This document shows positions 1 to 64,000 of a stretch of DNA of 64,000 bases, one piece after another. Source of the DNA: Sideroxydans lithotrophicus (GTDB taxonomy: Bacteria > Pseudomonadota > Gammaproteobacteria > Burkholderiales > Gallionellaceae). The notes beneath the pieces are model-generated. The model was not told the DNA's origin and searched no databases. It saw only the letters and a program-made list of their open reading frames with translations. Where the stretch lies: positions 62,001 to 126,000 of the forward strand of contig DYJI01000005.1 of assembly GCA_020723185.1 (NCBI GenBank). The letters run 5' to 3'. The position numbers were made by a program, and so were the translations under genes. Position 1 is the stretch's first letter. Each line of letters starts with the position of its first letter.

Positions 1-249
1 GCGGTTCGCCGTCAGGAAGTCTTCCTTGGCCTGATCTGCCGTTGCCTTGCAGGTGTTGAAAGCATCCGCCAGTTCCGCTTCGAACTTGGCTCTCGCCGCC
101 GCGCGGGCTGCCGCCTCGGCGCGCGCCTGGATCATCTCCTGTCGCGCTTGCTCCGCAAGCATCTGCTCCTGCTTGTTCAAATGATCCAGATATAACCATG
201 CACCTGCAGTCAGCACGATCAGAACGACGGCAATCACTTTCTTCAGCAT
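1..249 (-). CDS. Small membrane-anchored, Ala/Glu-rich protein (C-terminal part outside window)
   Basis: The first 83 codons of a minus-strand gene are visible; the stop lies beyond the window edge. It starts with MLKK and one hydrophobic segment (about residues 5-21) that would serve as an uncleaved membrane anchor, followed by a helical stretch rich in Ala, Glu, Gln and Arg. The ATG at 249 has a strong ribosome binding site (GGAGG, 8 nt upstream). It lies 59 bp downstream of the aldo/keto reductase and may be co-transcribed with it. I do not recognise a family; a periplasmic or membrane-tethered coiled-coil protein is all that can be said. Confidence 0.6.
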   Translation of the reverse strand, partial: MLKKVIAVVLIVLTAGAWLYLDHLNKQEQMLAEQARQEMIQARAEAAARAAARAKFEAELADAFNTCKATADQAKEDFLTANR

Positions 250-308
250 TTACAGATCCTCCGGAGGGTTTGGTCAGGTGCGCGCATCATAGCTTGTTTT
301 TCGTAAGG

Positions 309-1343
309 TTATGGGGCGGGATTGGGGTAGTGCTGGTGTGTCGTTTCGATGGCGGCCAGCGTCTCTTCAGTCAGCGTCACTTCTGCACTATCCAGGTTCT
401 CTTCCAATTGCTGCAGTGTCGTCGCGCCCAGGATGACGCTACCGGTGAAGCGGCGCGTTCTGGCAAAAGCCAGCGCCAGCGTGGCTGGTGTCAGGCCCGC
501 TTCCTGCGCGATGCGCACATATTCCTTTGTCGCGGCAGGGACATTCGTTTTGTTGTAGCGCTGGCCGAAGCCGGGGAACAGGGTGATGCGGCCATGCGCA
601 CGGGGATCGGCAAGATATTTTCCGGTCAGCCAGCCGAAGGCCAGAGGACTGTAGGAGAGCAGTCCGACCTGGCTGTGATGGCAGACCTCGGCCAGCCCGG
701 CTTCGAAAGTGCGGTTGAGCAAGCTGTAGGCGTTCTGGATGCTGACGATGCGCGGCAAGCCGAGCTGTTCGGCGCAGCGCACGAACTCCATCACGCCCCA
801 TGGCGTCTCGTTGCTCAAGCCGATGTGGCGCACCTTGCCGGTTTTGACCAGTTCCCCCAGTGCGTGCAATTGCTCGGCGACCGCGGTGGCTTCGCGCTCT
901 TGTGTGGCATCGTAACTGGTAGCACCGAACATCGGCACATAGCGGTCCGGCCAGTGGATCTGGTACAGGTCGACGTAGTCGGTCTGCAGGCGTTTGAGGC
1001 TGCCCTCGATGGCGGCATGTATGTGTTCCCTGTTGACGCGCGGACCGCCGCGTATCCAGCTGAAACCGCGTGCCGGGCCGGCGATCTTGGTGGCGATGAC
1101 CAGCTTGTCGCGCGGCTGCCGTTTAAGCCAGTTGCCGATATAGGTTTCCGTGCGGTGCACCGTCTCGGCGCGCGGCGCGACCGGATACATCTCGGCGGTG
1201 TCGATGAAGTTCACGCCTTGTGACACCGCATAATCGAGTTGGCTATGCGCGTCTGCCTCAGTGTTCTGCTCGCCGAAGGTCATGGTGCCCAGGCACAGGG
1301 CGGAGACCTTCAGGTCGCTACTGCCGATGATGCGATATTCCAT
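309..1343 (-). CDS. tas: NADP(H)-dependent aldo/keto reductase, Tas type
   Basis: A 344-residue soluble oxidoreductase of the aldo/keto reductase superfamily. The opening, with LGTMTFGEQNTEADAHSQLD near residues 18-37 and the end NPAP, closely follows E. coli Tas (346 aa). The usual catalytic set is present: Asp48, Tyr53 (in AEMYPV), Lys86 (in ATKIAG) and a His in YQIHWPD near residue 129. The (beta/alpha)8 barrel is full length. The substrate is unknown; E. coli Tas was found as a suppressor of tyrosine auxotrophy. The gene starts 4 nt after the queF stop, so the two are probably one operon. Confidence 0.88.
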   Translation of the reverse strand: MEYRIIGSSDLKVSALCLGTMTFGEQNTEADAHSQLDYAVSQGVNFIDTAEMYPVAPRAETVHRTETYIGNWLKRQPRDKLVIATKIAGPARGFSWIRGGPRVNREHIHAAIEGSLKRLQTDYVDLYQIHWPDRYVPMFGATSYDATQEREATAVAEQLHALGELVKTGKVRHIGLSNETPWGVMEFVRCAEQLGLPRIVSIQNAYSLLNRTFEAGLAEVCHHSQVGLLSYSPLAFGWLTGKYLADPRAHGRITLFPGFGQRYNKTNVPAATKEYVRIAQEAGLTPATLALAFARTRRFTGSVILGATTLQQLEENLDSAEVTLTEETLAAIETTHQHYPNPAP

Positions 1344-1347
1344 GGAT

Positions 1348-1767
1348 TCAGCCGCGCGTGTTGGACTGGCTGTGGAAACTGCTCAGTTCTACACGGGGTG
1401 CGGGCTGCCAACCCGGTTTGCGGTGTTCGGCCACGACGTTGGTGAAGATGCCGCCGCGCACATAGAACTTGGCGGTCAGGCGCATGAAGCGCGGCTGGGT
1501 AGCGGCCACCAGGTCGTCCAGGATGCGGTTGGTCACGTCCTCGTGGAAATGGCCTTCCTCGCGGAACGACCACATATAGAGCTTCAGGCTCTTCAATTCC
1601 ACGCATTGCTGGTCGGCGATGTAATCCAGGATCAGTGTGGCGAAGTCGGGTTGGCCGGTCTTGGGGCAAAGGCAGGTGAATTCAGGGATCTCCATGTGGA
1701 TGTGGTAATCACGTCCGGGCTGGGGATTGGGGAAAGTCTCCAGTGTCTTGGCTGGTTTGGTGGTCAT
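1348..1767 (-). CDS. queF: NADPH-dependent 7-cyano-7-deazaguanine reductase (QueF, type I)
   Basis: QueF reduces preQ0 nitrile to preQ1 amine in the cytoplasm, a step of queuosine tRNA modification. The 139-residue protein is the short, single-domain (unimodular) form. The catalytic Cys34 and Asp41 sit in [11 protein letters not shown], and the QueF motif [13 protein letters not shown] follows near residues 57-69, with the conserved HEDVTNRI after it. Nothing else of the queuosine pathway is in the window. It is the first gene of a short minus-strand operon with the aldo/keto reductase and is divergent from smc, 63 bp away. Confidence 0.95.
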
Positions 1768-1769
1768 TG

Positions 1770-1798
1770 TTGGTGGCCCTTGGGAGTTCAGTTAGAAT
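1770..1798 (+). promoter_or_regulatory. Probable smc promoter
   Basis: TTGGTG (1770-1775), 17 bp, TAGAAT (1793-1798), followed by a GC-rich discriminator GCGGCGC. Transcription would begin near 1805 and give a leader of about 26 nt. A second -10-like element, TATAAC at 1808-1813, lies closer to the start codon. The -35 lies directly beside the queF start codon on the other strand. Confidence 0.5.
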
Positions 1799-1830
1799 GC
1801 GGCGCATTATAACGTCTACCCGTCTGCAAA

Positions 1831-4800
1831 TTGCGCCTTAGCCAGATCAAACTCGCCGGTTTCAAGTCCTTCGTCGATCCCACCCACATCTCGCTGCCCG
1901 GGCAGCTGGTGGGCATCGTCGGGCCGAACGGCTGCGGCAAATCCAATGTGATCGACGCGTTGCGCTGGGTGCTGGGAGAATCGCGCGCTTCGGCCTTGCG
2001 CGGCGAATCCATGCAGGACGTGATCTTCAACGGCTCGGGCAACCGCAAGGCGGTGTCGCGTGCCAGTGTGGAACTGGTGTTCGACAACTCGCTGGGCAAG
2101 GTCGGCGGCCAGTGGGCCAGCTATGGCGAGATCTCCATCAAGCGCGTGCTGCAGCGCGACGGCGATTCCAGCTACTACATCAACAACCAGTCGGTGCGCC
2201 GCAAGGACATCACCGACATCTTCCTCGGCACCGGCGTCGGTGCGCGTGCCTACGCCATCATCGAACAGGGCATGATCTCGCGCATCATCGAGGCCAAGCC
2301 GGAAGAGCTGCGCGTGTTCCTGGAAGAGGCGGCCGGTGTCTCCAAGTATCGCGACCGCCGGCGCGAGACCGAGCTGCGCCTGGCCGACACCCGTGTCAAC
2401 CTGTCGCGCGTCTCCGACATCCTGCAGGAACTGGGCAAGCAGCTCACCCATCTGGGCGAGCAGGCCGAAGTGGCCAAGACCTACCGTGAACTCGAAGCGC
2501 GGCGCGAGACCACGCAGCGGCTGCTGTGGCTGCTGAACAAACAGGAGGCCGCCGCCCGCCGCGAGCGCCATGCGCAACAGGTCGAGAAGACGAAGAACGA
2601 TCTGGAAGCCGAGATCGCCAGCCTGCGCGAAGTGGAGAGCAAGCTGGAAGGCGCGCGCAGCGAGCATTTCACATTGTCCGACGCGGTGCACGCGCGGCAG
2701 GGCGAGCTGTATGCGACCAATGCCGAGGTGGCGCGCCTGGAACAGCAACTGGCTTTCATCAACGAGCAGCGCAACCGTCTGGCGCAGCAGATCCAGAACG
2801 GCGAACGACAGATCGCCCAGCAGCAGACGCAGCTGAAGGGCTTGCGCTCTTTGCAGACGCATTGGCAGGAACAGCAGCAGGACGGCGCGGTGCGCGTCGG
2901 CGTATGCGAAGAGCGTGCCGAGAACGAGGCGCAATACCTGCCGCAGGCGGAAGAAACGGCCCGCCTCGCGCAGGAGAAATCCAACGAGATGCAGCGCGAA
3001 CAACTGCGCCTGCAGCAGCAACTGCAGCTGGCCGAGACCCAGCGTGGCCATATCCAGAGCAACCTGCAACAGCTCGACAGCCGCCGTTCGCGGCTGATGC
3101 TGGAGCGCGACAACCTGCCGCGCCCCGATACCGAGGCCCTGGCGCAGGCCCAGCAGCGTTCAGCCGGGATGCAGGCCGAGCATGAGATGCAGCAGGCGCA
3201 GTTGTCCGCGCTACAGGCGCAGTTGCCCCAGGCCGACGAGGCGCGGCGCAATGCCCGGCTCACCGCGCAGGACCTGGAACGCCAGCTCGGCCATACAGAG
3301 GCGCGCCTGAATGCCCTGAAGCAGTTGCAGGCGCAACTCGACAACGACCAGGATCTGAAAGTCTGGCTGCAGGGCCACGGCCTGGAGGGGGCTCCGCACC
3401 TGTGGCAGTCCATCCGCATCGAGCAGGGCTGGGAAGACGCGCTGGAAGCCGTGCTGCGCGAGCGCATCAATGCCTTGCCGCTGGCCCGGCTGGATGAGGC
3501 CGCACGTTGGGACCAGCCGCCGGGCAAGCTGGCACTGTACGCCGCCGACGGGGCGGGCAGCAGTGCCGTGCCGCTGCCCGGGCTGAAACCGCTCGCCGAC
3601 TATGTCCGTGTGCAGGATGAACGTTCCGCGCCGGTGCTGCAGGACTGGCTGCACGGCATCTATGCGGTGGACGACTTGCCGACTGCCATGGCGCGCCGCG
3701 CCCAGTTGGCCGCCGGGACCTGGCTGGTCACACCGCAGGGGCATCTGGTCGGCGCGCACAGCGTGCTGTTCCACGCCCCGGACAGCCAGGTGCACGGCAT
3801 CCTGGCGCGCCAGCGCGAGATCGAACTGCTGGAGCAGGAAGCCGGCGTGCGCAGCGCCGCGCTGGAACAAGGCAAAGAAGCCGTGGCCCAGACCGAACAG
3901 ACCCATCATGAGATGGAAGGCCGCATCGCCGCCCTGCGCGGCAGCGCGGCGCAGTTGCAGCAGGACCAGCACCAGCTGCAGATGCAGATCCTGAAGCTGA
4001 CGCAGGCCAACGAACGCACGCAGGAACGCAGCGCGCAGATCTCGCAGGAGATGGAAGAATTGGCCGCGCGTGCGGGCGAGGCACAGCAGCAGCTGGAAGA
4101 GATCGCGCAGACCATGGCCGAACAACGTGCGCGGCTGGACCAGCAACAGATCGAATGCGATCAGGCGCGCTATCAGGCCAATGCGCAGGAAGCCGCGTTG
4201 CGTGAAGTGCGCGAGCGCGCCCACCATGCCCAGCGCGAACTGCAGGAAGCACGGTTCTTCGCCAAGACCTGCGCCGAAAAGCTGGCCGACCTCGGGCTGA
4301 ACATCGAGCATCACGAAGCGACCCTGCAGGAGCTGGAAAAGACGCTGGAGTCCAGCCGGACGGAACTGGCGAACCTGACCGAAGGCGATGCGCAGACGCA
4401 ATTGCAGGCGCTGTTGCAGCAAAGGCAGGTGCAGGAACAATCCCTGGCCGAAGCGCGCAACACCCTGGAACATGCCACGCTCAACCTGAACCAGCTGGAG
4501 CAGACACGACTCTCCTGCGAGCAGAAGCTGCATCCGCTGCGCGAGCGGGTGAACGAGCTGACGCTGAAGGAGCAGGAGGCGCGCCTGCAGTTCGAACAAT
4601 GGTCGGAACAGCTGCAGGGCGTGGACGAAGAACCGCTACAGCCCTTGCTGGAAGGCGCCAAGATCGGCGGCCTGCAGACTGAGCTGTCGCACCTCGCCAA
4701 TGACATCGCCGCGTTGGGCGCGGTCAACCTCGCCGCGCTGGAGGAATTACAGACGGCGCAGGAGCGCAAGGAATATCTCGATGCGCAGGCGAAAGACCTG

Positions 4801-5349
4801 AACGAGGCGATCGGCACACTGGAAGAGGCGATCCGCCGCATCGACAAGGAATCGCGCGACCTGCTGATGGCCACCTACGAAGAAGTGAACCGCCACCTGT
4901 CAGAGATGTTCCCCGTGCTGTTTGGCGGCGGCGAGGCGCGCCTGGTGCTGACCGGCGAGGAGATCCTCGACAGCGGCGTGCAGGTGATGGCGCACCCGCC
5001 GGGCAAGAAGAACGCTTCCATCCATCTGCTCTCCGGCGGCGAGAAGGCACTGACCGCCATCGCCCTGGTGTTCTCGCTGTTCCAGCTGAATCCGGCGCCG
5101 TTCTGCGTGCTGGACGAAGTCGATGCGCCGCTCGACGACACCAACACCGAGCGCCTGTGCAAGCTGATCCAGAAGATGTCGGACAAGACCCAGTTCGTCT
5201 ACATCAGCCACAACAAGATCACCATGGAGATGGCGCAGCAACTGGTCGGCGTGACCATGCAGGAACGCGGTGTCTCCAAGGTGGTATCGGTGGATATCGA
5301 AGAGGCGATGCGGATGCGCGACGCAAGCGCCGCGCCGGTGGCAGCCTAG
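1831..5349 (+). CDS. smc: Chromosome segregation ATPase SMC
   Basis: SMC is the core of bacterial condensin (SMC-ScpAB) and organises and segregates the chromosome. The 1172-residue protein has the full layout: Walker A GPNGCGKS at residues 31-38, N-terminal coiled coil, hinge domain about 510-665, returning coiled coil, ABC signature LSGGEKAL near 1066 and Walker B FCVLDEVDAP near 1090. The start is a TTG: the in-frame stop at 1810-1812 leaves no other start upstream, and MRLSQIKLAGFKSF is the family N-terminus. No Shine-Dalgarno sequence is visible. scpA, scpB and zipA are not nearby. The stop overlaps the convergent DUF4124 gene by 4 nt. Confidence 0.96.
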   Translation: MRLSQIKLAGFKSFVDPTHISLPGQLVGIVGPNGCGKSNVIDALRWVLGESRASALRGESMQDVIFNGSGNRKAVSRASVELVFDNSLGKVGGQWASYGEISIKRVLQRDGDSSYYINNQSVRRKDITDIFLGTGVGARAYAIIEQGMISRIIEAKPEELRVFLEEAAGVSKYRDRRRETELRLADTRVNLSRVSDILQELGKQLTHLGEQAEVAKTYRELEARRETTQRLLWLLNKQEAAARRERHAQQVEKTKNDLEAEIASLREVESKLEGARSEHFTLSDAVHARQGELYATNAEVARLEQQLAFINEQRNRLAQQIQNGERQIAQQQTQLKGLRSLQTHWQEQQQDGAVRVGVCEERAENEAQYLPQAEETARLAQEKSNEMQREQLRLQQQLQLAETQRGHIQSNLQQLDSRRSRLMLERDNLPRPDTEALAQAQQRSAGMQAEHEMQQAQLSALQAQLPQADEARRNARLTAQDLERQLGHTEARLNALKQLQAQLDNDQDLKVWLQGHGLEGAPHLWQSIRIEQGWEDALEAVLRERINALPLARLDEAARWDQPPGKLALYAADGAGSSAVPLPGLKPLADYVRVQDERSAPVLQDWLHGIYAVDDLPTAMARRAQLAAGTWLVTPQGHLVGAHSVLFHAPDSQVHGILARQREIELLEQEAGVRSAALEQGKEAVAQTEQTHHEMEGRIAALRGSAAQLQQDQHQLQMQILKLTQANERTQERSAQISQEMEELAARAGEAQQQLEEIAQTMAEQRARLDQQQIECDQARYQANAQEAALREVRERAHHAQRELQEARFFAKTCAEKLADLGLNIEHHEATLQELEKTLESSRTELANLTEGDAQTQLQALLQQRQVQEQSLAEARNTLEHATLNLNQLEQTRLSCEQKLHPLRERVNELTLKEQEARLQFEQWSEQLQGVDEEPLQPLLEGAKIGGLQTELSHLANDIAALGAVNLAALEELQTAQERKEYLDAQAKDLNEAIGTLEEAIRRIDKESRDLLMATYEEVNRHLSEMFPVLFGGGEARLVLTGEEILDSGVQVMAHPPGKKNASIHLLSGGEKALTAIALVFSLFQLNPAPFCVLDEVDAPLDDTNTERLCKLIQKMSDKTQFVYISHNKITMEMAQQLVGVTMQERGVSKVVSVDIEEAMRMRDASAAPVAA

Positions 5350-5798
5350 TCGCAGTTGGCTTTGACGGCTTCGCGGGCGCTGTTCAGACGCTGTTCGCGA
5401 TCGGCATCATCCAGGAAGCGCTTCTCACCCTTCTCGTCATAGGTGACCAAACGGGCACCGCTCTCAAGCGCACGCAGGTTCTCCCGTGCGACTGCGCAGT
5501 TCTGCTTCCTTTCCTGCTGCTGGGCAGTCTCGCGAGCGGACTTCTCGGAAGCTTCCTTTTTCTCCTGGCGTGCTTTATTCAGCTCGGCTTCGCGCTGGGT
5601 ATAACTCTTGGATGAGTAGTCGGCCGGGGCCGATTCCTGGCCTTTTCCGGTGATGTTGCGTACCGATTCGACCTTTGCCCCGGTGGGCGGGGAATCCGAA
5701 TAGTGGACCTTTCCGTTCTCATCCACCCACTTGTTGAGTCCTGCCTGGGCCGACAGGGAAAGGCAACAGAGCAGAGCTAGTGCGGCAGCAGATCTCAT
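5346..5798 (-). CDS. Secreted DUF4124-domain protein
   Basis: A 150-residue protein with a clear signal peptide (MRSAAALALLCCLSLSAQA) followed at once by the DUF4124 signature LNKWVDENGKVHYSDSPPTGA. The remainder is a charged, probably coiled-coil helix (residues 65-115, rich in Glu, Lys, Arg and Gln). DUF4124 proteins are common in the periplasm of beta- and gammaproteobacteria; no function is known. The ATG has AGGAG 7 nt upstream. The stop codon overlaps that of smc tail-to-tail. Confidence 0.85.
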   Translation of the reverse strand: MRSAAALALLCCLSLSAQAGLNKWVDENGKVHYSDSPPTGAKVESVRNITGKGQESAPADYSSKSYTQREAELNKARQEKKEASEKSARETAQQQERKQNCAVARENLRALESGARLVTYDEKGEKRFLDDADREQRLNSAREAVKANCD

Positions 5799-5873
5799 GG
5801 GGGGGCTCCTGGGAAAATTGATGTAAAACTACCTATTAATTTTGGGTGCGTCAATTTATCATTGCCGCCCCAG

Positions 5874-5903
5874 TCTGGATATGGATACCCAGCCATATCC
5901 AGA
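5874..5903. repeat. Perfect 11-bp inverted repeat
   Basis: TCTGGATATGG (5874-5884) and CCATATCCAGA (5893-5903) are perfect inverted arms around an 8-nt loop. There is no T-run, so it is not a simple terminator. It ends 14 nt before the ribosome binding site of the gene starting at 5927, which suits an operator or an mRNA leader hairpin. Confidence 0.7.
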
Positions 5904-5926
5904 ATGCAGTCATAGCCGGAGGGCAG

Positions 5927-6589
5927 ATGCCGCACAGCAAGGCACCATCGAATCAGAGACAGGAGTTCATGCGGGTCGAGAGCAACCAGGATCTGGTGCT
6001 GCGGCTGTTCCGTACCTACTACCGCTCGCATCAGACTTCCGGAAAGCTGTTCGAGGATTTCCCCGATTTCTTCTTGGTCAAACCCATCGTTTTGAAGGAC
6101 CCGGATCTGATAGAGCGGGCCTCGGACCGTCTCATTCTGGATGATTGTGTGCGCCGGGCGCAGGAGCGACAGGGTTTCGTAGGTGTCAGCAAGTGGCGCA
6201 ACCCCAAGCTGAACTATTACTGGCTGGAGCTTTCGGTCTTCCCCTTCATGCTGGGTGATGAAGTGACCCAGAACAATGAGGGCGAGTTCTATTACGTACT
6301 GAACCAGTTCATCGATTACACGCGCGAGCATCCCAAACAGTACGGAGACATGGCTGGCGGTGCCGACAAGGACAATGATCTGGCCCTGATGCTGGACGGT
6401 ATCGGCAAGCATGCGCTCAAGATGAAGTCCCTGTTGCCGCATTATCCGATCGAGAAGCTGGTCATGCTGAATCCCAACTGGCCGCTGGCCGAGGTCAACA
6501 AGCTGCTGCAGACCCTGAAGGGGAGCGATCTGGATTGGTGCGAGCTGTTCTTCGAGCACATCATCTATGTGATGGGGAACAAGCGGTAA
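5927..6589 (+). CDS. Conserved-looking protein of unknown function
   Basis: A 220-residue soluble protein that I do not recognise. It has no signal peptide, membrane segment or Cys-rich motif. It is rich in aromatic and acidic residues (for example LFEDFPDFFLVKPIV, NYYWLELSVFPFMLGDE, DWCELFFEHIIYVMG). The start at 5927 is chosen because GGAGGG (5918-5923) lies just upstream; a GTG at 5846 would add 27 residues but would read through the inverted repeat at 5874-5903, and an ATG at 5969 with AGGAG at 5961-5965 is a further option. It is divergent from the DUF4124 gene and sits 79 bp before guaB, which has its own promoter. Confidence 0.7.
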   Translation: MPHSKAPSNQRQEFMRVESNQDLVLRLFRTYYRSHQTSGKLFEDFPDFFLVKPIVLKDPDLIERASDRLILDDCVRRAQERQGFVGVSKWRNPKLNYYWLELSVFPFMLGDEVTQNNEGEFYYVLNQFIDYTREHPKQYGDMAGGADKDNDLALMLDGIGKHALKMKSLLPHYPIEKLVMLNPNWPLAEVNKLLQTLKGSDLDWCELFFEHIIYVMGNKR

Positions 6590-6635
6590 ACGCAAGCGCG
6601 GGGCAACACGCTGGCCCGGTTGCGGCGGCAAGTTT

Positions 6636-8129
<1,494 letters not shown>

Positions 8130-8131
8130 CA

Positions 8132-8157
8132 AAAGGCGGATTCGTCCGCCTTTTTTT
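8132..8157 (+). terminator. Intrinsic terminator between guaB and guaA
   Basis: A 9-bp stem (AAAGGCGGA / TCCGCCTTT) capped by a TTCG tetraloop (8141-8144) and followed by a T7 run. The guaA start codon is only 14 nt further on, so guaA expression from the guaB promoter must depend on read-through. Confidence 0.9.
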
Positions 8158-8171
8158 GTTTCCATCTCACT

Positions 8172-9752
8172 ATGCACAAAAAAATCCTCATCCTCGATTT
8201 CGGGTCGCAATACACCCAACTGATCGCCCGCCGCGTGCGCGAGACGCATGTCTATTGCGAGCTGCATCCCTGGGATATGAGCGAAGCAGATATCCGCGCT
8301 TTCGATCCGGCAGGCATCATCCTTTCCGGCGGTCCGAACTCGGTCTATGAGGACGAGACGCCCAAGGCTCCGCAGGTCGTGTTCGATCTGGGCGTTCCGG
8401 TGTTCGGCATCTGTTACGGCATGCAGACCATGTCGGCCCAGCTGGGCGGCAAGGTCGAGAGCGGCACGGTGCGCGAGTTCGGTTATGCCGAGATACGTGC
8501 GCACGGCCATTCGAAACTGTTCGACGGCATACAGGACAAGACCAATGCACAAGGCCACGGTCTGCTCGACGTATGGATGAGCCATGGCGACAAGGTCACC
8601 GCACTTCCCCCCGGATTCAGCGTGATCGCCTCCAATGCTGCCACGCCGTTCGCGGCGATGGCGGACGAGTCGCGCCGTTTCTATGCGGTGCAGTTCCACC
8701 CGGAAGTCACGCATACCCATCAGGGCAAGGCCATCATCGGCCGATTCGTGCATGACATCTGCGGCTGCGGTCAGGACTGGAACATGCCTGACTACATCGA
8801 GGAAGCCGTGGCCAGGATCAAGGCACAGGTCGGCGACGAGGAAGTCATCCTCGGCCTGTCAGGTGGCGTCGATTCCTCCGTTGCGGCTGCGCTGATCCAC
8901 CGTGCCATCGGCGACCAGCTGACCTGTGTGTTCGTGGACAACGGCCTGCTGCGCCTGAACGAAGGCGCACAGGTGATGGAGACATTCGGCAAGAACATGC
9001 ACATGAAGATCGTGCATGTGGACGCCAGCGGCGAGTTCATGAAGCATCTGGCCGGCGTCACCGACCCCGAGCAGAAGCGCAAGATCATTGGCCGCGAGTT
9101 CGTTGAGGTGTTCCAGCGCGAATCGGCCAAGCTGAAGAGTGCAAAGTGGCTGGCACAAGGCACCATCTATCCCGACGTGATCGAGTCTGCCAGCTCCAAG
9201 ACCAAGAAGGCGCACACCATCAAGAGCCACCACAACGTGGGCGGCCTGCCGGAATCCATGCACCTCAAACTGCTGGAACCGCTGCGAGAACTGTTCAAGG
9301 ACGAAGTGCGTGAACTTGGTGTCGCGCTCGGCCTGCCGGCAGACATGGTGTATCGCCATCCATTCCCCGGTCCCGGCCTGGGTGTGCGCATCCTGGGTGA
9401 AGTGAAACCGGAATTCGCCGACCTGCTGCGCCGTGCCGATGCCATCTTCATCGAGGAGTTGCGTGCCACGCGTGACGAAGAAGGCAAGAGCTGGTACGAC
9501 AAGACCTCGCAGGCTTTCACCGTGTTCCTGCCGGTCAAATCGGTCGGTGTGATGGGTGACGGCCGCACCTACGAGTGGGTGGTGTCGCTGCGTGCCGTGG
9601 TGACCAGCGATTTCATGACGGCGCATTGGGCACACCTGCCGTACGAATTGTTGGGCAAGGTCTCCAACCGCATCATCAACGAAGTGCGCGGCATCAACCG
9701 TGTCGTCTACGACATTTCCGGCAAGCCGCCCGCCACGATCGAGTGGGAGTAG
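8172..9752 (+). CDS. guaA: GMP synthase (glutamine-hydrolysing)
   Basis: GuaA aminates XMP to GMP using glutamine and ATP. The 526-residue enzyme carries the class I glutamine amidotransferase domain first, with Cys81 (GICYGMQ) and His176/Glu178 (QFHPEVTH), then the ATP pyrophosphatase domain with the P-loop LSGGVDSS (229-236), and ends in the family tail PPATIEWE. No Shine-Dalgarno sequence precedes the ATG and no -10 element is visible between the terminator and the start. The conserved 3' end of guaA is a known insertion site for genomic islands in proteobacteria; the region behind it here carries degenerate repeats but no integrase. Confidence 0.97.
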
Positions 9753-10041
9753 CGCCTCCGAGGGCGGAGCGGGGCCCCGCTTGCGGGGTGTGACCCCGAG
9801 GAGGATGCGCCCGCGAATCGACAGACGGTGAATTTCAGCCGAATTGGAATGAGCGGGCAACGGCCTGAGCAGGTGGTAGAGGGGCCCCGCGCATAGCGAG
9901 GGAATCTGACCCGAGCGACCGCCGGCGTTCTCCGTTCCACGGCCACTTGCCGTGAATCCGGCTGATTCCAGCCCGTCGATCACCGAAATAAGCCACTTTC
10001 CCCGCTTTATTCCGCAGATACAAAATATCCCCGACTGTTAA
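9753..10041. other. Structured intergenic region with degenerate repeats
   Basis: About 290 bp with no gene I can support. It starts with a small hairpin (CTCCG / CGGAG, 9756-9769) without a T-run, then holds two imperfect copies of a GGGGCCCCGC-led element at 9771-9803 and 9881-9917, a hairpin around 9938-9954 (CACGGC / GCCGTG) and a second around 9991-10014. An open frame exists on the minus strand (9835-10098) but has no ribosome binding site or recognisable domain. The region may be the scar of a lost mobile element at the guaA 3' end. Confidence 0.5.
9771..9917. repeat. Imperfect direct repeat pair behind guaA
   Basis: Copy 1 (9771-9803) and copy 2 (9881-9917) share GGGGCCCCGC at the left end and a GAC(C)CCGAG block at the right end, with small insertions in copy 2. 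Spacing is 110 bp start to start. Each GGGGCCCC core is itself a palindrome. Confidence 0.55.
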
Positions 10042-10087
10042 TTTAGCCTCGTGCCAAAACGGCAAACAAGTTTTAAGCGAGGTTAAA
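10042..10087 (+). promoter_or_regulatory. Leader hairpin burying the ribosome binding site
   Basis: TTTAGCCTCG (10042-10051) pairs with CGAGGTTAAA (10078-10087) over 10 bp with a single G-U pair. Inside, TGCC (10052-10055) pairs with GGCA (10061-10064) and stacks on the outer stem. The right arm contains the GAGG Shine-Dalgarno (10079-10082) of the gene starting at 10089, so the ribosome binding site is fully paired in this fold. This would suit translational control. Confidence 0.6.
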
Positions 10088-10088
10088 C

Positions 10089-12602
10089 ATGTCAGCACTC
10101 AACAAGATCCGTCTGGTCTCATCCCGCGAAGATGAGGCGGCTGAATCCGAAGCCATACTCGAATCGCGCGGCCGCATCGAGGCCGAGATCGATGCGCAAC
10201 TCGCCGCGCAGGCCCGTTCCCGTGCCGAAGCACATGCACGGGCCATCGCACAGGGCAAAGCCCAGCGCGAGAGCGAGATCGCCGAACAGATCGAGATGCG
10301 CAATCGTGCCGAGTCCCAGTTGGTCGAAGAAGTTCGACTGCGGCTTGAACAGGAACGCGCGCTGACCCTCGCCTCACAGGAGAAGGTGGCAGCCGAAGCA
10401 CGTTTGGCAGAATCTGTGCGCATCCGCCAGCAGGCCGAACTGGAAGCGCAAAAGGAATTGGAGAAGCGTCTGCTTGCCGAGCAACGCTTGCACGATGAGC
10501 AGCGCCGTCGTGCGGAAGCCGAGCACGAAGCAGCTTTGAAAGCACAGGAGCGCGAGGTCGGTGAGGCAGAACTGGTCAAGGTCGCGGCAGAAAAACTCAA
10601 GCGCGAGCGCGAAGTCGTTGCACTGGTGAATGCCAAACTGGCTGCCGAGCGCTCCGCGCAGGAAGCTCTGATCGCCCGCGAACGCAGCGAATCGCAGGCA
10701 TTGGCGGAGATACAGGCGCGTATCGCTGCCGAACTGGAGGCAGAACGTGCTGCCGTTGCGCGTGCAAATGAAGAGCGCGCCCTCACAGAAAGCATTGAGT
10801 TGCGCAGTCGCCTCGAACAACAGGCGCAGGAAGAGGCTGTTGCGCGCAATGCGGCGGAATGTCGTGCAGCCGAGATCGCACGGCAGGCGCTGGAAAAAGA
10901 ACAGATAGCCCGTGCCGCTGCCGAGCAGAAACTTCAAGCTGAGCAGGAAGCCTTGCGCTCCCTGACCGAACGCGCCGAGATCGAACGTCAGGCCGCTGCC
11001 GAGCGCGAAGCCGCCAATCTGTTGCTGCGCAAGGCGGAAGCCGATGCACGCGACCTGCTGGTGGCTGAACAGCAAGCCAAGCGCGCTGCCGAATCACGCG
11101 CGCAGACAGCGCATCAGCTGGTGCAGGAAGCCCAGCAACGCGCCGAAGCTGAGATGTATACCTCGCGGGCGCTGGAAATGCAGTTGGCAGCCGAGCAGGA
11201 AGCCATCGCCAATGCACACAAACATCGCGAGATGGCCGAGCGTGCGCGGGAACTCGCCACACAGAAAGCGGCATCCGAACATCAACTGTATCTGGCCGCT
11301 CAGCAACAGGCTGCCAACGACAAACAGGAAGTGCTGATTTTCCAGCAGCGTCTGGATGCGATCAACCAGCAACTGGCGGCAGCGGAGACCCGTGTCCAGC
11401 TGGCAATAGCTGAATGCGAGGCGGAAGAGCAGCGCCTGCAAGCGGAAACAGCGGAACTGGTTGCCATCCAGCAGCGCATAGAGGCTGAGCAGCAGGCCGA
11501 GACCGCCGCGCGTCAACGCATGACAGCGGAAACTGAAGCGGAAGCGCTTGCGATGCAGCGCGCCGCCCAGGAAGCGGATGCCGAGCAGGTCGCCCTCCGT
11601 CGAGTCATTGCTGAACAACAAGCCATCGAAGCCATGACTGCGCGCATGGATGCTGAACTGCGCGCCATCGAAGCAGACAACGCGCGCATGGAACAGGAAG
11701 TCAAAGCCGAGGAAGCCGCAACTGCCAAACTGGCTGAGGAAGCAAGATTGATGGAGGTCGAACGCGACAAGGAATCCGTCGCCTTGCGCGCCATGAACAT
11801 GGCGAAGATGAAGGCCGCCACACTGCAACAGGCTGCGCAGGCGGAGGAGGCCGCGCTGCAGGCTGATGCACGCGCCGTCGTAGCTGCCCGCCAGCGTATC
11901 GCCGCAGCGGCCGAGGCAGCGCAATTGGCAGCGCAGAAGGAGCAGGAGGCTCTGGCACTGGCAGAACTCGAACAACAGAAGGTACTGGCCGAATCGGCCC
12001 AGATCGAGCTGCTTGCGCAGCGTTGCGAGCAGGAAGCCGGACAGGTCGCAGATATCCAGGCGCAGAACGAGATACTGCGTTCACATATTGAGACCTTGCG
12101 CGTCGAACGCGAGGCAGCAGAACGCATCGCCGATGCCGAGGCGACCGCTCGCATCGTTCAGGAGCGCCAGTTGGCAGAGATGAGTGCACAGCGCGCGGAA
12201 GCAGAGCGCCATGCGCGAGCCGCAGCGGAAGAGAGCGTCAGATTGCAGGCCGAGTTGAAGACGCTGGCGGAAGCGTACGCAGAGAATGATGCCCGCAAGA
12301 ATGCGGGCTTGCGTGAAGAGATGCAGCAACTGAGCGCCGCCATGGAGACCGAACATCTGCTGGGCAGACTGCGCCGTACCAACTGGATCGCACGCTTGTC
12401 GCAGGGGGCGCTGGCTGCGACCTTGCTGCTCAGTGCCGGATTGTGGATGAATACGCCGGACCCGGTCGCCCATGCATCCGGCCAGATCGCCACGAAGCCG
12501 GTCACCCCTGCTGTGTCGGCCGCGCCCAAGATTGAACTGGCCAGTTTCCAGCTCGCGACGGAGTTGAGCCTGCCCACCCTGAAAGTGGCTGCAGCAGAAT
12601 AA
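10089..12602 (+). CDS. Giant Ala/Glu-rich coiled-coil protein with one C-terminal membrane segment
   Basis: An 837-residue protein of unrecognised family. Residues 1 to about 765 are almost wholly Ala, Glu, Gln, Arg and Leu in a coiled-coil pattern without Pro or Gly breaks. One hydrophobic segment (about residues 768-786, in LSQGALAATLLLSAGLWM) follows, then a Pro/Ala-rich tail of about 50 residues ending LKVAAAE. A cytoplasmic rod with the C-terminus outside the inner membrane is the simplest topology. There is no signal peptide at the start (MSALNKIRLVSSREDE). It is alone between guaA and a bidirectional terminator. TolA-like or cytoskeletal filament roles are possible but nothing in the sequence decides this. 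Confidence 0.8.
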   Translation: MSALNKIRLVSSREDEAAESEAILESRGRIEAEIDAQLAAQARSRAEAHARAIAQGKAQRESEIAEQIEMRNRAESQLVEEVRLRLEQERALTLASQEKVAAEARLAESVRIRQQAELEAQKELEKRLLAEQRLHDEQRRRAEAEHEAALKAQEREVGEAELVKVAAEKLKREREVVALVNAKLAAERSAQEALIARERSESQALAEIQARIAAELEAERAAVARANEERALTESIELRSRLEQQAQEEAVARNAAECRAAEIARQALEKEQIARAAAEQKLQAEQEALRSLTERAEIERQAAAEREAANLLLRKAEADARDLLVAEQQAKRAAESRAQTAHQLVQEAQQRAEAEMYTSRALEMQLAAEQEAIANAHKHREMAERARELATQKAASEHQLYLAAQQQAANDKQEVLIFQQRLDAINQQLAAAETRVQLAIAECEAEEQRLQAETAELVAIQQRIEAEQQAETAARQRMTAETEAEALAMQRAAQEADAEQVALRRVIAEQQAIEAMTARMDAELRAIEADNARMEQEVKAEEAATAKLAEEARLMEVERDKESVALRAMNMAKMKAATLQQAAQAEEAALQADARAVVAARQRIAAAAEAAQLAAQKEQEALALAELEQQKVLAESAQIELLAQRCEQEAGQVADIQAQNEILRSHIETLRVEREAAERIADAEATARIVQERQLAEMSAQRAEAERHARAAAEESVRLQAELKTLAEAYAENDARKNAGLREEMQQLSAAMETEHLLGRLRRTNWIARLSQGALAATLLLSAGLWMNTPDPVAHASGQIATKPVTPAVSAAPKIELASFQLATELSLPTLKVAAAE

Positions 12603-12619
12603 GAAGTTGCTCTGTGAGG

Positions 12620-12655
12620 AAAAGGAACGGCGGCCTGGGCCGCCGTTCCTTTTTC
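12620..12655. terminator. Bidirectional terminator
   Basis: AAAGGAACGGCGGC and GCCGCCGTTCCTTT form a long stem around CTGG, with A-runs on the left and T-runs on the right. It lies between two convergent genes and can stop transcription from both sides. Confidence 0.9.
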
Positions 12656-12668
12656 CTTGAATGGAAAA

Positions 12669-13130
12669 TCAATGCGAGACGCGCACCACGCCGCCGCTCT
12701 CTATCACACGCACTTTGTCGCCGACATTGAAAGTCTCGTCGTTGACTGACTTTTCCTGCACCACGGAGATGTGGCTGCCATCTTCGAGCTGGATGGAGAA
12801 CTCGATGCCGTCCTCGCGCGTGTAACCTTCCTCGGCCGCTGCACCGACCACACCGCCGACCACGGCCCCCAGCACGCGCATCACATCGCTGCCTTTGCCG
12901 TCCCCTGTCGAACTGCCCGCGATACCGCCGACCACGGTACCTGCGGCCGTGCCGATCTGGGTGGCAGTGCCCTCGATGCGCACTTCCTTGAGTTGCTCTA
13001 TGGTACCGACGCGGAAGGTCTGAACCTGGCGCACCTGGTCGCGGGTATAGACGTCACCCGATTTGCTGCTGGCACATGCGCCGAGCAAAAGGGTGCTGGA
13101 GATAAGCAGGAGAGTGGCAGGGGTGTTCAT
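12669..13130 (-). CDS. slyB: SlyB/Pcp-like outer membrane lipoprotein with glycine zipper
   Basis: A 153-residue lipoprotein. The signal peptide ends in the lipobox LGAC with Cys19 as the lipidation site. Residues 60-100 hold the Gly-rich zipper (GTVVGGIAGSSTGDG, LGAVVGGVVGAAAEEG) typical of SlyB/17 kDa antigen proteins, and the C-terminal domain contains the conserved FNVGDKVRVIE. It is thought to stabilise the outer membrane in the family. It is transcribed toward the coiled-coil gene and follows copA on the same strand after a 64-bp gap. Confidence 0.85.
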   Translation of the reverse strand: MNTPATLLLISSTLLLGACASSKSGDVYTRDQVRQVQTFRVGTIEQLKEVRIEGTATQIGTAAGTVVGGIAGSSTGDGKGSDVMRVLGAVVGGVVGAAAEEGYTREDGIEFSIQLEDGSHISVVQEKSVNDETFNVGDKVRVIESGGVVRVSH

Positions 13131-13194
13131 GACGTGACTCCTCGGTCGATAGATGTGCGGGGTGGATGGTTCGATTGCACCGACCGCCCGCAGT

Positions 13195-15366
<2,172 letters not shown>

Positions 15367-15388
15367 GGCACGCCGAATCTACCACGAT

Positions 15389-15958
15389 TTACAGCGGGCG
15401 TTTCAGGCTCACACCGCCGCGCAGCTGGCCGGGCTTGTAGCCGGTGGCCTGATCATGCGGATAGTCTGCGGCAAGACGCGCCTGAACGGCGGGCGAGATT
15501 TCTTCCTTGCTGCCGTGGCAAGCGACGCAACCGGGCTGCAGCACGATACCCTTCATGTAACGCAGGTATTTGCCGTTCGGCTCTTTCACGATCTCGGCCA
15601 CTTCCAGCGTTTCTGGCTTCGCTCCTTTGGCCAGTTGTTTCTCCATCTTCTTCAAGGCCTTCTGTTCCCATGCATCGGGCGTGCCCAACATCGGATTGCG
15701 CACCTTGTCCGAGACGCGGGTCAGCTTGATGCCTTGCTGGCGGGAGATGTCACCGGCCATCGCGGGGGCGATGTCCTTGCACACGGTGATGGCTGACTCA
15801 GGGCCACCTTCCATCACGGCCTTCTTGTTCGCGGCAACCAGATTTTGCATGAAGGGGCCGATCACAGCGCGGCTCTCTTCGCGGTATTTTTCCAGGTTGT
15901 CTGCCAAAGCCGGGGCGGACAGGACGAACAGGGAGGTCAAAAGCAGGGATTTCTTCAT
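15389..15958 (-). CDS. Periplasmic DUF3365 (Tll0287-like) haem c protein
   Basis: A 189-residue secreted protein with a signal peptide ([19 protein letters not shown]) and the DUF3365/Tll0287-like domain. One haem c site, GCVACHG, lies near residue 145, and the C-terminus [13 protein letters not shown] matches the family end. These PAS-like haem domains are found in redox sensors and in stand-alone periplasmic cytochromes. Here it is stand-alone. It is preceded by AAGGAAGGA and separated from the upstream DUF2892 gene by a terminator. Confidence 0.85.
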
Positions 15959-15975
15959 GGGTATTCCTTCCTTAT

Positions 15976-16000
15976 AAAAAATGCCCGGCTTGAGCCGGGC
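15976..16000 (-). terminator. Intrinsic terminator after the DUF2892 gene
   Basis: Read on the minus strand, GCCCGGCT pairs with AGCCGGGC (15983-16000) and is followed by a run of six T (15981-15976). It separates the DUF2892 gene from the DUF3365 haem gene. Confidence 0.85.
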
Positions 16001-16019
16001 AAGTCTGGGGAAATGATGT

Positions 16020-16214
16020 TTACTTCTTCTCGGTCGAGCACGTGTTCATGCCGAAGATCGCATAGGCCGGGCAGAAGCCGATGGCGCCGGTCAACAGCGG
16101 CACCACGCCGATCCAGCCCCATACGCCTATGGTCTCGGTCACAGTCAGGCCGATCAGCGCCAGTCCGACGATCACACGCAGTCCACGATCGATACCACCT
16201 GAGTTGCATTTCAT
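16020..16214 (-). CDS. Small inner-membrane protein, DUF2892 (YgaP-type)
   Basis: A 64-residue protein with two hydrophobic segments ([20 protein letters not shown] and [18 protein letters not shown]) and the DUF2892 features [14 protein letters not shown] at the start and GFCPAY with its Cys near the end. In E. coli YgaP the same domain anchors a rhodanese; here the rhodanese is absent. Two further Cys (residues 3 and near 59) are seen. AGGAG lies 6 nt before the ATG. Confidence 0.85.
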
Positions 16215-16252
16215 CTTCGACTCCTTCCATTAAGGGTTACGGTTGTTGAATA

Positions 16253-16714
16253 TTACTCCGACTTCAATTGCCATGCCGCATGGCAGGCCACGCAGCTGGT
16301 AAGGGTATTGCTCAACTTGTTCAGGATTTCGGCGGAAGGCTTTCCGGTCTCGGCGTCCTGAGCGATCTCGTCCATGGCGTGGTGCACGGTCATGCCCAGT
16401 TCCTTGAACGACATCGGCAGCTTGGCCATCAGCGCAGGGTTCACATCGGCTGCTGAAGCCATACCGGAAGCACGTGCCGCCTGGGCGACCTGCTTCATGT
16501 CCTTCTTGTCCAGTCCGGCCAGGATACCCTGGGTGGAACCCAGCAGGCCACGCATCTCCAGTAACACCAGTTCACGTTCGGCAGGCAACAGCACGATGGC
16601 ATCGCGCTGGCCTTCGATCTCGGTGGTATTGCCCTTTATGAAGAACCAGCCGAATACGAGTGCAGTGGCGACCCAAAGGAGAACGGCGAATATTGCGAAC
16701 TTGTTGGTTTTCAT
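16253..16714 (-). CDS. Membrane-anchored cytochrome c'-like protein
   Basis: A 153-residue protein with an N-terminal membrane anchor (FAIFAVLLWVATALVFGWFF) and a helical domain that ends in one haem c site, SCVACHAAW, near residues 141-149. A four-helix domain with the haem motif at the C-terminus is the pattern of cytochrome c'-type proteins, which often bind NO or act in nitrogen-oxide stress; that function is inference. The start at 16714 has GGAG 7 nt upstream; longer frames reach further but lack a binding site and run into mtnP. It is divergent from mtnP. Confidence 0.75.
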   Translation of the reverse strand: MKTNKFAIFAVLLWVATALVFGWFFIKGNTTEIEGQRDAIVLLPAERELVLLEMRGLLGSTQGILAGLDKKDMKQVAQAARASGMASAADVNPALMAKLPMSFKELGMTVHHAMDEIAQDAETGKPSAEILNKLSNTLTSCVACHAAWQLKSE

Positions 16715-16843
16715 CTTAAGGCTCCGTGCGGAATGCAGCGCATCATAGGCAGCAGCTGCAACAGTGTCTGTGAGAAACATCACACTTGAGCGCATGGCGG
16801 TTTCCTGTTCCAATCCATGCCCATTACGGACTTGGGGGGAATC

Positions 16844-17716
16844 ATGGGGCAGGCGAGCATCGGCATCATCGGCGGCAGCGGTGTCTACGACATCGAAGGG
16901 CTGGAGAACAAACGCTGGGAGAAGGTCGAGTCGCCTTTCGGTGAACCTTCGGACGAGCTGCTGTTCGGTGAGCTGGACGGGGTGAAGCTGGCTTTTCTGC
17001 CCCGTCACGGTCGCGGCCACAAGATCCCGCCTTCCGATATCAACTTTCGCGCAAATATCGACGCCCTGAAACGCGTCGGCTGCACCGATGTCATTTCGGT
17101 CAGCGCCGTCGGCTCGCTGCGTGAACATCTCTCGCCCGGCACTTTCGTCATCGTCGACCAGTTCATCGACCGCACCTTCGCACGCGAGAAATCCTTCTTC
17201 GGCAACGGGCTGGTGGCGCATGTCTCCATGGCACATCCGGTGTGCGGGCGATTGGGCGAGCACATCGAGAATGCCGCCATCGAAGCGGGTATCTCAGTCA
17301 TGCGCGGCGGCACCTATCTGGTGATGGAAGGCCCGCAGTTCTCCACGCTGGCCGAGTCCGAGCTGTACCGCCAGTGGGGTTGCGATGTGATCGGCATGAC
17401 CAACATGCCGGAAGCCAAGCTCGCGCGCGAGGCCGAGCTGTGCTACGCCACGGTGGCCATGGTCACCGACTACGACTGCTGGCACCCCAACCATGACGAT
17501 GTGACCGTAGACCAGATCATCCAGGTACTGCTGGCCAATGCCGACAAAGCCCGCACATTGGTCAAACACGCTGTGCCGCATATCGGTTCGGACAAGCAAG
17601 CGTGCGAATGCGGCTGTCGTAGCGCATTGCAGCACGCGCTCATCACCGCCCCGGAAGCGCGCGATGAAGCGATGAAGAAGAAGCTGCAGGCCATCGCAGG
17701 GCGCGTGTTGAGATGA
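16844..17716 (+). CDS. mtnP: S-methyl-5'-thioadenosine phosphorylase
   Basis: MtnP splits 5'-methylthioadenosine with phosphate into adenine and 5-methylthioribose-1-phosphate. The 290-residue protein shows the family start IGIIGGSGVYDIEGLE, the phosphate/base-site segments PRHGRGH and VMEGPQFSTLAESELYR, and EAKLAREAELCYATVAMVTDYDCWH near residues 195-220, with Asp residues usual for 6-aminopurine specificity. The start at 16844 follows a GGGGGA box; an ATG at 16817 is also in frame. The stop overlaps the next start (ATGA). Confidence 0.95.
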   Translation: MGQASIGIIGGSGVYDIEGLENKRWEKVESPFGEPSDELLFGELDGVKLAFLPRHGRGHKIPPSDINFRANIDALKRVGCTDVISVSAVGSLREHLSPGTFVIVDQFIDRTFAREKSFFGNGLVAHVSMAHPVCGRLGEHIENAAIEAGISVMRGGTYLVMEGPQFSTLAESELYRQWGCDVIGMTNMPEAKLAREAELCYATVAMVTDYDCWHPNHDDVTVDQIIQVLLANADKARTLVKHAVPHIGSDKQACECGCRSALQHALITAPEARDEAMKKKLQAIAGRVLR

Positions 17717-18351
17717 ACGGACAGCAATTGCGCAGCGCCTTGCTGCAAACCTCCCGCCGCATGGTAGAGCTCGGCCTGAACCGTGGCACGGCGGGCAATG
17801 CCTCGGTGCGCTGTGGTGAGGACATCCTCATCACGCCGTCCGCCTTGCCGGTGGCCGAGATGTCTGAATCCGATCTGGTGCTGCTGGACAAGACAGGCAA
17901 GGTGCTGCAAGGCCGCAAACCCTCCAGCGAATGGCGCTTCCACTGCGACATCCTCAATGCCCGCCCCGAGATCGGCGCCGTGCTGCACATGCACTCCACC
18001 TACGCCACTACCATGGCGTGCCTGGGCAAGGATGTGCCTGCCGTGCATTACCACATCGCCATCGCGGGCGGCGACAGCATCCGCTGTACGCCATACACCA
18101 TCTTCGGCGAACAGAACCTTTCCGACCTCGCACTGGAAGCGCTGCGCGATCGCAAGGCCTGCCTGCTCGGTAACCACGGCATGATCGCACTGGGCAAAGG
18201 CCTCGATGAGGCGCTGTCGGTGGCGCAGGAAGTGGAGTTCTTGTGCGAGGTGTACTGGCGAGCGTTGGCGGCCGGTGTGCCGAACATACTCAGCGCGCAG
18301 CAGATGCACGCAGTGAAAGAGAAGTTCGTCGAATACAAGAAACGGAGTTGA
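17713..18351 (+). CDS. ald2: Class II aldolase, FucA-type; probable 5-methylthioribulose-1-phosphate aldolase (Ald2)
   Basis: A 212-residue Zn-dependent class II aldolase. It follows E. coli FucA closely: LNRGTAGNASVR, ILITPSALP, PSSEWRFH (catalytic Glu), metal-binding His in LHMHSTYATT, YHIAIAGGDSI and GNHGMIALG. Placed directly between mtnP and apt and near mtnA, it best fits Ald2 of the dihydroxyacetone-phosphate shunt, which cuts 5-methylthioribulose-1-phosphate into DHAP and 2-methylthioacetaldehyde. MtnB, a dehydratase of the same superfamily, is the alternative, but no mtnC or mtnD is present. The start overlaps the mtnP stop by 4 nt. Confidence 0.8.
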   Translation: MNGQQLRSALLQTSRRMVELGLNRGTAGNASVRCGEDILITPSALPVAEMSESDLVLLDKTGKVLQGRKPSSEWRFHCDILNARPEIGAVLHMHSTYATTMACLGKDVPAVHYHIAIAGGDSIRCTPYTIFGEQNLSDLALEALRDRKACLLGNHGMIALGKGLDEALSVAQEVEFLCEVYWRALAAGVPNILSAQQMHAVKEKFVEYKKRS

Positions 18352-18352
18352 T

Positions 18353-18880
18353 ATGCCCATCAAGTCACGCGTGAGGACAGTGCCTCACTATCCCAAGCAA
18401 GGCATCATGTTCCGCGACATCACCACGGTGCTAAAGGACCCTGTCGGCCTGCGCGCCACCATCGACGAACTGGTGCGCAGATACAAGGATGTGAAGATCG
18501 ACAAGATCGCCGGCATCGAGTCGCGTGGTTTCATCCTCGGCGCGCCGCTGGCCTATGCGCTAGGCATCGGTTTTGTGCCGATCCGCAAGAAAGGCAAACT
18601 GCCCGCCGAAGTCATCGGTCACGACTACGAACTGGAATACGGCACCGACCGCATCGAGATCCACACCGACGCCATCGCCAAAGGCGAGAAAGTGTTGCTA
18701 GTGGATGACCTCATCGCCACCGGCGGCACCGCCGAAGCCGCCTGCATCCTCATCGAGAAGATGGGCGGCCATGTCATCGAATGCAGCTTCATGATCGACC
18801 TGCCGGATATTGGCGGTCGCGCGCGGCTGGAGAAGCGCGGGCACAAGGTGTTTGCGTTGTGTGAGTTCGAGGGGGATTAA
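18353..18880 (+). CDS. apt: Adenine phosphoribosyltransferase
   Basis: Apt converts adenine and PRPP into AMP. The 175-residue protein has the family start VRTVPHYPKQGIMFRDITT, the segment GIESRGFILGAPLAYALG and the PRPP-binding loop VLLVDDLIATGGTA near residues 114-127. It begins 1 nt after the aldolase stop with CGGAG upstream. The context is telling: adenine is the second product of MtnP, so this gene recovers the base while the aldolase handles the sugar phosphate. Confidence 0.96.
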   Translation: MPIKSRVRTVPHYPKQGIMFRDITTVLKDPVGLRATIDELVRRYKDVKIDKIAGIESRGFILGAPLAYALGIGFVPIRKKGKLPAEVIGHDYELEYGTDRIEIHTDAIAKGEKVLLVDDLIATGGTAEAACILIEKMGGHVIECSFMIDLPDIGGRARLEKRGHKVFALCEFEGD

Positions 18881-18933
18881 TCCTTCATTGATTGATATTC
18901 GATATCTGCACCCTGAGCGGAAAGGATAAAAGC

Positions 18934-20649
18934 ATGAATACGCTGTGTTTACGTTTCATCTGCCTCTATGTGGGTGTCTTGGCAACAATGGGCTTCACAA
19001 ATCTTGCTGCGGCCGCTGAACAAACCTATGTGCGCGAATACACCTACCAGGCCAGCGAAGCAGACAGCAAGATCAGCGCACGCGCCATTGCATTGCAGGA
19101 GGTTAAACGCGAACTTCTGGCAGAGCTTGGCACGCATGTCACCGCCTTGGTGACGATTCAAAGCTCTTCAGATGGCGCCACACTTGGTAAGGAAGAGATC
19201 GAGACATTGTCTGCAGGTGTGACTCGCGTAGAGATATTGGAAGAGAAATGGAACGGCGAGGTGTATGTGCTCAAAGCTCAGATCAAAGCTGACCCGGAAG
19301 ATGTGCTAAAGAACTTGCACAAGATGCTGGATGCCGATAAGAAGCAAAAGCAAATATCTCAGCTAAGTAGCGATCTCTCTAAAATCCAAACTGAAAAAAT
19401 CCAAATTTCAGAATCACTCACACAATCCAAAAAAGAAACCGATGCTGCACTGGCTGAAATTGCTCGACTAAAAAAGCAACTAGAAGAAAAGCAAACCGAT
19501 GCTGCACGCCAAGCTTTGCAAGCTGATTACAAAGAACAAGTCAGTCAATTAGTTTTGAATGAACTTTTCGATGTAGGGCTAAATTTTTATAGAGAAGGTG
19601 ATTCTAAAGCGGCATTTTCTTTGTGGAAAAATGCCGCTGAGCAAGGTCATGCATCTGCGCAAGCTGGCATTGGTTTAATGTATGCCAATGGGAAAGGGGT
19701 AGCGCGTGATAAAAAACAGTCGGTGTACTGGTATAAGAAGGCCGCCGAGCAAGGGGTTGTCTTTGCTCAATTTAACCTTGGCTTTATGTATAACAATGGT
19801 GAAGGGGTAACTCGCGATCCGAAACAGGCTGAGTACTGGTATCAGAAAGCCGCCGAGCAAGGGGATGCTTCAGCGCAATACAACCTTGGTTTGATGTATA
19901 CCCATGGTGACGGAGTGGCCCGTGATCTGAAGCAGGCAGAGTATTGGTATCAAAAAGCCGCTGAGCAAGGGGATGCTTCAGCACAACACAACCTCGGTGT
20001 GATGTATACCAATGGAGATTGGATAGCACGCGATCCGAAACGGGCAGTGTATTGGTACCAGAAAGCGGCCGAGCAAGGGTATCACGCTGCCCAATCCAAC
20101 CTCGGCGTGATGTATGACAAAGGCGAAGGGGTGGAACAAGATCAGAAACGGGCGGTGTTCTGGTATCAAAAGGCGGCCGAGCAGGATGATGCCGTAGCAC
20201 AAATGAATCTCGGCTGGATGTATGCCAACGGAGAAGGGGTAGAACAAGATCAGAAACAGGCAGTGTACTGGTATCAAAAATCGGCCGCACAAGGGTATGG
20301 CCCAGCACAAGTAAATCTCGGCTGGATGTATGACAATGGCGTAGGGGTTGCGCGCGATACAAAACAGGCGGTGTACTGGAATCAGAAAGCCGCCGAACAA
20401 GGGTTGGCACAAGCGCAATTCAACCTTGGTTTGATGTATGGGAAAGGTGACGGAGTGGCGCGCGATCCAAAACTGTCAGTGTACTGGTATCAAAAAGCGG
20501 CCGAACAAGGCGTTGCACAAGCGCAATACTTTCTCGGGCTGAGTTATGACGCCGGCGTAGGAGTCGCCCGCGATGAAAAACGTGCGATTTATTGGTACAA
20601 GAAAGCCGCTGAGCTGGGACATGTAGAAGCCCAAGCGGCACTTCGTTAA
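18934..20649 (+). CDS. Secreted Sel1-repeat protein
   Basis: A 571-residue protein. A signal peptide (residues 1 to about 28, ending LAAAAEQ) is followed by a domain of about 110 residues (YTYQASEADSKISARA, VEILEEKWNGEVYVLKAQI), a short coiled coil (about 135-195) and nine full plus one partial Sel1 repeats of 36 residues (227-571), each with the pattern YWYQKAAEQG..AQ.NLG.MY..G.GVARD. Sel1 solenoids bind proteins or peptidoglycan partners. The ATG at 18934 has AAAGGA 7 nt upstream; a TTG at 18892 is in frame without support. Base composition is clearly lower in GC than the mtn genes on both sides, a sign of transfer. Confidence 0.88.
   Translation: MNTLCLRFICLYVGVLATMGFTNLAAAAEQTYVREYTYQASEADSKISARAIALQEVKRELLAELGTHVTALVTIQSSSDGATLGKEEIETLSAGVTRVEILEEKWNGEVYVLKAQIKADPEDVLKNLHKMLDADKKQKQISQLSSDLSKIQTEKIQISESLTQSKKETDAALAEIARLKKQLEEKQTDAARQALQADYKEQVSQLVLNELFDVGLNFYREGDSKAAFSLWKNAAEQGHASAQAGIGLMYANGKGVARDKKQSVYWYKKAAEQGVVFAQFNLGFMYNNGEGVTRDPKQAEYWYQKAAEQGDASAQYNLGLMYTHGDGVARDLKQAEYWYQKAAEQGDASAQHNLGVMYTNGDWIARDPKRAVYWYQKAAEQGYHAAQSNLGVMYDKGEGVEQDQKRAVFWYQKAAEQDDAVAQMNLGWMYANGEGVEQDQKQAVYWYQKSAAQGYGPAQVNLGWMYDNGVGVARDTKQAVYWNQKAAEQGLAQAQFNLGLMYGKGDGVARDPKLSVYWYQKAAEQGVAQAQYFLGLSYDAGVGVARDEKRAIYWYKKAAELGHVEAQAALR
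19612..20646 (+). repeat. Tandem 108-bp coding repeats (Sel1 units)
   Basis: Nine units of exactly 108 bp plus a partial tenth, in register with the reading frame. Units differ at many positions, so this is old protein-level repetition rather than a recent DNA expansion. Confidence 0.9.
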
Positions 20650-20740
20650 ATCGCGGTAGCGCGAGGCTGGTCAAGTCACCGGAACAAGGTGATTTGCGTT
20701 TTGCGAGTTTGGAGTGGCTTGATTTCAGGAGAGGGGGATC

Positions 20741-21667
20741 ATGGCTGAAGATTCTGACTGTGTACATACAGTTGATCTATTGGGACTTTCTCAATTTGTT
20801 TTGGAGAAAGAAGGTGCTTTAAACATCATTGAGCAGCTTCGTGGGGGAGTTAAAGCTCGATGGAAGTATCAGCAAGTTCGCAATTTCGTTAATGCGCTGA
20901 TAAAGCCGCAAATAAATAGGGTCTATCAAACTTATTCGATTTCAGCATTAAGCACACAAGTGGCTAGCGAGCCAGTAGCCTTCTCTGTGTTTCGCGCGAG
21001 ACGTCTGGATCAGCGTGATAAATGGTTTGAAAATGTAGATGACCTGGGTTCACGAAAGACTGTAGATAAATCTGGTAGATGCCATCAGCCTGGCGCGCCT
21101 GTGTTTTATGGTTCTCTATTTTCAGAGACGGCACTCTCGGAAATTGAAGTTGAGCTTGGAGAACAGATCGTTATCTCTGAATTTCAGCTTCAACAAGGTC
21201 AAGAAATTATTGTCATGCCAGTGGGGGAGCTGGATTATTTTTGGCGCACGAAACGAACATACCTAGGCGAAGAAATCGAAGGGTCATCAAAGCCATTCGA
21301 GGATGTTCTTGACACAATTAACAGCAACGTTGTTCCACTGCTGATTGATGCTTTTCTTGCCGCCGAATTTATCGCTCCAGCAAGATGCCAAGCTGACTAC
21401 AAAATAACCAGCGCATTCTCTGACATCATCTTTAACGAGTTCGGAATAAATCACGAGATAGATGCCATTGTTTATCCGAGTGTGGCTTTCCGGGGGGGAG
21501 TTAACTTTGCAGTCAGGCCTGAATCGGAGAGGAAGAAAATGAAACTGATTGACGCGCAGGTCGTAGAAATTACTGAAGCGCTGGGCTACGGGATTTTTGG
21601 ATTCAAAAAAATGGGAAAACTGAAATCAATTGCCAATGGACAGTTGGAGTGGCAGAAAATTGATTAA
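20741..21667 (+). CDS. RES-domain protein (putative NAD+-consuming enzyme)
   Basis: A 308-residue soluble protein. The RES domain lies in the second half: Arg in VFRARRLDQR, then GRCHQPGAPVFYGSLFSETA with LSEIEVELG, and the late motif DAIVYPSVAFRGGVNFAVRP carrying the conserved Ser. RES toxins of type II toxin-antitoxin pairs phosphorolyse NAD+; this longer form has about 80 extra N-terminal residues and no Xre-type antitoxin beside it. It has AGGAGAGGGGG before the ATG. Codon use and GC are AT-richer than the neighbours, as in the Sel1 gene. Whether it degrades NAD+ or uses it otherwise is not visible. Confidence 0.72.
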   Translation: MAEDSDCVHTVDLLGLSQFVLEKEGALNIIEQLRGGVKARWKYQQVRNFVNALIKPQINRVYQTYSISALSTQVASEPVAFSVFRARRLDQRDKWFENVDDLGSRKTVDKSGRCHQPGAPVFYGSLFSETALSEIEVELGEQIVISEFQLQQGQEIIVMPVGELDYFWRTKRTYLGEEIEGSSKPFEDVLDTINSNVVPLLIDAFLAAEFIAPARCQADYKITSAFSDIIFNEFGINHEIDAIVYPSVAFRGGVNFAVRPESERKKMKLIDAQVVEITEALGYGIFGFKKMGKLKSIANGQLEWQKID

Positions 21668-21694
21668 AAAATCTAAGCGAGCCACAGGAAAATT

Positions 21695-22738
21695 ATGAAA
21701 ATCGAAACCCTGCGCTGGTTCAACAACCGGCTGGAGATGATAGACCAGCGCATCCTGCCGGCTGCGTTTGAGTATCTGAGTTACTACACGGCGCATTCCG
21801 TAGCGGAGGGCATCCGCAGCATGGTGGTGCGCGGTGCGCCGGCCATCGGGGTGGCGGCGGCTTATGGGGTGGCGCTGGAGGCCTTGAAGTTGCATGACAG
21901 CTCGCCCGCAGAATTCACATCAGGCATGGAAACCGGTTTCTCCGTGCTGGCCGCCAGCCGACCGACGGCGGTGAATCTGTTCTGGGCCTTGCAGCGTATG
22001 CGCAAGGTTTGGGAAATCGTGGCGGAACAAGACCCTAAACAGATTGCAGAGCGCCTGCTGGACGAGGCGCACGAGATTCTGGCCGAGGATATCCGCATCA
22101 ACAAGGCGATGGGCGCGCACGGCGCGGCCTTGCTCAAAGACGGCGCGCGGGTGTTGACGCATTGCAATGCAGGCGCGCTGGCGACGGCGGGGTGGGGCAC
22201 TGCGCTGGGGGTGTTCCGTTCTGCCGTTGAAGCAGGCAAGAAGATATCGGTCATCGCCGACGAGACGCGGCCGTTCCTGCAAGGTGCGCGACTGACGGCG
22301 TGGGAGATGGTGCAGGAGAACATCCCGGTGACGCTGATCACCGACAACATGGCCGGTCACCTGATGGCGCACGGCGAGATCGATGCGGTGGTGGTGGGCA
22401 CGGACCGGGTGGCGGCGAACGGCGATGTGGCGAACAAGATCGGCACTTATATGGTGGCGGTGCTGGCGCAGCGGCATAACATCCCGTTCTATGTGGCGTG
22501 TCCGCTTTCGACCATCGACCTGAGCATCGCTTCGGGCAAGGACATCCCCATCGAGGAGCGTTCGGTGGAGGAGGTGAAGGGTTTCCGCGATTACCACTGG
22601 GCGGCGGAGGGAGTGAAGATACGCAATCCGGCCTTTGATGTGACCCCGGCGGAACTGGTTACGGGGTTGATCACAGAGAAGGGCGTGGTACTGAACCCGG
22701 ATGAGCAAGGCATACGCAAGCTATTCGGATCAGCCTGA
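21695..22738 (+). CDS. mtnA: Methylthioribose-1-phosphate isomerase
   Basis: MtnA isomerises 5-methylthioribose-1-phosphate to 5-methylthioribulose-1-phosphate. The 347-residue protein has the family start with VRGAPAIGVAAAYG, catalytic Cys157 in LTHCNAGALATAGWGTALG and catalytic Asp237 in VVGTDRVAANGDVANKIGTY. It belongs with mtnP, ald2 and apt but is separated from them by the Sel1 and RES genes. The ATG follows ACAGGAAAATT. The reading frame is again GC-rich, in contrast to the preceding gene. Confidence 0.96.
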   Translation: MKIETLRWFNNRLEMIDQRILPAAFEYLSYYTAHSVAEGIRSMVVRGAPAIGVAAAYGVALEALKLHDSSPAEFTSGMETGFSVLAASRPTAVNLFWALQRMRKVWEIVAEQDPKQIAERLLDEAHEILAEDIRINKAMGAHGAALLKDGARVLTHCNAGALATAGWGTALGVFRSAVEAGKKISVIADETRPFLQGARLTAWEMVQENIPVTLITDNMAGHLMAHGEIDAVVVGTDRVAANGDVANKIGTYMVAVLAQRHNIPFYVACPLSTIDLSIASGKDIPIEERSVEEVKGFRDYHWAAEGVKIRNPAFDVTPAELVTGLITEKGVVLNPDEQGIRKLFGSA

Positions 22739-22839
22739 TCCGGCACGCCGTAACCCCGTTCAGCCCATGGTGGCAGGTGCTTTGCGCGGCACGCGGGGTG
22801 AGCGGCGGGTTGTATTGTTGGATATTCCATAAATACCTG

Positions 22840-22868
22840 TTTCCCATAAGCAAACCTTTTGGTACAAT
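22840..22868 (+). promoter_or_regulatory. Probable rimP operon promoter
   Basis: TTTCCC (22840-22845), 17 bp, TACAAT (22863-22868), followed by the GC-rich CCGCGCCG. It lies directly before the leader hairpin and would drive rimP-nusA-infB-rbfA-truB. Confidence 0.55.
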
Positions 22869-22883
22869 CCGCGCCGTTTTCAG

Positions 22884-22906
22884 ATGGGCTTCAGGCCCGT
22901 TTTTTA
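22884..22906 (+). terminator. rimP leader attenuator
   Basis: ATGGGC (22884-22889) pairs with GCCCGT (22895-22900) around a short loop and is followed by a T-rich run. A terminator-like hairpin at this place is the known rimP-leader element of proteobacteria, thought to control read-through into the operon, possibly through NusA itself. Confidence 0.7.
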
Positions 22907-22921
22907 TTTGTGGGATCGAAT

Positions 22922-23347
22922 ATGGACGTTGCGAATCTGGTTGAAACGACGCTGGACGGCATGGGCTACGAGTTGGTCGATCTGGAATTGTCCGGGCGCG
23001 GCATGATGCGCGTGTTCATGGACAAGCCGGAAGGTATCTCGGTCGAAGACTGCGAGCGGGTGAGCAACCAGCTGGTGCGCCTGTTCACGGTGGAAGGTGT
23101 GGAATATGAGCGCCTTGAGATTTCTTCACCGGGGCTGGACAGAGTAGTCAAGAAAGAAGCGGATTTCGTTCGCTTCAAAGGGCAGAAAGCAAAATTCAAA
23201 TTGCGCCTGCCTGTGAACGGTAGCAAGCAGTTGGTGGGCATCATCGGCGAATGCAAGGATGGTGTGCTGCAGCTGGATATGGCTGGCAGTTCGGTCGAGA
23301 TCGAGCTGTCTAATGTGGACAAGGCACGTTTGGTGCCCGTATTTTGA
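22922..23347 (+). CDS. rimP: Ribosome maturation factor RimP
   Basis: RimP acts in the assembly of the 30S subunit. The 141-residue protein has the family marks VEDCERVSNQL and LEISSPGLDRVVKKEADF followed by the SH3-like C-terminal domain. The ATG at 22922 fits the usual start; frames that extend to 22859 would run through the leader hairpin. It is the first gene of the rimP-nusA-infB block, as in most proteobacteria. Confidence 0.95.
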   Translation: MDVANLVETTLDGMGYELVDLELSGRGMMRVFMDKPEGISVEDCERVSNQLVRLFTVEGVEYERLEISSPGLDRVVKKEADFVRFKGQKAKFKLRLPVNGSKQLVGIIGECKDGVLQLDMAGSSVEIELSNVDKARLVPVF

Positions 23348-23370
23348 TTTGATGCAGTCGGAGAATAACG

Positions 23371-24846
23371 ATGAGTCGTGAAGTTCTATTGTTGGTGGAT
23401 GCCTTGGCACGTGAAAAGAACGTGGACAAGGAGATCGTGTTCGGTGCGCTGGAGTCTGCTCTGGCTTCCGCGACCAAGAAGCGTTTCGTGGACGAGGAAG
23501 CCGATGTGCGTGTGAGCATCGACCGCGATTCCGGCGAGTACGAGTCTTTCCGTCGCTGGCAGGTGATGGACGACGAGACCTTCGAGACGCCCGAGCTGCA
23601 TATCAAGCTGGAAGAGGCGAAGAAGCGCGATCCTGAGGCGGAGCTGGAAGGCTACATCGAAGAGCCGCTTGAGAACATCGACTTCGGCCGTATCGGCGCG
23701 CAGGCAGCCAAGCAGGTCATCTTCCAGAAGATCCGCGACGCCGAGCGCGAGCAGATCCTGGCCGATTTCATGGAGCGCAACGAGCACTTGGTGTCCGGCA
23801 CGATCAAGCGTATCGAGCGCGGCAACGCCATCATCGAATTCGGCAAGATCGAGGCACTGCTGCCGCGTGACCAGATGATCCCGAAGGAGAACCTGAGAGT
23901 CGGCGACCGTGTCCGCGCTTACCTGCTGCGTGTGGATCGCACCGTGCGCGGCCCGCAGATCATCCTGTCGCGTATCACCACCGAGTTCCTGAAGAAGCTG
24001 TTCGAGCTGGAAGTGCCCGAGATCGAAGAAGGCATCTTGGAGATCGTCAGCGCTTCGCGCGATCCCGGCTCCCGCGCCAAGATCGCGGTACGCACCAACG
24101 ACCAGCGTCTGGACCCGATCGGCACCTGTGTCGGCATGCGCGGTTCGCGTGTGCAGGCGGTGACCACCGAACTGGCGGGCGAGCGCGTGGACATCATCCT
24201 CTGGTCGGACGATCCGGCTACTTTCGTCATCAATGCGCTGGCACCGGCTGAAGTCACATCCATCATGGTGGATGAAGACAAGCACAGCATGGATGTAGTG
24301 GTGGAGGAAGAGAATCTGGCGCAGGCCATCGGCCGCGGCGGCCAGAACGTGCGTCTGGCTTCCGAATTGGCCGGCTGGGAGATCAACCTGATGACGGTCG
24401 AGCAGTCTGCTGAGAAGAACGAGCAGGAATTCGCCGTGATCCGAGACCTGTTCGTGTCCAAGCTGGATGTGGATGAGGAGGTCGCCGACATCCTGGTGCA
24501 GGAAGGATTCTCCACGCTGGAAGAAGTGGCCTATGTGCCCCTGGAAGAGATGCTGGAGATCGAGGCGTTCGACGAGGCGACCGTGGAAGAGCTGCGCAGC
24601 CGCGCACGCAACGCATTGCTGACGGCCGCGATCGCCAACGAAGAGCAGGTCGAGCACAACATCGAGGACCTGCTGAAGATCGAAGGTATGGATGCCGATA
24701 CGGCCCGTACGCTGGCAGGTAAAGGAGTGGGCACGCAGGACGATCTGGCCGATCTCGATACCGACGAGCTGATGGAGATGACCGGCATGGACGGTGAGCG
24801 TGCCAACCAGTTGATCATGACGGCGCGTGCGCCTTGGTTCGAATAA
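23371..24846 (+). CDS. nusA: Transcription termination/antitermination factor NusA
   Basis: NusA binds RNA polymerase and modulates pausing, termination and antitermination. The 491-residue protein has the N-terminal polymerase-binding domain, an S1 domain (about residues 135-200, with [15 protein letters not shown]), two KH domains (about 230-345, including [10 protein letters not shown] and [14 protein letters not shown]) and two C-terminal acidic helix-hairpin-helix repeats as in E. coli. It begins 23 bp after rimP. Confidence 0.97.
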
Positions 24847-24873
24847 GCAGAGCCTTTGGGCTGAAGGAAAGTA

Positions 24874-27447
24874 ATGGGAAAAATCAATGTCGCTCAATTC
24901 GCCGGGGAACTGGGGCTCCCGGTCGAGCTGCTGCTGGAACAGTTGCAGTCGGCAGGTGTCGCCAAACAAAAGGACTCCGATCCGATATCCGAGCAAGATA
25001 AAGCGAAGTTGCTCGAGCACCTGCGCAGCGCGCACGGTGGCGGCAAGAGCAAGATCACGGTGACGCGCCGCGAAACGACTGCGATAAAAAAAGCCGACAG
25101 CACGGGCAAATCTCGCACCATCCAGGTCGAGGTGCGCAAGAAACGCACCATCGCACCGATGGCCGAACAGGCGGAAGCCAAGCCGGTCGTTGTGCCCGAA
25201 GTGGTAGAAGAAACGGCAGTCAAGCCCAAGCAGGTGCTGGACGAGGCCGAAAAACTGGCGCGCGAGGAAGAGGCCCGTCAATTGGCCGAGCTGGCCGCGC
25301 GTCAGGCGGCTGATCTGGAAGCCAAACAGGCGCGCAGCAAGCGCAAGACCGTCGCCGCAGAAGCGAAACCGGAACCGGTCGCCGAGGAAAAGCCCGTTGT
25401 TGCAGAGACGCCGGTCGCACCCGTCGCGGCTGTCGCCGCGCCCGAGGGTACCTTGCACAAACCCGCCCTGCGTCCGGGTGACAAGGTGGCCAGACCTTCC
25501 AGAAAAGCAGAGAAAGCCGCTCCCAAGGACAGCCCGTGGGATGAAGCCGGTCACAAGAAGCGCCCGACATCGCGCACGACGGATACCCGCAGCGGCGTGA
25601 CGACTCGCCCGGGTTCGCTGCGCGCCGGTCGACACGACAAGCACAGCAAGGCCGAGGCCGCGCATGCCTTCTCGCTGCCGACCGAACCGATCGTGCAGGA
25701 AGTCACCATCCCGGAGACCATCTCTGTCGCCGAGCTGGCGCAGAAGATGTCCATCAAGGCCGCCGAGATCATCAAGGCGCTGATGAAGATGGGATCCATG
25801 GTGACCATCAACCAGGTACTAGATCAGGAGACCGCGATGATCGTGGTCGAGGAGATGGGCCACAAGGCCGTTCAGGCCAAGCCGGACGATCCGGATGCCT
25901 TCCTGATGGAAGACGTGGCACACGAGGATGCTGTCCTTGAGCCGCGTGCGCCGGTGGTGACCGTGATGGGTCACGTCGACCATGGCAAGACCTCGCTGCT
26001 GGACTATATCCGCCGTACCCGCGTGGCATCCGGCGAAGCGGGTGGCATCACGCAGCATATCGGTGCCTATCACGTGGATACTCCGCGCGGCATGGTCACC
26101 TTCCTCGATACGCCGGGTCACGAAGCCTTTACGGCGATGCGCGCACGCGGTGCGCAGGCGACGGATATCGTGGTGCTGGTCTGTGCTGCCGACGACGGCG
26201 TGATGCCGCAGACCAAAGAAGCCATCCACCATGCCAAGGCGGCCGGCGTGCCCATAGTGGTTGCCGTGACCAAGATCGACAAGCCCGAGGCGAACTCCGA
26301 GCGTGTGCGCCAGGAACTGGTGGCCGAAGGCGTGGTACCGGAAGACTGGGGCGGCGATTGCATGTTCGTCGAGGTTTCGGCCAAGACAGGTCAGGGCATC
26401 GACCAACTGCTCGAAGGTATCCTGCTGCAGGCCGAGGTTCTGGAATTGAAGGCTGCCAGGAACACCAGTGCCAAGGGCGTGGTGGTCGAGGCGCGACTGG
26501 ATAAGGGTAAGGGTGCCGTGGCGACCATGCTGGTCCAATCCGGCACCCTGAAACGCGGAGATGCCGTGCTGGTCGGCTCGGTCTCCGGTCGCGTACGCGC
26601 CATGCTGGACGAGAACGGCAAGGCCGTGAACGAAGCGGGGCCGTCGATCCCGGTCGAGATCCAGGGCTTGTCCGAAGTGCCGGTCGCCGGTGCGGACTTC
26701 CTGGTGTTGGCAGACGAGAAGAAGGCGCGCGAGATCGCGCTGTTCCGTCAGGGCAAGTACCGCGACGTGAAGCTGGCCAAGCAGCAGGCCGCCAAGCTGG
26801 AGAACATGTTCGAACAGATGGGCGAAGGCGAAGTGCGCACCCTGCCATTGATCGTGAAGGCGGACGTGCAAGGCTCCATCGAGGCGATCGCCGGCTCGTT
26901 GCAGAAACTCTCCACCGACGAGGTGAAGGTCAGCATCATCCACAGCGGCGTGGGCGGCATCACCGAATCCGACATCAACCTGGCGCTGGCTTCCAAGGCC
27001 GTCGTCATCGGTTTCAACTCACGCGCAGACGCTTCGGCGCGCAAACTGGCCGAGACGGCGGGCGTGGATATCCGTTACTACAACATCATCTATGCGATGG
27101 TGGACGAGATCAAGGCGGCATTGTCGGGCATGCTGGCACCGGAGAAGAAGGAAAGCATCATCGGCATGGTCGAGGTGCGTCAGGTCTATCACATCTCCAA
27201 GGTGGGTACCGTGGCCGGCTGTTATGTCACCGAGGGCATGATCAAACGCGGTTCCAGCGTGCGCGTGCTGCGCAACAACGTGGTGATCCATTCCGGCGAG
27301 CTGGATTCCCTCAAGCGCTTCAAGGACGACGCGAAGGAAGTCAGGTCCAACTTCGAGTGCGGCTTGTCGCTGAAGGGATACAACGATCTGGAAGTGGGCG
27401 ATTTCCTGGAAGTATTCGAGATCGTCGAAGTGGCGCGAGCCCTTTAA
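24874..27447 (+). CDS. infB: Translation initiation factor IF-2
   Basis: IF-2 places initiator tRNA on the 30S subunit and hydrolyses GTP on subunit joining. The 857-residue protein has the N-terminal IF2N module ([20 protein letters not shown]), a long charged linker with Pro/Ala/Glu (about residues 90-260), a second IF2N-like module, then the G domain with GHVDHGKT (366-373), DTPGHE and TKIDKPE, followed by domains II-IV. An internal start for a short isoform is possible but not shown. Confidence 0.97.
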
Positions 27448-27450
27448 TAG

Positions 27451-27807
27451 ATGGCGAAGGACTACGCCCGTACCGACCGCATCTCCGAGCAGATCCTGCG
27501 CGAACTGGCTGAGTTGATCCGCCTGGAAGTGAAGGATCCGCGCGTGAGCAGGGTGACGTTGACCGGTGTCAGCGTCACCAACGACCATGCACATGCCAAG
27601 GTGTTCTACACATCCCTGGAAGGTGGGAACGAACAGCTGCAAACGGGCCTGGAGCGCGCCTCCGGCTTCTTGCGCAGCCAGCTCGCCAAATCCATGAAAC
27701 TGCGCATCACCCCCCAGCTGCATTTCATCTACGATGCCTCCATCGAACGCGGCGCGCACCTGTCCCAACTGATCGATCAAGCGGTAGCCAGTGACAAGAA
27801 AGACTGA
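27451..27807 (+). CDS. rbfA: 30S ribosome-binding factor RbfA
   Basis: RbfA is a cold-shock-related 30S maturation factor that acts on helix 1 of 16S rRNA. The 118-residue protein carries the KH-like fold with [20 protein letters not shown] and [18 protein letters not shown]. It starts 3 nt after infB and overlaps truB by 17 nt. Confidence 0.95.
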
Positions 27808-28732
27808 GCAGGTCCGCCGCACCAAACGCCAGATAGACGGCGTGCTGTTGTTCGACAAACCGTTGCAGCTCAGCTCCAACAGCGCGATGCTTAAAGTGCG
27901 CGGGCTGTTCGGCGCGGAGAAGGCCGGCCACACCGGCACGCTGGATCCGCTCGCCACCGGCCTGTTGCCGATCTGCTTCGGCGAAGCGACCAAATTCACC
28001 CATGCCTTGCTGGATGCCGATAAACGTTATCGCGCTACGATCCGTCTCGGTCAGCGTACGACGACGGGTGATGCCGAAGGCGAGGTCATCGAGGAGCGTC
28101 CTGTAACGACAGATGAAGCGCAGGTCAGACAAGTCCTTCTCCGTTTCACCGGCGAGATATCGCAACTCCCCCCCATGCACAGTGCCTTGAAGCATCAGGG
28201 CAAACCGCTGTACGAATATATACGCAAAGGCGAGATGGTCGAGCGCGAGACGCGGCAGGTCTTCATCCGGGAGCTGCGTCTGGAACGCTGGGAGGGAACC
28301 GAGCTGGATATAGATGTGCTGTGCAGCAAGGGCACCTATATCCGCACTCTGGGTGAAGATATCGGCGAAGCATTGGGCTGCGGCGGGCATCTGATTGCCT
28401 TGCGTCGCACCGGCATAGGCGAGTTCGGCCTGGATAAGGCGCACACCCTGCAGGAACTCGAGGCCGTGGATGGGGCTGGGCGCGATGCCTTGCTGTTGCC
28501 GGTGGATAGCCTGGTCAGTGGGTTCCCGGTCCTGACTCTCGATGCCGTGCAGGCCGGACGGCTGGCGCAAGGGCAGCGTCTGGCGATGCAGGACCAGCAT
28601 CCAGACGGCAAGCGCCGCCTGTATGCGGAGGGCGACTTCATCGGTTTGGGTGAGTTGGTTTGCGGGAGATTGTCCCCGATCCGCCTTCTATCCGGCGTCG
28701 CCCGCATGGCAGCTCTGCCGAAATCAGCTTGA
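27791..28732 (+). CDS. truB: tRNA pseudouridine(55) synthase
   Basis: TruB makes pseudouridine at position 55 of tRNA. The 313-residue enzyme shows [14 protein letters not shown], the catalytic loop [15 protein letters not shown] with its Asp, and [22 protein letters not shown]. The start is a GTG inside the end of rbfA, giving a 17-nt overlap and translational coupling. The stop codon overlaps the -35 box of the rpsO promoter. Confidence 0.95.
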
Positions 28733-28758
28733 GCGGCACCCCTATTCAAGTGTAGAAT
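28729..28758 (+). promoter_or_regulatory. rpsO promoter
   Basis: TTGAGC (28729-28734), 18 bp, TAGAAT (28753-28758), then the discriminator GCCGCAC. The -35 box contains the truB stop codon (28730-28732). It gives rpsO-pnp its own transcription start behind the rimP operon. Confidence 0.7.
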
Positions 28759-28805
28759 GCCGCACTTTTTTTATTACCGCACCTTTTTAACTGGAGAAGA
28801 AGTCA

Positions 28806-29075
28806 ATGTCTATTACCGCCGCTCAAAAATCGCAGATCGTGACTGACTATCAGCGCGCCAAAGGCGATACCGGCTCCCCCGAAGTACAAGTAGCCCTGAT
28901 GACGGCACGTATCAACTACCTGACCGAACACTTCAAGGAGCACAACAAGGATCACCACTCCCGTCGCGGCTTGCTGCGCCTCGTGAGCCGTCGCCGCAAA
29001 CTGCTCGACTATCTGAAGAGCAAGAACGAAGAAGGTTACAAGGCACTGGTCCAGCGCCTCGAACTGCGCAAGTAA
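28806..29075 (+). CDS. rpsO: 30S ribosomal protein S15
   Basis: S15 is a primary binder of 16S rRNA. The 89-residue protein is full length with [35 protein letters not shown] and the end [14 protein letters not shown] precedes the ATG. rpsO before pnp is the usual order. Confidence 0.98.
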
Positions 29076-29085
29076 TAACGCAATA

Positions 29086-29117
29086 AAGCGGGTCGCAAAT
29101 GCGGCCCGCTTCGTTTT
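29086..29117 (+). terminator. Hairpin between rpsO and pnp
   Basis: AAGCGGGTCGCA and TGCGGCCCGCTT form a 12-bp stem with one G-U pair, followed by TCGTTTT. It can end the rpsO message or, as in E. coli, act as a processing site ahead of pnp. Confidence 0.75.
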
Positions 29118-29165
29118 GGCGTGCCTGTCCGCCCGTATCCGCACAAACTTCAAGAGAGGTCTACT

Positions 29166-31280
29166 TTGATCCACTATAAAAAAACACTTAGCTACGGTAA
29201 TCATCAACTGACTTTGGAGACAGGCGAGATCGCACGTCAGGCCAGCGGCGCAGTCATGGTCAGTCTGGGCGACACCACGGTTCTGGTCACCGTGGTGGGG
29301 CGCAAGGATGCCAAACCGGATCAGGACTTCTTCCCGCTCACCGTCGATTATCAGGAGCGCACCTATGCCGCCGGCAAGATCCCAGGCAGCTTCTTCAAGC
29401 GTGAAGGCCGCCCGAGCGAGAAGGAGATCCTGACTTCGCGACTGATCGACCGTCCACTGCGCCCGCTGTTCCCGGAAAGCTTCTACAACGAGGTGCAGAT
29501 CGTGGCGACCGTCATGTCCTCGGATCCGCAGATCGACGCCGACATCCCCTCCATGATCGGTGCGTCCGCCGCGCTGGCGATCTCCGGTATCCCGTTCGAC
29601 GGCCCCATCGGCGCAGCGCGCGTGGGTTACGCGAACGGCCAGTATCTGTTGAACCCGAGCAAGGATGAACTGGTGACATCGCAGATGGATCTGGTCGTGG
29701 CCGGTACTGCACAGGCTGTGCTGATGGTCGAATCCGAAGCGCAGCAACTGTCGGAAGAAGTGATGCTGGGTGCCGTGGTGTTCGGTCACGAGCAGATGCA
29801 GACCGTGATCAATGCCATCAACGAGATGGCATCGGAAGTCGGCCAGGACGACTGGGACTGGACACCGGCTCCCAAGAACGAGGCGTTGATCGCCCGCATC
29901 AACGCGCTGGCCGAGAACGACCTGAAGGCTGCCTATGCCGTGCGCGAGAAACAGGCCCGCACCCAGCAAGTCGGCGAGATCCATGCAAAGGTGATGGAAG
30001 CACTGGCTGTGCCCGAGTTCGAGAACGTCTCCAAGAACGAGATCAACGAGCTGTTCAGCGCGCTGGAAGCCCGTATCGTGCGCGGTCAGATCCTGAGCGG
30101 CGAGCCGCGTATCGATGGTCGCGACACGCGCACCGTGCGTCCGATCACCATCCGTACCGGCGTGCTGCCGCGTGCCCACGGTTCGGTGCTGTTCACCCGC
30201 GGCGAGACGCAGGCGCTGGTCGTGGCTACACTCGGCTCGATGCGTGACGCGCAAAAGATCGATGCACTGGAAGGTGAATATTCCGACCGCTTCATGCTGC
30301 ACTACAACTTCCCGCCGTACTCCACCGGCGAGACCGGCCGTGTCGGCACACCTAAACGCCGCGAGATCGGCCACGGCCGTCTCGCCAAGCGCGCACTGGT
30401 TGCCGTGCTGCCGAGCGAAGAAGAATGCGGTTATGCGATCCGCGTGGTCTCCGAGATCACCGAGTCCAACGGTTCCAGCTCCATGGCTTCCGTCTGCGGC
30501 GGCTGCCTGTCGCTGATGGATGCAGGCGTGCCGGTGAAGGATCACGTGGCAGGCATCGCCATGGGCCTGATCAAGGACGGTGGCCGTTTCGCGGTACTGA
30601 CCGACATCCTGGGCGACGAGGATCACCTGGGCGACATGGACTTCAAGGTGGCGGGTACCGAGAACGGTATCACTGCGCTACAGATGGACATCAAGATCAA
30701 CGGCATCACCAAGGAGATCATGAAGGTCGCGCTGAGCCAGGCTCAGGCAGGCCGCAAGCACATCCTCGGCATCATGAAGCAGGCGATGCCTACCGTGCGT
30801 CCTGAAGTCTCCGACTTCGCGCCGCGCATGATCAAGATGAAGATCAATCCGGACAAGATCCGCGATGTGATCGGCAAGGGCGGCGCAGTGATCCGCGCGC
30901 TGACCGAAGAGACCGGTACCACCATCGACATCGACGACGACGGCAACATCACCATCGCATGCGTGAGCGGTGAGGCGGGTGAGCTGGCCAAGAAGCGCAT
31001 CGAGGACATCGTGGCCGAAGTCGAAGTGGGCAAGGTCTACGAAGGCCCGGTGGTCAAGCTGCTGGACTTCGGCGCGCTGGTCAACATCCTGCCGGGCAAA
31101 GATGGTCTGCTGCATATCTCGCAGATTTCGCACGAGCGTATCGCTGCCGTGGCCGATCATCTGAAGGAAGGCCAGATCGTCAAGGTCAAGGTTCTGGAAG
31201 TGGACGACAAGGGCCGCATGCGTCTTAGCATGAAGGCATTGCAGTCACAACCCGAAGCTGCGGCACCGGCTACCGAATAA
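29166..31280 (+). CDS. pnp: Polyribonucleotide nucleotidyltransferase (PNPase)
   Basis: PNPase degrades RNA 3'-5' by phosphorolysis and is part of the degradosome. The protein of 704 residues has two RNase PH-like domains (with [16 protein letters not shown] and [19 protein letters not shown]), a KH domain ([21 protein letters not shown]) and a C-terminal S1 domain ([19 protein letters not shown]). The start is taken as TTG at 29166, which has GAGG 6 nt upstream and matches the family N-terminus; a GTG at 29121 would add 15 atypical residues. Confidence 0.96.
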
Positions 31281-31358
31281 GGCAGTCCGCAGTCTGCACG
31301 AGCCCCGCCGCGCACCCGCAAGGGGTAGGCCGGGGCTGTGAGCCGACAAGTCGTCAAC

Positions 31359-31381
31359 AGCCCCGCTCTGCGGGGCTTTTC
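31359..31381 (+). terminator. Terminator after pnp
   Basis: AGCCCCGC / GCGGGGCT around TCT, followed by TTTTC. The same AGCCCCG and CGGGGCT words occur once more upstream (31301-31307 and 31331-31337), so alternative pairings are possible. Confidence 0.85.
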
Positions 31382-31413
31382 ATTGCAGCAGCAAGATCAG
31401 ACGAAGGATAAAC

Positions 31414-32052
31414 ATGCCGTCTTCCAGCCTTTCACTGGCACGCAGCCTGGTCGCCACCCTGCCATCGGGCAAGGCGGGACTGTTCAACCCTTGGGCGGAT
31501 CATTGCCCGCATGATGCCGAAGGGAATGGCCCGGCAGCCAAACTGGCACGTCTGGCCGCCCATCTGGATTGCAAGCCAGAGTTCATCTTGGCGGGCGAGG
31601 CACCGGGCTATCAAGGGTGCCGCTACAGCGGCATCGCCTTCACCAGCGAGCGATTGCTGGGCGAGGGGGCCATCCCCCGCATCGCGGCATTGTCCGATCG
31701 TTTGTCTACCCGGCGCTTGCCGTTCTCCGAACCGTCCGCCACTATCGTGTGGAAGACGCTGTACCGCCTCGGCATCGCCGAGCGTACCATCCTGTGGAAC
31801 GCGATGCAGCTCCACCCGCATCGCGCCGACGATCTATGGTCGAACAGGACACCGAAGCCGGAAGAGATCGAACTGGGTGAACCGGCGATGCGCCTGCTGA
31901 TCGCAGCGTTCCCGCAGGCCAGGATCGTTGCGGTGGGCAAGAAGGCGGAGGGTTTGCTGAGCGACATGGGGGTGAAGGTCACCGGTGCGGTCAGACATCC
32001 CGCGAACGGCGGGGCGGCCGAGTTTTCAAGAGGACTTCAGGCACTGATCTGA
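31414..32052 (+). CDS. Uracil-DNA glycosylase superfamily protein
   Basis: A 212-residue protein of the UDG superfamily. Motif 1 is [22 protein letters not shown] with the water-coordinating Glu/Ala-Pro form rather than the GQDPYH of family 1; WNAMQLHPH and [12 protein letters not shown] are the later motifs. A DNA base-excision role is likely, but the Cys ligands of family 4 iron-sulfur enzymes are not seen. AAGGA lies before the ATG. It ends 2 nt before uvrC, which points to co-transcription with another DNA repair gene. Confidence 0.82.
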
Positions 32053-32054
32053 AC

Positions 32055-33863
32055 ATGGCAGACGAAGCATTCGATCCCAAGGATTTTCTCGCCAGCCTGC
32101 CGCTGCAGCCGGGCGTATACCGTATGCTGGATAGCCAGGGGCACGTGCTGTACGTGGGCAAGGCCAACCAGCTCAGGAAGCGTGTCAGTTCGTATTTCCA
32201 GAAGAGCAATCTGTCGCCGCGCATCCAGTTGATGGTGTCGCATATCGCGCGCATCGAAACCACGGTCACGCGCTCGGAAGCGGAGGCGCTGCTGTTGGAG
32301 AACAACCTCATCAAGTCCTTGAAGCCTCGCTACAACATATTGTTCCGGGACGACAAGTCCTATCCCTTCATCGTCTTCACCGGCAGCCCGTCACCGCGCC
32401 TGACCTACTATCGTGGTGTGACCGACAAGCGCAACCAGTATTTCGGTCCTTATCCCAATGCGCAGGCGGCCAAGGAGAGTATCAATCTGCTGCAGAAGGT
32501 GTTCAAACTGCGCACCTGCGACGAAGGTGTTTTCAACAATCGCACGCGTCCTTGTCTTTTGCATCAGATCCACCGCTGCAGCGCCCCCTGTGTCGGACTG
32601 ATCAGCGCCGAGGATTACGCCACCGATGTGCGCAACGCCGCATTGCTCCTGCACGGAAAGTTCGATGAGGTGGAGAAGCGTTTGCGCGCCGCGATGGAAC
32701 AGGCTGCCGAAGCGCTGGAATACGAACATGCCGCCGCCCTGCGTGACCAGTTGCAGGCACTGCACACCGTGCAGCAGAGACAATTCGTGGAGAGCGGCCG
32801 CGATACGGATGCCGACATCGTGGTCGTGGTCGAGGCGGAAGGGGCGCTATGCCTGAATCTGGCGGTGGTGCGCGGCGGGCGTCATCTGGGTGACAAACCG
32901 TTCTTTCCGGCGGATGTGCAGGGGCAGGATGGCGTAGAGGTGCTGGAGGCGTTCATCGCCCAACATTACCTCGAACGCAGTGTCCCGCCGCTCATCATCA
33001 CCCATCCGGCGGTGCAGGATGAGGCACTGGAAGCCTTGTTGAGCGAACAGGCAGGGCACAAGGTACAGATACGGCATGCGGTGACCGGAGAGCGGCGGCA
33101 GTGGCTGGAGATGGCGCAGGCAAATGCTTTGCTCGGATTGAAACAGCAGGCCGGTATGCAAGCGGGACAGTCACTGCGGCTCGATGCATTGCGCAACGAA
33201 CTCGCGCTGCCGGACCTGAAACGCATCGAATGCTTCGATATCAGCCATACCATGGGCGAAGCGACGGTCGCATCCTGCGTGGTGTATGACGATCTGGCGA
33301 TCCGTCCGCAGGAATATCGCCGCTACAACATCACAGGCATCACGCCCGGCGACGATTACGCCGCCATGAAGCAGGCCTTGCAGAAACGCTACCAGAAATT
33401 GCAGGCTGGGGAAGGGAAGCGGCCGGATCTTATTCTGATCGATGGCGGGGCGGGACAACTGGCGATGGCGGTAGAAGTGATGACCGAATTCGGCTTGTCC
33501 GACATCGCCCTGGTCGGTGTGGCGAAAGGCGTGGAACGCAAGGCCGGGCTTGAGCAATTGCTGCGACCCGGGGTGGAAAAGCCGCTACAATTGCCGCCAG
33601 CACATCCCGCCCTGCATCTGATCCAGCAGGTCCGTGATGAAGCGCACCGTTTCGCGATCACCGGACACCGTGCCAAGCGCGGCAAGACGCGCACCACATC
33701 ATCGCTGGAGGAGATCGAAGGGGTAGGCGAGAAACGTCGCCGCAACCTGCTGACACACTTCGGCGGCTTGAAAGGCGTACAGCAAGCCAGTGTCGAAGAG
33801 CTGGCACGAGTGGAAGGCGTTAGCCCTGCACTTGCCGAGAAGATATATAACCATTTGCATTGA
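32055..33863 (+). CDS. uvrC: Excinuclease ABC subunit C
   Basis: UvrC makes both incisions in nucleotide excision repair. The 602-residue protein has the N-terminal GIY-YIG nuclease ([20 protein letters not shown]), the Cys-rich segment around [16 protein letters not shown], a UvrB-binding UVR motif (about residues 200-235), the RNase H-like 5' nuclease ([26 protein letters not shown]) and a C-terminal helix-hairpin-helix pair. pgsA starts 1 nt after its stop. Confidence 0.97.
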
Positions 33864-33864
33864 C

Positions 33865-34446
33865 ATGCCACTCAACATCCCGAATATCCTGACCTGGTTC
33901 CGCATCATCCTGATCCCGGTGTTCATCGCCGTGTTTTATGTGCCGGACGAGATGCTGTCGTTGCATCACAAACATCTGCTGGGCACCTTCATCTTCTGGC
34001 TGGCCTCCATCACCGACTGGCTGGACGGCTATCTTGCACGCATGCTGAACCAGGGCTCCGCCTTCGGTGCCTTCCTCGACCCGGTCGCCGACAAGCTGAT
34101 GGTGGTGGCTGCGCTGGTCATATTGCTCAAACTCGGCTACGTGGATGCCATCATCGCTTTCATCATCATCGGTCGCGAACTGACCATCTCCGCTTTGCGC
34201 GAATGGATGGCACAGCTCGGCAGCAGCAAGAGCGTCGCGGTCTCCATGCTGGGCAAACTCAAGACCACCTTCCAGATGCTGGCCATCATGTTCCTGCTGT
34301 ATCAGGAACCTTTGTTCGGTATCCCTTGTGACACCGTCGGTACGGTACTCATCTATCTGGCCGCCATCCTCACATTGTGGTCGATGGTGTATTACCTGAT
34401 GCTGGCGATCCCGCAGATTTCGGAAAAAACCCGCGATCAAAATTGA
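33865..34446 (+). CDS. pgsA: CDP-diacylglycerol--glycerol-3-phosphate 3-phosphatidyltransferase
   Basis: PgsA makes phosphatidylglycerophosphate in the inner membrane. The 193-residue protein begins MPLNIPNILTWFRIILIP and carries the CDP-alcohol phosphotransferase motif in TDWLDGYLARMLNQGSAFGAFLDPVADK (Asp residues of D-x2-DG-x2-AR-x8-G-x3-D-x3-D). Several membrane segments follow. uvrC-pgsA is a common proteobacterial pair. The -35 of the tRNA promoter overlaps its stop codon. Confidence 0.95.
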   Translation: MPLNIPNILTWFRIILIPVFIAVFYVPDEMLSLHHKHLLGTFIFWLASITDWLDGYLARMLNQGSAFGAFLDPVADKLMVVAALVILLKLGYVDAIIAFIIIGRELTISALREWMAQLGSSKSVAVSMLGKLKTTFQMLAIMFLLYQEPLFGIPCDTVGTVLIYLAAILTLWSMVYYLMLAIPQISEKTRDQN

Positions 34447-34470
34447 TTTTTCGGATTCGCTCTGTATAAT
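34443..34470 (+). promoter_or_regulatory. tRNA operon promoter
   Basis: TTGATT (34443-34448), 16 bp, TATAAT (34465-34470), then the very GC-rich discriminator GCCGCGC, typical of stable RNA promoters under stringent control. The -35 overlaps the pgsA stop codon (34444-34446). Confidence 0.85.
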
Positions 34471-34480
34471 GCCGCGCTCT

Positions 34481-34557
34481 CGGGGTGTAGCGTAGCCTGG
34501 TAGCGCGCCTGGTTTGGGACCAGGATGTCGGGAGTTCGAATCTCTCCACCCCGACCA
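34481..34557 (+). tRNA. tRNA-Pro (anticodon TGG)
   Basis: A 77-nt cloverleaf with acceptor stem CGGGGTG / CACCCCG, anticodon loop TTTGGGA between CCTGG and CCAGG, T arm with GTTCGAAT and encoded CCA end. Anticodon TGG. Confidence 0.96.
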
Positions 34558-34598
34558 GGTACAAGTAGTAGAAGTTTGTTGTGCATACCGAAAGAAGG

Positions 34599-34675
34599 GT
34601 GCCCGTAGCTCAACCGGATAGAGCACCAGCCTTCTAAGCTGGGGGTTAGGGGTTCGATTCCCTTCGGGCACGCCA
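34599..34675 (+). tRNA. tRNA-Arg (anticodon TCT)
   Basis: A 77-nt cloverleaf with acceptor stem GTGCCCG / CGGGCAC, anticodon loop TTCTAAG, T loop GTTCGATTC and encoded CCA. It reads the rare AGA codon (and possibly AGG). Confidence 0.96.
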
Positions 34676-34691
34676 AACAAAAAGTTCAATG

Positions 34692-34767
34692 GTGGCTGTA
34701 GCTCAGTTGGTAGAGCCCTGGATTGTGATTCCAGTTGTCGTCGGTTCGAGCCCGATCAGCCACCCCA
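34692..34767 (+). tRNA. tRNA-His (anticodon GTG)
   Basis: A 76-nt cloverleaf with acceptor stem GTGGCTG / CAGCCAC, anticodon loop TTGTGAT and encoded CCA. A G at 34691 faces discriminator C34764 and supplies the extra G-1 of tRNA-His. Confidence 0.96.
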
Positions 34768-34773
34768 CATATT

Positions 34774-34806
34774 AAAAGACCCGCCCACCGTGGCGGGTCT
34801 TTTGTT
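34774..34806 (+). terminator. Terminator after the tRNA operon
   Basis: AAAAGACCCGCC (34774-34785) pairs with GGCGGGTCTTTT (34792-34803) and runs into TGTTTT. The A and T tracts make it work in both directions. Confidence 0.9.
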
Positions 34807-34815
34807 TTAACAGTG

Positions 34816-34821
34816 TAGAAT
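34816..34821 (+). promoter_or_regulatory. Possible -10 before the nucleotidyltransferase gene
   Basis: TAGAAT followed by CGCAGGC, 31 nt before the GTG start at 34853. No good -35 is seen; the upstream space is taken up by the tRNA terminator. Confidence 0.35.
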
Positions 34822-34852
34822 CGCAGGCCAAGGAATCAGGGAGGACTGAGTA

Positions 34853-35968
34853 GTGGAAAAGATCAAAGGCATGATCCTGGCAGCCGGGCAGGGGACGCGC
34901 GTCAGGCCGCTGACGCAAGACTTGCCCAAGCCGATGATCCCCATCCTCGGCAAACCCGTCATGGAATATCTGGTCGACCATCTGGCACGTTACGGCGTGA
35001 AAGAGATCATGGTCAACGTCGCCTACAAACACTGGAAGATCGAGAATTACTTCGGTAATGGCAGCACCTGGGGGGTCGACATCGGCTATTCCTTCGAAGG
35101 TGTCTATGAATACGGCGAGATCACGCCGAAATCGCTGGGCTCCGCCGGTGGCATGCGCAAGATCCAGGATTTCGGCGGTTTCTTCGATACCACCACGATA
35201 GTCTTGTGCGGTGATGCGCTGATCGACCTCGACATCGGCGCGGCCGTGTGGGAGCACAAGACCAAGAAGGCGATGGCCAGCGTGGTCACGCTGGAAGTGC
35301 CGAATTCCGAGGTCGGCAACTACGGAGTGGTCGAGACCGACGAGGATGGACGCATCATCGCGTTCCAGGAAAAACCCAAGCCTGAAGAAGCACGTTCCAA
35401 TTTCGCCAGTACCGGCATCTATATCTTTGAACCGGAAGTGATAGACCTGATTCCGTCCGGGCAGGTGTTCGACATCGGCAGTCAGTTGTTCCCCATGCTG
35501 GCCGAGAAGGGCATGCCGTTCTATGCGCAGAAGCGCCATTTCAACTGGATCGACATCGGGCATATCGCCGACTACTGGAGCGTGCTGCAGCGTGTGCTGC
35601 GGGGCGAGGTCGCCCACATGCAGATGCCGGGCAAAGAGATCAAGCCAGGCGTCTGGGTCGGCATCAATACCTGTATCGACTGGGACAAGGTGAAGATCGA
35701 AGGTCCGGTCTATATCGATTCCGGCGTATGCATCGAAGAGGGTGCGGAGATCATCGGGCCGACCTGGATCACACGCGGTTCGCACATCTGTGCGCATGCC
35801 AAGGTCATCCGCAGCATCCTGCTGGAATACACCCGCATCAGCCACGACATGGTGTTCGAGGAGACCATCGTCTCGCCGAAATACTGTGTCGAACACCGTA
35901 CCGGCTCGACCTGGTACATCGGCGACGACCGCACCCCGCTGCGCTGGGGTGATGCACGCGGCCGGTAA
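34853..35968 (+). CDS. NDP-sugar nucleotidyltransferase with left-handed beta-helix
   Basis: A 371-residue cytoplasmic enzyme of the mannose-1-phosphate guanylyltransferase/glucose-1-phosphate thymidylyltransferase superfamily. The signature GMILAAGQGTRVRPLT with DLPKPMIPILGKP opens the N-terminal Rossmann-like domain; LCGDALIDLDIG holds the metal-binding Asp. From about residue 260 a hexapeptide-repeat helix follows (GPVYIDSGVCIEEGAEIIGP). The sugar is not decided by sequence. GTG start with GGGAGG 8 nt upstream. It is placed just before xseA and the arn cluster but a role in L-Ara4N synthesis is not established. Confidence 0.85.
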   Translation: MEKIKGMILAAGQGTRVRPLTQDLPKPMIPILGKPVMEYLVDHLARYGVKEIMVNVAYKHWKIENYFGNGSTWGVDIGYSFEGVYEYGEITPKSLGSAGGMRKIQDFGGFFDTTTIVLCGDALIDLDIGAAVWEHKTKKAMASVVTLEVPNSEVGNYGVVETDEDGRIIAFQEKPKPEEARSNFASTGIYIFEPEVIDLIPSGQVFDIGSQLFPMLAEKGMPFYAQKRHFNWIDIGHIADYWSVLQRVLRGEVAHMQMPGKEIKPGVWVGINTCIDWDKVKIEGPVYIDSGVCIEEGAEIIGPTWITRGSHICAHAKVIRSILLEYTRISHDMVFEETIVSPKYCVEHRTGSTWYIGDDRTPLRWGDARGR

Positions 35969-37309
35969 ATGATATTCCCGAGCGACAGCGTACTATCCGT
36001 ACGTGAACTGAACCTGGCCACCAAGCGCCTGATCGAGGGCGGCCTGCCGCTGGTGTGGGTGCGTGGCGAGATATCCAATTTCGTCGCGGCCTCTTCCGGC
36101 CACTGGTATTTCTCGCTCAAGGACGAACAGGCACAGGTGCGCTGCGTGATGTTCCGCCACAAACAACAGTATCTGGATTTTCGTCCAACGAACGGCATGC
36201 TGGTCGAGGTGCACGCCCTGGCCACGCTGTATGAAGCGCGCGGTGAGTTCCAGTTGACGCTGGAGCGCATGCGTCCGGCCGGGCAGGGCGCGCTGTACGA
36301 GGCGTTCGAACGGCTGAAGGAGAAGTTGTCGGAAGAAGGGCTGTTCGATGCCGCGCGCAAACGTGAATTGCCCGCATTCCCGCGCCAGATCGGTATCGTC
36401 ACCTCTCCCCAGGCGGCAGCCTTGCGCGATGCCTTGCGCACCTTGTCCAACCGCATGCCCAGTGTACCGGTCGTGCTGTACCCGACCCCGGTGCAGGGCG
36501 AGGGTGCGGCTCGCAAGATCGCGCAGGCGATCCACGCCGCCAACGAGCGCGCCGAGTGCGACGTGCTCATCGTCTGTCGCGGCGGCGGCAGCATCGAAGA
36601 TCTATGGTCGTTCAACGAGGAGGTGGTGGCGCGCGCCATCGCCGCCAGCGAGATCCCGGTCATCAGCGGTGTCGGCCATGAGACGGATTTCACCATCGCC
36701 GACTTCGTAGCCGACCTGCGCGCCGCCACGCCGACTGCCGCTGCGCAGGCTGCCGTCCCTGACCGGCAATCCTTGCTGCACGAACTGGGCCAGCAGGGGC
36801 AACAGTTATCTCAGGCACTGATGCGACAGATCGAGCGTCGCATGCAGCAGATGGACTATCTGCAGCGCAGACTCGTGCACCCGGCGCAACGCATACAACT
36901 GCAGACGGATCGATTGGCTGCCTTGCGCCACCGCATGTATCTGTCACAAGGAAACTTGATGCAACAGCGGGCATGGCACTTGCGTTCGCTGATGCAGCGC
37001 CTCGGCGTGCTTGTCCCGGATGTCACGGGATCGCAGCATCAACTATCCACCACTTCGCGACGCATGCAGGCCGCCGTGACGCGGCAGATGGAACGCCACG
37101 CGGACAGATTGCTGGCGCTGCGGCAACATCTCCAGCTACTCGATCCGAACCGGGTGCTGGCGCGCGGCTATAGTCTGGTGCGCGATGCGCAGGGTGGCAT
37201 CGTGTCCGACAGCCGTCGGGTCAGCGCCGGTGATGTACTGGACATCACCTTTGCGCAAGGGGGCGCACGCGTTCAGGTGCAGGAAACCGCAGAGCCGAAA
37301 GCGGTTTAG
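35969..37309 (+). CDS. xseA: Exodeoxyribonuclease VII large subunit
   Basis: XseA degrades single-stranded DNA with XseB. The 446-residue protein has an N-terminal OB-fold (LPLVWVRGEISNF, GHWYFSLKDEQAQVRCVMF), the catalytic core with VCRGGGSIEDLWSFNEE and ISGVGHETDFTIADFVADLRAATPT, and a coiled-coil region before the C-terminal VLARGYSLVRD. It starts directly after the preceding stop codon, so translation is probably coupled. Confidence 0.95.
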   Translation: MIFPSDSVLSVRELNLATKRLIEGGLPLVWVRGEISNFVAASSGHWYFSLKDEQAQVRCVMFRHKQQYLDFRPTNGMLVEVHALATLYEARGEFQLTLERMRPAGQGALYEAFERLKEKLSEEGLFDAARKRELPAFPRQIGIVTSPQAAALRDALRTLSNRMPSVPVVLYPTPVQGEGAARKIAQAIHAANERAECDVLIVCRGGGSIEDLWSFNEEVVARAIAASEIPVISGVGHETDFTIADFVADLRAATPTAAAQAAVPDRQSLLHELGQQGQQLSQALMRQIERRMQQMDYLQRRLVHPAQRIQLQTDRLAALRHRMYLSQGNLMQQRAWHLRSLMQRLGVLVPDVTGSQHQLSTTSRRMQAAVTRQMERHADRLLALRQHLQLLDPNRVLARGYSLVRDAQGGIVSDSRRVSAGDVLDITFAQGGARVQVQETAEPKAV

Positions 37310-37311
37310 GA

Positions 37312-37317
37312 TAAAAT
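37312..37317 (+). promoter_or_regulatory. Possible -10 of the arn operon
   Basis: TAAAAT followed by CCGCGCTCGC, 33 nt before the arnT ATG and just behind the xseA stop. It fits the -10/discriminator form seen at other promoters here; the -35 is weak. No PmrA-type repeat was found next to it. Confidence 0.4.
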
Positions 37318-37350
37318 CCGCGCTCGCTTCCCCAAACAAAATTGCCCAAG

Positions 37351-39000
37351 ATGAACCTTCCCTTTTCACGACGCACATTGTGGCTGTTGCTGCTGGCACT
37401 GGTCGTCATCTGGTTCGGCAATCTTGAATACCGCAAGCTGATCAAGCCGGATGAGGGGCGTTACGCCGAGATCCCGCGCGAGATGGTGGCGAGCGGCGAT
37501 TGGGTCACACCGCATCTGAACGATTTCAAATATTTCGAGAAACCCCCCTTGCAGTATTGGGCCACGGCAGTCGCCTACGAAGTGTTCGGCGAACACCAAT
37601 GGAGCTCGCGCCTGTGGACGGCGCTGACGGGTTTCCTTGGCATCCTGCTCACCGGTTTCGTCGGTATGCGCCTGTTCGGCAGGACGGCGGGGCTATATGC
37701 CGCACTGATCCTCGGTAGCAGCACGCTCTATGTGCTGATGGCGCACGTGAACACGCTGGACATGGGTGTGACCTTCTTCATCACGCTCGGCATCTTCTCG
37801 CTGTTGCTGGCACAGCATGAACAAGCTATCCCATTCAGGCGTAACTGGATGATGCTGGCCTGGGCGGCGATGGCATTAGCGGTATTGAGCAAGGGACTGA
37901 TGGGCCTGATCCTGCCCGGCGCTGCGCTGTTCCTGTATTCGCTGTTCAACCGGGATGTGTCGGTCTGGCTGCGCATGCACTGGATCAGCGGCTTGCTCGC
38001 ATTCTTCGCAGTCGCCGCGCCCTGGTTCGTGCTGGTGATACAGGCCAATCCCGAGTTCTTCCAGTTCTTCTTCATCCATGAACATTTCGAGCGCTTCCTG
38101 ACCAAGGTGCATGCCCGTTACCAGCCCTGGCATTATTTCGTGCCGATATTGCTGTTCGGCATGCTGCCCTGGACGCTGCTGATGTTCGATACCGTACTGC
38201 GCACCTGGCGCGACAGCGCATCCCAGGCACGGCACTTCAGCGCCGAACGCTTCCTGCTGGTATGGGCAGTGTTCGTGTATGTGTTCTTCTCGCTCTCCAG
38301 TTCCAAGCTTCCGTCCTATCTGCTGCCGATGTTCCCGGCTCTGGCATTGTTGATGGGCAAACAGCTTGCGACGATGTCCACACGCCGCTTGTTCTGGCTG
38401 ATCGCACCGGTGCTGCCGGTATTGCTGGTCTTGCTGTTCGGACTGGGGCCGCTGGTCGACCAGCAATCCGAGAATCCGGTACAGCATGAGATGTATTCCG
38501 CCTACGCCGAATGGCTGACGGTCGCGGCCGCGATCTGGCTGGTGGGGACGGCTTCCGCGCTGTACGGTATACGCCGCGAAAAAGTGGCGCTCGGGCTGAC
38601 GATGCTCGCGCTGGCTTCACTGCTCGCGGCGCAGATCGGCATCACCGGCTACAACACCATCGCGCGCGAACGCTCTGGCTACCCCATCGCCGAGGCGATC
38701 GCCGCACAGATCAAACCGGAGGTGCCTTTCTATTCGATCCGGAACTATGAACAGACGCTTCCGTTCTATCTGAAGCGCACCTTCATCCTGGTCGACTTCA
38801 AGGACGAGATGGCGTTCGGCATCGGGCAGGAACCGCACAAGTGGATACCCGATCTCGCCACGTTTGCGCAGCGCTGGCTCGATGACAGGGAAGCCTATGC
38901 GATCATGCCGCTGGGCGTGTTGCCCGAACTGGAGAGGAAAGGCCTGCCCATGAAAGAGATCTACCGTGACCATCAGCTCGTGGTGGTGATCAAGTCATGA
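37351..39000 (+). CDS. arnT: ArnT-like lipid A aminoarabinose (GT83) transferase
   Basis: A 549-residue polytopic inner-membrane glycosyltransferase. The N-terminal periplasmic loop carries KPDEGRYAEIPREMVASGDW and YFEKPPLQYW, with the acidic DE and RYAE that in ArnT/PMT-type enzymes bind the catalytic metal and donor. About a dozen hydrophobic segments follow, then a soluble C-terminal domain. ArnT moves L-Ara4N from undecaprenyl phosphate to lipid A, reducing binding of polymyxin and other cationic peptides. It opens the arn cluster and overlaps the next gene by 4 nt. Close paralogues move other sugars, so the exact donor is inferred from context. Confidence 0.85.
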   Translation: MNLPFSRRTLWLLLLALVVIWFGNLEYRKLIKPDEGRYAEIPREMVASGDWVTPHLNDFKYFEKPPLQYWATAVAYEVFGEHQWSSRLWTALTGFLGILLTGFVGMRLFGRTAGLYAALILGSSTLYVLMAHVNTLDMGVTFFITLGIFSLLLAQHEQAIPFRRNWMMLAWAAMALAVLSKGLMGLILPGAALFLYSLFNRDVSVWLRMHWISGLLAFFAVAAPWFVLVIQANPEFFQFFFIHEHFERFLTKVHARYQPWHYFVPILLFGMLPWTLLMFDTVLRTWRDSASQARHFSAERFLLVWAVFVYVFFSLSSSKLPSYLLPMFPALALLMGKQLATMSTRRLFWLIAPVLPVLLVLLFGLGPLVDQQSENPVQHEMYSAYAEWLTVAAAIWLVGTASALYGIRREKVALGLTMLALASLLAAQIGITGYNTIARERSGYPIAEAIAAQIKPEVPFYSIRNYEQTLPFYLKRTFILVDFKDEMAFGIGQEPHKWIPDLATFAQRWLDDREAYAIMPLGVLPELERKGLPMKEIYRDHQLVVVIKS

Positions 39001-39368
39001 GCCTGCTCAATTTCAGCCTGATCTTCATCGGCGTGATGCTGAACGCCGCCGCCCAGATCCTGATGAAGGCGGGCACCAACGCTATTGGTCATTTCGAGTT
39101 CAGCCTGGCCAATGTCATTCCCGTCGGCTGGAAGCTGGCGACCGAGTGGCACATCGTCACCGCGCTGTTCTGCTACGGCATCAGCGTGGTGGTGTGGATA
39201 CTCGCGCTGTCGCGGGTGCCGGTCAGCATCGCCTTCCCCATGCTGTCCATGGCGTATGTGGTAAACGCCGTTGCGGCGAAATATCTGCTGGGCGAGGATT
39301 TCAACGTCACCAAGCTGGTCGGCATGGGGGTGATCATCATCGGCGTCATCATCATCTCGAGAGCGTGA
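38997..39368 (+). CDS. EmrE-like flippase subunit (ArnE/ArnF type)
   Basis: A 123-residue protein with four hydrophobic segments of the small multidrug resistance/EamA fold (LIFIGVMLNAAAQILMKAG, ISVVVWILALSRVPVSIAFP, GVIIIGVIIISRA). ArnE and ArnF together flip undecaprenyl-phosphate-L-Ara4N across the inner membrane in E. coli. Only one such gene is present here, so it may act as a homodimer. The start overlaps the arnT stop (ATGA). Confidence 0.82.
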   Translation: MSLLNFSLIFIGVMLNAAAQILMKAGTNAIGHFEFSLANVIPVGWKLATEWHIVTALFCYGISVVVWILALSRVPVSIAFPMLSMAYVVNAVAAKYLLGEDFNVTKLVGMGVIIIGVIIISRA

Positions 39369-39370
39369 AC

Positions 39371-40495
39371 ATGTCCGAATTCCTGCCTTTCACCCGCCCC
39401 TATATCGATGAAGCCGCCATCGCCGCCGTCGGCGACGTGCTGCGCTCCGGCTGGATAACCTCCGGCCCCAAGGTGCAGGCCTTCGAGAAGGCGCTGTCCG
39501 AATACTTCGGCGGGCGTCCGGTGCGCACCTTCAATTCCGGCACCTGCACCATGGAGATCGCCTTGCGCATCGCTGGCATCGGCCCCGGCGACGAAGTCAT
39601 CACCACGCCCATCTCCTGGGTCGCAACCGCCAATGTCATACTCGAAGTCGGCGCCACGCCGGTGTTCGCGGACATCGACCCCATCACGCGCAACATCGAC
39701 CTCGATAAAGTCGAGGCGGCCATCACACCGAAGACCCGCGCCATCATCCCGGTCGACCTTTCCGGCCTGCCGGTGGACAGAGACCGGCTGTATGCCATCG
39801 CGGCGAAGCACAAGCTGCGCGTGGTGGAGGATGCCGCGCAGGCGCTGGGTTCGCAGTGGAACGGCAAGCGCATCGGGAGCTTCGGGGATTTCGTGTCGTT
39901 CAGCTTCCAGGCCAACAAGAACCTCACCACCACCGAGGGCGGCTGTCTGGTGTTGAACGACGGGGACGAAGCGCGCCTGGCCGAGAAATACAGATTGCAG
40001 GGCGTCACGCGTACGGGCTTTGACGGCATGGAGGTGGACGTGCTGGGCGGCAAATACAACATGACCGACGTCGCCGCCGTGATCGGTCTCCACCAGTTGC
40101 CGCAACTGGAAGCGATTACCGAACGCCGCCATGCGCTCGCGAAACATTACTTCGATACCTTCGGCGCAGACTTCGAGAAACAGGCTGGCACCCAACTGCC
40201 AGTCAAGGATTTCGCCAACACCAACTGGCACATGTTCGAGATCGTACTGCCGGAAGGCGTGAAACGCAGCGACTTCATGGCGAAGATGAAAGAGCAGCAC
40301 AATATCGGCTGCGGCGTGCATTACCCGCCCATCCACCTGTTCCAGATGTACCGACAGCGCGGCTTCAGGGAAGGCATGTTCCCCGTGGCCGAGAGCGTGG
40401 GGCGACGCATCGTCACCCTGCCGTTGTTCCCGTGCATGAGCGAGGCCGATGTGGCACGAGTTGCCGCTGCCGTCCGTGCCTCACTGTCGATTTAG
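39371..40495 (+). CDS. arnB: UDP-4-amino-4-deoxy-L-arabinose aminotransferase
   Basis: ArnB transfers an amino group from glutamate to UDP-4-ketopentose using PLP. The 374-residue protein is of the DegT/DnrJ/EryC1 family: FLPFTRPYIDEAAIAAV at the start, SGTCTMEIALRIAGIGPGDE, and the PLP Lys in FSFQANKNLTTTEGG near residue 185. It starts 2 nt after the flippase subunit; the frame extends upstream but without an ATG of family type. Confidence 0.9.
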   Translation: MSEFLPFTRPYIDEAAIAAVGDVLRSGWITSGPKVQAFEKALSEYFGGRPVRTFNSGTCTMEIALRIAGIGPGDEVITTPISWVATANVILEVGATPVFADIDPITRNIDLDKVEAAITPKTRAIIPVDLSGLPVDRDRLYAIAAKHKLRVVEDAAQALGSQWNGKRIGSFGDFVSFSFQANKNLTTTEGGCLVLNDGDEARLAEKYRLQGVTRTGFDGMEVDVLGGKYNMTDVAAVIGLHQLPQLEAITERRHALAKHYFDTFGADFEKQAGTQLPVKDFANTNWHMFEIVLPEGVKRSDFMAKMKEQHNIGCGVHYPPIHLFQMYRQRGFREGMFPVAESVGRRIVTLPLFPCMSEADVARVAAAVRASLSI

Positions 40496-40515
40496 TGCAA
40501 TTCCCCCCGCTGCGG

Positions 40516-40521
40516 TAGAAT
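40516..40521 (+). promoter_or_regulatory. -10 element directly before arnC
   Basis: TAGAATGCCGCCCCTATG puts a -10 only 9 nt before the arnC ATG. Initiation about 7 nt downstream would give an almost leaderless message; no Shine-Dalgarno is present. The -35 is poor. Confidence 0.4.
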
Positions 40522-40530
40522 GCCGCCCCT

Positions 40531-41541
40531 ATGAGCGCTATCCAACTTTCGGTCGTCATTCCCGTCTATAACGAAGAGCAGGGGCTGCAAGCCTTGTTCG
40601 ACCGGCTCTATCCCGCGCTGGACAAGCTGGCGATACCGTATGAGGTCATCTTCGTCAATGACGGCAGCCGCGACCGCTCCGCTGCCATCCTGCGCGAACA
40701 GTTCCAGAAACGCCCCGATGTGACCCGCGTGGTGCTGTTCAACGGCAACTTCGGCCAGCACATGGCCATCATGGCCGGCTTCGAACAGAGCAAGGGCGCG
40801 CGCGTGGTGACACTTGATGCCGACCTGCAGAATCCGCCGGAAGATACCCACCTGCTGCTGGCCAAGATGGATGAGGGGCACGATTACGTCGGTTCCATCC
40901 GCCGCCAGCGCAACGATAGCTGGTGGCGCCATGTCGCATCAAGGGCCATGAACGGTTTGCGCGAGAAGATCACACGCATCAAGATGACCGACCAGGGCTG
41001 CATGTTCCGCGCCTACGACCGCAACATCATCGACGCTATCAACAGCTGCAAGGAAGTCAGCACCTTCATCCCTGCGCTGGCCTACAGCTTTGCGCGCAAT
41101 CCGGCAGAAGTGGTGGTGGGGCACGAAGAGCGTGCGGCGGGCGAGTCCAAGTATTCGATGTACAGCCTGATCCGCCTCAATTTCGACCTGATGACCGGCT
41201 TCTCGCTGGTGCCGCTGCAATGGTTCTCGATGGCAGGCATGCTGATCTCTCTGGGATCCGGAGCGTTCTTCGTCTTCCTGCTGGTGCGTCGCCTCATCAT
41301 CGGTCCCGAGGCGGAAGGGCTGTTCACCCTTTTCGCGCTGATGTTCTTCCTGATCGGTATCGCGCTGTTCGGCATCGGCCTGCTGGGCGAATACATCGGC
41401 CGTATCTACCAGCAGGTGCGCCACAGGCCACGCTATCTGGTGGAAGCCGTATTGGAGAAGACAGAAGAGAAACCCAGGCGCACACGCAAACCCAAGACAG
41501 GTTCGACACCGAGCGACCTGTTCGCGGACGGCGAAGAATGA
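40531..41541 (+). CDS. arnC: Undecaprenyl-phosphate 4-deoxy-4-formamido-L-arabinose transferase
   Basis: ArnC loads formylated aminoarabinose from UDP onto undecaprenyl phosphate at the cytoplasmic face. The 336-residue GT2 enzyme has LSVVIPVYNEEQGLQALF, FVNDGSRDRS and the metal-binding Asp in VVTLDADLQNPPED, and two C-terminal membrane segments (about residues 233-258 and 268-292). The tail is basic. It overlaps the formyltransferase gene by 4 nt. Confidence 0.9.
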   Translation: MSAIQLSVVIPVYNEEQGLQALFDRLYPALDKLAIPYEVIFVNDGSRDRSAAILREQFQKRPDVTRVVLFNGNFGQHMAIMAGFEQSKGARVVTLDADLQNPPEDTHLLLAKMDEGHDYVGSIRRQRNDSWWRHVASRAMNGLREKITRIKMTDQGCMFRAYDRNIIDAINSCKEVSTFIPALAYSFARNPAEVVVGHEERAAGESKYSMYSLIRLNFDLMTGFSLVPLQWFSMAGMLISLGSGAFFVFLLVRRLIIGPEAEGLFTLFALMFFLIGIALFGIGLLGEYIGRIYQQVRHRPRYLVEAVLEKTEEKPRRTRKPKTGSTPSDLFADGEE

Positions 41542-42455
41542 GTCGAGCGGTCGTCTTCGCGTATCACAACGTCGGCTTCCGTTGCCTGAATGTGCTGCTT
41601 GCGCACGGCGTTGAGGTCGTGCTGGTGGTAACGCACCGCAACAATCCGAACGAGAACATCTGGTTCGACAGCGTGCAGAATCTGGCCGAATTGCATGGCA
41701 TCCCGACCATCACGCCGGACAATCCGAACACGCCGGAAGTGATCGCGCAGATCAAGGCTTTGCAGCCGGATTTCTATTTCTCCTTCTACTACCGCGAGAT
41801 GCTGAAGCCGGAACTGCTGGCGATCCCCTCGCGTGGGGCCTTGAACATGCATGGTTCCTTGCTGCCGAAATACCGCGGCCGGGTGCCGGTGAACTGGGCC
41901 ATCATCCACGGCGAGACAGAGACCGGTGCCACACTGCACTACATGACCGAGAAGCCGGACAACGGCGACATCGTGGCGCAGCAGGCCGTGCCCATCCTGC
42001 CCGACGATACGGCGCACGAGGTGTTCCTGAAGGTGACGGTCGCGGCCGAGATGGCCTTGAACAGCGTGCTGCCGGCCTTGCTGGCCGGAAAAGCGCCGCG
42101 CACCAAACAGGATCTATCCAAAGGCGGCTATTTCGGCGGCCGCAAACCGCAGGACGGCGAAATCGACTGGGCACAGAGTGCCCAAAACATTCATAATCTC
42201 GTCCGCGCCGTGGCTCCGCCGTATCCGGGTGCGACTACGACACTGCTGAGCAAGCCCATGCGCATCCTGCAGACCTTGATGGTGCAGGGCGCTACAAGCG
42301 GGAAAGCGGCGTTCTATGTGCGTGATGGCAAGGCCTACGCGCGATGCGGCTCAGGAATGCTGCGCGTAGTGCGTTTCGAGCTGGACGGCAGCGAGATGAC
42401 TGCGCAAGATTTCGCCGAGAAATTCGGCACCGAAGAATTTGAATTCAATCGTTGA
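41538..42455 (+). CDS. arnA: UDP-L-Ara4N formyltransferase (ArnA N-terminal half as separate protein)
   Basis: A 305-residue protein matching only the formyltransferase half of E. coli ArnA. The catalytic motif NMHGSLLPKYRGRVPVNW holds the Asn and His, and the second part continues with GETETGATLHYMTEKPDNGD including the catalytic Asp. It formylates UDP-L-Ara4N with 10-formyl-tetrahydrofolate. In E. coli the dehydrogenase/decarboxylase is fused behind it; here a stop at 42453-42455 and a new start at 42466 with its own binding site separate the two. Confidence 0.9.
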   Translation: MSRAVVFAYHNVGFRCLNVLLAHGVEVVLVVTHRNNPNENIWFDSVQNLAELHGIPTITPDNPNTPEVIAQIKALQPDFYFSFYYREMLKPELLAIPSRGALNMHGSLLPKYRGRVPVNWAIIHGETETGATLHYMTEKPDNGDIVAQQAVPILPDDTAHEVFLKVTVAAEMALNSVLPALLAGKAPRTKQDLSKGGYFGGRKPQDGEIDWAQSAQNIHNLVRAVAPPYPGATTTLLSKPMRILQTLMVQGATSGKAAFYVRDGKAYARCGSGMLRVVRFELDGSEMTAQDFAEKFGTEEFEFNR

Positions 42456-42465
42456 GGCTATAAAA

Positions 42466-43509
42466 ATGAAGAAAGTCCTGATCCTGGGTGTGAACGGTTT
42501 CATCGGTCACCATCTGTCCAATCGTATCCTTGAGACCACCGACTGGGAAGTCTACGGCATGGACATGAGCACCGACCGTATCTCCGACCTGATCGGCAAG
42601 CCGCGCTTCCATTTCTTCGAGGGCGACATCACCATCAACAAGGAATGGGTGGAATACCACGTCAAGAAGTGCGACGTGATCCTGCCGCTGGTCGCCATCG
42701 CCACCCCGGCTACCTACGTGAAGCAGCCGCTGCGTGTGTTCGAACTGGACTTTGAAGCCAACCTGCCCATCGTGCGTGCGGCCGTGAAGTACAACAAGCA
42801 CTTGGTGTTCCCGTCCACTTCCGAGGTCTACGGCATGTGCCACGACGAGGAATTCGATCCGGACAATTCCGAGCTGATCTGCGGCCCGATCAACAAGCCG
42901 CGCTGGATCTACTCCAACTCCAAGCAGCTCATGGACCGCGTGATCTGGGGCTACGGCATGCAGGACAACTTGAACTTCACGCTGTTCCGTCCGTTCAACT
43001 GGATCGGTGCCGGCCTGGACTCCATCAATACGCCGAAAGAAGGCAGCTCGCGCGTCGTGACCCAGTTCCTCGGCCATATCATCCGCGGCAACAACATCAG
43101 CCTGGTCGACGGTGGCCACCAGAAACGCGCCTTCACCTACATCGACGACGGCATCGACGCGCTGATGAAGATCATCGAGAACAAGAACGGTGTGGCAACC
43201 GGCAAGATATACAACATCGGCAACCCGTCCAATAACTACGCGATCCGCGACCTGGCCGACATGATGTTGAAGCTGGCCGCCGAGTATCCGGAATACGCCG
43301 AGTCCGCCAAGAAGGTGAAGATCGTCGAGACCACCTCCGATGCCTACTACGGCAAGGGCTACCAGGACGTGCAGAACCGCGTGCCCAAGATCACCAACAC
43401 CTGTGAAGAACTGGGCTGGAAGCCGACCACCACCATGGCCGACACCCTGCGCAAGATCTACGATGCCTATCGTACGCAGATCGCCGAAGCAAGGGGCTTG
43501 GTCGACTAA
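42466..43509 (+). CDS. UDP-glucuronate C4-decarboxylase (ArnA C-terminal half as separate protein)
   Basis: A 347-residue short-chain dehydrogenase equal to the second half of E. coli ArnA. It oxidises and decarboxylates UDP-glucuronate to UDP-4-ketopentose with NAD+. Seen are the Rossmann motif LGVNGFIGHHL, the active-site SEVYG after PSTS, YSNSKQLMDR (Tyr-x3-Lys), FRPFNWIGAGLD and QKRAFTYIDDG with the catalytic Arg. GAGG lies 8 nt before the ATG at 42466. The missing first step, UDP-glucose dehydrogenase (ugd), is not in the window. Confidence 0.92.
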   Translation: MKKVLILGVNGFIGHHLSNRILETTDWEVYGMDMSTDRISDLIGKPRFHFFEGDITINKEWVEYHVKKCDVILPLVAIATPATYVKQPLRVFELDFEANLPIVRAAVKYNKHLVFPSTSEVYGMCHDEEFDPDNSELICGPINKPRWIYSNSKQLMDRVIWGYGMQDNLNFTLFRPFNWIGAGLDSINTPKEGSSRVVTQFLGHIIRGNNISLVDGGHQKRAFTYIDDGIDALMKIIENKNGVATGKIYNIGNPSNNYAIRDLADMMLKLAAEYPEYAESAKKVKIVETTSDAYYGKGYQDVQNRVPKITNTCEELGWKPTTTMADTLRKIYDAYRTQIAEARGLVD

Positions 43510-43512
43510 AAG

Positions 43513-43578
43513 CAGGATTTGGGAAGCGGGATTTTGGAATTAGGTAACCAAAATCCTGAATCCCGTATCCAAAATCCC
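43513..43578. repeat. GGATT/AATCC repeat element, copy 1
   Basis: The 72-bp gap before arnD is filled by GGATTT words on the left and AAATCC words on the right. GGGATTTTGGA (43528-43538) is the exact reverse complement of TCCAAAATCCC (43568-43578), and CAGGATTT (43513-43520) of AAATCCTG (43551-43558), so the arms interleave. A related element sits inside mutL. Confidence 0.7.
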
Positions 43579-43581
43579 AGA

Positions 43582-44478
43582 ATGAAACAGATCGCTCTCA
43601 AGATCGACGTCGATACCTATCGTGGTACGCGAGAAGGCGTGCCGCGTCTGGTCGAAGCATTGCAACGGCATCACGCGCAAGCCACTTTCTTCTTCTCACT
43701 GGGCCCGGACCATACCGGGCGCGCCATCAAGCGCGTGTTCCGCCCCGGCTTCATGAAGAAAGTCTCGCGCACTTCGGTGCTCGAACATTATGGCTTCAAG
43801 ACATTGATGTATGGCACCCTGTTGCCCGGGCCGGACATCGGCAAGAAATGCGGCGACATCATGCGCGCGGTGCGCGATGCCGGTTTCGAGGTCGGCATCC
43901 ATTGCTACGATCACATACGCTGGCAGGACCATGTGGCCGGCAAGGATGCCGCATGGACGGAACGCGAGGTGCAACGTGCAGTGGATCGTTATACCGAGAT
44001 ATTTGGCGAGCCACCGAAAGCACATGCCGCCGCGGGCTGGCAGACCAACCGCTACGCCTTGCGCCAGACACAGCGTCTGGGCTTGGACTACAGTTCCGAT
44101 ACGCGTGGCACCCATCCTTTCATCCCGACATGGGATGCCGAGATCATCGCCTGCCCGCAGCTGCCGACCACCTTGCCCACGCTGGATGAATTGGTAGGTC
44201 GCGACGGTATCTCGCTGGACAGCGTCGCGGACCACCTGCTGGGTCTGACCCGCACACCGTCGGCAACCGGGCATGTCTACACCCTGCACGCCGAACTCGA
44301 GGGCCAGAGGTGGATGCCGATATTCGAGCAACTGCTGCAGGGCTGGCAAGGACAGGGCTATGAACTGGTGTCCATGCGCCAATACCTGCAGGGGCTGGAT
44401 CTCGCAGCGCTGCCGCGTCACGAGGTGAGCATGGGCTGTATCGAAGGGCGCAGCGGCACGCTGGCGATACAAAGCTAA
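43582..44478 (+). CDS. arnD: 4-deoxy-4-formamido-L-arabinose-phosphoundecaprenol deformylase
   Basis: ArnD removes the formyl group from the lipid-linked sugar before flipping. The 298-residue polysaccharide-deacetylase-fold protein begins MKQIALKIDVDTYRGTREGVPRL, where the Asp pair binds metal, and has VGIHCYDHIRWQ, AAAGWQTN and HVYTLHAELEG, all close to E. coli ArnD. No good Shine-Dalgarno is seen; the repeat element occupies the upstream gap. Confidence 0.92.
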   Translation: MKQIALKIDVDTYRGTREGVPRLVEALQRHHAQATFFFSLGPDHTGRAIKRVFRPGFMKKVSRTSVLEHYGFKTLMYGTLLPGPDIGKKCGDIMRAVRDAGFEVGIHCYDHIRWQDHVAGKDAAWTEREVQRAVDRYTEIFGEPPKAHAAAGWQTNRYALRQTQRLGLDYSSDTRGTHPFIPTWDAEIIACPQLPTTLPTLDELVGRDGISLDSVADHLLGLTRTPSATGHVYTLHAELEGQRWMPIFEQLLQGWQGQGYELVSMRQYLQGLDLAALPRHEVSMGCIEGRSGTLAIQS

Positions 44479-44533
44479 AGAAACGCATCGAATTGTCGTA
44501 AACTTCACTGCAAGCGTACCCAGGGGAGGGAAC

Positions 44534-45382
44534 ATGCCAGAGCAGAAAACCGACAAACTAGGTGCCAGGATCGCATTCCTGACGCAGGCCGACATTCCCG
44601 TCCTCAAACAGACCGCGCGCGAACTCGACACATTGCGCGAGGACGTCAACAAACTCAGTGCACGTAACGTGGCCAACGCCATCTCGGCCGATCCGATGCT
44701 GACCGTCAAACTGTTGCGCTACCTGCAGCAGCACAAACGCCGCAGCCAGACCAGCGAAGTCGTGCAGATCGAGCAGGCGCTGTTGATGCTTGGGGTCGAG
44801 ACTTTCTACAACAAGGTGCCGCCCGCGCCGCTGGTGCAGGATGCCCTGAAAGGCCAGACGGAAGCGCTGGTGCATCTGCTCCATGTGGTACATCGCTCGC
44901 ACCGCGCAGCCGAATACGCGTTCGACTGGGCGGTCCGGTTGAACGACCTGCATTACGAAGAGGTGCGCATCGCCGCATTGCTGCACGATCTGGCCGAGAT
45001 GCTGATGTGGATATATGCCCCTGCCGAGATGCTCAAGATCAGGACCATGCAGAAACAGGACAAGACCCTGCGCAGCAAGGCAGCGCAGGAGCAGGTGTTC
45101 GGCTTCAATCTGCATGACCTGCAGAAATCACTGGTCAAGGAATGGAACCTGCCCCAGTTGCTGCTGACCCTGATGGACGACGAGAACGCGAGCAAGATCC
45201 GCGTGCGCAACGTGGTGCTGGCGGTCAATCTCGCGCGCCATTCCGCCAACGGCTGGGACGATGCTGCCTTGCCCGATGACTACAAGGAACTCGGCGAACT
45301 GTTGCGTATCCCGGCCACCGATGCCATGGCGCTGGTCACCCCGGACGAGGGCAACGCCTGCGACTTGTCCAAGCCCCACTAA
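44534..45382 (+). CDS. HDOD-domain signalling protein
   Basis: A 282-residue cytoplasmic protein whose central part (about residues 15-215) fits the HDOD domain, an HD-related fold without nuclease chemistry: ISADPMLTVKLLRYLQQ, QIEQALLMLGVETFYN, HRAAEYAFDWAVRL, VRIAALLHDLAEMLMW. HDOD proteins act in stress and c-di-GMP-linked signalling. GGGGAGGG precedes the ATG. It leads a run of signalling genes on the same strand. Confidence 0.8.
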   Translation: MPEQKTDKLGARIAFLTQADIPVLKQTARELDTLREDVNKLSARNVANAISADPMLTVKLLRYLQQHKRRSQTSEVVQIEQALLMLGVETFYNKVPPAPLVQDALKGQTEALVHLLHVVHRSHRAAEYAFDWAVRLNDLHYEEVRIAALLHDLAEMLMWIYAPAEMLKIRTMQKQDKTLRSKAAQEQVFGFNLHDLQKSLVKEWNLPQLLLTLMDDENASKIRVRNVVLAVNLARHSANGWDDAALPDDYKELGELLRIPATDAMALVTPDEGNACDLSKPH

Positions 45383-45463
45383 AAGACTATTCTTTTAAGC
45401 CACCGGAGGGTCGCTTCCGGTATCCCTTCAACACGCTTAGTCGGAAGCAAGGAGATTGGTACG

Positions 45464-45907
45464 ATGACCGTCGATCTCGAATTGCTTATCCACCTTTTCA
45501 ATTCCGTACTGCTCGCTAGCGCAGTATTTATTGCTCTGCGTATGCCACGGGCGTCCGGCACGTCGCGTGTTCGGCTGCTTCTGGCGGCCGGTTTCATGCT
45601 GATGGCATTCTCGCCTTTACTGGACCTGCATGGCCACTTGTCCCTGCAGGGGAAAAGTATGCTGGAAGCGAGTGACCTGCTTACCACCCTCAGTTCCATA
45701 CTGATGCTTGCCGGCATCTATCTGTTACGCCCAGCCATCACTGAACGGCAGCAGTATCAACTGAGACTGCACAAACAGCTTGATGAATTACAGCGATTCC
45801 ACCGATTGGCTGTGGGTCGCGAACTGCGCATGAAGGAACTCGTGGAAGAGAATGAGAAGCTTCAGCAGCAACTCAAACATGCAAACGCTCGCAAGGAGGT
45901 TTCATGA
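45464..45907 (+). CDS. Small membrane protein with C-terminal coiled coil
   Basis: A 147-residue protein with three hydrophobic segments (about residues 8-27, 37-55, 73-90) and a charged coiled-coil tail (93-147, LHKQLDELQRFHRL, LVEENEKLQQQLKH). No catalytic domain is present. AAGGAG lies 9 nt before the ATG, and the stop overlaps the start of the PAS/HD-GYP gene by 4 nt, so it is probably a membrane partner or sensor input for that protein. Family not recognised. Confidence 0.75.
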   Translation: MTVDLELLIHLFNSVLLASAVFIALRMPRASGTSRVRLLLAAGFMLMAFSPLLDLHGHLSLQGKSMLEASDLLTTLSSILMLAGIYLLRPAITERQQYQLRLHKQLDELQRFHRLAVGRELRMKELVEENEKLQQQLKHANARKEVS

Positions 45908-48315
45908 CTGACACAGTCAAAGAGCTGCGCGCCCAGCTTGAAGAGGCACAGCGCACCATCCACGAGCTGCTCGACCAGACAGACATGCACAGAAGCATAC
46001 CCTCACTGCGCGAACAGGAACTGGAAGACAGCAGATCCGCGCACCTGTTCATGTTGGAAGATCTGGAACAGGCCCGGCAGAAGATCGAACTGGCGCACCA
46101 GGAATGGATGGCTGCACTGGATGCCATCGACGATCCCGTGTTCGTGCACGACAAGGAATTCCGCATCCTGCGAGCCAACCGTGCGTATCAGCAGCGCGCC
46201 AACCGCCCATTCAAGGAGATCATCGGACAGCCTTATTTCGAAATATTCCCGAAACGGCCTGATCCATTGCCCGGCTGTCGACGCGCGATGGAGCGGGGAG
46301 AAGATGGCGCGGAAGAAGAGGTCCTCAGCGAAAAGCGAACCTATCGTTCGCGCGCCTTCCCGGTGCATGACCGGCACGGCGACTACCTGTATAGCGTGCA
46401 CAGCATGGAGGACATCACTGAGCGCAAATTGGCCGACTATTACCTGCGCGAGAGCGAAGGACGTTACCGCAAACTGTTCGAGACCATGCTCAACGGTTTC
46501 GCCTATTGCCGCATGCTGTATGAGAATGGACAACCCGTCGATTTCCTCTATCTCAATGTGAATGCGGCATTCGAGAAGCAAACGGGTTTGAAGGGCGTGG
46601 AGGGCAGGCGTGTCAGCGAGGTGATTCCGGGTATACGCGAATCCGATCCGGCGCTGTTCGAAATATATGGCCGGGTGGCATCAGGTGGCGCGCCGGAGCA
46701 GTTCGAAATCTTTGTCGATGCCTTGAAGATGTGGTTCTACATCTCGGTGTATAGCCCGCAGCCAGCGCATTTCGTGGCAGTGTTCGACGTCATCACCGAG
46801 CGCAAACACGCAGAAGAGGCATTGCGGAACGAAGCACTGCGCCGCCGCCTGCTGATGCAGGCATCGCGGGATGGTATCGCGATTCACAACCAGCATCACC
46901 AGATCGTGGAAGCGAACGCCCGTTTCGCGGAGATGCTGGGGTATACACCGGAAGAAGTGCTCGAACTGCATACCTGGGATTTCGAGGCCACGATGTCGGA
47001 AGCAGAAATCCGGGGCATGTTTGCCAACATGGCGGATGCCAGTGCGATCATCGAGACTCGCCATCGACGCAAGGATGGCAGCGAATACGATGTCGAAGTG
47101 AGTATCGGCGGCACCGAGGTGGACGGAGAGCCTATGGTGTTAACGGTCAGCCGCGACATCACCGAACGCAAGCAGCACGAGATCACCATGCTGAGCGTGA
47201 ACCGTGCGCTACGCACGCTGAGCGCGGGCAACGAGACCCTGATACACGCGACGGACGAAGCGCAGTTGCTGCAACGGATGTGCGACGTTGCGGTACAGAT
47301 GGGCGGCTATCGCATGGCTTGGATAGGCTATGCGCGCGATGATGCGGACAAGTCGATCGAGCAGATGGCGCAAGCGGGATTCGAGAAAGGCTGTCCAAAC
47401 CTGTTCCCGCTGAGCTGGAGTGCGGAGAAGCCGGAAGCCTGCCCGGCAGGAGACGCCATTATCCTGCGCAGCACGCGGGTGGTGCAGGACATCAAGGCAG
47501 ATTCGAAGGCCAACACGTGGCGCGCCCATGCCGAGGAATACGGCTATGCCTCCTGCATCGCGCTGCCGCTGTTGGATGGAGACAAGGCTTTCGGCGCAGT
47601 GGTACTGTTCGACGACAAAGTGAACGTATTCGACGAGGACGAGATAAGGCTGCTGGAGGAGATGACGGGAGATCTCGCGTTTGGCATCCTTACGCTGCGC
47701 GTCAAGGCCGCCCATCGCGAGCACGAGCAGCGTCTGCAGAACAATATGATGAAGACGGTCGAAGCCATCGCCAGCATCGTCGAGATGCGCGATCCCTACA
47801 CCTCCGGACACCAGCGCAGGGTCGCCGTACTGGCCGAAGCCATCGCACAGAAGATGGGCATGCCAGAGGAAGAGGGGTTGGCAATCAGGCTGGCCGGTAT
47901 CGTGCACGATCTGGGCAAGATCAAGATCCCGGCCGAGATCCTGAGCAAACCGGGCCGCCTGAACGAGATGGAATACAATTTCATCAAGATGCATCCGCAG
48001 GCCGGCTACGAGATCCTCAAAGAGATAGACTTCTCATGGCCGATCGCGGAGATGGTCCACCAGCATCACGAACGCATGGATGGCACGGGTTATCCGCAGG
48101 GACTTCTGGGGGAATCGATTTTGCCCGGTGCGCGCATCCTGGCCGTGGCCGATGTGATGGAAGCCATGTCTTCGCACCGGCCATACCGGCCCGGTCTGGG
48201 TATCAAGGCGGCGCTGGAGGAATTGCGGAACGGGCGCGGCACCCATTTCGACACGCAAGTGGTGGATGCCTGCACCGCATTGTTCAAGGAGGACGGCTAT
48301 GAACTCCCCCAATAA
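45904..48315 (+). CDS. PAS/GAF/HD-GYP cyclic-di-GMP phosphodiesterase
   Basis: An 803-residue multidomain sensor. Order: N-terminal coiled coil (1-60), PAS (about 67-165), PAS (185-300), PAS (314-430, with ANARFAEMLGYTPEEVLEL), GAF (440-600) and HD-GYP (615-795). The metal site GIVHDLGKIKIP has His668/Asp669, and HHERMDGTGYPQG has the GYP triad at 729-731, so phosphodiesterase activity toward c-di-GMP is likely. No membrane segment. It is coupled to the small membrane protein before it and overlaps the hemerythrin gene by 17 nt. Confidence 0.92.
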   Translation: MTDTVKELRAQLEEAQRTIHELLDQTDMHRSIPSLREQELEDSRSAHLFMLEDLEQARQKIELAHQEWMAALDAIDDPVFVHDKEFRILRANRAYQQRANRPFKEIIGQPYFEIFPKRPDPLPGCRRAMERGEDGAEEEVLSEKRTYRSRAFPVHDRHGDYLYSVHSMEDITERKLADYYLRESEGRYRKLFETMLNGFAYCRMLYENGQPVDFLYLNVNAAFEKQTGLKGVEGRRVSEVIPGIRESDPALFEIYGRVASGGAPEQFEIFVDALKMWFYISVYSPQPAHFVAVFDVITERKHAEEALRNEALRRRLLMQASRDGIAIHNQHHQIVEANARFAEMLGYTPEEVLELHTWDFEATMSEAEIRGMFANMADASAIIETRHRRKDGSEYDVEVSIGGTEVDGEPMVLTVSRDITERKQHEITMLSVNRALRTLSAGNETLIHATDEAQLLQRMCDVAVQMGGYRMAWIGYARDDADKSIEQMAQAGFEKGCPNLFPLSWSAEKPEACPAGDAIILRSTRVVQDIKADSKANTWRAHAEEYGYASCIALPLLDGDKAFGAVVLFDDKVNVFDEDEIRLLEEMTGDLAFGILTLRVKAAHREHEQRLQNNMMKTVEAIASIVEMRDPYTSGHQRRVAVLAEAIAQKMGMPEEEGLAIRLAGIVHDLGKIKIPAEILSKPGRLNEMEYNFIKMHPQAGYEILKEIDFSWPIAEMVHQHHERMDGTGYPQGLLGESILPGARILAVADVMEAMSSHRPYRPGLGIKAALEELRNGRGTHFDTQVVDACTALFKEDGYELPQ

Positions 48316-48754
48316 CCCCATGCCCTGGCGCCTGGAATGGAGTCATGAACTCAGTGTGCATATCCCGGAGATCGATGCCGAACACAGACATTTCATCGAA
48401 CTCATCAATGCCCTGAACGAGGCCATTGCGGAACGCATGTCGCTGAGCGAGGTGCGCAAGCGCATGCAGGATGTCATCGATGATGCAGTGTCCCATTTCG
48501 ACCACGAGGAATCACTGTTCATCGAATGGGGTTACCCCGAAGCAGAACAGCATGCCCGCCAGCACGCAGCCGCAACCAAGGTCTTCACGGATGTCATGAA
48601 GCGTATCGAACGAAGCGAGATGGAGTACGACTGGATCGAAGCTGGTCTGCAGGTCAAACAGTTACTGGTTGCGCACCTGCTGAACGAAGACATGAAATAC
48701 CGGGATTTTTGGCTCGCACAGAATGGCGCGACAGAGATTCTCAAGAAGGACTGA
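48299..48754 (+). CDS. Bacteriohemerythrin
   Basis: A 151-residue four-helix protein that binds O2 at a di-iron site. Ligands fit the family: His in [15 protein letters not shown], His and Glu in [20 protein letters not shown], His in QHAA, and His/Asp in [15 protein letters not shown]. It overlaps the HD-GYP gene by 17 nt and is therefore likely to serve as its oxygen sensor or oxygen-delivery partner. The 3' end overlaps miaA on the other strand by 14 nt. Confidence 0.9.
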
Positions 48755-49688
48755 GGGCAACTTCCGACGCTAACTTCGCCAGAACACTTTCAAAAAGAGA
48801 CGGAGCCAGACAGTCCAGCTCGATGTTCTCCGGCATGCTTCGCAGCCAGGTGAGTTGTCGCTTGGCCAGTTGGCGCGTGGCGGCGATCCCTTTTTCCATC
48901 AACCCGGCCTCGTCGATCTCGCCTTCCAGATACTCCCACGCCTGACGGTAGCCGACGCAGCGCATCGAGGTCATGTCGCGATGCAAGGGATATCTGTCAC
49001 GCAAACCGCGCAATTCATCCACCAGCCCTTCGCTCAGCATCTTCTCGAAACGGGAAGCGATGCGGTCATGCAGCACAGAACGGTCCGAAGGGATGAGGGC
49101 AATGGAGAGGATGTCGTAGGGCAACGGGTCTTGTTCCTGCCGCTTGATCAGCTCCGACATCGGTTTGCCCGAAGCACGGTATATCTCCATCGCGCGCTGC
49201 ACGCGCTGCGTGTCGGTGCTGTGCAAACGCGCGGCAGTCTCGGCGTCGACTGCAGCCAGTCTGGCATGCAACGCTTCGATGCCGTGCCGCGCGATCTCGT
49301 CATCCAGCTCGGCACGCAAGGTCGCATCGGCTTGCGGCAGCGGACTCAATCCCTCGCGCAAGGCCTTGTAGTACAACATGGTGCCGCCCACCAGCAACGG
49401 CACTTTGCCGCGTGAAGTGATGTCTGCCATCAGGCGCAGCGCATCCTTGCGAAACGCGGCGGCGGAGTAGGTTTGCGTCGGATCGATGATATCGATCAGA
49501 TGGTGCGGTGCTCGGGCGAGCGTGGCGGCATCCGGTTTGGCTGTGCCAATGTCCATGTCGCGGAACACCAGCGCGGAATCGACGCTGATCAGTTCCACAG
49601 GCAACTGTTGTGCCAGTTCCACCGCCACGCCGGTCTTGCCGCTGGCGGTGGGCCCCATCAGGAAGATGGCGGGCGGGAGTTTACTCAT
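48741..49688 (-). CDS. miaA: tRNA dimethylallyltransferase
   Basis: MiaA adds a dimethylallyl group to A37 of tRNAs reading UNN codons. The 315-residue protein has the P-loop GPTASGKT (12-19), [31 protein letters not shown] and the C-terminal [15 protein letters not shown]. It is the last of three minus-strand genes (mutL, aroG, miaA); mutL and miaA are often direct neighbours, and aroG lies between them here. Confidence 0.96.
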
Positions 49689-49704
49689 CGCAGCGGGATG
49701 GCGA

Positions 49705-50772
49705 TCAACGTTCTTCCAGTTTGATGCGGCGCTGGCGCACGCCTTCGGCCAGCATGTCCAACACGCGCACGGTGTCGTCCCAACCTATGCAGGCATCGGT
49801 GATGGATACGCCCCTGTTCAGCGGTTTTCCGGGCTGCAGATCCTGACGGCCTTCATTCAGGTTGGATTCGATCATCACGCCACAGATGCGCTCTTCGCCG
49901 TTCGCCAGTTGCGCCGCGCAATCCTGTGCCACCTCGACCTGGCGCAGATACTCCTTGCGGCTATTGGCATGCGAGAAGTCGACCATCACGCGCGCAGGCA
50001 ATCCGGCATTGGCCAGTTCCTTGCCAGCCGCATCGACGGAGGCCGCGTCATAGTTGGGCTGCTTGCCGCCGCGCAGGATCACATGGCAATCCTCGTTACC
50101 GTTGGTGGAGAAAATGGCCGTATGACCGGCCTTGGTGACCGACAGGAAATGGTGCGGGCTGGCGGCAGCCTTGATCGCATCCACCGCGATGCGCAGATTG
50201 CCGTCGGTGCCGTTCTTGAAACCGATGGGGCAGGAGATACCCGAGGCCAGTTCGCGGTGCACCTGCGATTCGGTGGTGCGCGCGCCGATGGCACCCCAGG
50301 AGATCAGGTCGGCCGTGTACTGCGGCGTGACCACATCGAGGAACTCGGTGGCACAAGGAAGACCGAACTCGTTCAGCTCCCACAACAACTTGCGCGCCAG
50401 CCGCAGCCCTTCGTTGATCTTGAAACTGCCGTCCAGATGCGGATCGTTGATCAGGCCCTTCCAGCCCACCGTGGTGCGCGGTTTCTCGAAATACACCCGC
50501 ATCACGATCACCAGATCGGCGGCATGCCGTTTCGCCTCTTCCTTCAGTCTGGCGGCATATTCCATCGCCGCTTCGGTATCGTGGATGGAGCAGGGGCCGA
50601 CCACCACCAGCAGGCGGTCTTCCGCACCGTGCAGGATTCGGTGGATCGCGGCACGCGCGGTGTAGATGGTTTCGGCAGCGGTATCGGTGACCGGGAATTC
50701 GCGCACCAGATGGCTGGGCGGCGTGAGCTCTTTGATCTCTTTGATGCGGACGTCGTCGACGATGTGTTTCAT
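49705..50772 (-). CDS. aroG: 3-deoxy-7-phosphoheptulonate synthase (DAHP synthase), class I
   Basis: The first enzyme of the shikimate pathway joins phosphoenolpyruvate and erythrose-4-phosphate. The 355-residue protein is of the AroF/G/H type: [11 protein letters not shown] with the metal Cys, [44 protein letters not shown] and [11 protein letters not shown]. Which aromatic amino acid inhibits it cannot be told. The ATG at 50772 is chosen; a TTG at 50787 is in frame, and neither has a clear ribosome binding site. Confidence 0.93.
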
Positions 50773-50862
50773 GGCAATAGACTGCAAGTTGTGGCAGGAA
50801 AGGTGCGCATTATGCCTGCTCTTCGGGCATTGCGGGCAGGCGCACAGTGCAACTAATGATGA

Positions 50863-52662
50863 TTATTGGCCGCGCATGAACATCGCATCCAGCTCCGCCA
50901 ACGTTACCTGGAACCAGGTCGGACGGCCGTGGTTGCACTGGTCGGCGCGCTCAGTCTGTTCCATCTCGCGCAGGATGGCGTTCATCTCCGGCAGCGAGAG
51001 TTGCTGGTTGGCGCGCACGGCGGAATGGCAGGCGAGGGTGGCCAGCAGTTCGTTGCGACGTTCGGTCAATGCTCGGGAAGCGCCGAACTCGCGCAGTTCG
51101 TGCAGCACTTCGCGCGCGGCCGCTTCGGCATGCGATTGCTTGAGCATGGCCGGCATGGCGCGCACCGCCAGCGTGTGGGTGGAGATCGGTGCGATGTCGA
51201 AACCGAGTCTGTTCAGCGCATCCTGTTCCTCTTCCACGGTGGCGATGGCAAGCGGTTCGGCCCCGAAGGTGACGGGGATCAGCAGCGGCTGGCTGGGCAT
51301 CTGCTGCGCGTCGAATGCGGCCTTGAGCCGTTCGTACACGATACGTTCATGCGCGGCGTGCATATCCACCACAATCAGGCCTTGCTGGTTCTGGGCGAGG
51401 ATGTAGATGCCGGAGAGCTGGCCGAGGGCGTAGCCGAGCGGATGTTCTTGTGAGGATTGAGGATCGGGGATTGAGGATTGAGAAACGCGGTGAAATTCAC
51501 TGCTATCGCTTACTCGATCCTCAATCCTGGTTCCTAATGACTGACTTTGCGATTCCCAAACGCGATACGTCGCTTGTTGTTCGGCTGCGCCAAAACGCAT
51601 GGGCTGCTGCTGGATCGGTGTGAACGTTGCAGCTGACTCGCGTTGTGTAGCGACGGGTGTTCCCTCCTTGTCAGACATGGTCGCACTCAACGCGTCCTGC
51701 ACACCGTGGAACACGAACTGGTGGATGCCCTGGCTCTCGCGGAAGCGAACCTCGCTCTTGGCCGGGTGCACGTTCACGTCCACCTGTTCCGGCGGCATAT
51801 CGAGGAACAGCACGAAGGCCGGATGGCGCTGATGGTGCAGGATGTCCTGATAGGCCTGACGCACGGCGTGCATCAACACCTTGTCGCGCACGAAGCGCCC
51901 GTTGACGAAGAAGTATTGCTCGTCGCGCGTGGAGCGGGAATAGGCAGGCAGGGCGGCGATACCATACAGATGAAGGGTGCCGATCTCGCGCTCGACGTTG
52001 ACCGCGTATTGGCCGAAGGTCGTGCCGAGGATGGCAGTGATGCGCTGCGCCAGATCGTGCGCGGGCAATTGCCAGATGCTCTTGCCGTTGTGCTGCAAGG
52101 AGAACGCCACATCCGGTCGCGACAGCGCGATGCGCTTGAAGGTCTCTTCGCACCAAGCGTATTCGGTGCTCTCGCTCTTGAGGAACTTGCGCCGGGCGGG
52201 GGTGTTGAAATACAGCTCGCGCATCTCGAAGGTGGTGCCGGGGGCATGGGCGGCAGGTGCCGCTTCGCTTTGAGTGCCGTCGATCGCCTCGACCTTCCAC
52301 GCATGCCCGGCGTCCGCCGTGCGACTGGTCAGCGCGACCTGCGCCACCGCCGCCATGCTCGCCAAGGCCTCGCCGCGGAAACCCATGCTGGCCACGCGTT
52401 GCAGATCCTCCAGCGAGGCGATCTTGCTGGTGGCATGGCGCATCAGCGCCAGCGGCAGTTGCGCTTCGGCGATGCCGCAGCCGTTGTCGCGCACCACCAG
52501 ACGCTTGATGCCGCCACTTTCCAGTTGAACTGCGATCTCGGTCGCGCCTGCATCCAGGCTGTTCTCCAGTAACTCTTTCAGCGCCGAGGCAGGACGTTCG
52601 ATGACCTCGCCGGCGGCGATCTGGTTGATGAGCAGGTCGGGGAGTAACTGGATGGAAGGCAT
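50863..52662 (-). CDS. mutL: DNA mismatch repair protein MutL
   Basis: MutL links mismatch recognition by MutS to downstream nucleases. The 599-residue protein has the GHKL ATPase domain (LINQIAAGEVIERPASALKE, LVVRDNGCGI, HATSKI, GFRGEALASMAAV), a variable linker (about 340-420) and the C-terminal dimerisation domain. The endonuclease motif DQHA(X)2E(X)4E is replaced by VDMHAAHERIVYERL; whether it cuts DNA is uncertain. The linker contains a repeat element (51453-51528). The start is the ATG at 52662, which lies 6 nt after a -10 element, so the message may be leaderless. Confidence 0.95.
   Translation of the reverse strand: MPSIQLLPDLLINQIAAGEVIERPASALKELLENSLDAGATEIAVQLESGGIKRLVVRDNGCGIAEAQLPLALMRHATSKIASLEDLQRVASMGFRGEALASMAAVAQVALTSRTADAGHAWKVEAIDGTQSEAAPAAHAPGTTFEMRELYFNTPARRKFLKSESTEYAWCEETFKRIALSRPDVAFSLQHNGKSIWQLPAHDLAQRITAILGTTFGQYAVNVEREIGTLHLYGIAALPAYSRSTRDEQYFFVNGRFVRDKVLMHAVRQAYQDILHHQRHPAFVLFLDMPPEQVDVNVHPAKSEVRFRESQGIHQFVFHGVQDALSATMSDKEGTPVATQRESAATFTPIQQQPMRFGAAEQQATYRVWESQSQSLGTRIEDRVSDSSEFHRVSQSSIPDPQSSQEHPLGYALGQLSGIYILAQNQQGLIVVDMHAAHERIVYERLKAAFDAQQMPSQPLLIPVTFGAEPLAIATVEEEQDALNRLGFDIAPISTHTLAVRAMPAMLKQSHAEAAAREVLHELREFGASRALTERRNELLATLACHSAVRANQQLSLPEMNAILREMEQTERADQCNHGRPTWFQVTLAELDAMFMRGQ
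51453..51528. repeat. GGATT/AATCC repeat element, copy 2, inside mutL
   Basis: AGGATTGAGGATCG (51453-51466) is the exact reverse complement of CGATCCTCAATCCT (51515-51528), 48 nt apart. More GGATT words lie between (51467-51482). It is read in frame as a Ser/Pro/Gln/Asp-rich part of the MutL linker. Confidence 0.75.
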
Positions 52663-52668
52663 CGGCGG

Positions 52669-52674
52669 ATTATA
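52669..52674 (-). promoter_or_regulatory. -10 element at the mutL start
   Basis: On the minus strand TATAATCCGCCG runs directly into ATG. A start point 7 nt after the -10 would fall on the A of the start codon. There is no room for a Shine-Dalgarno sequence; the -35 is weak. Confidence 0.5.
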
Positions 52675-52741
52675 GCGGATAGACCATGCCAGGACCTGCT
52701 GCAGAGGGGTGCGACAATCCGCCGCGCGACAACATGTCACA

Positions 52742-52770
52742 TTCCCGCCGTCTGCTTCGCTTCCTACAAT
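52742..52770 (+). promoter_or_regulatory. Possible promoter of the TonB/metal operon
   Basis: TTCCCG (52742-52747), 17 bp, TACAAT (52765-52770), then CCGCCCC. Just upstream the heptamer GCGACAA occurs twice, at 52711-52717 and 52726-52732, 15 bp apart, which could be a regulator site. No convincing Fur box was seen. Confidence 0.4.
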
Positions 52771-52809
52771 CCGCCCCGGTTTTCATCAGGGACATTCAGG
52801 GAGAAAGCA

Positions 52810-55089
52810 GTGAAGATACGCAGCAAACAGATCGCAGCCTGTGTGGCATGGGCACTTGTCGCACCGCAGGCATCCTGGGCCGAGATCGGCGCATTGCCGG
52901 AGGTGACCGTCTCCTCCACCACCATCGACGACCGCTTCGATTCCAAGCGCGGGGAACCATCCAATGTGAACATCATCAGCGGCAAGAGTGTGGATGAGCA
53001 ACACGGGACGAACATCGTCGAGGTATTGGAGTCGATACCCGGCGTGACAGCCGAGGTACAGAGCGGCGATTCGGTGAAGATCATGCTGCGTGGTGTGGAA
53101 GCACAACGTTACATGGGCGAGAAGCCGGGGGTGGCCATAGTGATCGACGGCGTGCCGGTACAGGAACGTACGGGGCGCGTGAACATCGACCTCGATAACA
53201 TAGAGTCGATCAAGGTCATCAAGGGTGGCGCTTCCTACCTGTTCGGCGAGGATGCGCTGTCCGGTGCTGTGATCATCACCACCAAGCGTGGTGCCAAGAT
53301 GGCCGGGGTGACCGTGGCAGCCGAAAAGGGCAGCTTCGACTACTACAAAGGCCTGCTGCGCGCAGGCTTTGCAGAAGGCAAGTGGGTCGGACATATCCAG
53401 AAGACCAAGATGCAATCTTCCGGCTATCACGACCAGGGCGACTATGGTCGTGACTATTGGGATGGGAAATTGCAGTACATGCTGGACGAGACCAGCGACC
53501 TGACCTTCGGTTTTGAACATGCCAAGCGCAACAAGGATAGCCACGGCACGGTGACCGGAGTGACCAATGCCTGGATCGATCCGCGCAGCGTCAGTGGAGG
53601 CAAGGACTATGCACGTAAATATGATGTGACGCTGGACAAAGTGAATCTGTCGTATGCCAAGGACATGGATGGCGGCAGCAATCTTCTGGTGAACACCTAT
53701 CTGTTCAAGGATCACACCTACGGCTGGCAGAACCCGAACGGTTTCCTGCGCGATGCCGCTGGGAACTTCCTGTATGGAACGGCCACTGCCAGCGACATGA
53801 AGCTTTTCAATGATGCCTACGTGAGTGGACGCGATACCCGGCAATCGCAGAGCGGGGCCAAGGCTGAATGGCGCAAAGGTGGTGAAGCAGTCGCACTCAT
53901 GGGCGGTCTGGATCTGCAACGTTTCGAAGACGTCACGCTGACCAGGAACCTGGTCAACTACACCTCGCGCAACACGGCAGTCGGGGTCGCCAACCCGCTC
54001 AATCTGGTCGGCGCCATCACCGAGGACAGTGTGTCAACTTCCGACACGCGCGCACTGTATGGCGAACTCAAATGGCAACCGAGCGCCCCGGTGACCGTCA
54101 CTTTCAACGCGCGTTATGACAGTATCGCTTCCGGTTTCGTCAGCAATATCCCGCTGACGGCCACGCAGATCAGCCAAGGACGGGTGACCACCGGCGACAA
54201 GACGTTCAACGTCTGGTCTGAGCGTATAGGCATGAATTACGCGTTCTCGGAAGAACGCGAGCTGTATACCAATCTCTCTACCGGATTCCGCGTACCCACC
54301 GTGTCGCAGCTCTATGGCGGCACCATCACACCCACCGGGACGGTCGCCCCCAATCCGAACCTGCAACCTGAGAAATCCTACAACGCCGAGATCGGCCTGC
54401 GCAGCAAGACCGAGATGATGGGTATCCCGCTGGATACGGATGTGGCGATCTTCCAGGTCGACCGCAAGGATTTCATCCTCAATACCGGCGGCCAGTATCA
54501 GTCGACGCCGGGCGCGACACTGACCAATGCGCTGGAGCAGTACCAGAACATCGGCGGCGTGCGGAACCGCGGACTGGAGGCCGGCATCAAGACCGATAGC
54601 CGCGAAGCATGGTCCGGCGATCTGGCGTATACCTACCTGAACGCCATCTTCACGCGCAACGACACTTACTGGATGTCCATGGGTGTACGCGGCTCATTAC
54701 CTTCGGTGCTGTACAACAACACCGGCAACGTGGTGCCGCGCACGCCCAGGCACAAGCTGAACCTGACTTCGCGCTATCGGCCGATGGACGGCTGGACCTT
54801 CACCGGCGAAATGAATGCGCAGTCCGGCATCTATGCGGACGAGGTGAACATCGTCTGGGTCGGCGGACGCACCACCTACAACCTGATGGTGAACTATGAG
54901 TTCAAGAGGGACGGCAAGATGAAGTGGTCCGCCTTCGCCCGTATCGACAACCTGTTCGACCGTTATTACTACTCCACCATACGCGGCGGCTCGGACGGCG
55001 ACGGCAACGGCGTGTACAACGCCGAAGACATGTCCATCACCGTCAATCCCGGCCGCGTGTGGACGGTCGGCGCATCGTTGAGCTTTTAA
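52810..55089 (+). CDS. TonB-dependent outer membrane receptor 1
   Basis: A 759-residue receptor: signal peptide ending QASWA, a TonB-box-like LPEVTVSST, plug domain (about 45-150, with VEVLESIPGVTAEVQ, IMLRGVEAQRY, VIDGVPVQERTGR, IKVIKGGASYLFGEDALSG and the following AVIITTK) and a 22-strand barrel ending in the aromatic VWTVGASLSF. It takes a ligand across the outer membrane using TonB energy. GTG start behind GGGAGAAA. It heads an operon that carries its own TonB, ExbB and ExbD. The ligand is not readable from the sequence; copper or another metal is inferred from the neighbours. Confidence 0.92.
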   Translation: MKIRSKQIAACVAWALVAPQASWAEIGALPEVTVSSTTIDDRFDSKRGEPSNVNIISGKSVDEQHGTNIVEVLESIPGVTAEVQSGDSVKIMLRGVEAQRYMGEKPGVAIVIDGVPVQERTGRVNIDLDNIESIKVIKGGASYLFGEDALSGAVIITTKRGAKMAGVTVAAEKGSFDYYKGLLRAGFAEGKWVGHIQKTKMQSSGYHDQGDYGRDYWDGKLQYMLDETSDLTFGFEHAKRNKDSHGTVTGVTNAWIDPRSVSGGKDYARKYDVTLDKVNLSYAKDMDGGSNLLVNTYLFKDHTYGWQNPNGFLRDAAGNFLYGTATASDMKLFNDAYVSGRDTRQSQSGAKAEWRKGGEAVALMGGLDLQRFEDVTLTRNLVNYTSRNTAVGVANPLNLVGAITEDSVSTSDTRALYGELKWQPSAPVTVTFNARYDSIASGFVSNIPLTATQISQGRVTTGDKTFNVWSERIGMNYAFSEERELYTNLSTGFRVPTVSQLYGGTITPTGTVAPNPNLQPEKSYNAEIGLRSKTEMMGIPLDTDVAIFQVDRKDFILNTGGQYQSTPGATLTNALEQYQNIGGVRNRGLEAGIKTDSREAWSGDLAYTYLNAIFTRNDTYWMSMGVRGSLPSVLYNNTGNVVPRTPRHKLNLTSRYRPMDGWTFTGEMNAQSGIYADEVNIVWVGGRTTYNLMVNYEFKRDGKMKWSAFARIDNLFDRYYYSTIRGGSDGDGNGVYNAEDMSITVNPGRVWTVGASLSF

Positions 55090-55097
55090 GGATGGCC

Positions 55098-55973
55098 ATG
55101 AAAATCCTCTATTCCATATGTCTGCTCGCGGCGTGCGCCGGGACAGCCGTTGCCGCAGAAGTGCAACACGACCACGGTGCCATGATGCATAGCCAGTCAA
55201 AGCTCTGGACGCAACTGCCGCTGCTCAAGCCGCGCATGAAAGGGCAGGACATAGCATCGCGCAGCGTCAGCATCCTGCCGCAGAACATCGCGGCGGCGGC
55301 GATCGAAGCCTGGTCCAACGATCTGCATGATGCCAACGGACATCGTCAGTTATCCATGGAGATGGGCGGCGCGCCGCTGGACAAACCCGCCACGGGCGGT
55401 TTCCAGATGCTGACCGCGCGTGAAGTGCAGGGCGATACAGTGCGCGTCGCATCCACCGTGCATTATTTCGGCGAACGCGGCGGCAAGAATCCGACCGCCA
55501 TGTTCGACCAGGTCAAGCACGAGCTGGAGATCGTGCCGCAGCCTTATCCGCGCGAACATTCCCGCTACCGCGCCAATGAGGACTGGCAGTTCGCCGTGCG
55601 TTTCAAAGGCCAACCGCTGGCAGGCCATAAGGTCGTGCTGGAGACATCGAACGGCAGCCGCGCCGAATTCATGACGGATGCGGCAGGCGTAGCGAACGTA
55701 CATGTGCCGGACGATTTCAACACTGAAACAGTGCAAAGCAAGGCGGGGAGCCATGGCATGCGACGCGGCGCCGATTTCGTGCTGGCCGTGTCGCATGCCG
55801 ATGGCGGCCAGCAATACTTGACCGCCTTCAACAGCAGCTACGGCGAAGATGCCTACAGCAACCGCAGCCTGACCATGGGGCTGGGCTTCATGCTGCTCGG
55901 CATGCTGGGCGCCGCACCGTTGCTGCGCAAGCGCCAGGCTGCCGCCAAGAATGAGGAGCCAAGCAATGCTTAA
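55098..55973 (+). CDS. Periplasmic DUF4198-like protein with C-terminal membrane anchor
   Basis: A 291-residue protein with a signal peptide (ILYSICLLAACAGTAVAA), a His/Met-containing mature start (VQHDHGAMMHSQ) and a beta-rich domain with HELEIVPQPYPR, FKGQPLAGHKVVLETSNGSR and FMTDAAGVANVHVPDDF, as in DUF4198 proteins of metal-uptake loci. One hydrophobic segment near the C-terminus (MGLGFMLLGMLGAAPLL) followed by Arg/Lys anchors it. It sits 8 nt behind receptor 1 (AAGGA before the ATG at 55098; ATG at 55092 also possible) and overlaps the next gene by 8 nt. Confidence 0.78.
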   Translation: MKILYSICLLAACAGTAVAAEVQHDHGAMMHSQSKLWTQLPLLKPRMKGQDIASRSVSILPQNIAAAAIEAWSNDLHDANGHRQLSMEMGGAPLDKPATGGFQMLTAREVQGDTVRVASTVHYFGERGGKNPTAMFDQVKHELEIVPQPYPREHSRYRANEDWQFAVRFKGQPLAGHKVVLETSNGSRAEFMTDAAGVANVHVPDDFNTETVQSKAGSHGMRRGADFVLAVSHADGGQQYLTAFNSSYGEDAYSNRSLTMGLGFMLLGMLGAAPLLRKRQAAAKNEEPSNA

Positions 55974-57015
55974 GAATCTATTCCCCAGGCTGGCGCGTTT
56001 CCGCTTCACCGTGCAGATCATCATGCTGTTCGTCACCGTGTACGGCGGCGCATTGCTCGGCAGTTACACCGTGGATCGCATCTCCAAAGCATTGCCGTCG
56101 CTCTCTTGCGCCTACGACAAGATGACCGGCGACCACTGCATCCTCATCGTCAACCAGCACCAGTTGCACCACCGCGCCGGTGCCGCGCTGGCCAAGGCGG
56201 GCGATGTCGCGCTGAACGTGTTCATCCCCACGTTGATGTCGGTAGGCGTGTTCTTCCTGTTCTTTTTCTTTTTGAACAAGGCGTTCTGCGGCTGGGTCTG
56301 TCCGCTGGGCACGGTGCAGGAATTGCTCTACAAGATCGGTCGCCGCATCGGCCGTCCGCTCAATCGTTTCAAGCAGGAGAACGTCGGCAAAGTACGTCCG
56401 GTCAAGTGGTTCATGTTGCTGGTGCTGGTGCTGGGTCTGCCGACACTGGCGGGCATGGGCACCGTCGCCAACGAACTGGGCGACCCGTTCTGCCAGGTCT
56501 GTCCCTCGCGCATCGCCACCACCTTGTTGACCGCCGATACCGAACAGCTCGCCGTGCGCACCGGCACGGGCATCAACTTCTTCCTCGGCGCGCTGGGCAA
56601 TGCCCTGTTCGGCTTCATCATCATAGCCGCACTGGCGGTGCGTCAGCCGTTCTGCCGCATCTGCCCGCTGCTGTCGTGGAACGCGCTGTTCCAGAAACTG
56701 TCACCGATGCGTTTGGTTAAAAAGGACGCGCATGACAAATGCGCCAAGTGCGGCGTGTGCGAAAAAGCCTGCCCGATGGACATCCACGAGATCGGTACCT
56801 CGTTCGGCAGCAAAGCCTTCCACGAAGACTGCACGCTGTGCGGACGCTGCGCGGAATATTGTCCGGACGACGATGTGATCCAGCTCAAGTTCTTCGGCTT
56901 CAAACTGTTCGGCTCCTCGCGCGACTATTACAAGGCGCGCGTGAAGTTCGAAACGCCGGAAGGCCAACCGAAGAAACGCGTGATCCCCATCCTGCGCGCC
57001 AAAGAAAATGCATGA
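55966..57015 (+). CDS. NapH/CcoG-like membrane polyferredoxin
   Basis: A 349-residue inner-membrane iron-sulfur protein. About four to five membrane segments surround two CX3CP motifs (FCGWVCPLG, and FCRICPL with FCQVCPS before it), followed by a cytoplasmic 2[4Fe-4S] ferredoxin domain (CAKCGVCEKACPM and CTLCGRCAEYCPDD). NapH, NosR and CcoG share this build and pass electrons across or to the periplasmic side; CcoG reduces Cu(II) to Cu(I). Here it stands between a periplasmic metal-type protein and a DsbD-like protein, so a metal reductase role is a reasonable inference. AGGAG lies 7 nt before the ATG at 55966. Confidence 0.85.
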   Translation: MLKNLFPRLARFRFTVQIIMLFVTVYGGALLGSYTVDRISKALPSLSCAYDKMTGDHCILIVNQHQLHHRAGAALAKAGDVALNVFIPTLMSVGVFFLFFFFLNKAFCGWVCPLGTVQELLYKIGRRIGRPLNRFKQENVGKVRPVKWFMLLVLVLGLPTLAGMGTVANELGDPFCQVCPSRIATTLLTADTEQLAVRTGTGINFFLGALGNALFGFIIIAALAVRQPFCRICPLLSWNALFQKLSPMRLVKKDAHDKCAKCGVCEKACPMDIHEIGTSFGSKAFHEDCTLCGRCAEYCPDDDVIQLKFFGFKLFGSSRDYYKARVKFETPEGQPKKRVIPILRAKENA

Positions 57016-57655
57016 GTGGCAACTGTCGCAGCAGACCACGCTGTTCACCGTGTGGCTGCTCGGTGCCTCGCTGGGCCTGACCGCCTGCACCGCCACCTGC
57101 CTGCCGTTCATGGGTACCTGGATATTGGGACGCGGCGGCAGTCAGATGCAGGCGCTGCGCGATACCAGCCTGTTCGTCAGCGGCCGCATCCTGGCTTACA
57201 CGATGCTGGGGGCGCTGGCGGCAGCGGCGGGCAGTTGGCTGTCGCAGGCGATGAAAGGTGGTAGCGGCAATCTGTTCATCGGCGCCGCGTCCATCGCCGC
57301 CGGGCTGTGGCTGTTGCGCACCGGCAAGACGCATGCGCCGTGCGGGGTGTCCAAGCGGGTGGGCAGTACACCGCCTTTGTTGCTCGGCTTCTCGCTCAGC
57401 CTTACGCCGTGCGCACCACTGGCATCCTTGCTCGCCGTGTGTGCGGCGGCAGGCAGCGTGCAACTGGGCATGGCCAACGGCGTGATGTTCGGATTGGGTG
57501 CGGCGCTGACACCGCTGCTGATACTATTGCCGCTGATCAGCCTGCTGGGCAAACAGTTGCGCGAGAACCGCGACTGGCTGACGCGCTGGATACGCTGGGG
57601 CGCGGCGGCGGTGCTGATCGTGCTGGGATTGCGCCGCATCCTTCTCTTCCTTTGA
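57008..57655 (+). CDS. DsbD/UreH-like six-helix membrane protein
   Basis: A 215-residue protein with about six hydrophobic segments of the cytochrome c biogenesis/DsbD transmembrane (UreH_2) family, often named sulfite exporter TauE/SafE family. Conserved Cys lie in TACTATCLPFMGTW near residue 28 and in LTPCAPLASLLAVC near 140, the positions used by DsbD/CcdA for redox transfer. Homologues sit next to ccoG and Cu-ATPase genes in cbb3 oxidase clusters. It overlaps the polyferredoxin gene by 8 nt. Thiol or metal transfer across the membrane is the likely job. Confidence 0.8.
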   Translation: MHEWQLSQQTTLFTVWLLGASLGLTACTATCLPFMGTWILGRGGSQMQALRDTSLFVSGRILAYTMLGALAAAAGSWLSQAMKGGSGNLFIGAASIAAGLWLLRTGKTHAPCGVSKRVGSTPPLLLGFSLSLTPCAPLASLLAVCAAAGSVQLGMANGVMFGLGAALTPLLILLPLISLLGKQLRENRDWLTRWIRWGAAAVLIVLGLRRILLFL

Positions 57656-57677
57656 ACCGATCGAACAAGTCTGCCTG

Positions 57678-59765
57678 ATGAAACGTAGCTGTCTGTTATT
57701 CGCCTTCCTCCCGCTTCTGGCCTGCGCCGAAGACCGACCCGCCCTGCAAGAGATCACCGTGACCGGCAAGCAGGATGATGTGGCGGCACGCCGTGATTCC
57801 ACCACGCAAAAGGTGATCGTCGGCCGCAAGGACATCGAGAACATGGGCGTGATGACCATCGGCGAGGTGCTGGGCAAGTTGCCGGGCGTGGAAGTCAAAG
57901 GGGATGGTCACCGCGCACGCGGCATGTCGCGCGACAGCGTGCAGATATTGGTGGACGGCGAACGTCCGGCGGGCGGCTCGCGCATCGTGGCAGGCGTGGT
58001 CGGTCGCCTGCCCGCGGGGGAGCTGGAGCGCGTCGAGATATTGCGCGGTTCGTCCGCGGAATACGGCGGCGCAGCCTCCGTGACCGTCAATCTGGTGATG
58101 AAGAAACCGGTCAGCAAACGTGCCACGGCCGTGAAAGTCGCCGTTGGCATGAACGGCGACGAACCGACCGGCCAATTCACCTGGACCGAGAACGGCGGCG
58201 AGGGCGGTTTCGCCTGGACGCTGCCGATCACGCTCAACATGCATCGCCGACCTGCCGGCAGCGTGATCGAACGTCGCAACGAAAGCGCAGGTGTCACGTT
58301 ATTGAACGAACAGGACAAGGACGAAGGCCTGTTCACCTTCCGCGAATTCGTGCTCTCGCCGCGCCTGACCTGGAAGCAGGGCAGCGACAGCCTGACCGTC
58401 GCGCCCCTGTTGTTCGACGGACTGGGCAAGCGCAACAGCGACATGACGCAGACGGCCGCCAGTCCGGCAAGCAGCAGCACTTTCGTGGTCAACGGCGACC
58501 GCAGCAGCCGCGAGGAGATGCGCCGCCGCCTGCAACGTCTGCGCGTGGAAGGCGAGAAACATCTGGGCGACAGCAAACTGACCGGACGCATCTCGCTCAA
58601 CCACGGCACACGTGATGTGCATGTCGTGCGTCTGTCGCATGACGCGGCAGGCACCGCCGATTCAAACACGGATGACACCGCCAGCAACGAGAACGAGCGC
58701 AGCATGGCGTTCAGGCTGGACAGGCCGCTGGGCGAGCAGCATCTGCTGGCGGTCGGGCTGGAACACGCCTCTCTGAACAGTAGCGATACGCAGACCTTGT
58801 CCGGCGTGACGTCGGGCTATGCCAACAGCGAGAAGCAGAACATCCTGTGGTTGCAGGACGACTGGATGCTGAGCGACAAGACTACGTTCACCTACGGCCT
58901 GCGCGGCGAACGCGTCGATCTGGACACCGGCAGCAGCACGCAACAGCACGGACAGGTGATGCCTGCACTGGCGATACGCTGGGCACCGCAGGAACAATGG
59001 CTGCTGCGTTCCTCGCTGGGTGCAGGGTTGAAGATGCCGAGACTGAGCGAGATCAGCGATGCCGCGACGCTGAGCGTGGCGGCGAACACGCCGACGGAAG
59101 CCGACACACGCGGCAACCCGCACCTGCGGCCCGAACGCAGCGTGAACTTCGAAGCGGTGCTGGAGCGTTATCTGCCGGACAACACCGGTGTGCTCGGACT
59201 GAATCTCTATGCGCGCAGCACGCAGGATTTCACCGAACGCCGCGTACAACTGGAAGGTGCGCGCTGGGTGGACAGACCGCAGAACGAGGGCAGCGCCCGC
59301 CACTGGGGCTGGGAGCTGGACGGCAAGGTGCAGACCGATGCCTGGGGCTGGAAGGGCGCGACCGTCAAAGCGCATCTGACCTTGCCGCATGCCACGGTGG
59401 ACGATGCACGCTTGGGCATCTCGCGCATGGCACGCGACACGCCCAAATACATCTTCTCGGCCGGACTGGACGAGAACCTGCCCAGGTTCAAGTCCAGTTA
59501 CGGCGTGTCGCTGCAACTGTCGGGACGTAGCGTGACCGACATCCCGGGCGAGATGTATGCCGTGTCCGACGCGCGCGCCACGCTGGACGGCTATTGGCTG
59601 TACAAGCTGTCGCCCGTGTTCAATCTGCGCACCACCGCAAAGAACCTGCTGGCAGCGGATTCGGTGCAGCGCACGCGCTTCACGAACGGCGGCGATACCT
59701 ACACATTGTCCAGCCGCAGCACCGGCCATCGTTCCTTGCTGGTGACACTGGAGGGGCGCTGGTAG
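57678..59765 (+). CDS. TonB-dependent outer membrane receptor 2
   Basis: A 695-residue receptor with a short signal peptide (MKRSCLLFAFLPLLACA), TonB-box-like LQEITVTGK, a plug domain (GEVLGKLPGVEVKGDGHRARG, VQILVDGERPAGG, RVEILRGSSAEYGGAASVT) and a barrel ending LLVTLEGRW with C-terminal Trp. It differs strongly from receptor 1, so it is not a recent copy. The plug has no extra N-terminal signalling domain. It lies 22 bp after the DsbD-like gene and 1 nt before tonB. Confidence 0.9.
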   Translation: MKRSCLLFAFLPLLACAEDRPALQEITVTGKQDDVAARRDSTTQKVIVGRKDIENMGVMTIGEVLGKLPGVEVKGDGHRARGMSRDSVQILVDGERPAGGSRIVAGVVGRLPAGELERVEILRGSSAEYGGAASVTVNLVMKKPVSKRATAVKVAVGMNGDEPTGQFTWTENGGEGGFAWTLPITLNMHRRPAGSVIERRNESAGVTLLNEQDKDEGLFTFREFVLSPRLTWKQGSDSLTVAPLLFDGLGKRNSDMTQTAASPASSSTFVVNGDRSSREEMRRRLQRLRVEGEKHLGDSKLTGRISLNHGTRDVHVVRLSHDAAGTADSNTDDTASNENERSMAFRLDRPLGEQHLLAVGLEHASLNSSDTQTLSGVTSGYANSEKQNILWLQDDWMLSDKTTFTYGLRGERVDLDTGSSTQQHGQVMPALAIRWAPQEQWLLRSSLGAGLKMPRLSEISDAATLSVAANTPTEADTRGNPHLRPERSVNFEAVLERYLPDNTGVLGLNLYARSTQDFTERRVQLEGARWVDRPQNEGSARHWGWELDGKVQTDAWGWKGATVKAHLTLPHATVDDARLGISRMARDTPKYIFSAGLDENLPRFKSSYGVSLQLSGRSVTDIPGEMYAVSDARATLDGYWLYKLSPVFNLRTTAKNLLAADSVQRTRFTNGGDTYTLSSRSTGHRSLLVTLEGRW

Positions 59766-59766
59766 C

Positions 59767-60417
59767 ATGTCGGCCCTTGTTCTCAATCTGCCGCTGACCT
59801 ATATGCACGCGTTACACGACGCGACACAGGAATCGCCCTGGTACGAAAAGCTGACCGTGGTCGGCATCGTGGTGCTCGCGCATCTGCTGTTGTTCGTGTT
59901 CTGGCTGGCACAGCCGGAACCGCCGCAGGCGGCGATCAACGAGATGTCCATCTCCTTCGCCAATGTGCAGATGCAGCAGGCGGATGTCGCGCCGCAACCC
60001 GAGATCAAGCCCGAGCCGAAACCGGAACCCAAGCCGCGCGTGTTCGAACCGGAAGCACCGCAGTCCTCCGCCGAGCCGGTGGAGGAGGTCGCCGCACCGC
60101 CGGTGCAGACACCGCCTTCCCCTGTGCAACTGGATGCCGAGCCGGACTACCGCGCCGACTATCTGAACAATCCGCGCCCGCCGTATCCGCTGGTGGCGCG
60201 GCGCATGGGATATCAGGGCAAGGTGGTGTTGAATGTCGAAGTGTTGGCCGAGGGCAGGGCCGGCGAAGTGAAACTGCAGACCAGCAGCGGCTACGACATC
60301 CTGGACAACGCCGCGCTACAGACAGTCAAGACCTGGAAGTTCTCACCCGCCACGCGCTTCGGCCAGCCGGTCACGCAATGGTTTCTGGTGCCGATCAAAT
60401 TTTCTTTAGAGGAATAA
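59767..60417 (+). CDS. tonB: TonB energy-transducing protein
   Basis: A 216-residue protein with one N-terminal membrane anchor (about residues 29-48, VVGIVVLAHLLLFVFWLA), a Pro/Glu/Lys-rich periplasmic stretch (EIKPEPKPEPKPRVFEPEAP) and the C-terminal TonB fold with NPRPPYPLVARRMGYQGKVV and TVKTWKFSPATRFG. It spans the periplasm and opens TonB-dependent receptors. The ATG at 59767 follows the receptor 2 stop by 1 nt; an ATG at 59803 is also in frame. A dedicated TonB beside its receptors is expected to serve both. Confidence 0.93.
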   Translation: MSALVLNLPLTYMHALHDATQESPWYEKLTVVGIVVLAHLLLFVFWLAQPEPPQAAINEMSISFANVQMQQADVAPQPEIKPEPKPEPKPRVFEPEAPQSSAEPVEEVAAPPVQTPPSPVQLDAEPDYRADYLNNPRPPYPLVARRMGYQGKVVLNVEVLAEGRAGEVKLQTSSGYDILDNAALQTVKTWKFSPATRFGQPVTQWFLVPIKFSLEE

Positions 60418-60422
60418 GCCGC

Positions 60423-61079
60423 ATGAACGAACTCTTTTCTGTTTCATCCCCTATCGTTTCGGGCACGCTGCTGCTGCTGATCGTGCTGTCCATCGCGACC
60501 TGGTCCATCGCCTTGTTCAAACTGTGGAAGCAATATGAATCGCGCCAGCACGACCAGCGATTCAACCGCGAGTTCTGGGCTGCACGGGAGTGGAGCGGGG
60601 CGGAAAAGGTCAGCACATCGAGCAAAGGCGACATCGCCAGACTGGCACAGGCCGGATTCTCAGAATTGAAGAACCTGAATTCCGCACAGCAGGACCTGAA
60701 ACATTCCGGCGCACCGCAGGACGTGCTGGAGCGCATGCTGCGCCAGCAGTTGCAGAACATCCAGCGCTATCACGAGCGCGGTCTGGCCGAGTTGGCCAGC
60801 ATCGGTTCCACCGCGCCGTTCATCGGTCTGTTCGGCACCGTATGGGGCATCATGCATGCCCTGCAGGACATCGGCCGCACCGGTTCCGCTTCGCTGGATG
60901 TGGTGGCCGGCCCTATCGGCGAGGCGCTGATCGCCACCGCCATCGGCATAGCAACCGCGCTGCCTGCGGTACTGGCCTACAACTTCTTCCTGCGTCGCCT
61001 CAAGGTGCATGTGACCGACCTGGAGAACTTCGCGCACGACTTCATGCGTCTGGCGCAGAAGCATGATTTCAAACTGTAA
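60423..61079 (+). CDS. exbB: ExbB-type proton channel subunit
   Basis: A 218-residue MotA/TolQ/ExbB protein with three membrane segments (near residues 14-33, 120-145, 160-185) and the family core LASIGSTAPFIGLFGTVWGIMHAL and GPIGEALIATAIGIATALPAV. With ExbD it uses proton flow to energise TonB. The ATG at 60423 lies 5 nt after tonB, with GAGG upstream. Confidence 0.95.
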   Translation: MNELFSVSSPIVSGTLLLLIVLSIATWSIALFKLWKQYESRQHDQRFNREFWAAREWSGAEKVSTSSKGDIARLAQAGFSELKNLNSAQQDLKHSGAPQDVLERMLRQQLQNIQRYHERGLAELASIGSTAPFIGLFGTVWGIMHALQDIGRTGSASLDVVAGPIGEALIATAIGIATALPAVLAYNFFLRRLKVHVTDLENFAHDFMRLAQKHDFKL

Positions 61080-61089
61080 AGGGTGAGCC

Positions 61090-61503
61090 ATGTCTTTCGG
61101 TAACTCTTCGCAGCAGGACGATGGCAGCATGATGAGCGAGATCAACGTCACACCGCTGGTGGACGTGATGCTGGTGTTGCTGGTGGTGTTCATCATCACC
61201 GCACCCTTGCTGGCACCGCAGTCGCTCAAGATCAACCTGCCCAAGACCGACGCAGTGCAACAGAACGACAAGCCGCAGCAAGTCAGTCTGGTGGTCGATG
61301 CGCAGGGCAATATCGAAATGGACAAGAAGCCGGTGAACGACAGCGAATTGGCCGAGATGCTGCGCACCCGATCCGCCGATCCGCAGTTCCAGTTGCAGAT
61401 CGAAGCGGACAGCGCCGTGCCCTATGGACGCGTGGCGACCTTGATGGCGCTGGCGCAGAAAGCCGGTGTCGCCAAGCTTTCTTTCATCACCCTATCCAAA
61501 TAA
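61090..61503 (+). CDS. exbD: ExbD-type proton channel subunit
   Basis: A 137-residue protein with one membrane segment: MSEINVTPLVDVMLVLLVVFIIT includes the essential Asp of the ExbD/TolR family, followed by the periplasmic domain (INLPKTDAVQQN, VPYGRVATLMALAQKAGV). It completes the TonB-ExbB-ExbD complex and follows exbB by 10 nt. Confidence 0.95.
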   Translation: MSFGNSSQQDDGSMMSEINVTPLVDVMLVLLVVFIITAPLLAPQSLKINLPKTDAVQQNDKPQQVSLVVDAQGNIEMDKKPVNDSELAEMLRTRSADPQFQLQIEADSAVPYGRVATLMALAQKAGVAKLSFITLSK

Positions 61504-61561
61504 GGTCGTCATGGATAGACTGCGCCCCGTCGGTCAGCCCTATCACTTCAAGGAGATATTC

Positions 61562-62002
61562 ATGAATCGCAGAGACCTGTTGCTTGGCGCTGTAGCCATG
61601 GCCGCCGCCGGTACGGCATTCGGTGCCAGCCACGAACATATGGATATGGGGCATGAGCACCATGTCATGGGTACGGTAAACGACAAGCTCATCGCAGCCG
61701 CAGCAGATTGCGTGTCCAAGGCGAACATCTGTTTGCAGCATTGCATCGTTTTGCTGGGACAGGGCGACAAGAGTATGGCGAACTGCGCGCAGTCTTCCAG
61801 TCAGGTGATCGCCATGTGCGGCGCTTTGCAGCAGATGGCAGCCGCGGATTCCAAATATCTGCCGCAATTGGCCAAGGTCTGCATGGACGTGTGCAAAGTC
61901 TGTGAAGAAGAATGCAAAAAGACCGAGAAACACCCCGAGTGCAAGGCTTGCAAGGAGTCCTGCGCAGCCTGTTACGCGGAGTGCAAGAAGATCGCCGCCT
62001 GA
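61562..62002 (+). CDS. Cys-rich four-helix copper-storage-like protein (Csp1/DUF326 type)
   Basis: A 146-residue protein with a twin-arginine type signal ([21 protein letters not shown]), a His/Met-rich start of the mature chain ([14 protein letters not shown]) and 14 Cys spread along four helices, among them [17 protein letters not shown] and [15 protein letters not shown]. Csp1 of methanotrophs stores many Cu(I) ions on such Cys in the core of the helix bundle. Export of a folded protein by Tat fits this. AAGGAG lies close upstream. It is the last gene of the TonB operon, 58 bp after exbD and before a terminator. Confidence 0.88.
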
Positions 62003-62029
62003 TTATCCCTCTTCGCAGCGAGGTTCCAT

Positions 62030-62051
62030 GGCACGCTTCGGCGTGCCTTTT
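62030..62051 (+). terminator. Terminator of the TonB/metal operon
   Basis: GGCACGC / GCGTGCC around a TTCG tetraloop, followed by TTTTC. It closes the run of nine genes that begins at 52810. Confidence 0.85.
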
Positions 62052-62090
62052 CGTTACATCAATGGGCTGGGGCGGGGCGCAAAGCTCGTA

Positions 62091-62096
62091 TATAAT
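62091..62096 (+). promoter_or_regulatory. pntA promoter -10
   Basis: TATAAT followed by CGCAAGCC, about 66 nt before the pntA start. The -35 is weak. The leader contains a short GC-rich hairpin GCGCCCGGAACAACCGGGCG (62114-62133). Confidence 0.6.
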
Positions 62097-62162
62097 CGCA
62101 AGCCAATTTCAGTGCGCCCGGAACAACCGGGCGTTTCAGTATGCGGTTTACAGGAGGGTTAC

Positions 62163-63740
62163 ATGCGTATTGGAATTCCTGCGGAGATCAGTGCAGGCGA
62201 AAAACGCGTTGCGACGGTACCCGAAGTCGTAGAGAAGCTCATCAAGCTGGGTTTCCAGGTCGCGGTCCAATCGGGTGCCGGGGATCAGGCTAATTGCGAT
62301 GACGACAGCTATCGCGCTGCCGGTGCCGAGATAATCGGCGGCGCAGCCGAACTTTGGGCAGGTTCCGACATCGTGTTCAAGGTGCGCGCACCGAGCAAGG
62401 AAGAAGTCGCCCTGATGCGCGAAGGCAGCACGCTGGTGAGTTTCATCTGGCCGGCGCAGAACCCCGAACTGATGCAGCAACTGGCTGCAAAGAAAGTCAC
62501 CGTGCTCGCCATCGACGCCTTGCCGCGCATGCTGAGCCGCGCCCAGAAGATGGACGCGCTGACCTCGCAGGCCGGTGTCGCCGGTTACCGCGCCGTCATC
62601 GAGGCCGCCAATGCCTTCGGTCGTTTCTTCAACGGTCAGATCACCGCCGCGGGCAAGGTACCGCCGGCCAAGGTGTTCATCGCCGGTGCCGGTGTGGCCG
62701 GTCTGGCGGCCATCGGTACCGCAGCCGGCCTAGGTGCCATCGTACGTGCCAACGACACCCGCGCCGAAGTGGCCGACCAGGTCAAGTCGCTGGGCGGGGA
62801 GTTCGTGAAGGTCGACTATGAGGAAGAGGGCGGCGGTGGCGGCGGTTACGCCAAGGTGATGAGCGAAGGTTTCCAGCAGGCCCAGCGCGAGATGTACGCC
62901 AAACAGGCCAAGGAAGTCGACATCATCATCACCACCGCGCTGATCCCCGGCAAACCCGCGCCTCGACTGATCACCGCCGAGATGGTGAAGAGCATGAAAG
63001 CCGGCAGCGTCATCGTCGATATGGCGGCCGAGCAAGGCGGCAACTGCGAGTTGACCGAACCCGGCAAGGCCGTGGTCAAACATGGCGTGACCATCGTCGG
63101 ATATACCGACCTGAACAGCCGACTGGCCAAGCAGTCTTCCACACTGTACGGCACCAATCTGTTCCGTCTGGCCGAAGAGTTGTGCAAGAACAAGGATGGC
63201 GTCATCGACGTCAACATGGAAGACGATGCCATACGCGGCCTGACCGTCATCAAGGATGGCGCGATCACCTGGCCCGCGCCCGCACCCAAACTGCCCGCCG
63301 CTGCGGCCAAGCCTGCCGCCAAGCCGGCTCCCGCTCCCGCCGCAAAAGGCCACGGTAGTACGGGTGCGCCGGCCTCTGCGGGAACCATAGTCGCCCTGTT
63401 CAGCATTGCCGCGCTGCTGTTCCTGCTCATCGGCGCGTATGCCCCGGCCGAGTTCCTCGGACATTTCACCGTGTTCGTGCTGGCCTGTTTCGTGGGTTAC
63501 ATGGTGGTTTGGAACGTCACGCCGGCCCTGCATACCCCGTTGATGAGCGTCACCAACGCGATCAGCAGCATCATCGCCCTCGGTGCGCTGGTGCAGATCG
63601 CGCCGCCGACGCTGTTCGGCCTGGATCGCCCGGACGACTGGATACGCGGGCTGGCCGTGGTGGCGATCGCGCTCACTGCGGTGAACATGTTCGGCGGCTT
63701 TGCGGTGACCAAGCGCATGCTGTCGATGTTCCGTAAATAA
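62163..63740 (+). CDS. pntA: NAD(P) transhydrogenase subunit alpha
   Basis: PntA with PntB moves hydride between NADH and NADP+ at the cost of the proton gradient. The 525-residue protein is the fused form: NAD-binding domain ([51 protein letters not shown]), an Ala/Pro-rich linker (about 375-405) and a C-terminal part with four membrane segments. AGGAGG lies 5 nt before the ATG; longer frames reach back into the terminator. pntB follows after 8 nt. Confidence 0.95.
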
Positions 63741-63748
63741 GGATTTTC

Positions 63749-64000
63749 ATGATGTCTGAAAGTTTGGCTACTGTCTCTTATATCGGCGCGACGATCCTGT
63801 TCATCCTCAGTCTCGGTGGTCTTTCCAACCCCGAGACTTCACGTCGCGGCAACCTCTACGGCATGCTCGGCATGACCATCGCCGTGCTGGCCACGGTGTT
63901 CGGGCCGCGTGTCACGATGGCCGGCCTGCCCTGGATCATCGGCGCGATGGTGGTGGGCGGCAGCATCGGTCTGTACGCCGCACGCAAGGTGCAGATGACG
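63749..64000 (+). CDS. pntB: NAD(P) transhydrogenase subunit beta (5' part)
   Basis: The first 84 codons are visible. The protein begins with hydrophobic segments (VSYIGATILFILSLGGLSNP, then YGMLGMTIAVLATVF and LPWIIGAMVVGGSIGLYAA) and the loop NPETSRRGNLYGM, as in PntB. AAGGA precedes two adjacent ATG codons (63749 and 63752). The gene continues beyond the window. Confidence 0.93.
   Translation, partial: MMSESLATVSYIGATILFILSLGGLSNPETSRRGNLYGMLGMTIAVLATVFGPRVTMAGLPWIIGAMVVGGSIGLYAARKVQMT

Follow-up and report, generated by a model that had tools for sequence, protein, structure and literature searches.

A TonB operon of Sideroxydans lithotrophicus with a recurring three-gene core and a probable role in copper acquisition

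Copper import and reduction in bacteria are poorly known, and few copper receptors have been described. Several described systems resemble parts of the locus presented here. OprC/NosA (TIGR01778) is a TonB-dependent receptor tied to copper for respiration or denitrification (PMC7558416). The CrtA (BfrG)-PepSY_TM operon of Bordetella has a copper-dedicated TonB receptor serving respiratory oxidases, a membrane redox-type protein and, in certain species, a dedicated TonB/ExbBD (PMC12914433). CcoG/RdxA/FixG is a membrane polyferredoxin for which Cu(II) reduction has been shown and which the cbb3 oxidase needs (PMC7558416). Csp1 of Methylosinus trichosporium (PDB 5FJD) is a Tat-exported four-helix copper storage protein; Csp1 binds Cu(I), and a methanotroph has more Csps when copper is high (PMC7558416). 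In the PepSY/DUF2271/DUF4198/ApbE clusters DUF4198 is found by a transmembrane electron-transfer protein, sometimes with a TonB receptor (PMC8238504). For IsDUF4198, a characterised DUF4198 protein, Ni(II) binding at 18 nM is reported, with no stabilisation by Cu(II), and DUF4198 genes are found near TonB receptors and NikR (PMC12537917).

The window, i.e. the whole stretch of 64,000 nucleotides that was analysed, comes from Sideroxydans lithotrophicus (GCA_020723185.1, DYJI01000005.1), kin of freshwater iron oxidisers. Nine genes on one strand occupy 52810-62002, as read from the open reading frames and the DNA:

52711-52725, no strand: RegA-type palindrome, upstream copy GCGACAATCCGCCGC, two mismatches, abutting the second copy
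52726-52740, no strand: RegA-type palindrome, downstream copy GCGACAACATGTCAC, one mismatch
52810-55089, + strand: TBDR1, TonB-dependent receptor, 759 aa, GTG start (PF00593 and PF07715 over cut-off)
55098-55973, + strand: DUF4198-like protein, 291 aa, with His-rich N-terminus, PREH motif and TM-like C-terminal segment (PF10670 30.7 bits)
55966-57015, + strand: NapH-like polyferredoxin, 349 aa (Fer4_5 49.5 bits; napH_ 63 bits, below cut-off)
57008-57655, + strand: DsbD_2 (CcdA-like) membrane protein, 215 aa (PF13386 66 bits and PF02683 35 bits, both over cut-off)
57678-59765, + strand: TBDR2, second TonB-dependent receptor, 695 aa (PF00593 111 bits)
59767-60417, + strand: TonB (PF03544 84 bits; TIGR01352 over cut-off)
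60423-61079, + strand: ExbB, TolQ/ExbB family (PF01618 123 bits; tolQ and exbB models both below cut-off)
61090-61503, + strand: ExbD, TolR/ExbD family (PF02472 106 bits; tolR and ExbD models below cut-off)
61562-62002, + strand: Csp1-family Tat-type copper storage protein, 146 aa, 14 Cys (TIGR04401 145.9 bits, cut-off 100)
62030-62047, + strand: terminator-like hairpin with TTCG loop (stem read in the DNA, fold computed)

The gaps between neighbours are, in order, 8, -8, -8, 22, 1, 5, 10 and 58 bp (negative values are overlaps). Reading frames, DNA and protein families confirm the preliminary description of a nine-gene same-strand TonB operon closed by a TTCG-loop terminator, and the Pfam families bear out its two TonB-dependent receptors with their own TonB/ExbB/ExbD. 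The 81-nt stretch around the terminator-like stem folds only mildly better than its shuffles (z -1.6). Rfam gave no match at gathering score in 48000-64000, and a known riboswitch was rejected there.

The polyferredoxin had been called NapH/CcoG-like, and the first half of this label is the one to keep. NapH is its nearest family; judged by 63 bits with the NapH/MauN ferredoxin model TIGR02163 (cut-off 213) it is related to NapH/MauN and not a member. The CcoG model TIGR02745 has no match to it at E 0.001 in this genome but finds two other genes, true CcoG scoring 466 and 435 bits; the homologues of G187 and G106 in relatives match this model no better than E 1.6e-4 and 9.3e-4. Residues C47, C57, H64, H68, C175 and C178 (numbering of P0001, which omits the start Met) are invariant in 28 sequences and lie in predicted periplasmic loops. 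The AlphaFold2 model reached a mean pLDDT of 54.8, which was too low for searching by fold. The protein is probably the reductase of the operon, and reduction of a metal at the inner membrane is plausible.

Its downstream neighbour, earlier named a DsbD/UreH-like membrane protein with paired Cys, is indeed a membrane protein with conserved cysteines (C27, C31, C112 and C135 in 96-100% of 80 sequences), but the UreH label is corrected to Pfam DsbD_2, where PF13386 scores 66 bits against a gathering cut-off of 24.9. The DUF4198-like protein, claimed to start His/Met-rich, has a His-rich N-terminus; with 30.7 bits against the gathering cut-off of 34 it is by model score a distant relative of DUF4198 (PF10670). 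A TM-like C-terminal segment is predicted at residues 258-276, so this protein is probably anchored and not, as had been thought, free in the periplasm. Its PREH motif is at residues 151-154, with conservation taken over 78 sequences in an alignment whose residue numbers run 3 higher.

The DUF4198-like, polyferredoxin and DsbD_2 genes form a core, usually accompanied by a TonB receptor, which is seen in Gallionellaceae, Rhodocyclaceae, Thiobacillus, Sulfuricella, sulfur-oxidising symbionts and Magnetococcales. A set of 80 named loci was found by the polyferredoxin alone; since the DUF4198-like gene is directly upstream in 78 of these and a same-strand DsbD_2 gene downstream in 79, the gene set is more than chance. 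A search of genomes for this triplet together with Csp and TonB genes had been proposed as a check; the core recurs, usually with a TonB receptor, and Csp is present in 8 of the 80. Of 72,556 plasmid records searched at E 1e-20, a single one, from Sulfurovum, gave a match, and that a distant one. The papers searched gave no description of this gene set, and its conserved core, which recurs in many other bacteria, appears to be undescribed.

The last gene of the operon had been proposed to encode a Tat-exported 14-Cys protein of Csp1 type. This assignment stands: the whole-protein score with TIGR04401 is 145.9 bits (curated cut-off 100), the protein aligns to Csp1 of PDB 5FJD at E 4.4e-22, and a Tat-type NRRDLLLG start and 14 Cys are read in its sequence. 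On these family matches it is a true member of the Csp1 family. Csp1 adjoins the core at three kinds of position in 8 of the 18 near-relative loci L037-L054, five of which do not extend 6 kb on one side; the gene is in 8/80 named loci and 0/14 class-wide loci. It is repeatedly linked within one family, and a Csp gene never linked in homologous loci had been named as evidence against the copper proposal. Csp1 is accessory, and the proposed storage step may apply to this operon but is no general part of the system.

No NCBIfam model for receptors, whether of siderophore, cobalamin or other type, reached its cut-off for TBDR1 or TBDR2; siderophore or cobalamin signatures had also been named as counter-evidence. 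OprC/NosA membership was rejected for both, TIGR01778 being absent from their matches at E 0.001 (20 and 18 hits for TBDR1 and TBDR2, respectively). The best receptor models for TBDR1 are of heme and siderophore type, none of which reaches its cut-off. Its residues M102, H195, H245, H302 and H648 are 88-100% conserved in 26 sequences (that of the window included), and none of its 14 PDB matches is named BfrG or CrtA. TBDR2 has close relatives in some loci only.

A RegA-type palindrome, GCGACA-N3-TGTCGC, lies ahead of this operon and of the operons of many relatives. With at most two mismatches it occurs within 300 bp upstream in 40/67 loci, compared to 140/3227 control windows; in the loci that were uninspected when the motif was drawn the figures are 19/44 and 95/2520. 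This genome has 41 sites with at most one mismatch (40 distinct flanks), four of them intergenic and three of these in promoters: that of this operon, that of ccoN of a cbb3 oxidase, and the gap from which a RegB/RegA-like pair and a TonB-copper receptor diverge. Sites L125 and L126, which the script placed inside ORFs of 415 and 971 aa, were reassigned from the flanking genes, and L119, L128 (second site), L213 and L216, which have a low coding score, were put inside genes from the ORF lists; the remaining sites were classified by the script alone. Genes at these sites are named provisionally (sprT-like, cyaY, infA, purE). Four of the flanking genes were compared with family models: ccoN has 657 bits (TIGR00780, cut-off 583) and the TonB-copper receptor 745.7 bits (TIGR01778, cut-off 472), whereas the RegB-like kinase (243 bits, NF033792, cut-off 350) and the RegA-like regulator encoded at L136 2113-2643 on the minus strand (203 bits, NF033791, cut-off 250) stay below cut-off, yet these are their best hits. 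The kinase has GGSTNPF, which we take to be the quinone motif of RegB-type kinases. A search of 21 genomes, this one among them, found four TIGR01778 receptors at E 1e-100, and each of the four has the palindrome upstream (1, 1, 1 and 2 mismatches).

It should be noted that the palindrome is not found everywhere. Any copy with at most one mismatch is present in only 2/14 class-wide loci, one of them (L228) having it just upstream of the operon, and the palindrome precedes ccoN in only 5/24 loci (control 8/1440). In the 80 named loci no homologue of the ccoN of this genome was found. GCGACATTTTGTCGC (L047) fits the published RegR/RegA box GNGRCRTTNNGNCGC exactly, and many copies have other spacers. 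In Acidithiobacillus published RegA-type motifs missed known sites (PMC5506826). Consensus sites for Fur, FNR, NikR, Zur, CueR, ModE and CopR were rejected in 23 upstream regions compared with single-base shuffles; Fur, NikR, Zur and CueR gave no clear gain over the shuffles.

We read the operon as TonB-driven copper acquisition for respiration, with a probability of roughly 0.6; what we infer covers which metal is carried and in which direction, as well as the redox chemistry, the topology and RegA binding. Copper is the best-supported metal, and this part of the earlier proposal of copper uptake, reduction and storage is retained without CcoG membership and general storage. It is favoured by the TIGR04401 match, by the palindrome common to the TonB-copper receptor and ccoN, by RegB-like genes in 8 and RegA-like genes in 7 of the 80 named loci, and by copper genes in relatives: OprC-type receptors (at least 45% identity) in 4/80 named loci and, in some loci of Rhodocyclaceae, genes for NosL and CopA-type ATPases, noted as plain occurrences. 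Against copper count the place of both receptors outside the TonB-copper family and the links of DUF4198 to nickel and iron. NosZ, present in 10/16 genomes with the core (one weak) vs 38/284 without, was dropped as support because the hydrogenase control is stronger: NiFe hydrogenase (PF00374, E <1e-50) is in 15/16 vs 51/284. Among hydrogenase-bearing genomes NosZ is commoner with the core (10/15 vs 17/51, p 0.035); these tests on 300 genomes ignore descent.

The same hydrogenase count, in which this genome is among the bearers, suits a nickel system, where the receptors and TonB would import Ni(II) for NiFe hydrogenase, the DUF4198-like protein would be a nickel carrier, as the Ni(II) binding of IsDUF4198 and the DUF4198 genes near TonB receptors and NikR suggest (PMC12537917), and Csp1 would be a lineage-specific bystander. 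Ni(II) needs no reduction, however, so the polyferredoxin would be hard to explain. None of the 80 named loci has a homologue (E 1e-20) of any of six ORFs taken from this genome's hydrogenase region, the NikR consensus is no better than shuffles (4.61 vs 4.42 mismatches), and both the Cu(I) binding of Csp1 (PMC7558416) and the palindrome shared with copper receptor and oxidase oppose nickel, which we regard as unlikely.

Iron uptake, with a ferric complex entering and polyferredoxin and DsbD_2 reducing Fe(III) as in the PepSY/DUF2271/DUF4198 systems, is a shade less credible still. DUF4198 genes are reported as Fur-regulated in Caulobacter and as iron-responsive beside DUF2271 in Alteromonas, and DUF4198 is frequent in PepSY-like clusters (PMC8238504). 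The heme and siderophore models nearest to TBDR1, the several core hosts named as iron oxidisers, and an upstream ORF of the relative L034 (15106-16734) that reads as PepSY_TM, as in the iron and CrtA systems, point the same way. This is at variance with the Fur consensus, which hardly improves on shuffles in the 23 regions (mean 8.22 vs 8.57 mismatches, best 6 in both), with Pfam, which detects neither PepSY nor DUF2271 among the nine proteins of the operon, and with Csp1, the TonB-copper receptors, NosL and the CopA-type genes, which favour copper. That the module reduces and parks surplus copper, i.e. detoxification, would suit storage by Csp1 and the increase in the Csps of a methanotroph under high copper (PMC7558416), but receptors with their own TonB/ExbBD import and would worsen an excess, and the palindrome is common to an importer and an oxidase, which makes this reading very improbable.

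For copper acquisition the following mechanism can be proposed, built around three observed parts: the genes, the conserved core and the shared palindrome. The two outer-membrane receptors, driven by their own TonB/ExbB/ExbD, would import copper to the periplasm, either alone or in a complex, and there the anchored His-rich DUF4198-like protein would take Cu(II) and hand it to the inner membrane. The polyferredoxin would pass electrons from cytoplasmic iron-sulfur clusters to the site of invariant Cys and His in its periplasmic loops, reducing Cu(II) to Cu(I), which would be released from its ligand. The CcdA-like DsbD_2 protein would supply thiol reducing power and keep Cys ligands reduced, and in this lineage Csp1 may be a Cu(I) store for cbb3 oxidase assembly. 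A RegB/RegA-type redox system would set transcription and also govern ccoN and the TonB-copper receptor. We offer only tentatively, as a rather doubtful extension, that this is a widespread undescribed reductive copper-import machine in which the periplasmic site C47-C57-H64-H68 plus C175xxC178 strips and reduces TonB-delivered copper, the CcdA-like protein maintains both this Cys site and Csp1 in the reduced state, and a RegB-type kinase whose periplasmic loop is rich in His and Met ties all of it to copper and the quinone pool.

If the copper reading is right, it would bring a second polyferredoxin family into bacterial copper metabolism and would tie copper import to a respiratory redox regulator. 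The core hosts include denitrifiers, bacteria that oxidise iron or sulfur, and symbionts of animals, and some are isolates, which makes periplasmic copper reduction directly testable. Two such isolates are Parazoarcus communis SWub3 (L064) and Azonexus fungiphilus DSM 23841 (L106); in the latter no receptor was found next to the core. Compared with OprC/NosA, of which this genome has a true member at another place, preceded by the same palindrome, TBDR1 and TBDR2 are non-members, and we know of no OprC described as accompanied by genes for a DUF4198-like protein, a polyferredoxin and DsbD_2. CcoG is a separate family, with its two true genes elsewhere in this genome. The CrtA operon has PepSY_TM where this operon has polyferredoxin and DsbD_2; it is regulated by the upstream frame CruR, and the part of its account drawn upon makes no mention of Csp1 (PMC12914433). 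The PepSY/DUF2271/DUF4198/ApbE clusters use a flavin-based PepSY and are proposed for iron (PMC8238504), whereas this operon has an iron-sulfur polyferredoxin with DsbD_2. Unlike Csp1 of Methylosinus trichosporium, the Csp1 of this operon has 14 Cys and is encoded within a TonB operon.

The nine same-strand genes and the TTCG-loop hairpin of the preliminary description are confirmed in the ORFs and DNA of the window:

52810-62002, plus strand, nine-gene operon, from ORFs read in the DNA
62030-62047, terminator-like hairpin with a TTCG loop, after the Csp1 gene

The genes encode, in order, a first TonB-dependent receptor (TBDR1), a DUF4198-like protein, a NapH-like polyferredoxin, a DsbD_2 membrane protein, a second receptor (TBDR2), TonB, ExbB, ExbD and Csp1, with at most 58 bp between neighbours. 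The operon is flanked by a divergent mutL-like gene and a pntA-like gene, both named by reading, in a genome of 2.6 Mb on 12 contigs. Judged from sequence, Csp1 is the firmest assignment in the operon (145.9 bits to TIGR04401, whose cut-off is 100, and a match to PDB 5FJD); the match to DUF4198 is marginal. About 37 kb from the operon, at 13195-15366 on the minus strand, lies a gene for a CopA-like P-type ATPase (by reading).

Of 300 genomes in the order, 18 have the polyferredoxin at E 1e-20, 16 of them at E 1e-120 or better. By this protein the genome is nearest, among the matches listed in a scan of named genomes, to MAGs of Sideroxydans and Gallionella. That scan gave at least 154 confirmed relatives, of which the best 80 were analysed; their titles include Sideroxydans, Gallionella, Ferrigenium, Sulfuricella, Thiobacillus, Rhodocyclaceae, Azonexus, Denitromonas, Candidatus Thiodiazotropha, the Solemya velum symbiont, Magnetococcales and others. 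These best 80 of at least 154 loci carry a DUF4198-like gene in 78 cases, DsbD_2 in 79, a receptor resembling TBDR1 or TBDR2 in 67, a TonB, ExbB or ExbD gene in 48 and Csp1 in 8. Some genes are missing because contigs end; for the 43 loci flanked by over 6 kb of sequence on each side, the numbers are 43, 42, 39, 29 and 7, respectively. In a draw of 369 genomes from across the class, 15, our own included, carry the polyferredoxin at E 1e-60. In all 14 other loci the DUF4198-like and DsbD_2 genes share the strand of the polyferredoxin (weak and divergent copies in L240 and L241), 12 have a same-strand receptor and 10 a TonB, ExbB or ExbD gene; Csp1 was found in none of the 14. Of the proposed joint system for uptake, reduction and storage, the storage component is not general.

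Two gene runs (L035 6580-15449 and L036 6588-15631) hold a divergent relative of the core, its polyferredoxin 31-33% identical, with TonB/ExbBD, a receptor, DsbD_2, a 2-hydroxyacyl-CoA dehydratase-like double-cubane protein and an activator ATPase (the last two named by reading). BNR-repeat-like and CPPC thioredoxin-like proteins recur behind a receptor (L061 14279-16059, L026 13419-15145, L043, L023), the L061 BNR-repeat-like protein with CECC and CPHH motifs, and in several loci their genes precede the operon's TonB/ExbBD genes.

Csp1 is an accessory to the core. Of the 18 loci L037-L054, 8 have it next to the core, in three kinds of position: following ExbD, between DsbD_2 and TonB, or ahead of TBDR1. 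A genome of the same genus, G024, has only a 41-residue Csp1 remnant behind ExbD (C10:286989-287099, L203), which suggests loss of the storage gene. Within the order, 5 of the 16 genomes with the core and 15 of the 284 without it have a Csp1 over the cut-off (p 0.002, kinship ignored). In three of these five (G083, G035, G251) Csp1 and the operon are on different contigs, and G221 has a second Csp1 away from the one that adjoins its operon.

The roles of the polyferredoxin, the DsbD_2 protein and the DUF4198-like protein are ones that we infer. Seven overlapping hydrophobic windows in the polyferredoxin merge to four predicted transmembrane segments, and the charges suggest that residues 32-83 and 167-205 (numbered without the start Met) are periplasmic. 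These stretches contain C47, C57, H64, H68, C175 and C178, invariant in 28 sequences; four divergent polyferredoxins, two of them 31-33% identical, keep all but H68. By analogy, this set fits a periplasmic metal-reduction site supplied by cytoplasmic iron-sulfur clusters. The likeness to CcoG is kept as such an analogy only: the CcoG model does not identify the operon's polyferredoxin, and membership in that family is rejected. In DsbD_2, C27, C31, C112 and C135 are conserved at 96-100% in 80 sequences, which fits a thiol electron relay. The DUF4198-like protein is His-rich at its start and carries a TM-like C-terminal segment and a PREH motif, each residue of which is conserved at 88-99% among 78 sequences.

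Upstream of the core loci a RegA-type candidate operator was found. A RegA consensus has on average 0.87 mismatches in 23 upstream regions and 2.68 in shuffles, and the palindrome GCGACA-N3-TGTCGC was derived from these same 23 regions. With at most two mismatches it occurs within 300 bp upstream of 40 of 67 loci and in 140 of 3227 control windows; for loci outside the derivation set the numbers are 19 of 44, with a control of 95 of 2520. Our operon has two abutting copies at window positions 52711-52740. In the class-wide set of 14, sites with at most one mismatch occur in L228 and L229 only; the L228 locus has an exact palindrome just before its first gene. The published RegR box GNGRCRTTNNGNCGC fits some copies exactly; its source paper (PMC5506826) describes RegR-type boxes as degenerate and found them of no use for locating RegA sites in the organism studied there. 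In Bradyrhizobium, nos genes and copCAB are under the control of RegR (PMC4064962).

In our genome 41 sites have at most one mismatch against 45 for the reversed pattern, so there is no genome-wide excess. All 41 were classified by script, six additionally by reading ORF lists. Four are intergenic; one lies upstream of the operon, and two others are:

L132, 4245, palindrome before ccoN (start 4357; TIGR00780, 657 bits)
L136, 4042-4056, palindrome that separates a RegB/RegA-like pair from a divergent TonB-copper receptor (TIGR01778, 746 bits, cut-off 472)

The fourth, at L135 4038-4052, is a good copy with ATTCC after it; it is situated between two convergent genes and has no evident target. 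In 21 genomes, ours included, all four TIGR01778 receptors at E 1e-100 have a site upstream. The palindrome precedes ccoN in just 5 of 24 loci (8 of 1440 control windows), and the ccoN link is therefore not general. RegB-like genes occur in 8 and RegA-like genes in 7 of the best 80 of at least 154 named loci; in L058, L077, L080 and L083 the operon itself has the kinase gene as its divergent neighbour. Next to the TonB-copper receptor, the RegB-like kinase (L136, 2643-4004, minus strand) carries a long His- or His/Met-rich loop, DAHAQHASPISQIAPDQHTGHDD; the L224 kinase has a corresponding long loop, HAQHEPAAAMQGMDHSQHDMSAM, and the L023 copy is short there. Such a loop hints at metal sensing.

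Some core loci have copper-related genes as neighbours. OprC-type receptors with at least 45% identity occur in 4 of the best 80 of at least 154 loci (L064, L065, L070, L075; raw count), and those scored, from L064, L065, L070 and, outside these 80, L029, are all above the TIGR01778 cut-off. As raw counts, NosL genes were found in L082 and L094 by Pfam and in L069 and L104 by clustering, and a CopA-type ATPase in L082 and, by clustering, five further loci. Other findings speak against copper: nickel is the metal bound by one DUF4198 protein that has been studied (PMC12537917), and others answer to iron. In one relative a PepSY_TM-like ORF (by reading; L034, 15106-16734, minus strand) lies upstream of the receptor and the DUF4198-like gene; PepSY_TM proteins occur in iron and CrtA systems. 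NosZ is present in 10 of 16 core-bearing genomes (weak in G083) and 38 of 284 others, NiFe hydrogenase in 15 of 16 and 51 of 284. Lifestyle and descent could yield both links, so neither settles the metal. Homologues (E 1e-20) of six ORFs of our hydrogenase region, and of our ccoN, were found in none of the best 80 of at least 154 loci.

Judged by listings and passages of papers in an open-access library, which includes few subscription papers, no description of this gene set was found. The nearest described system is CrtA-PepSY_TM.
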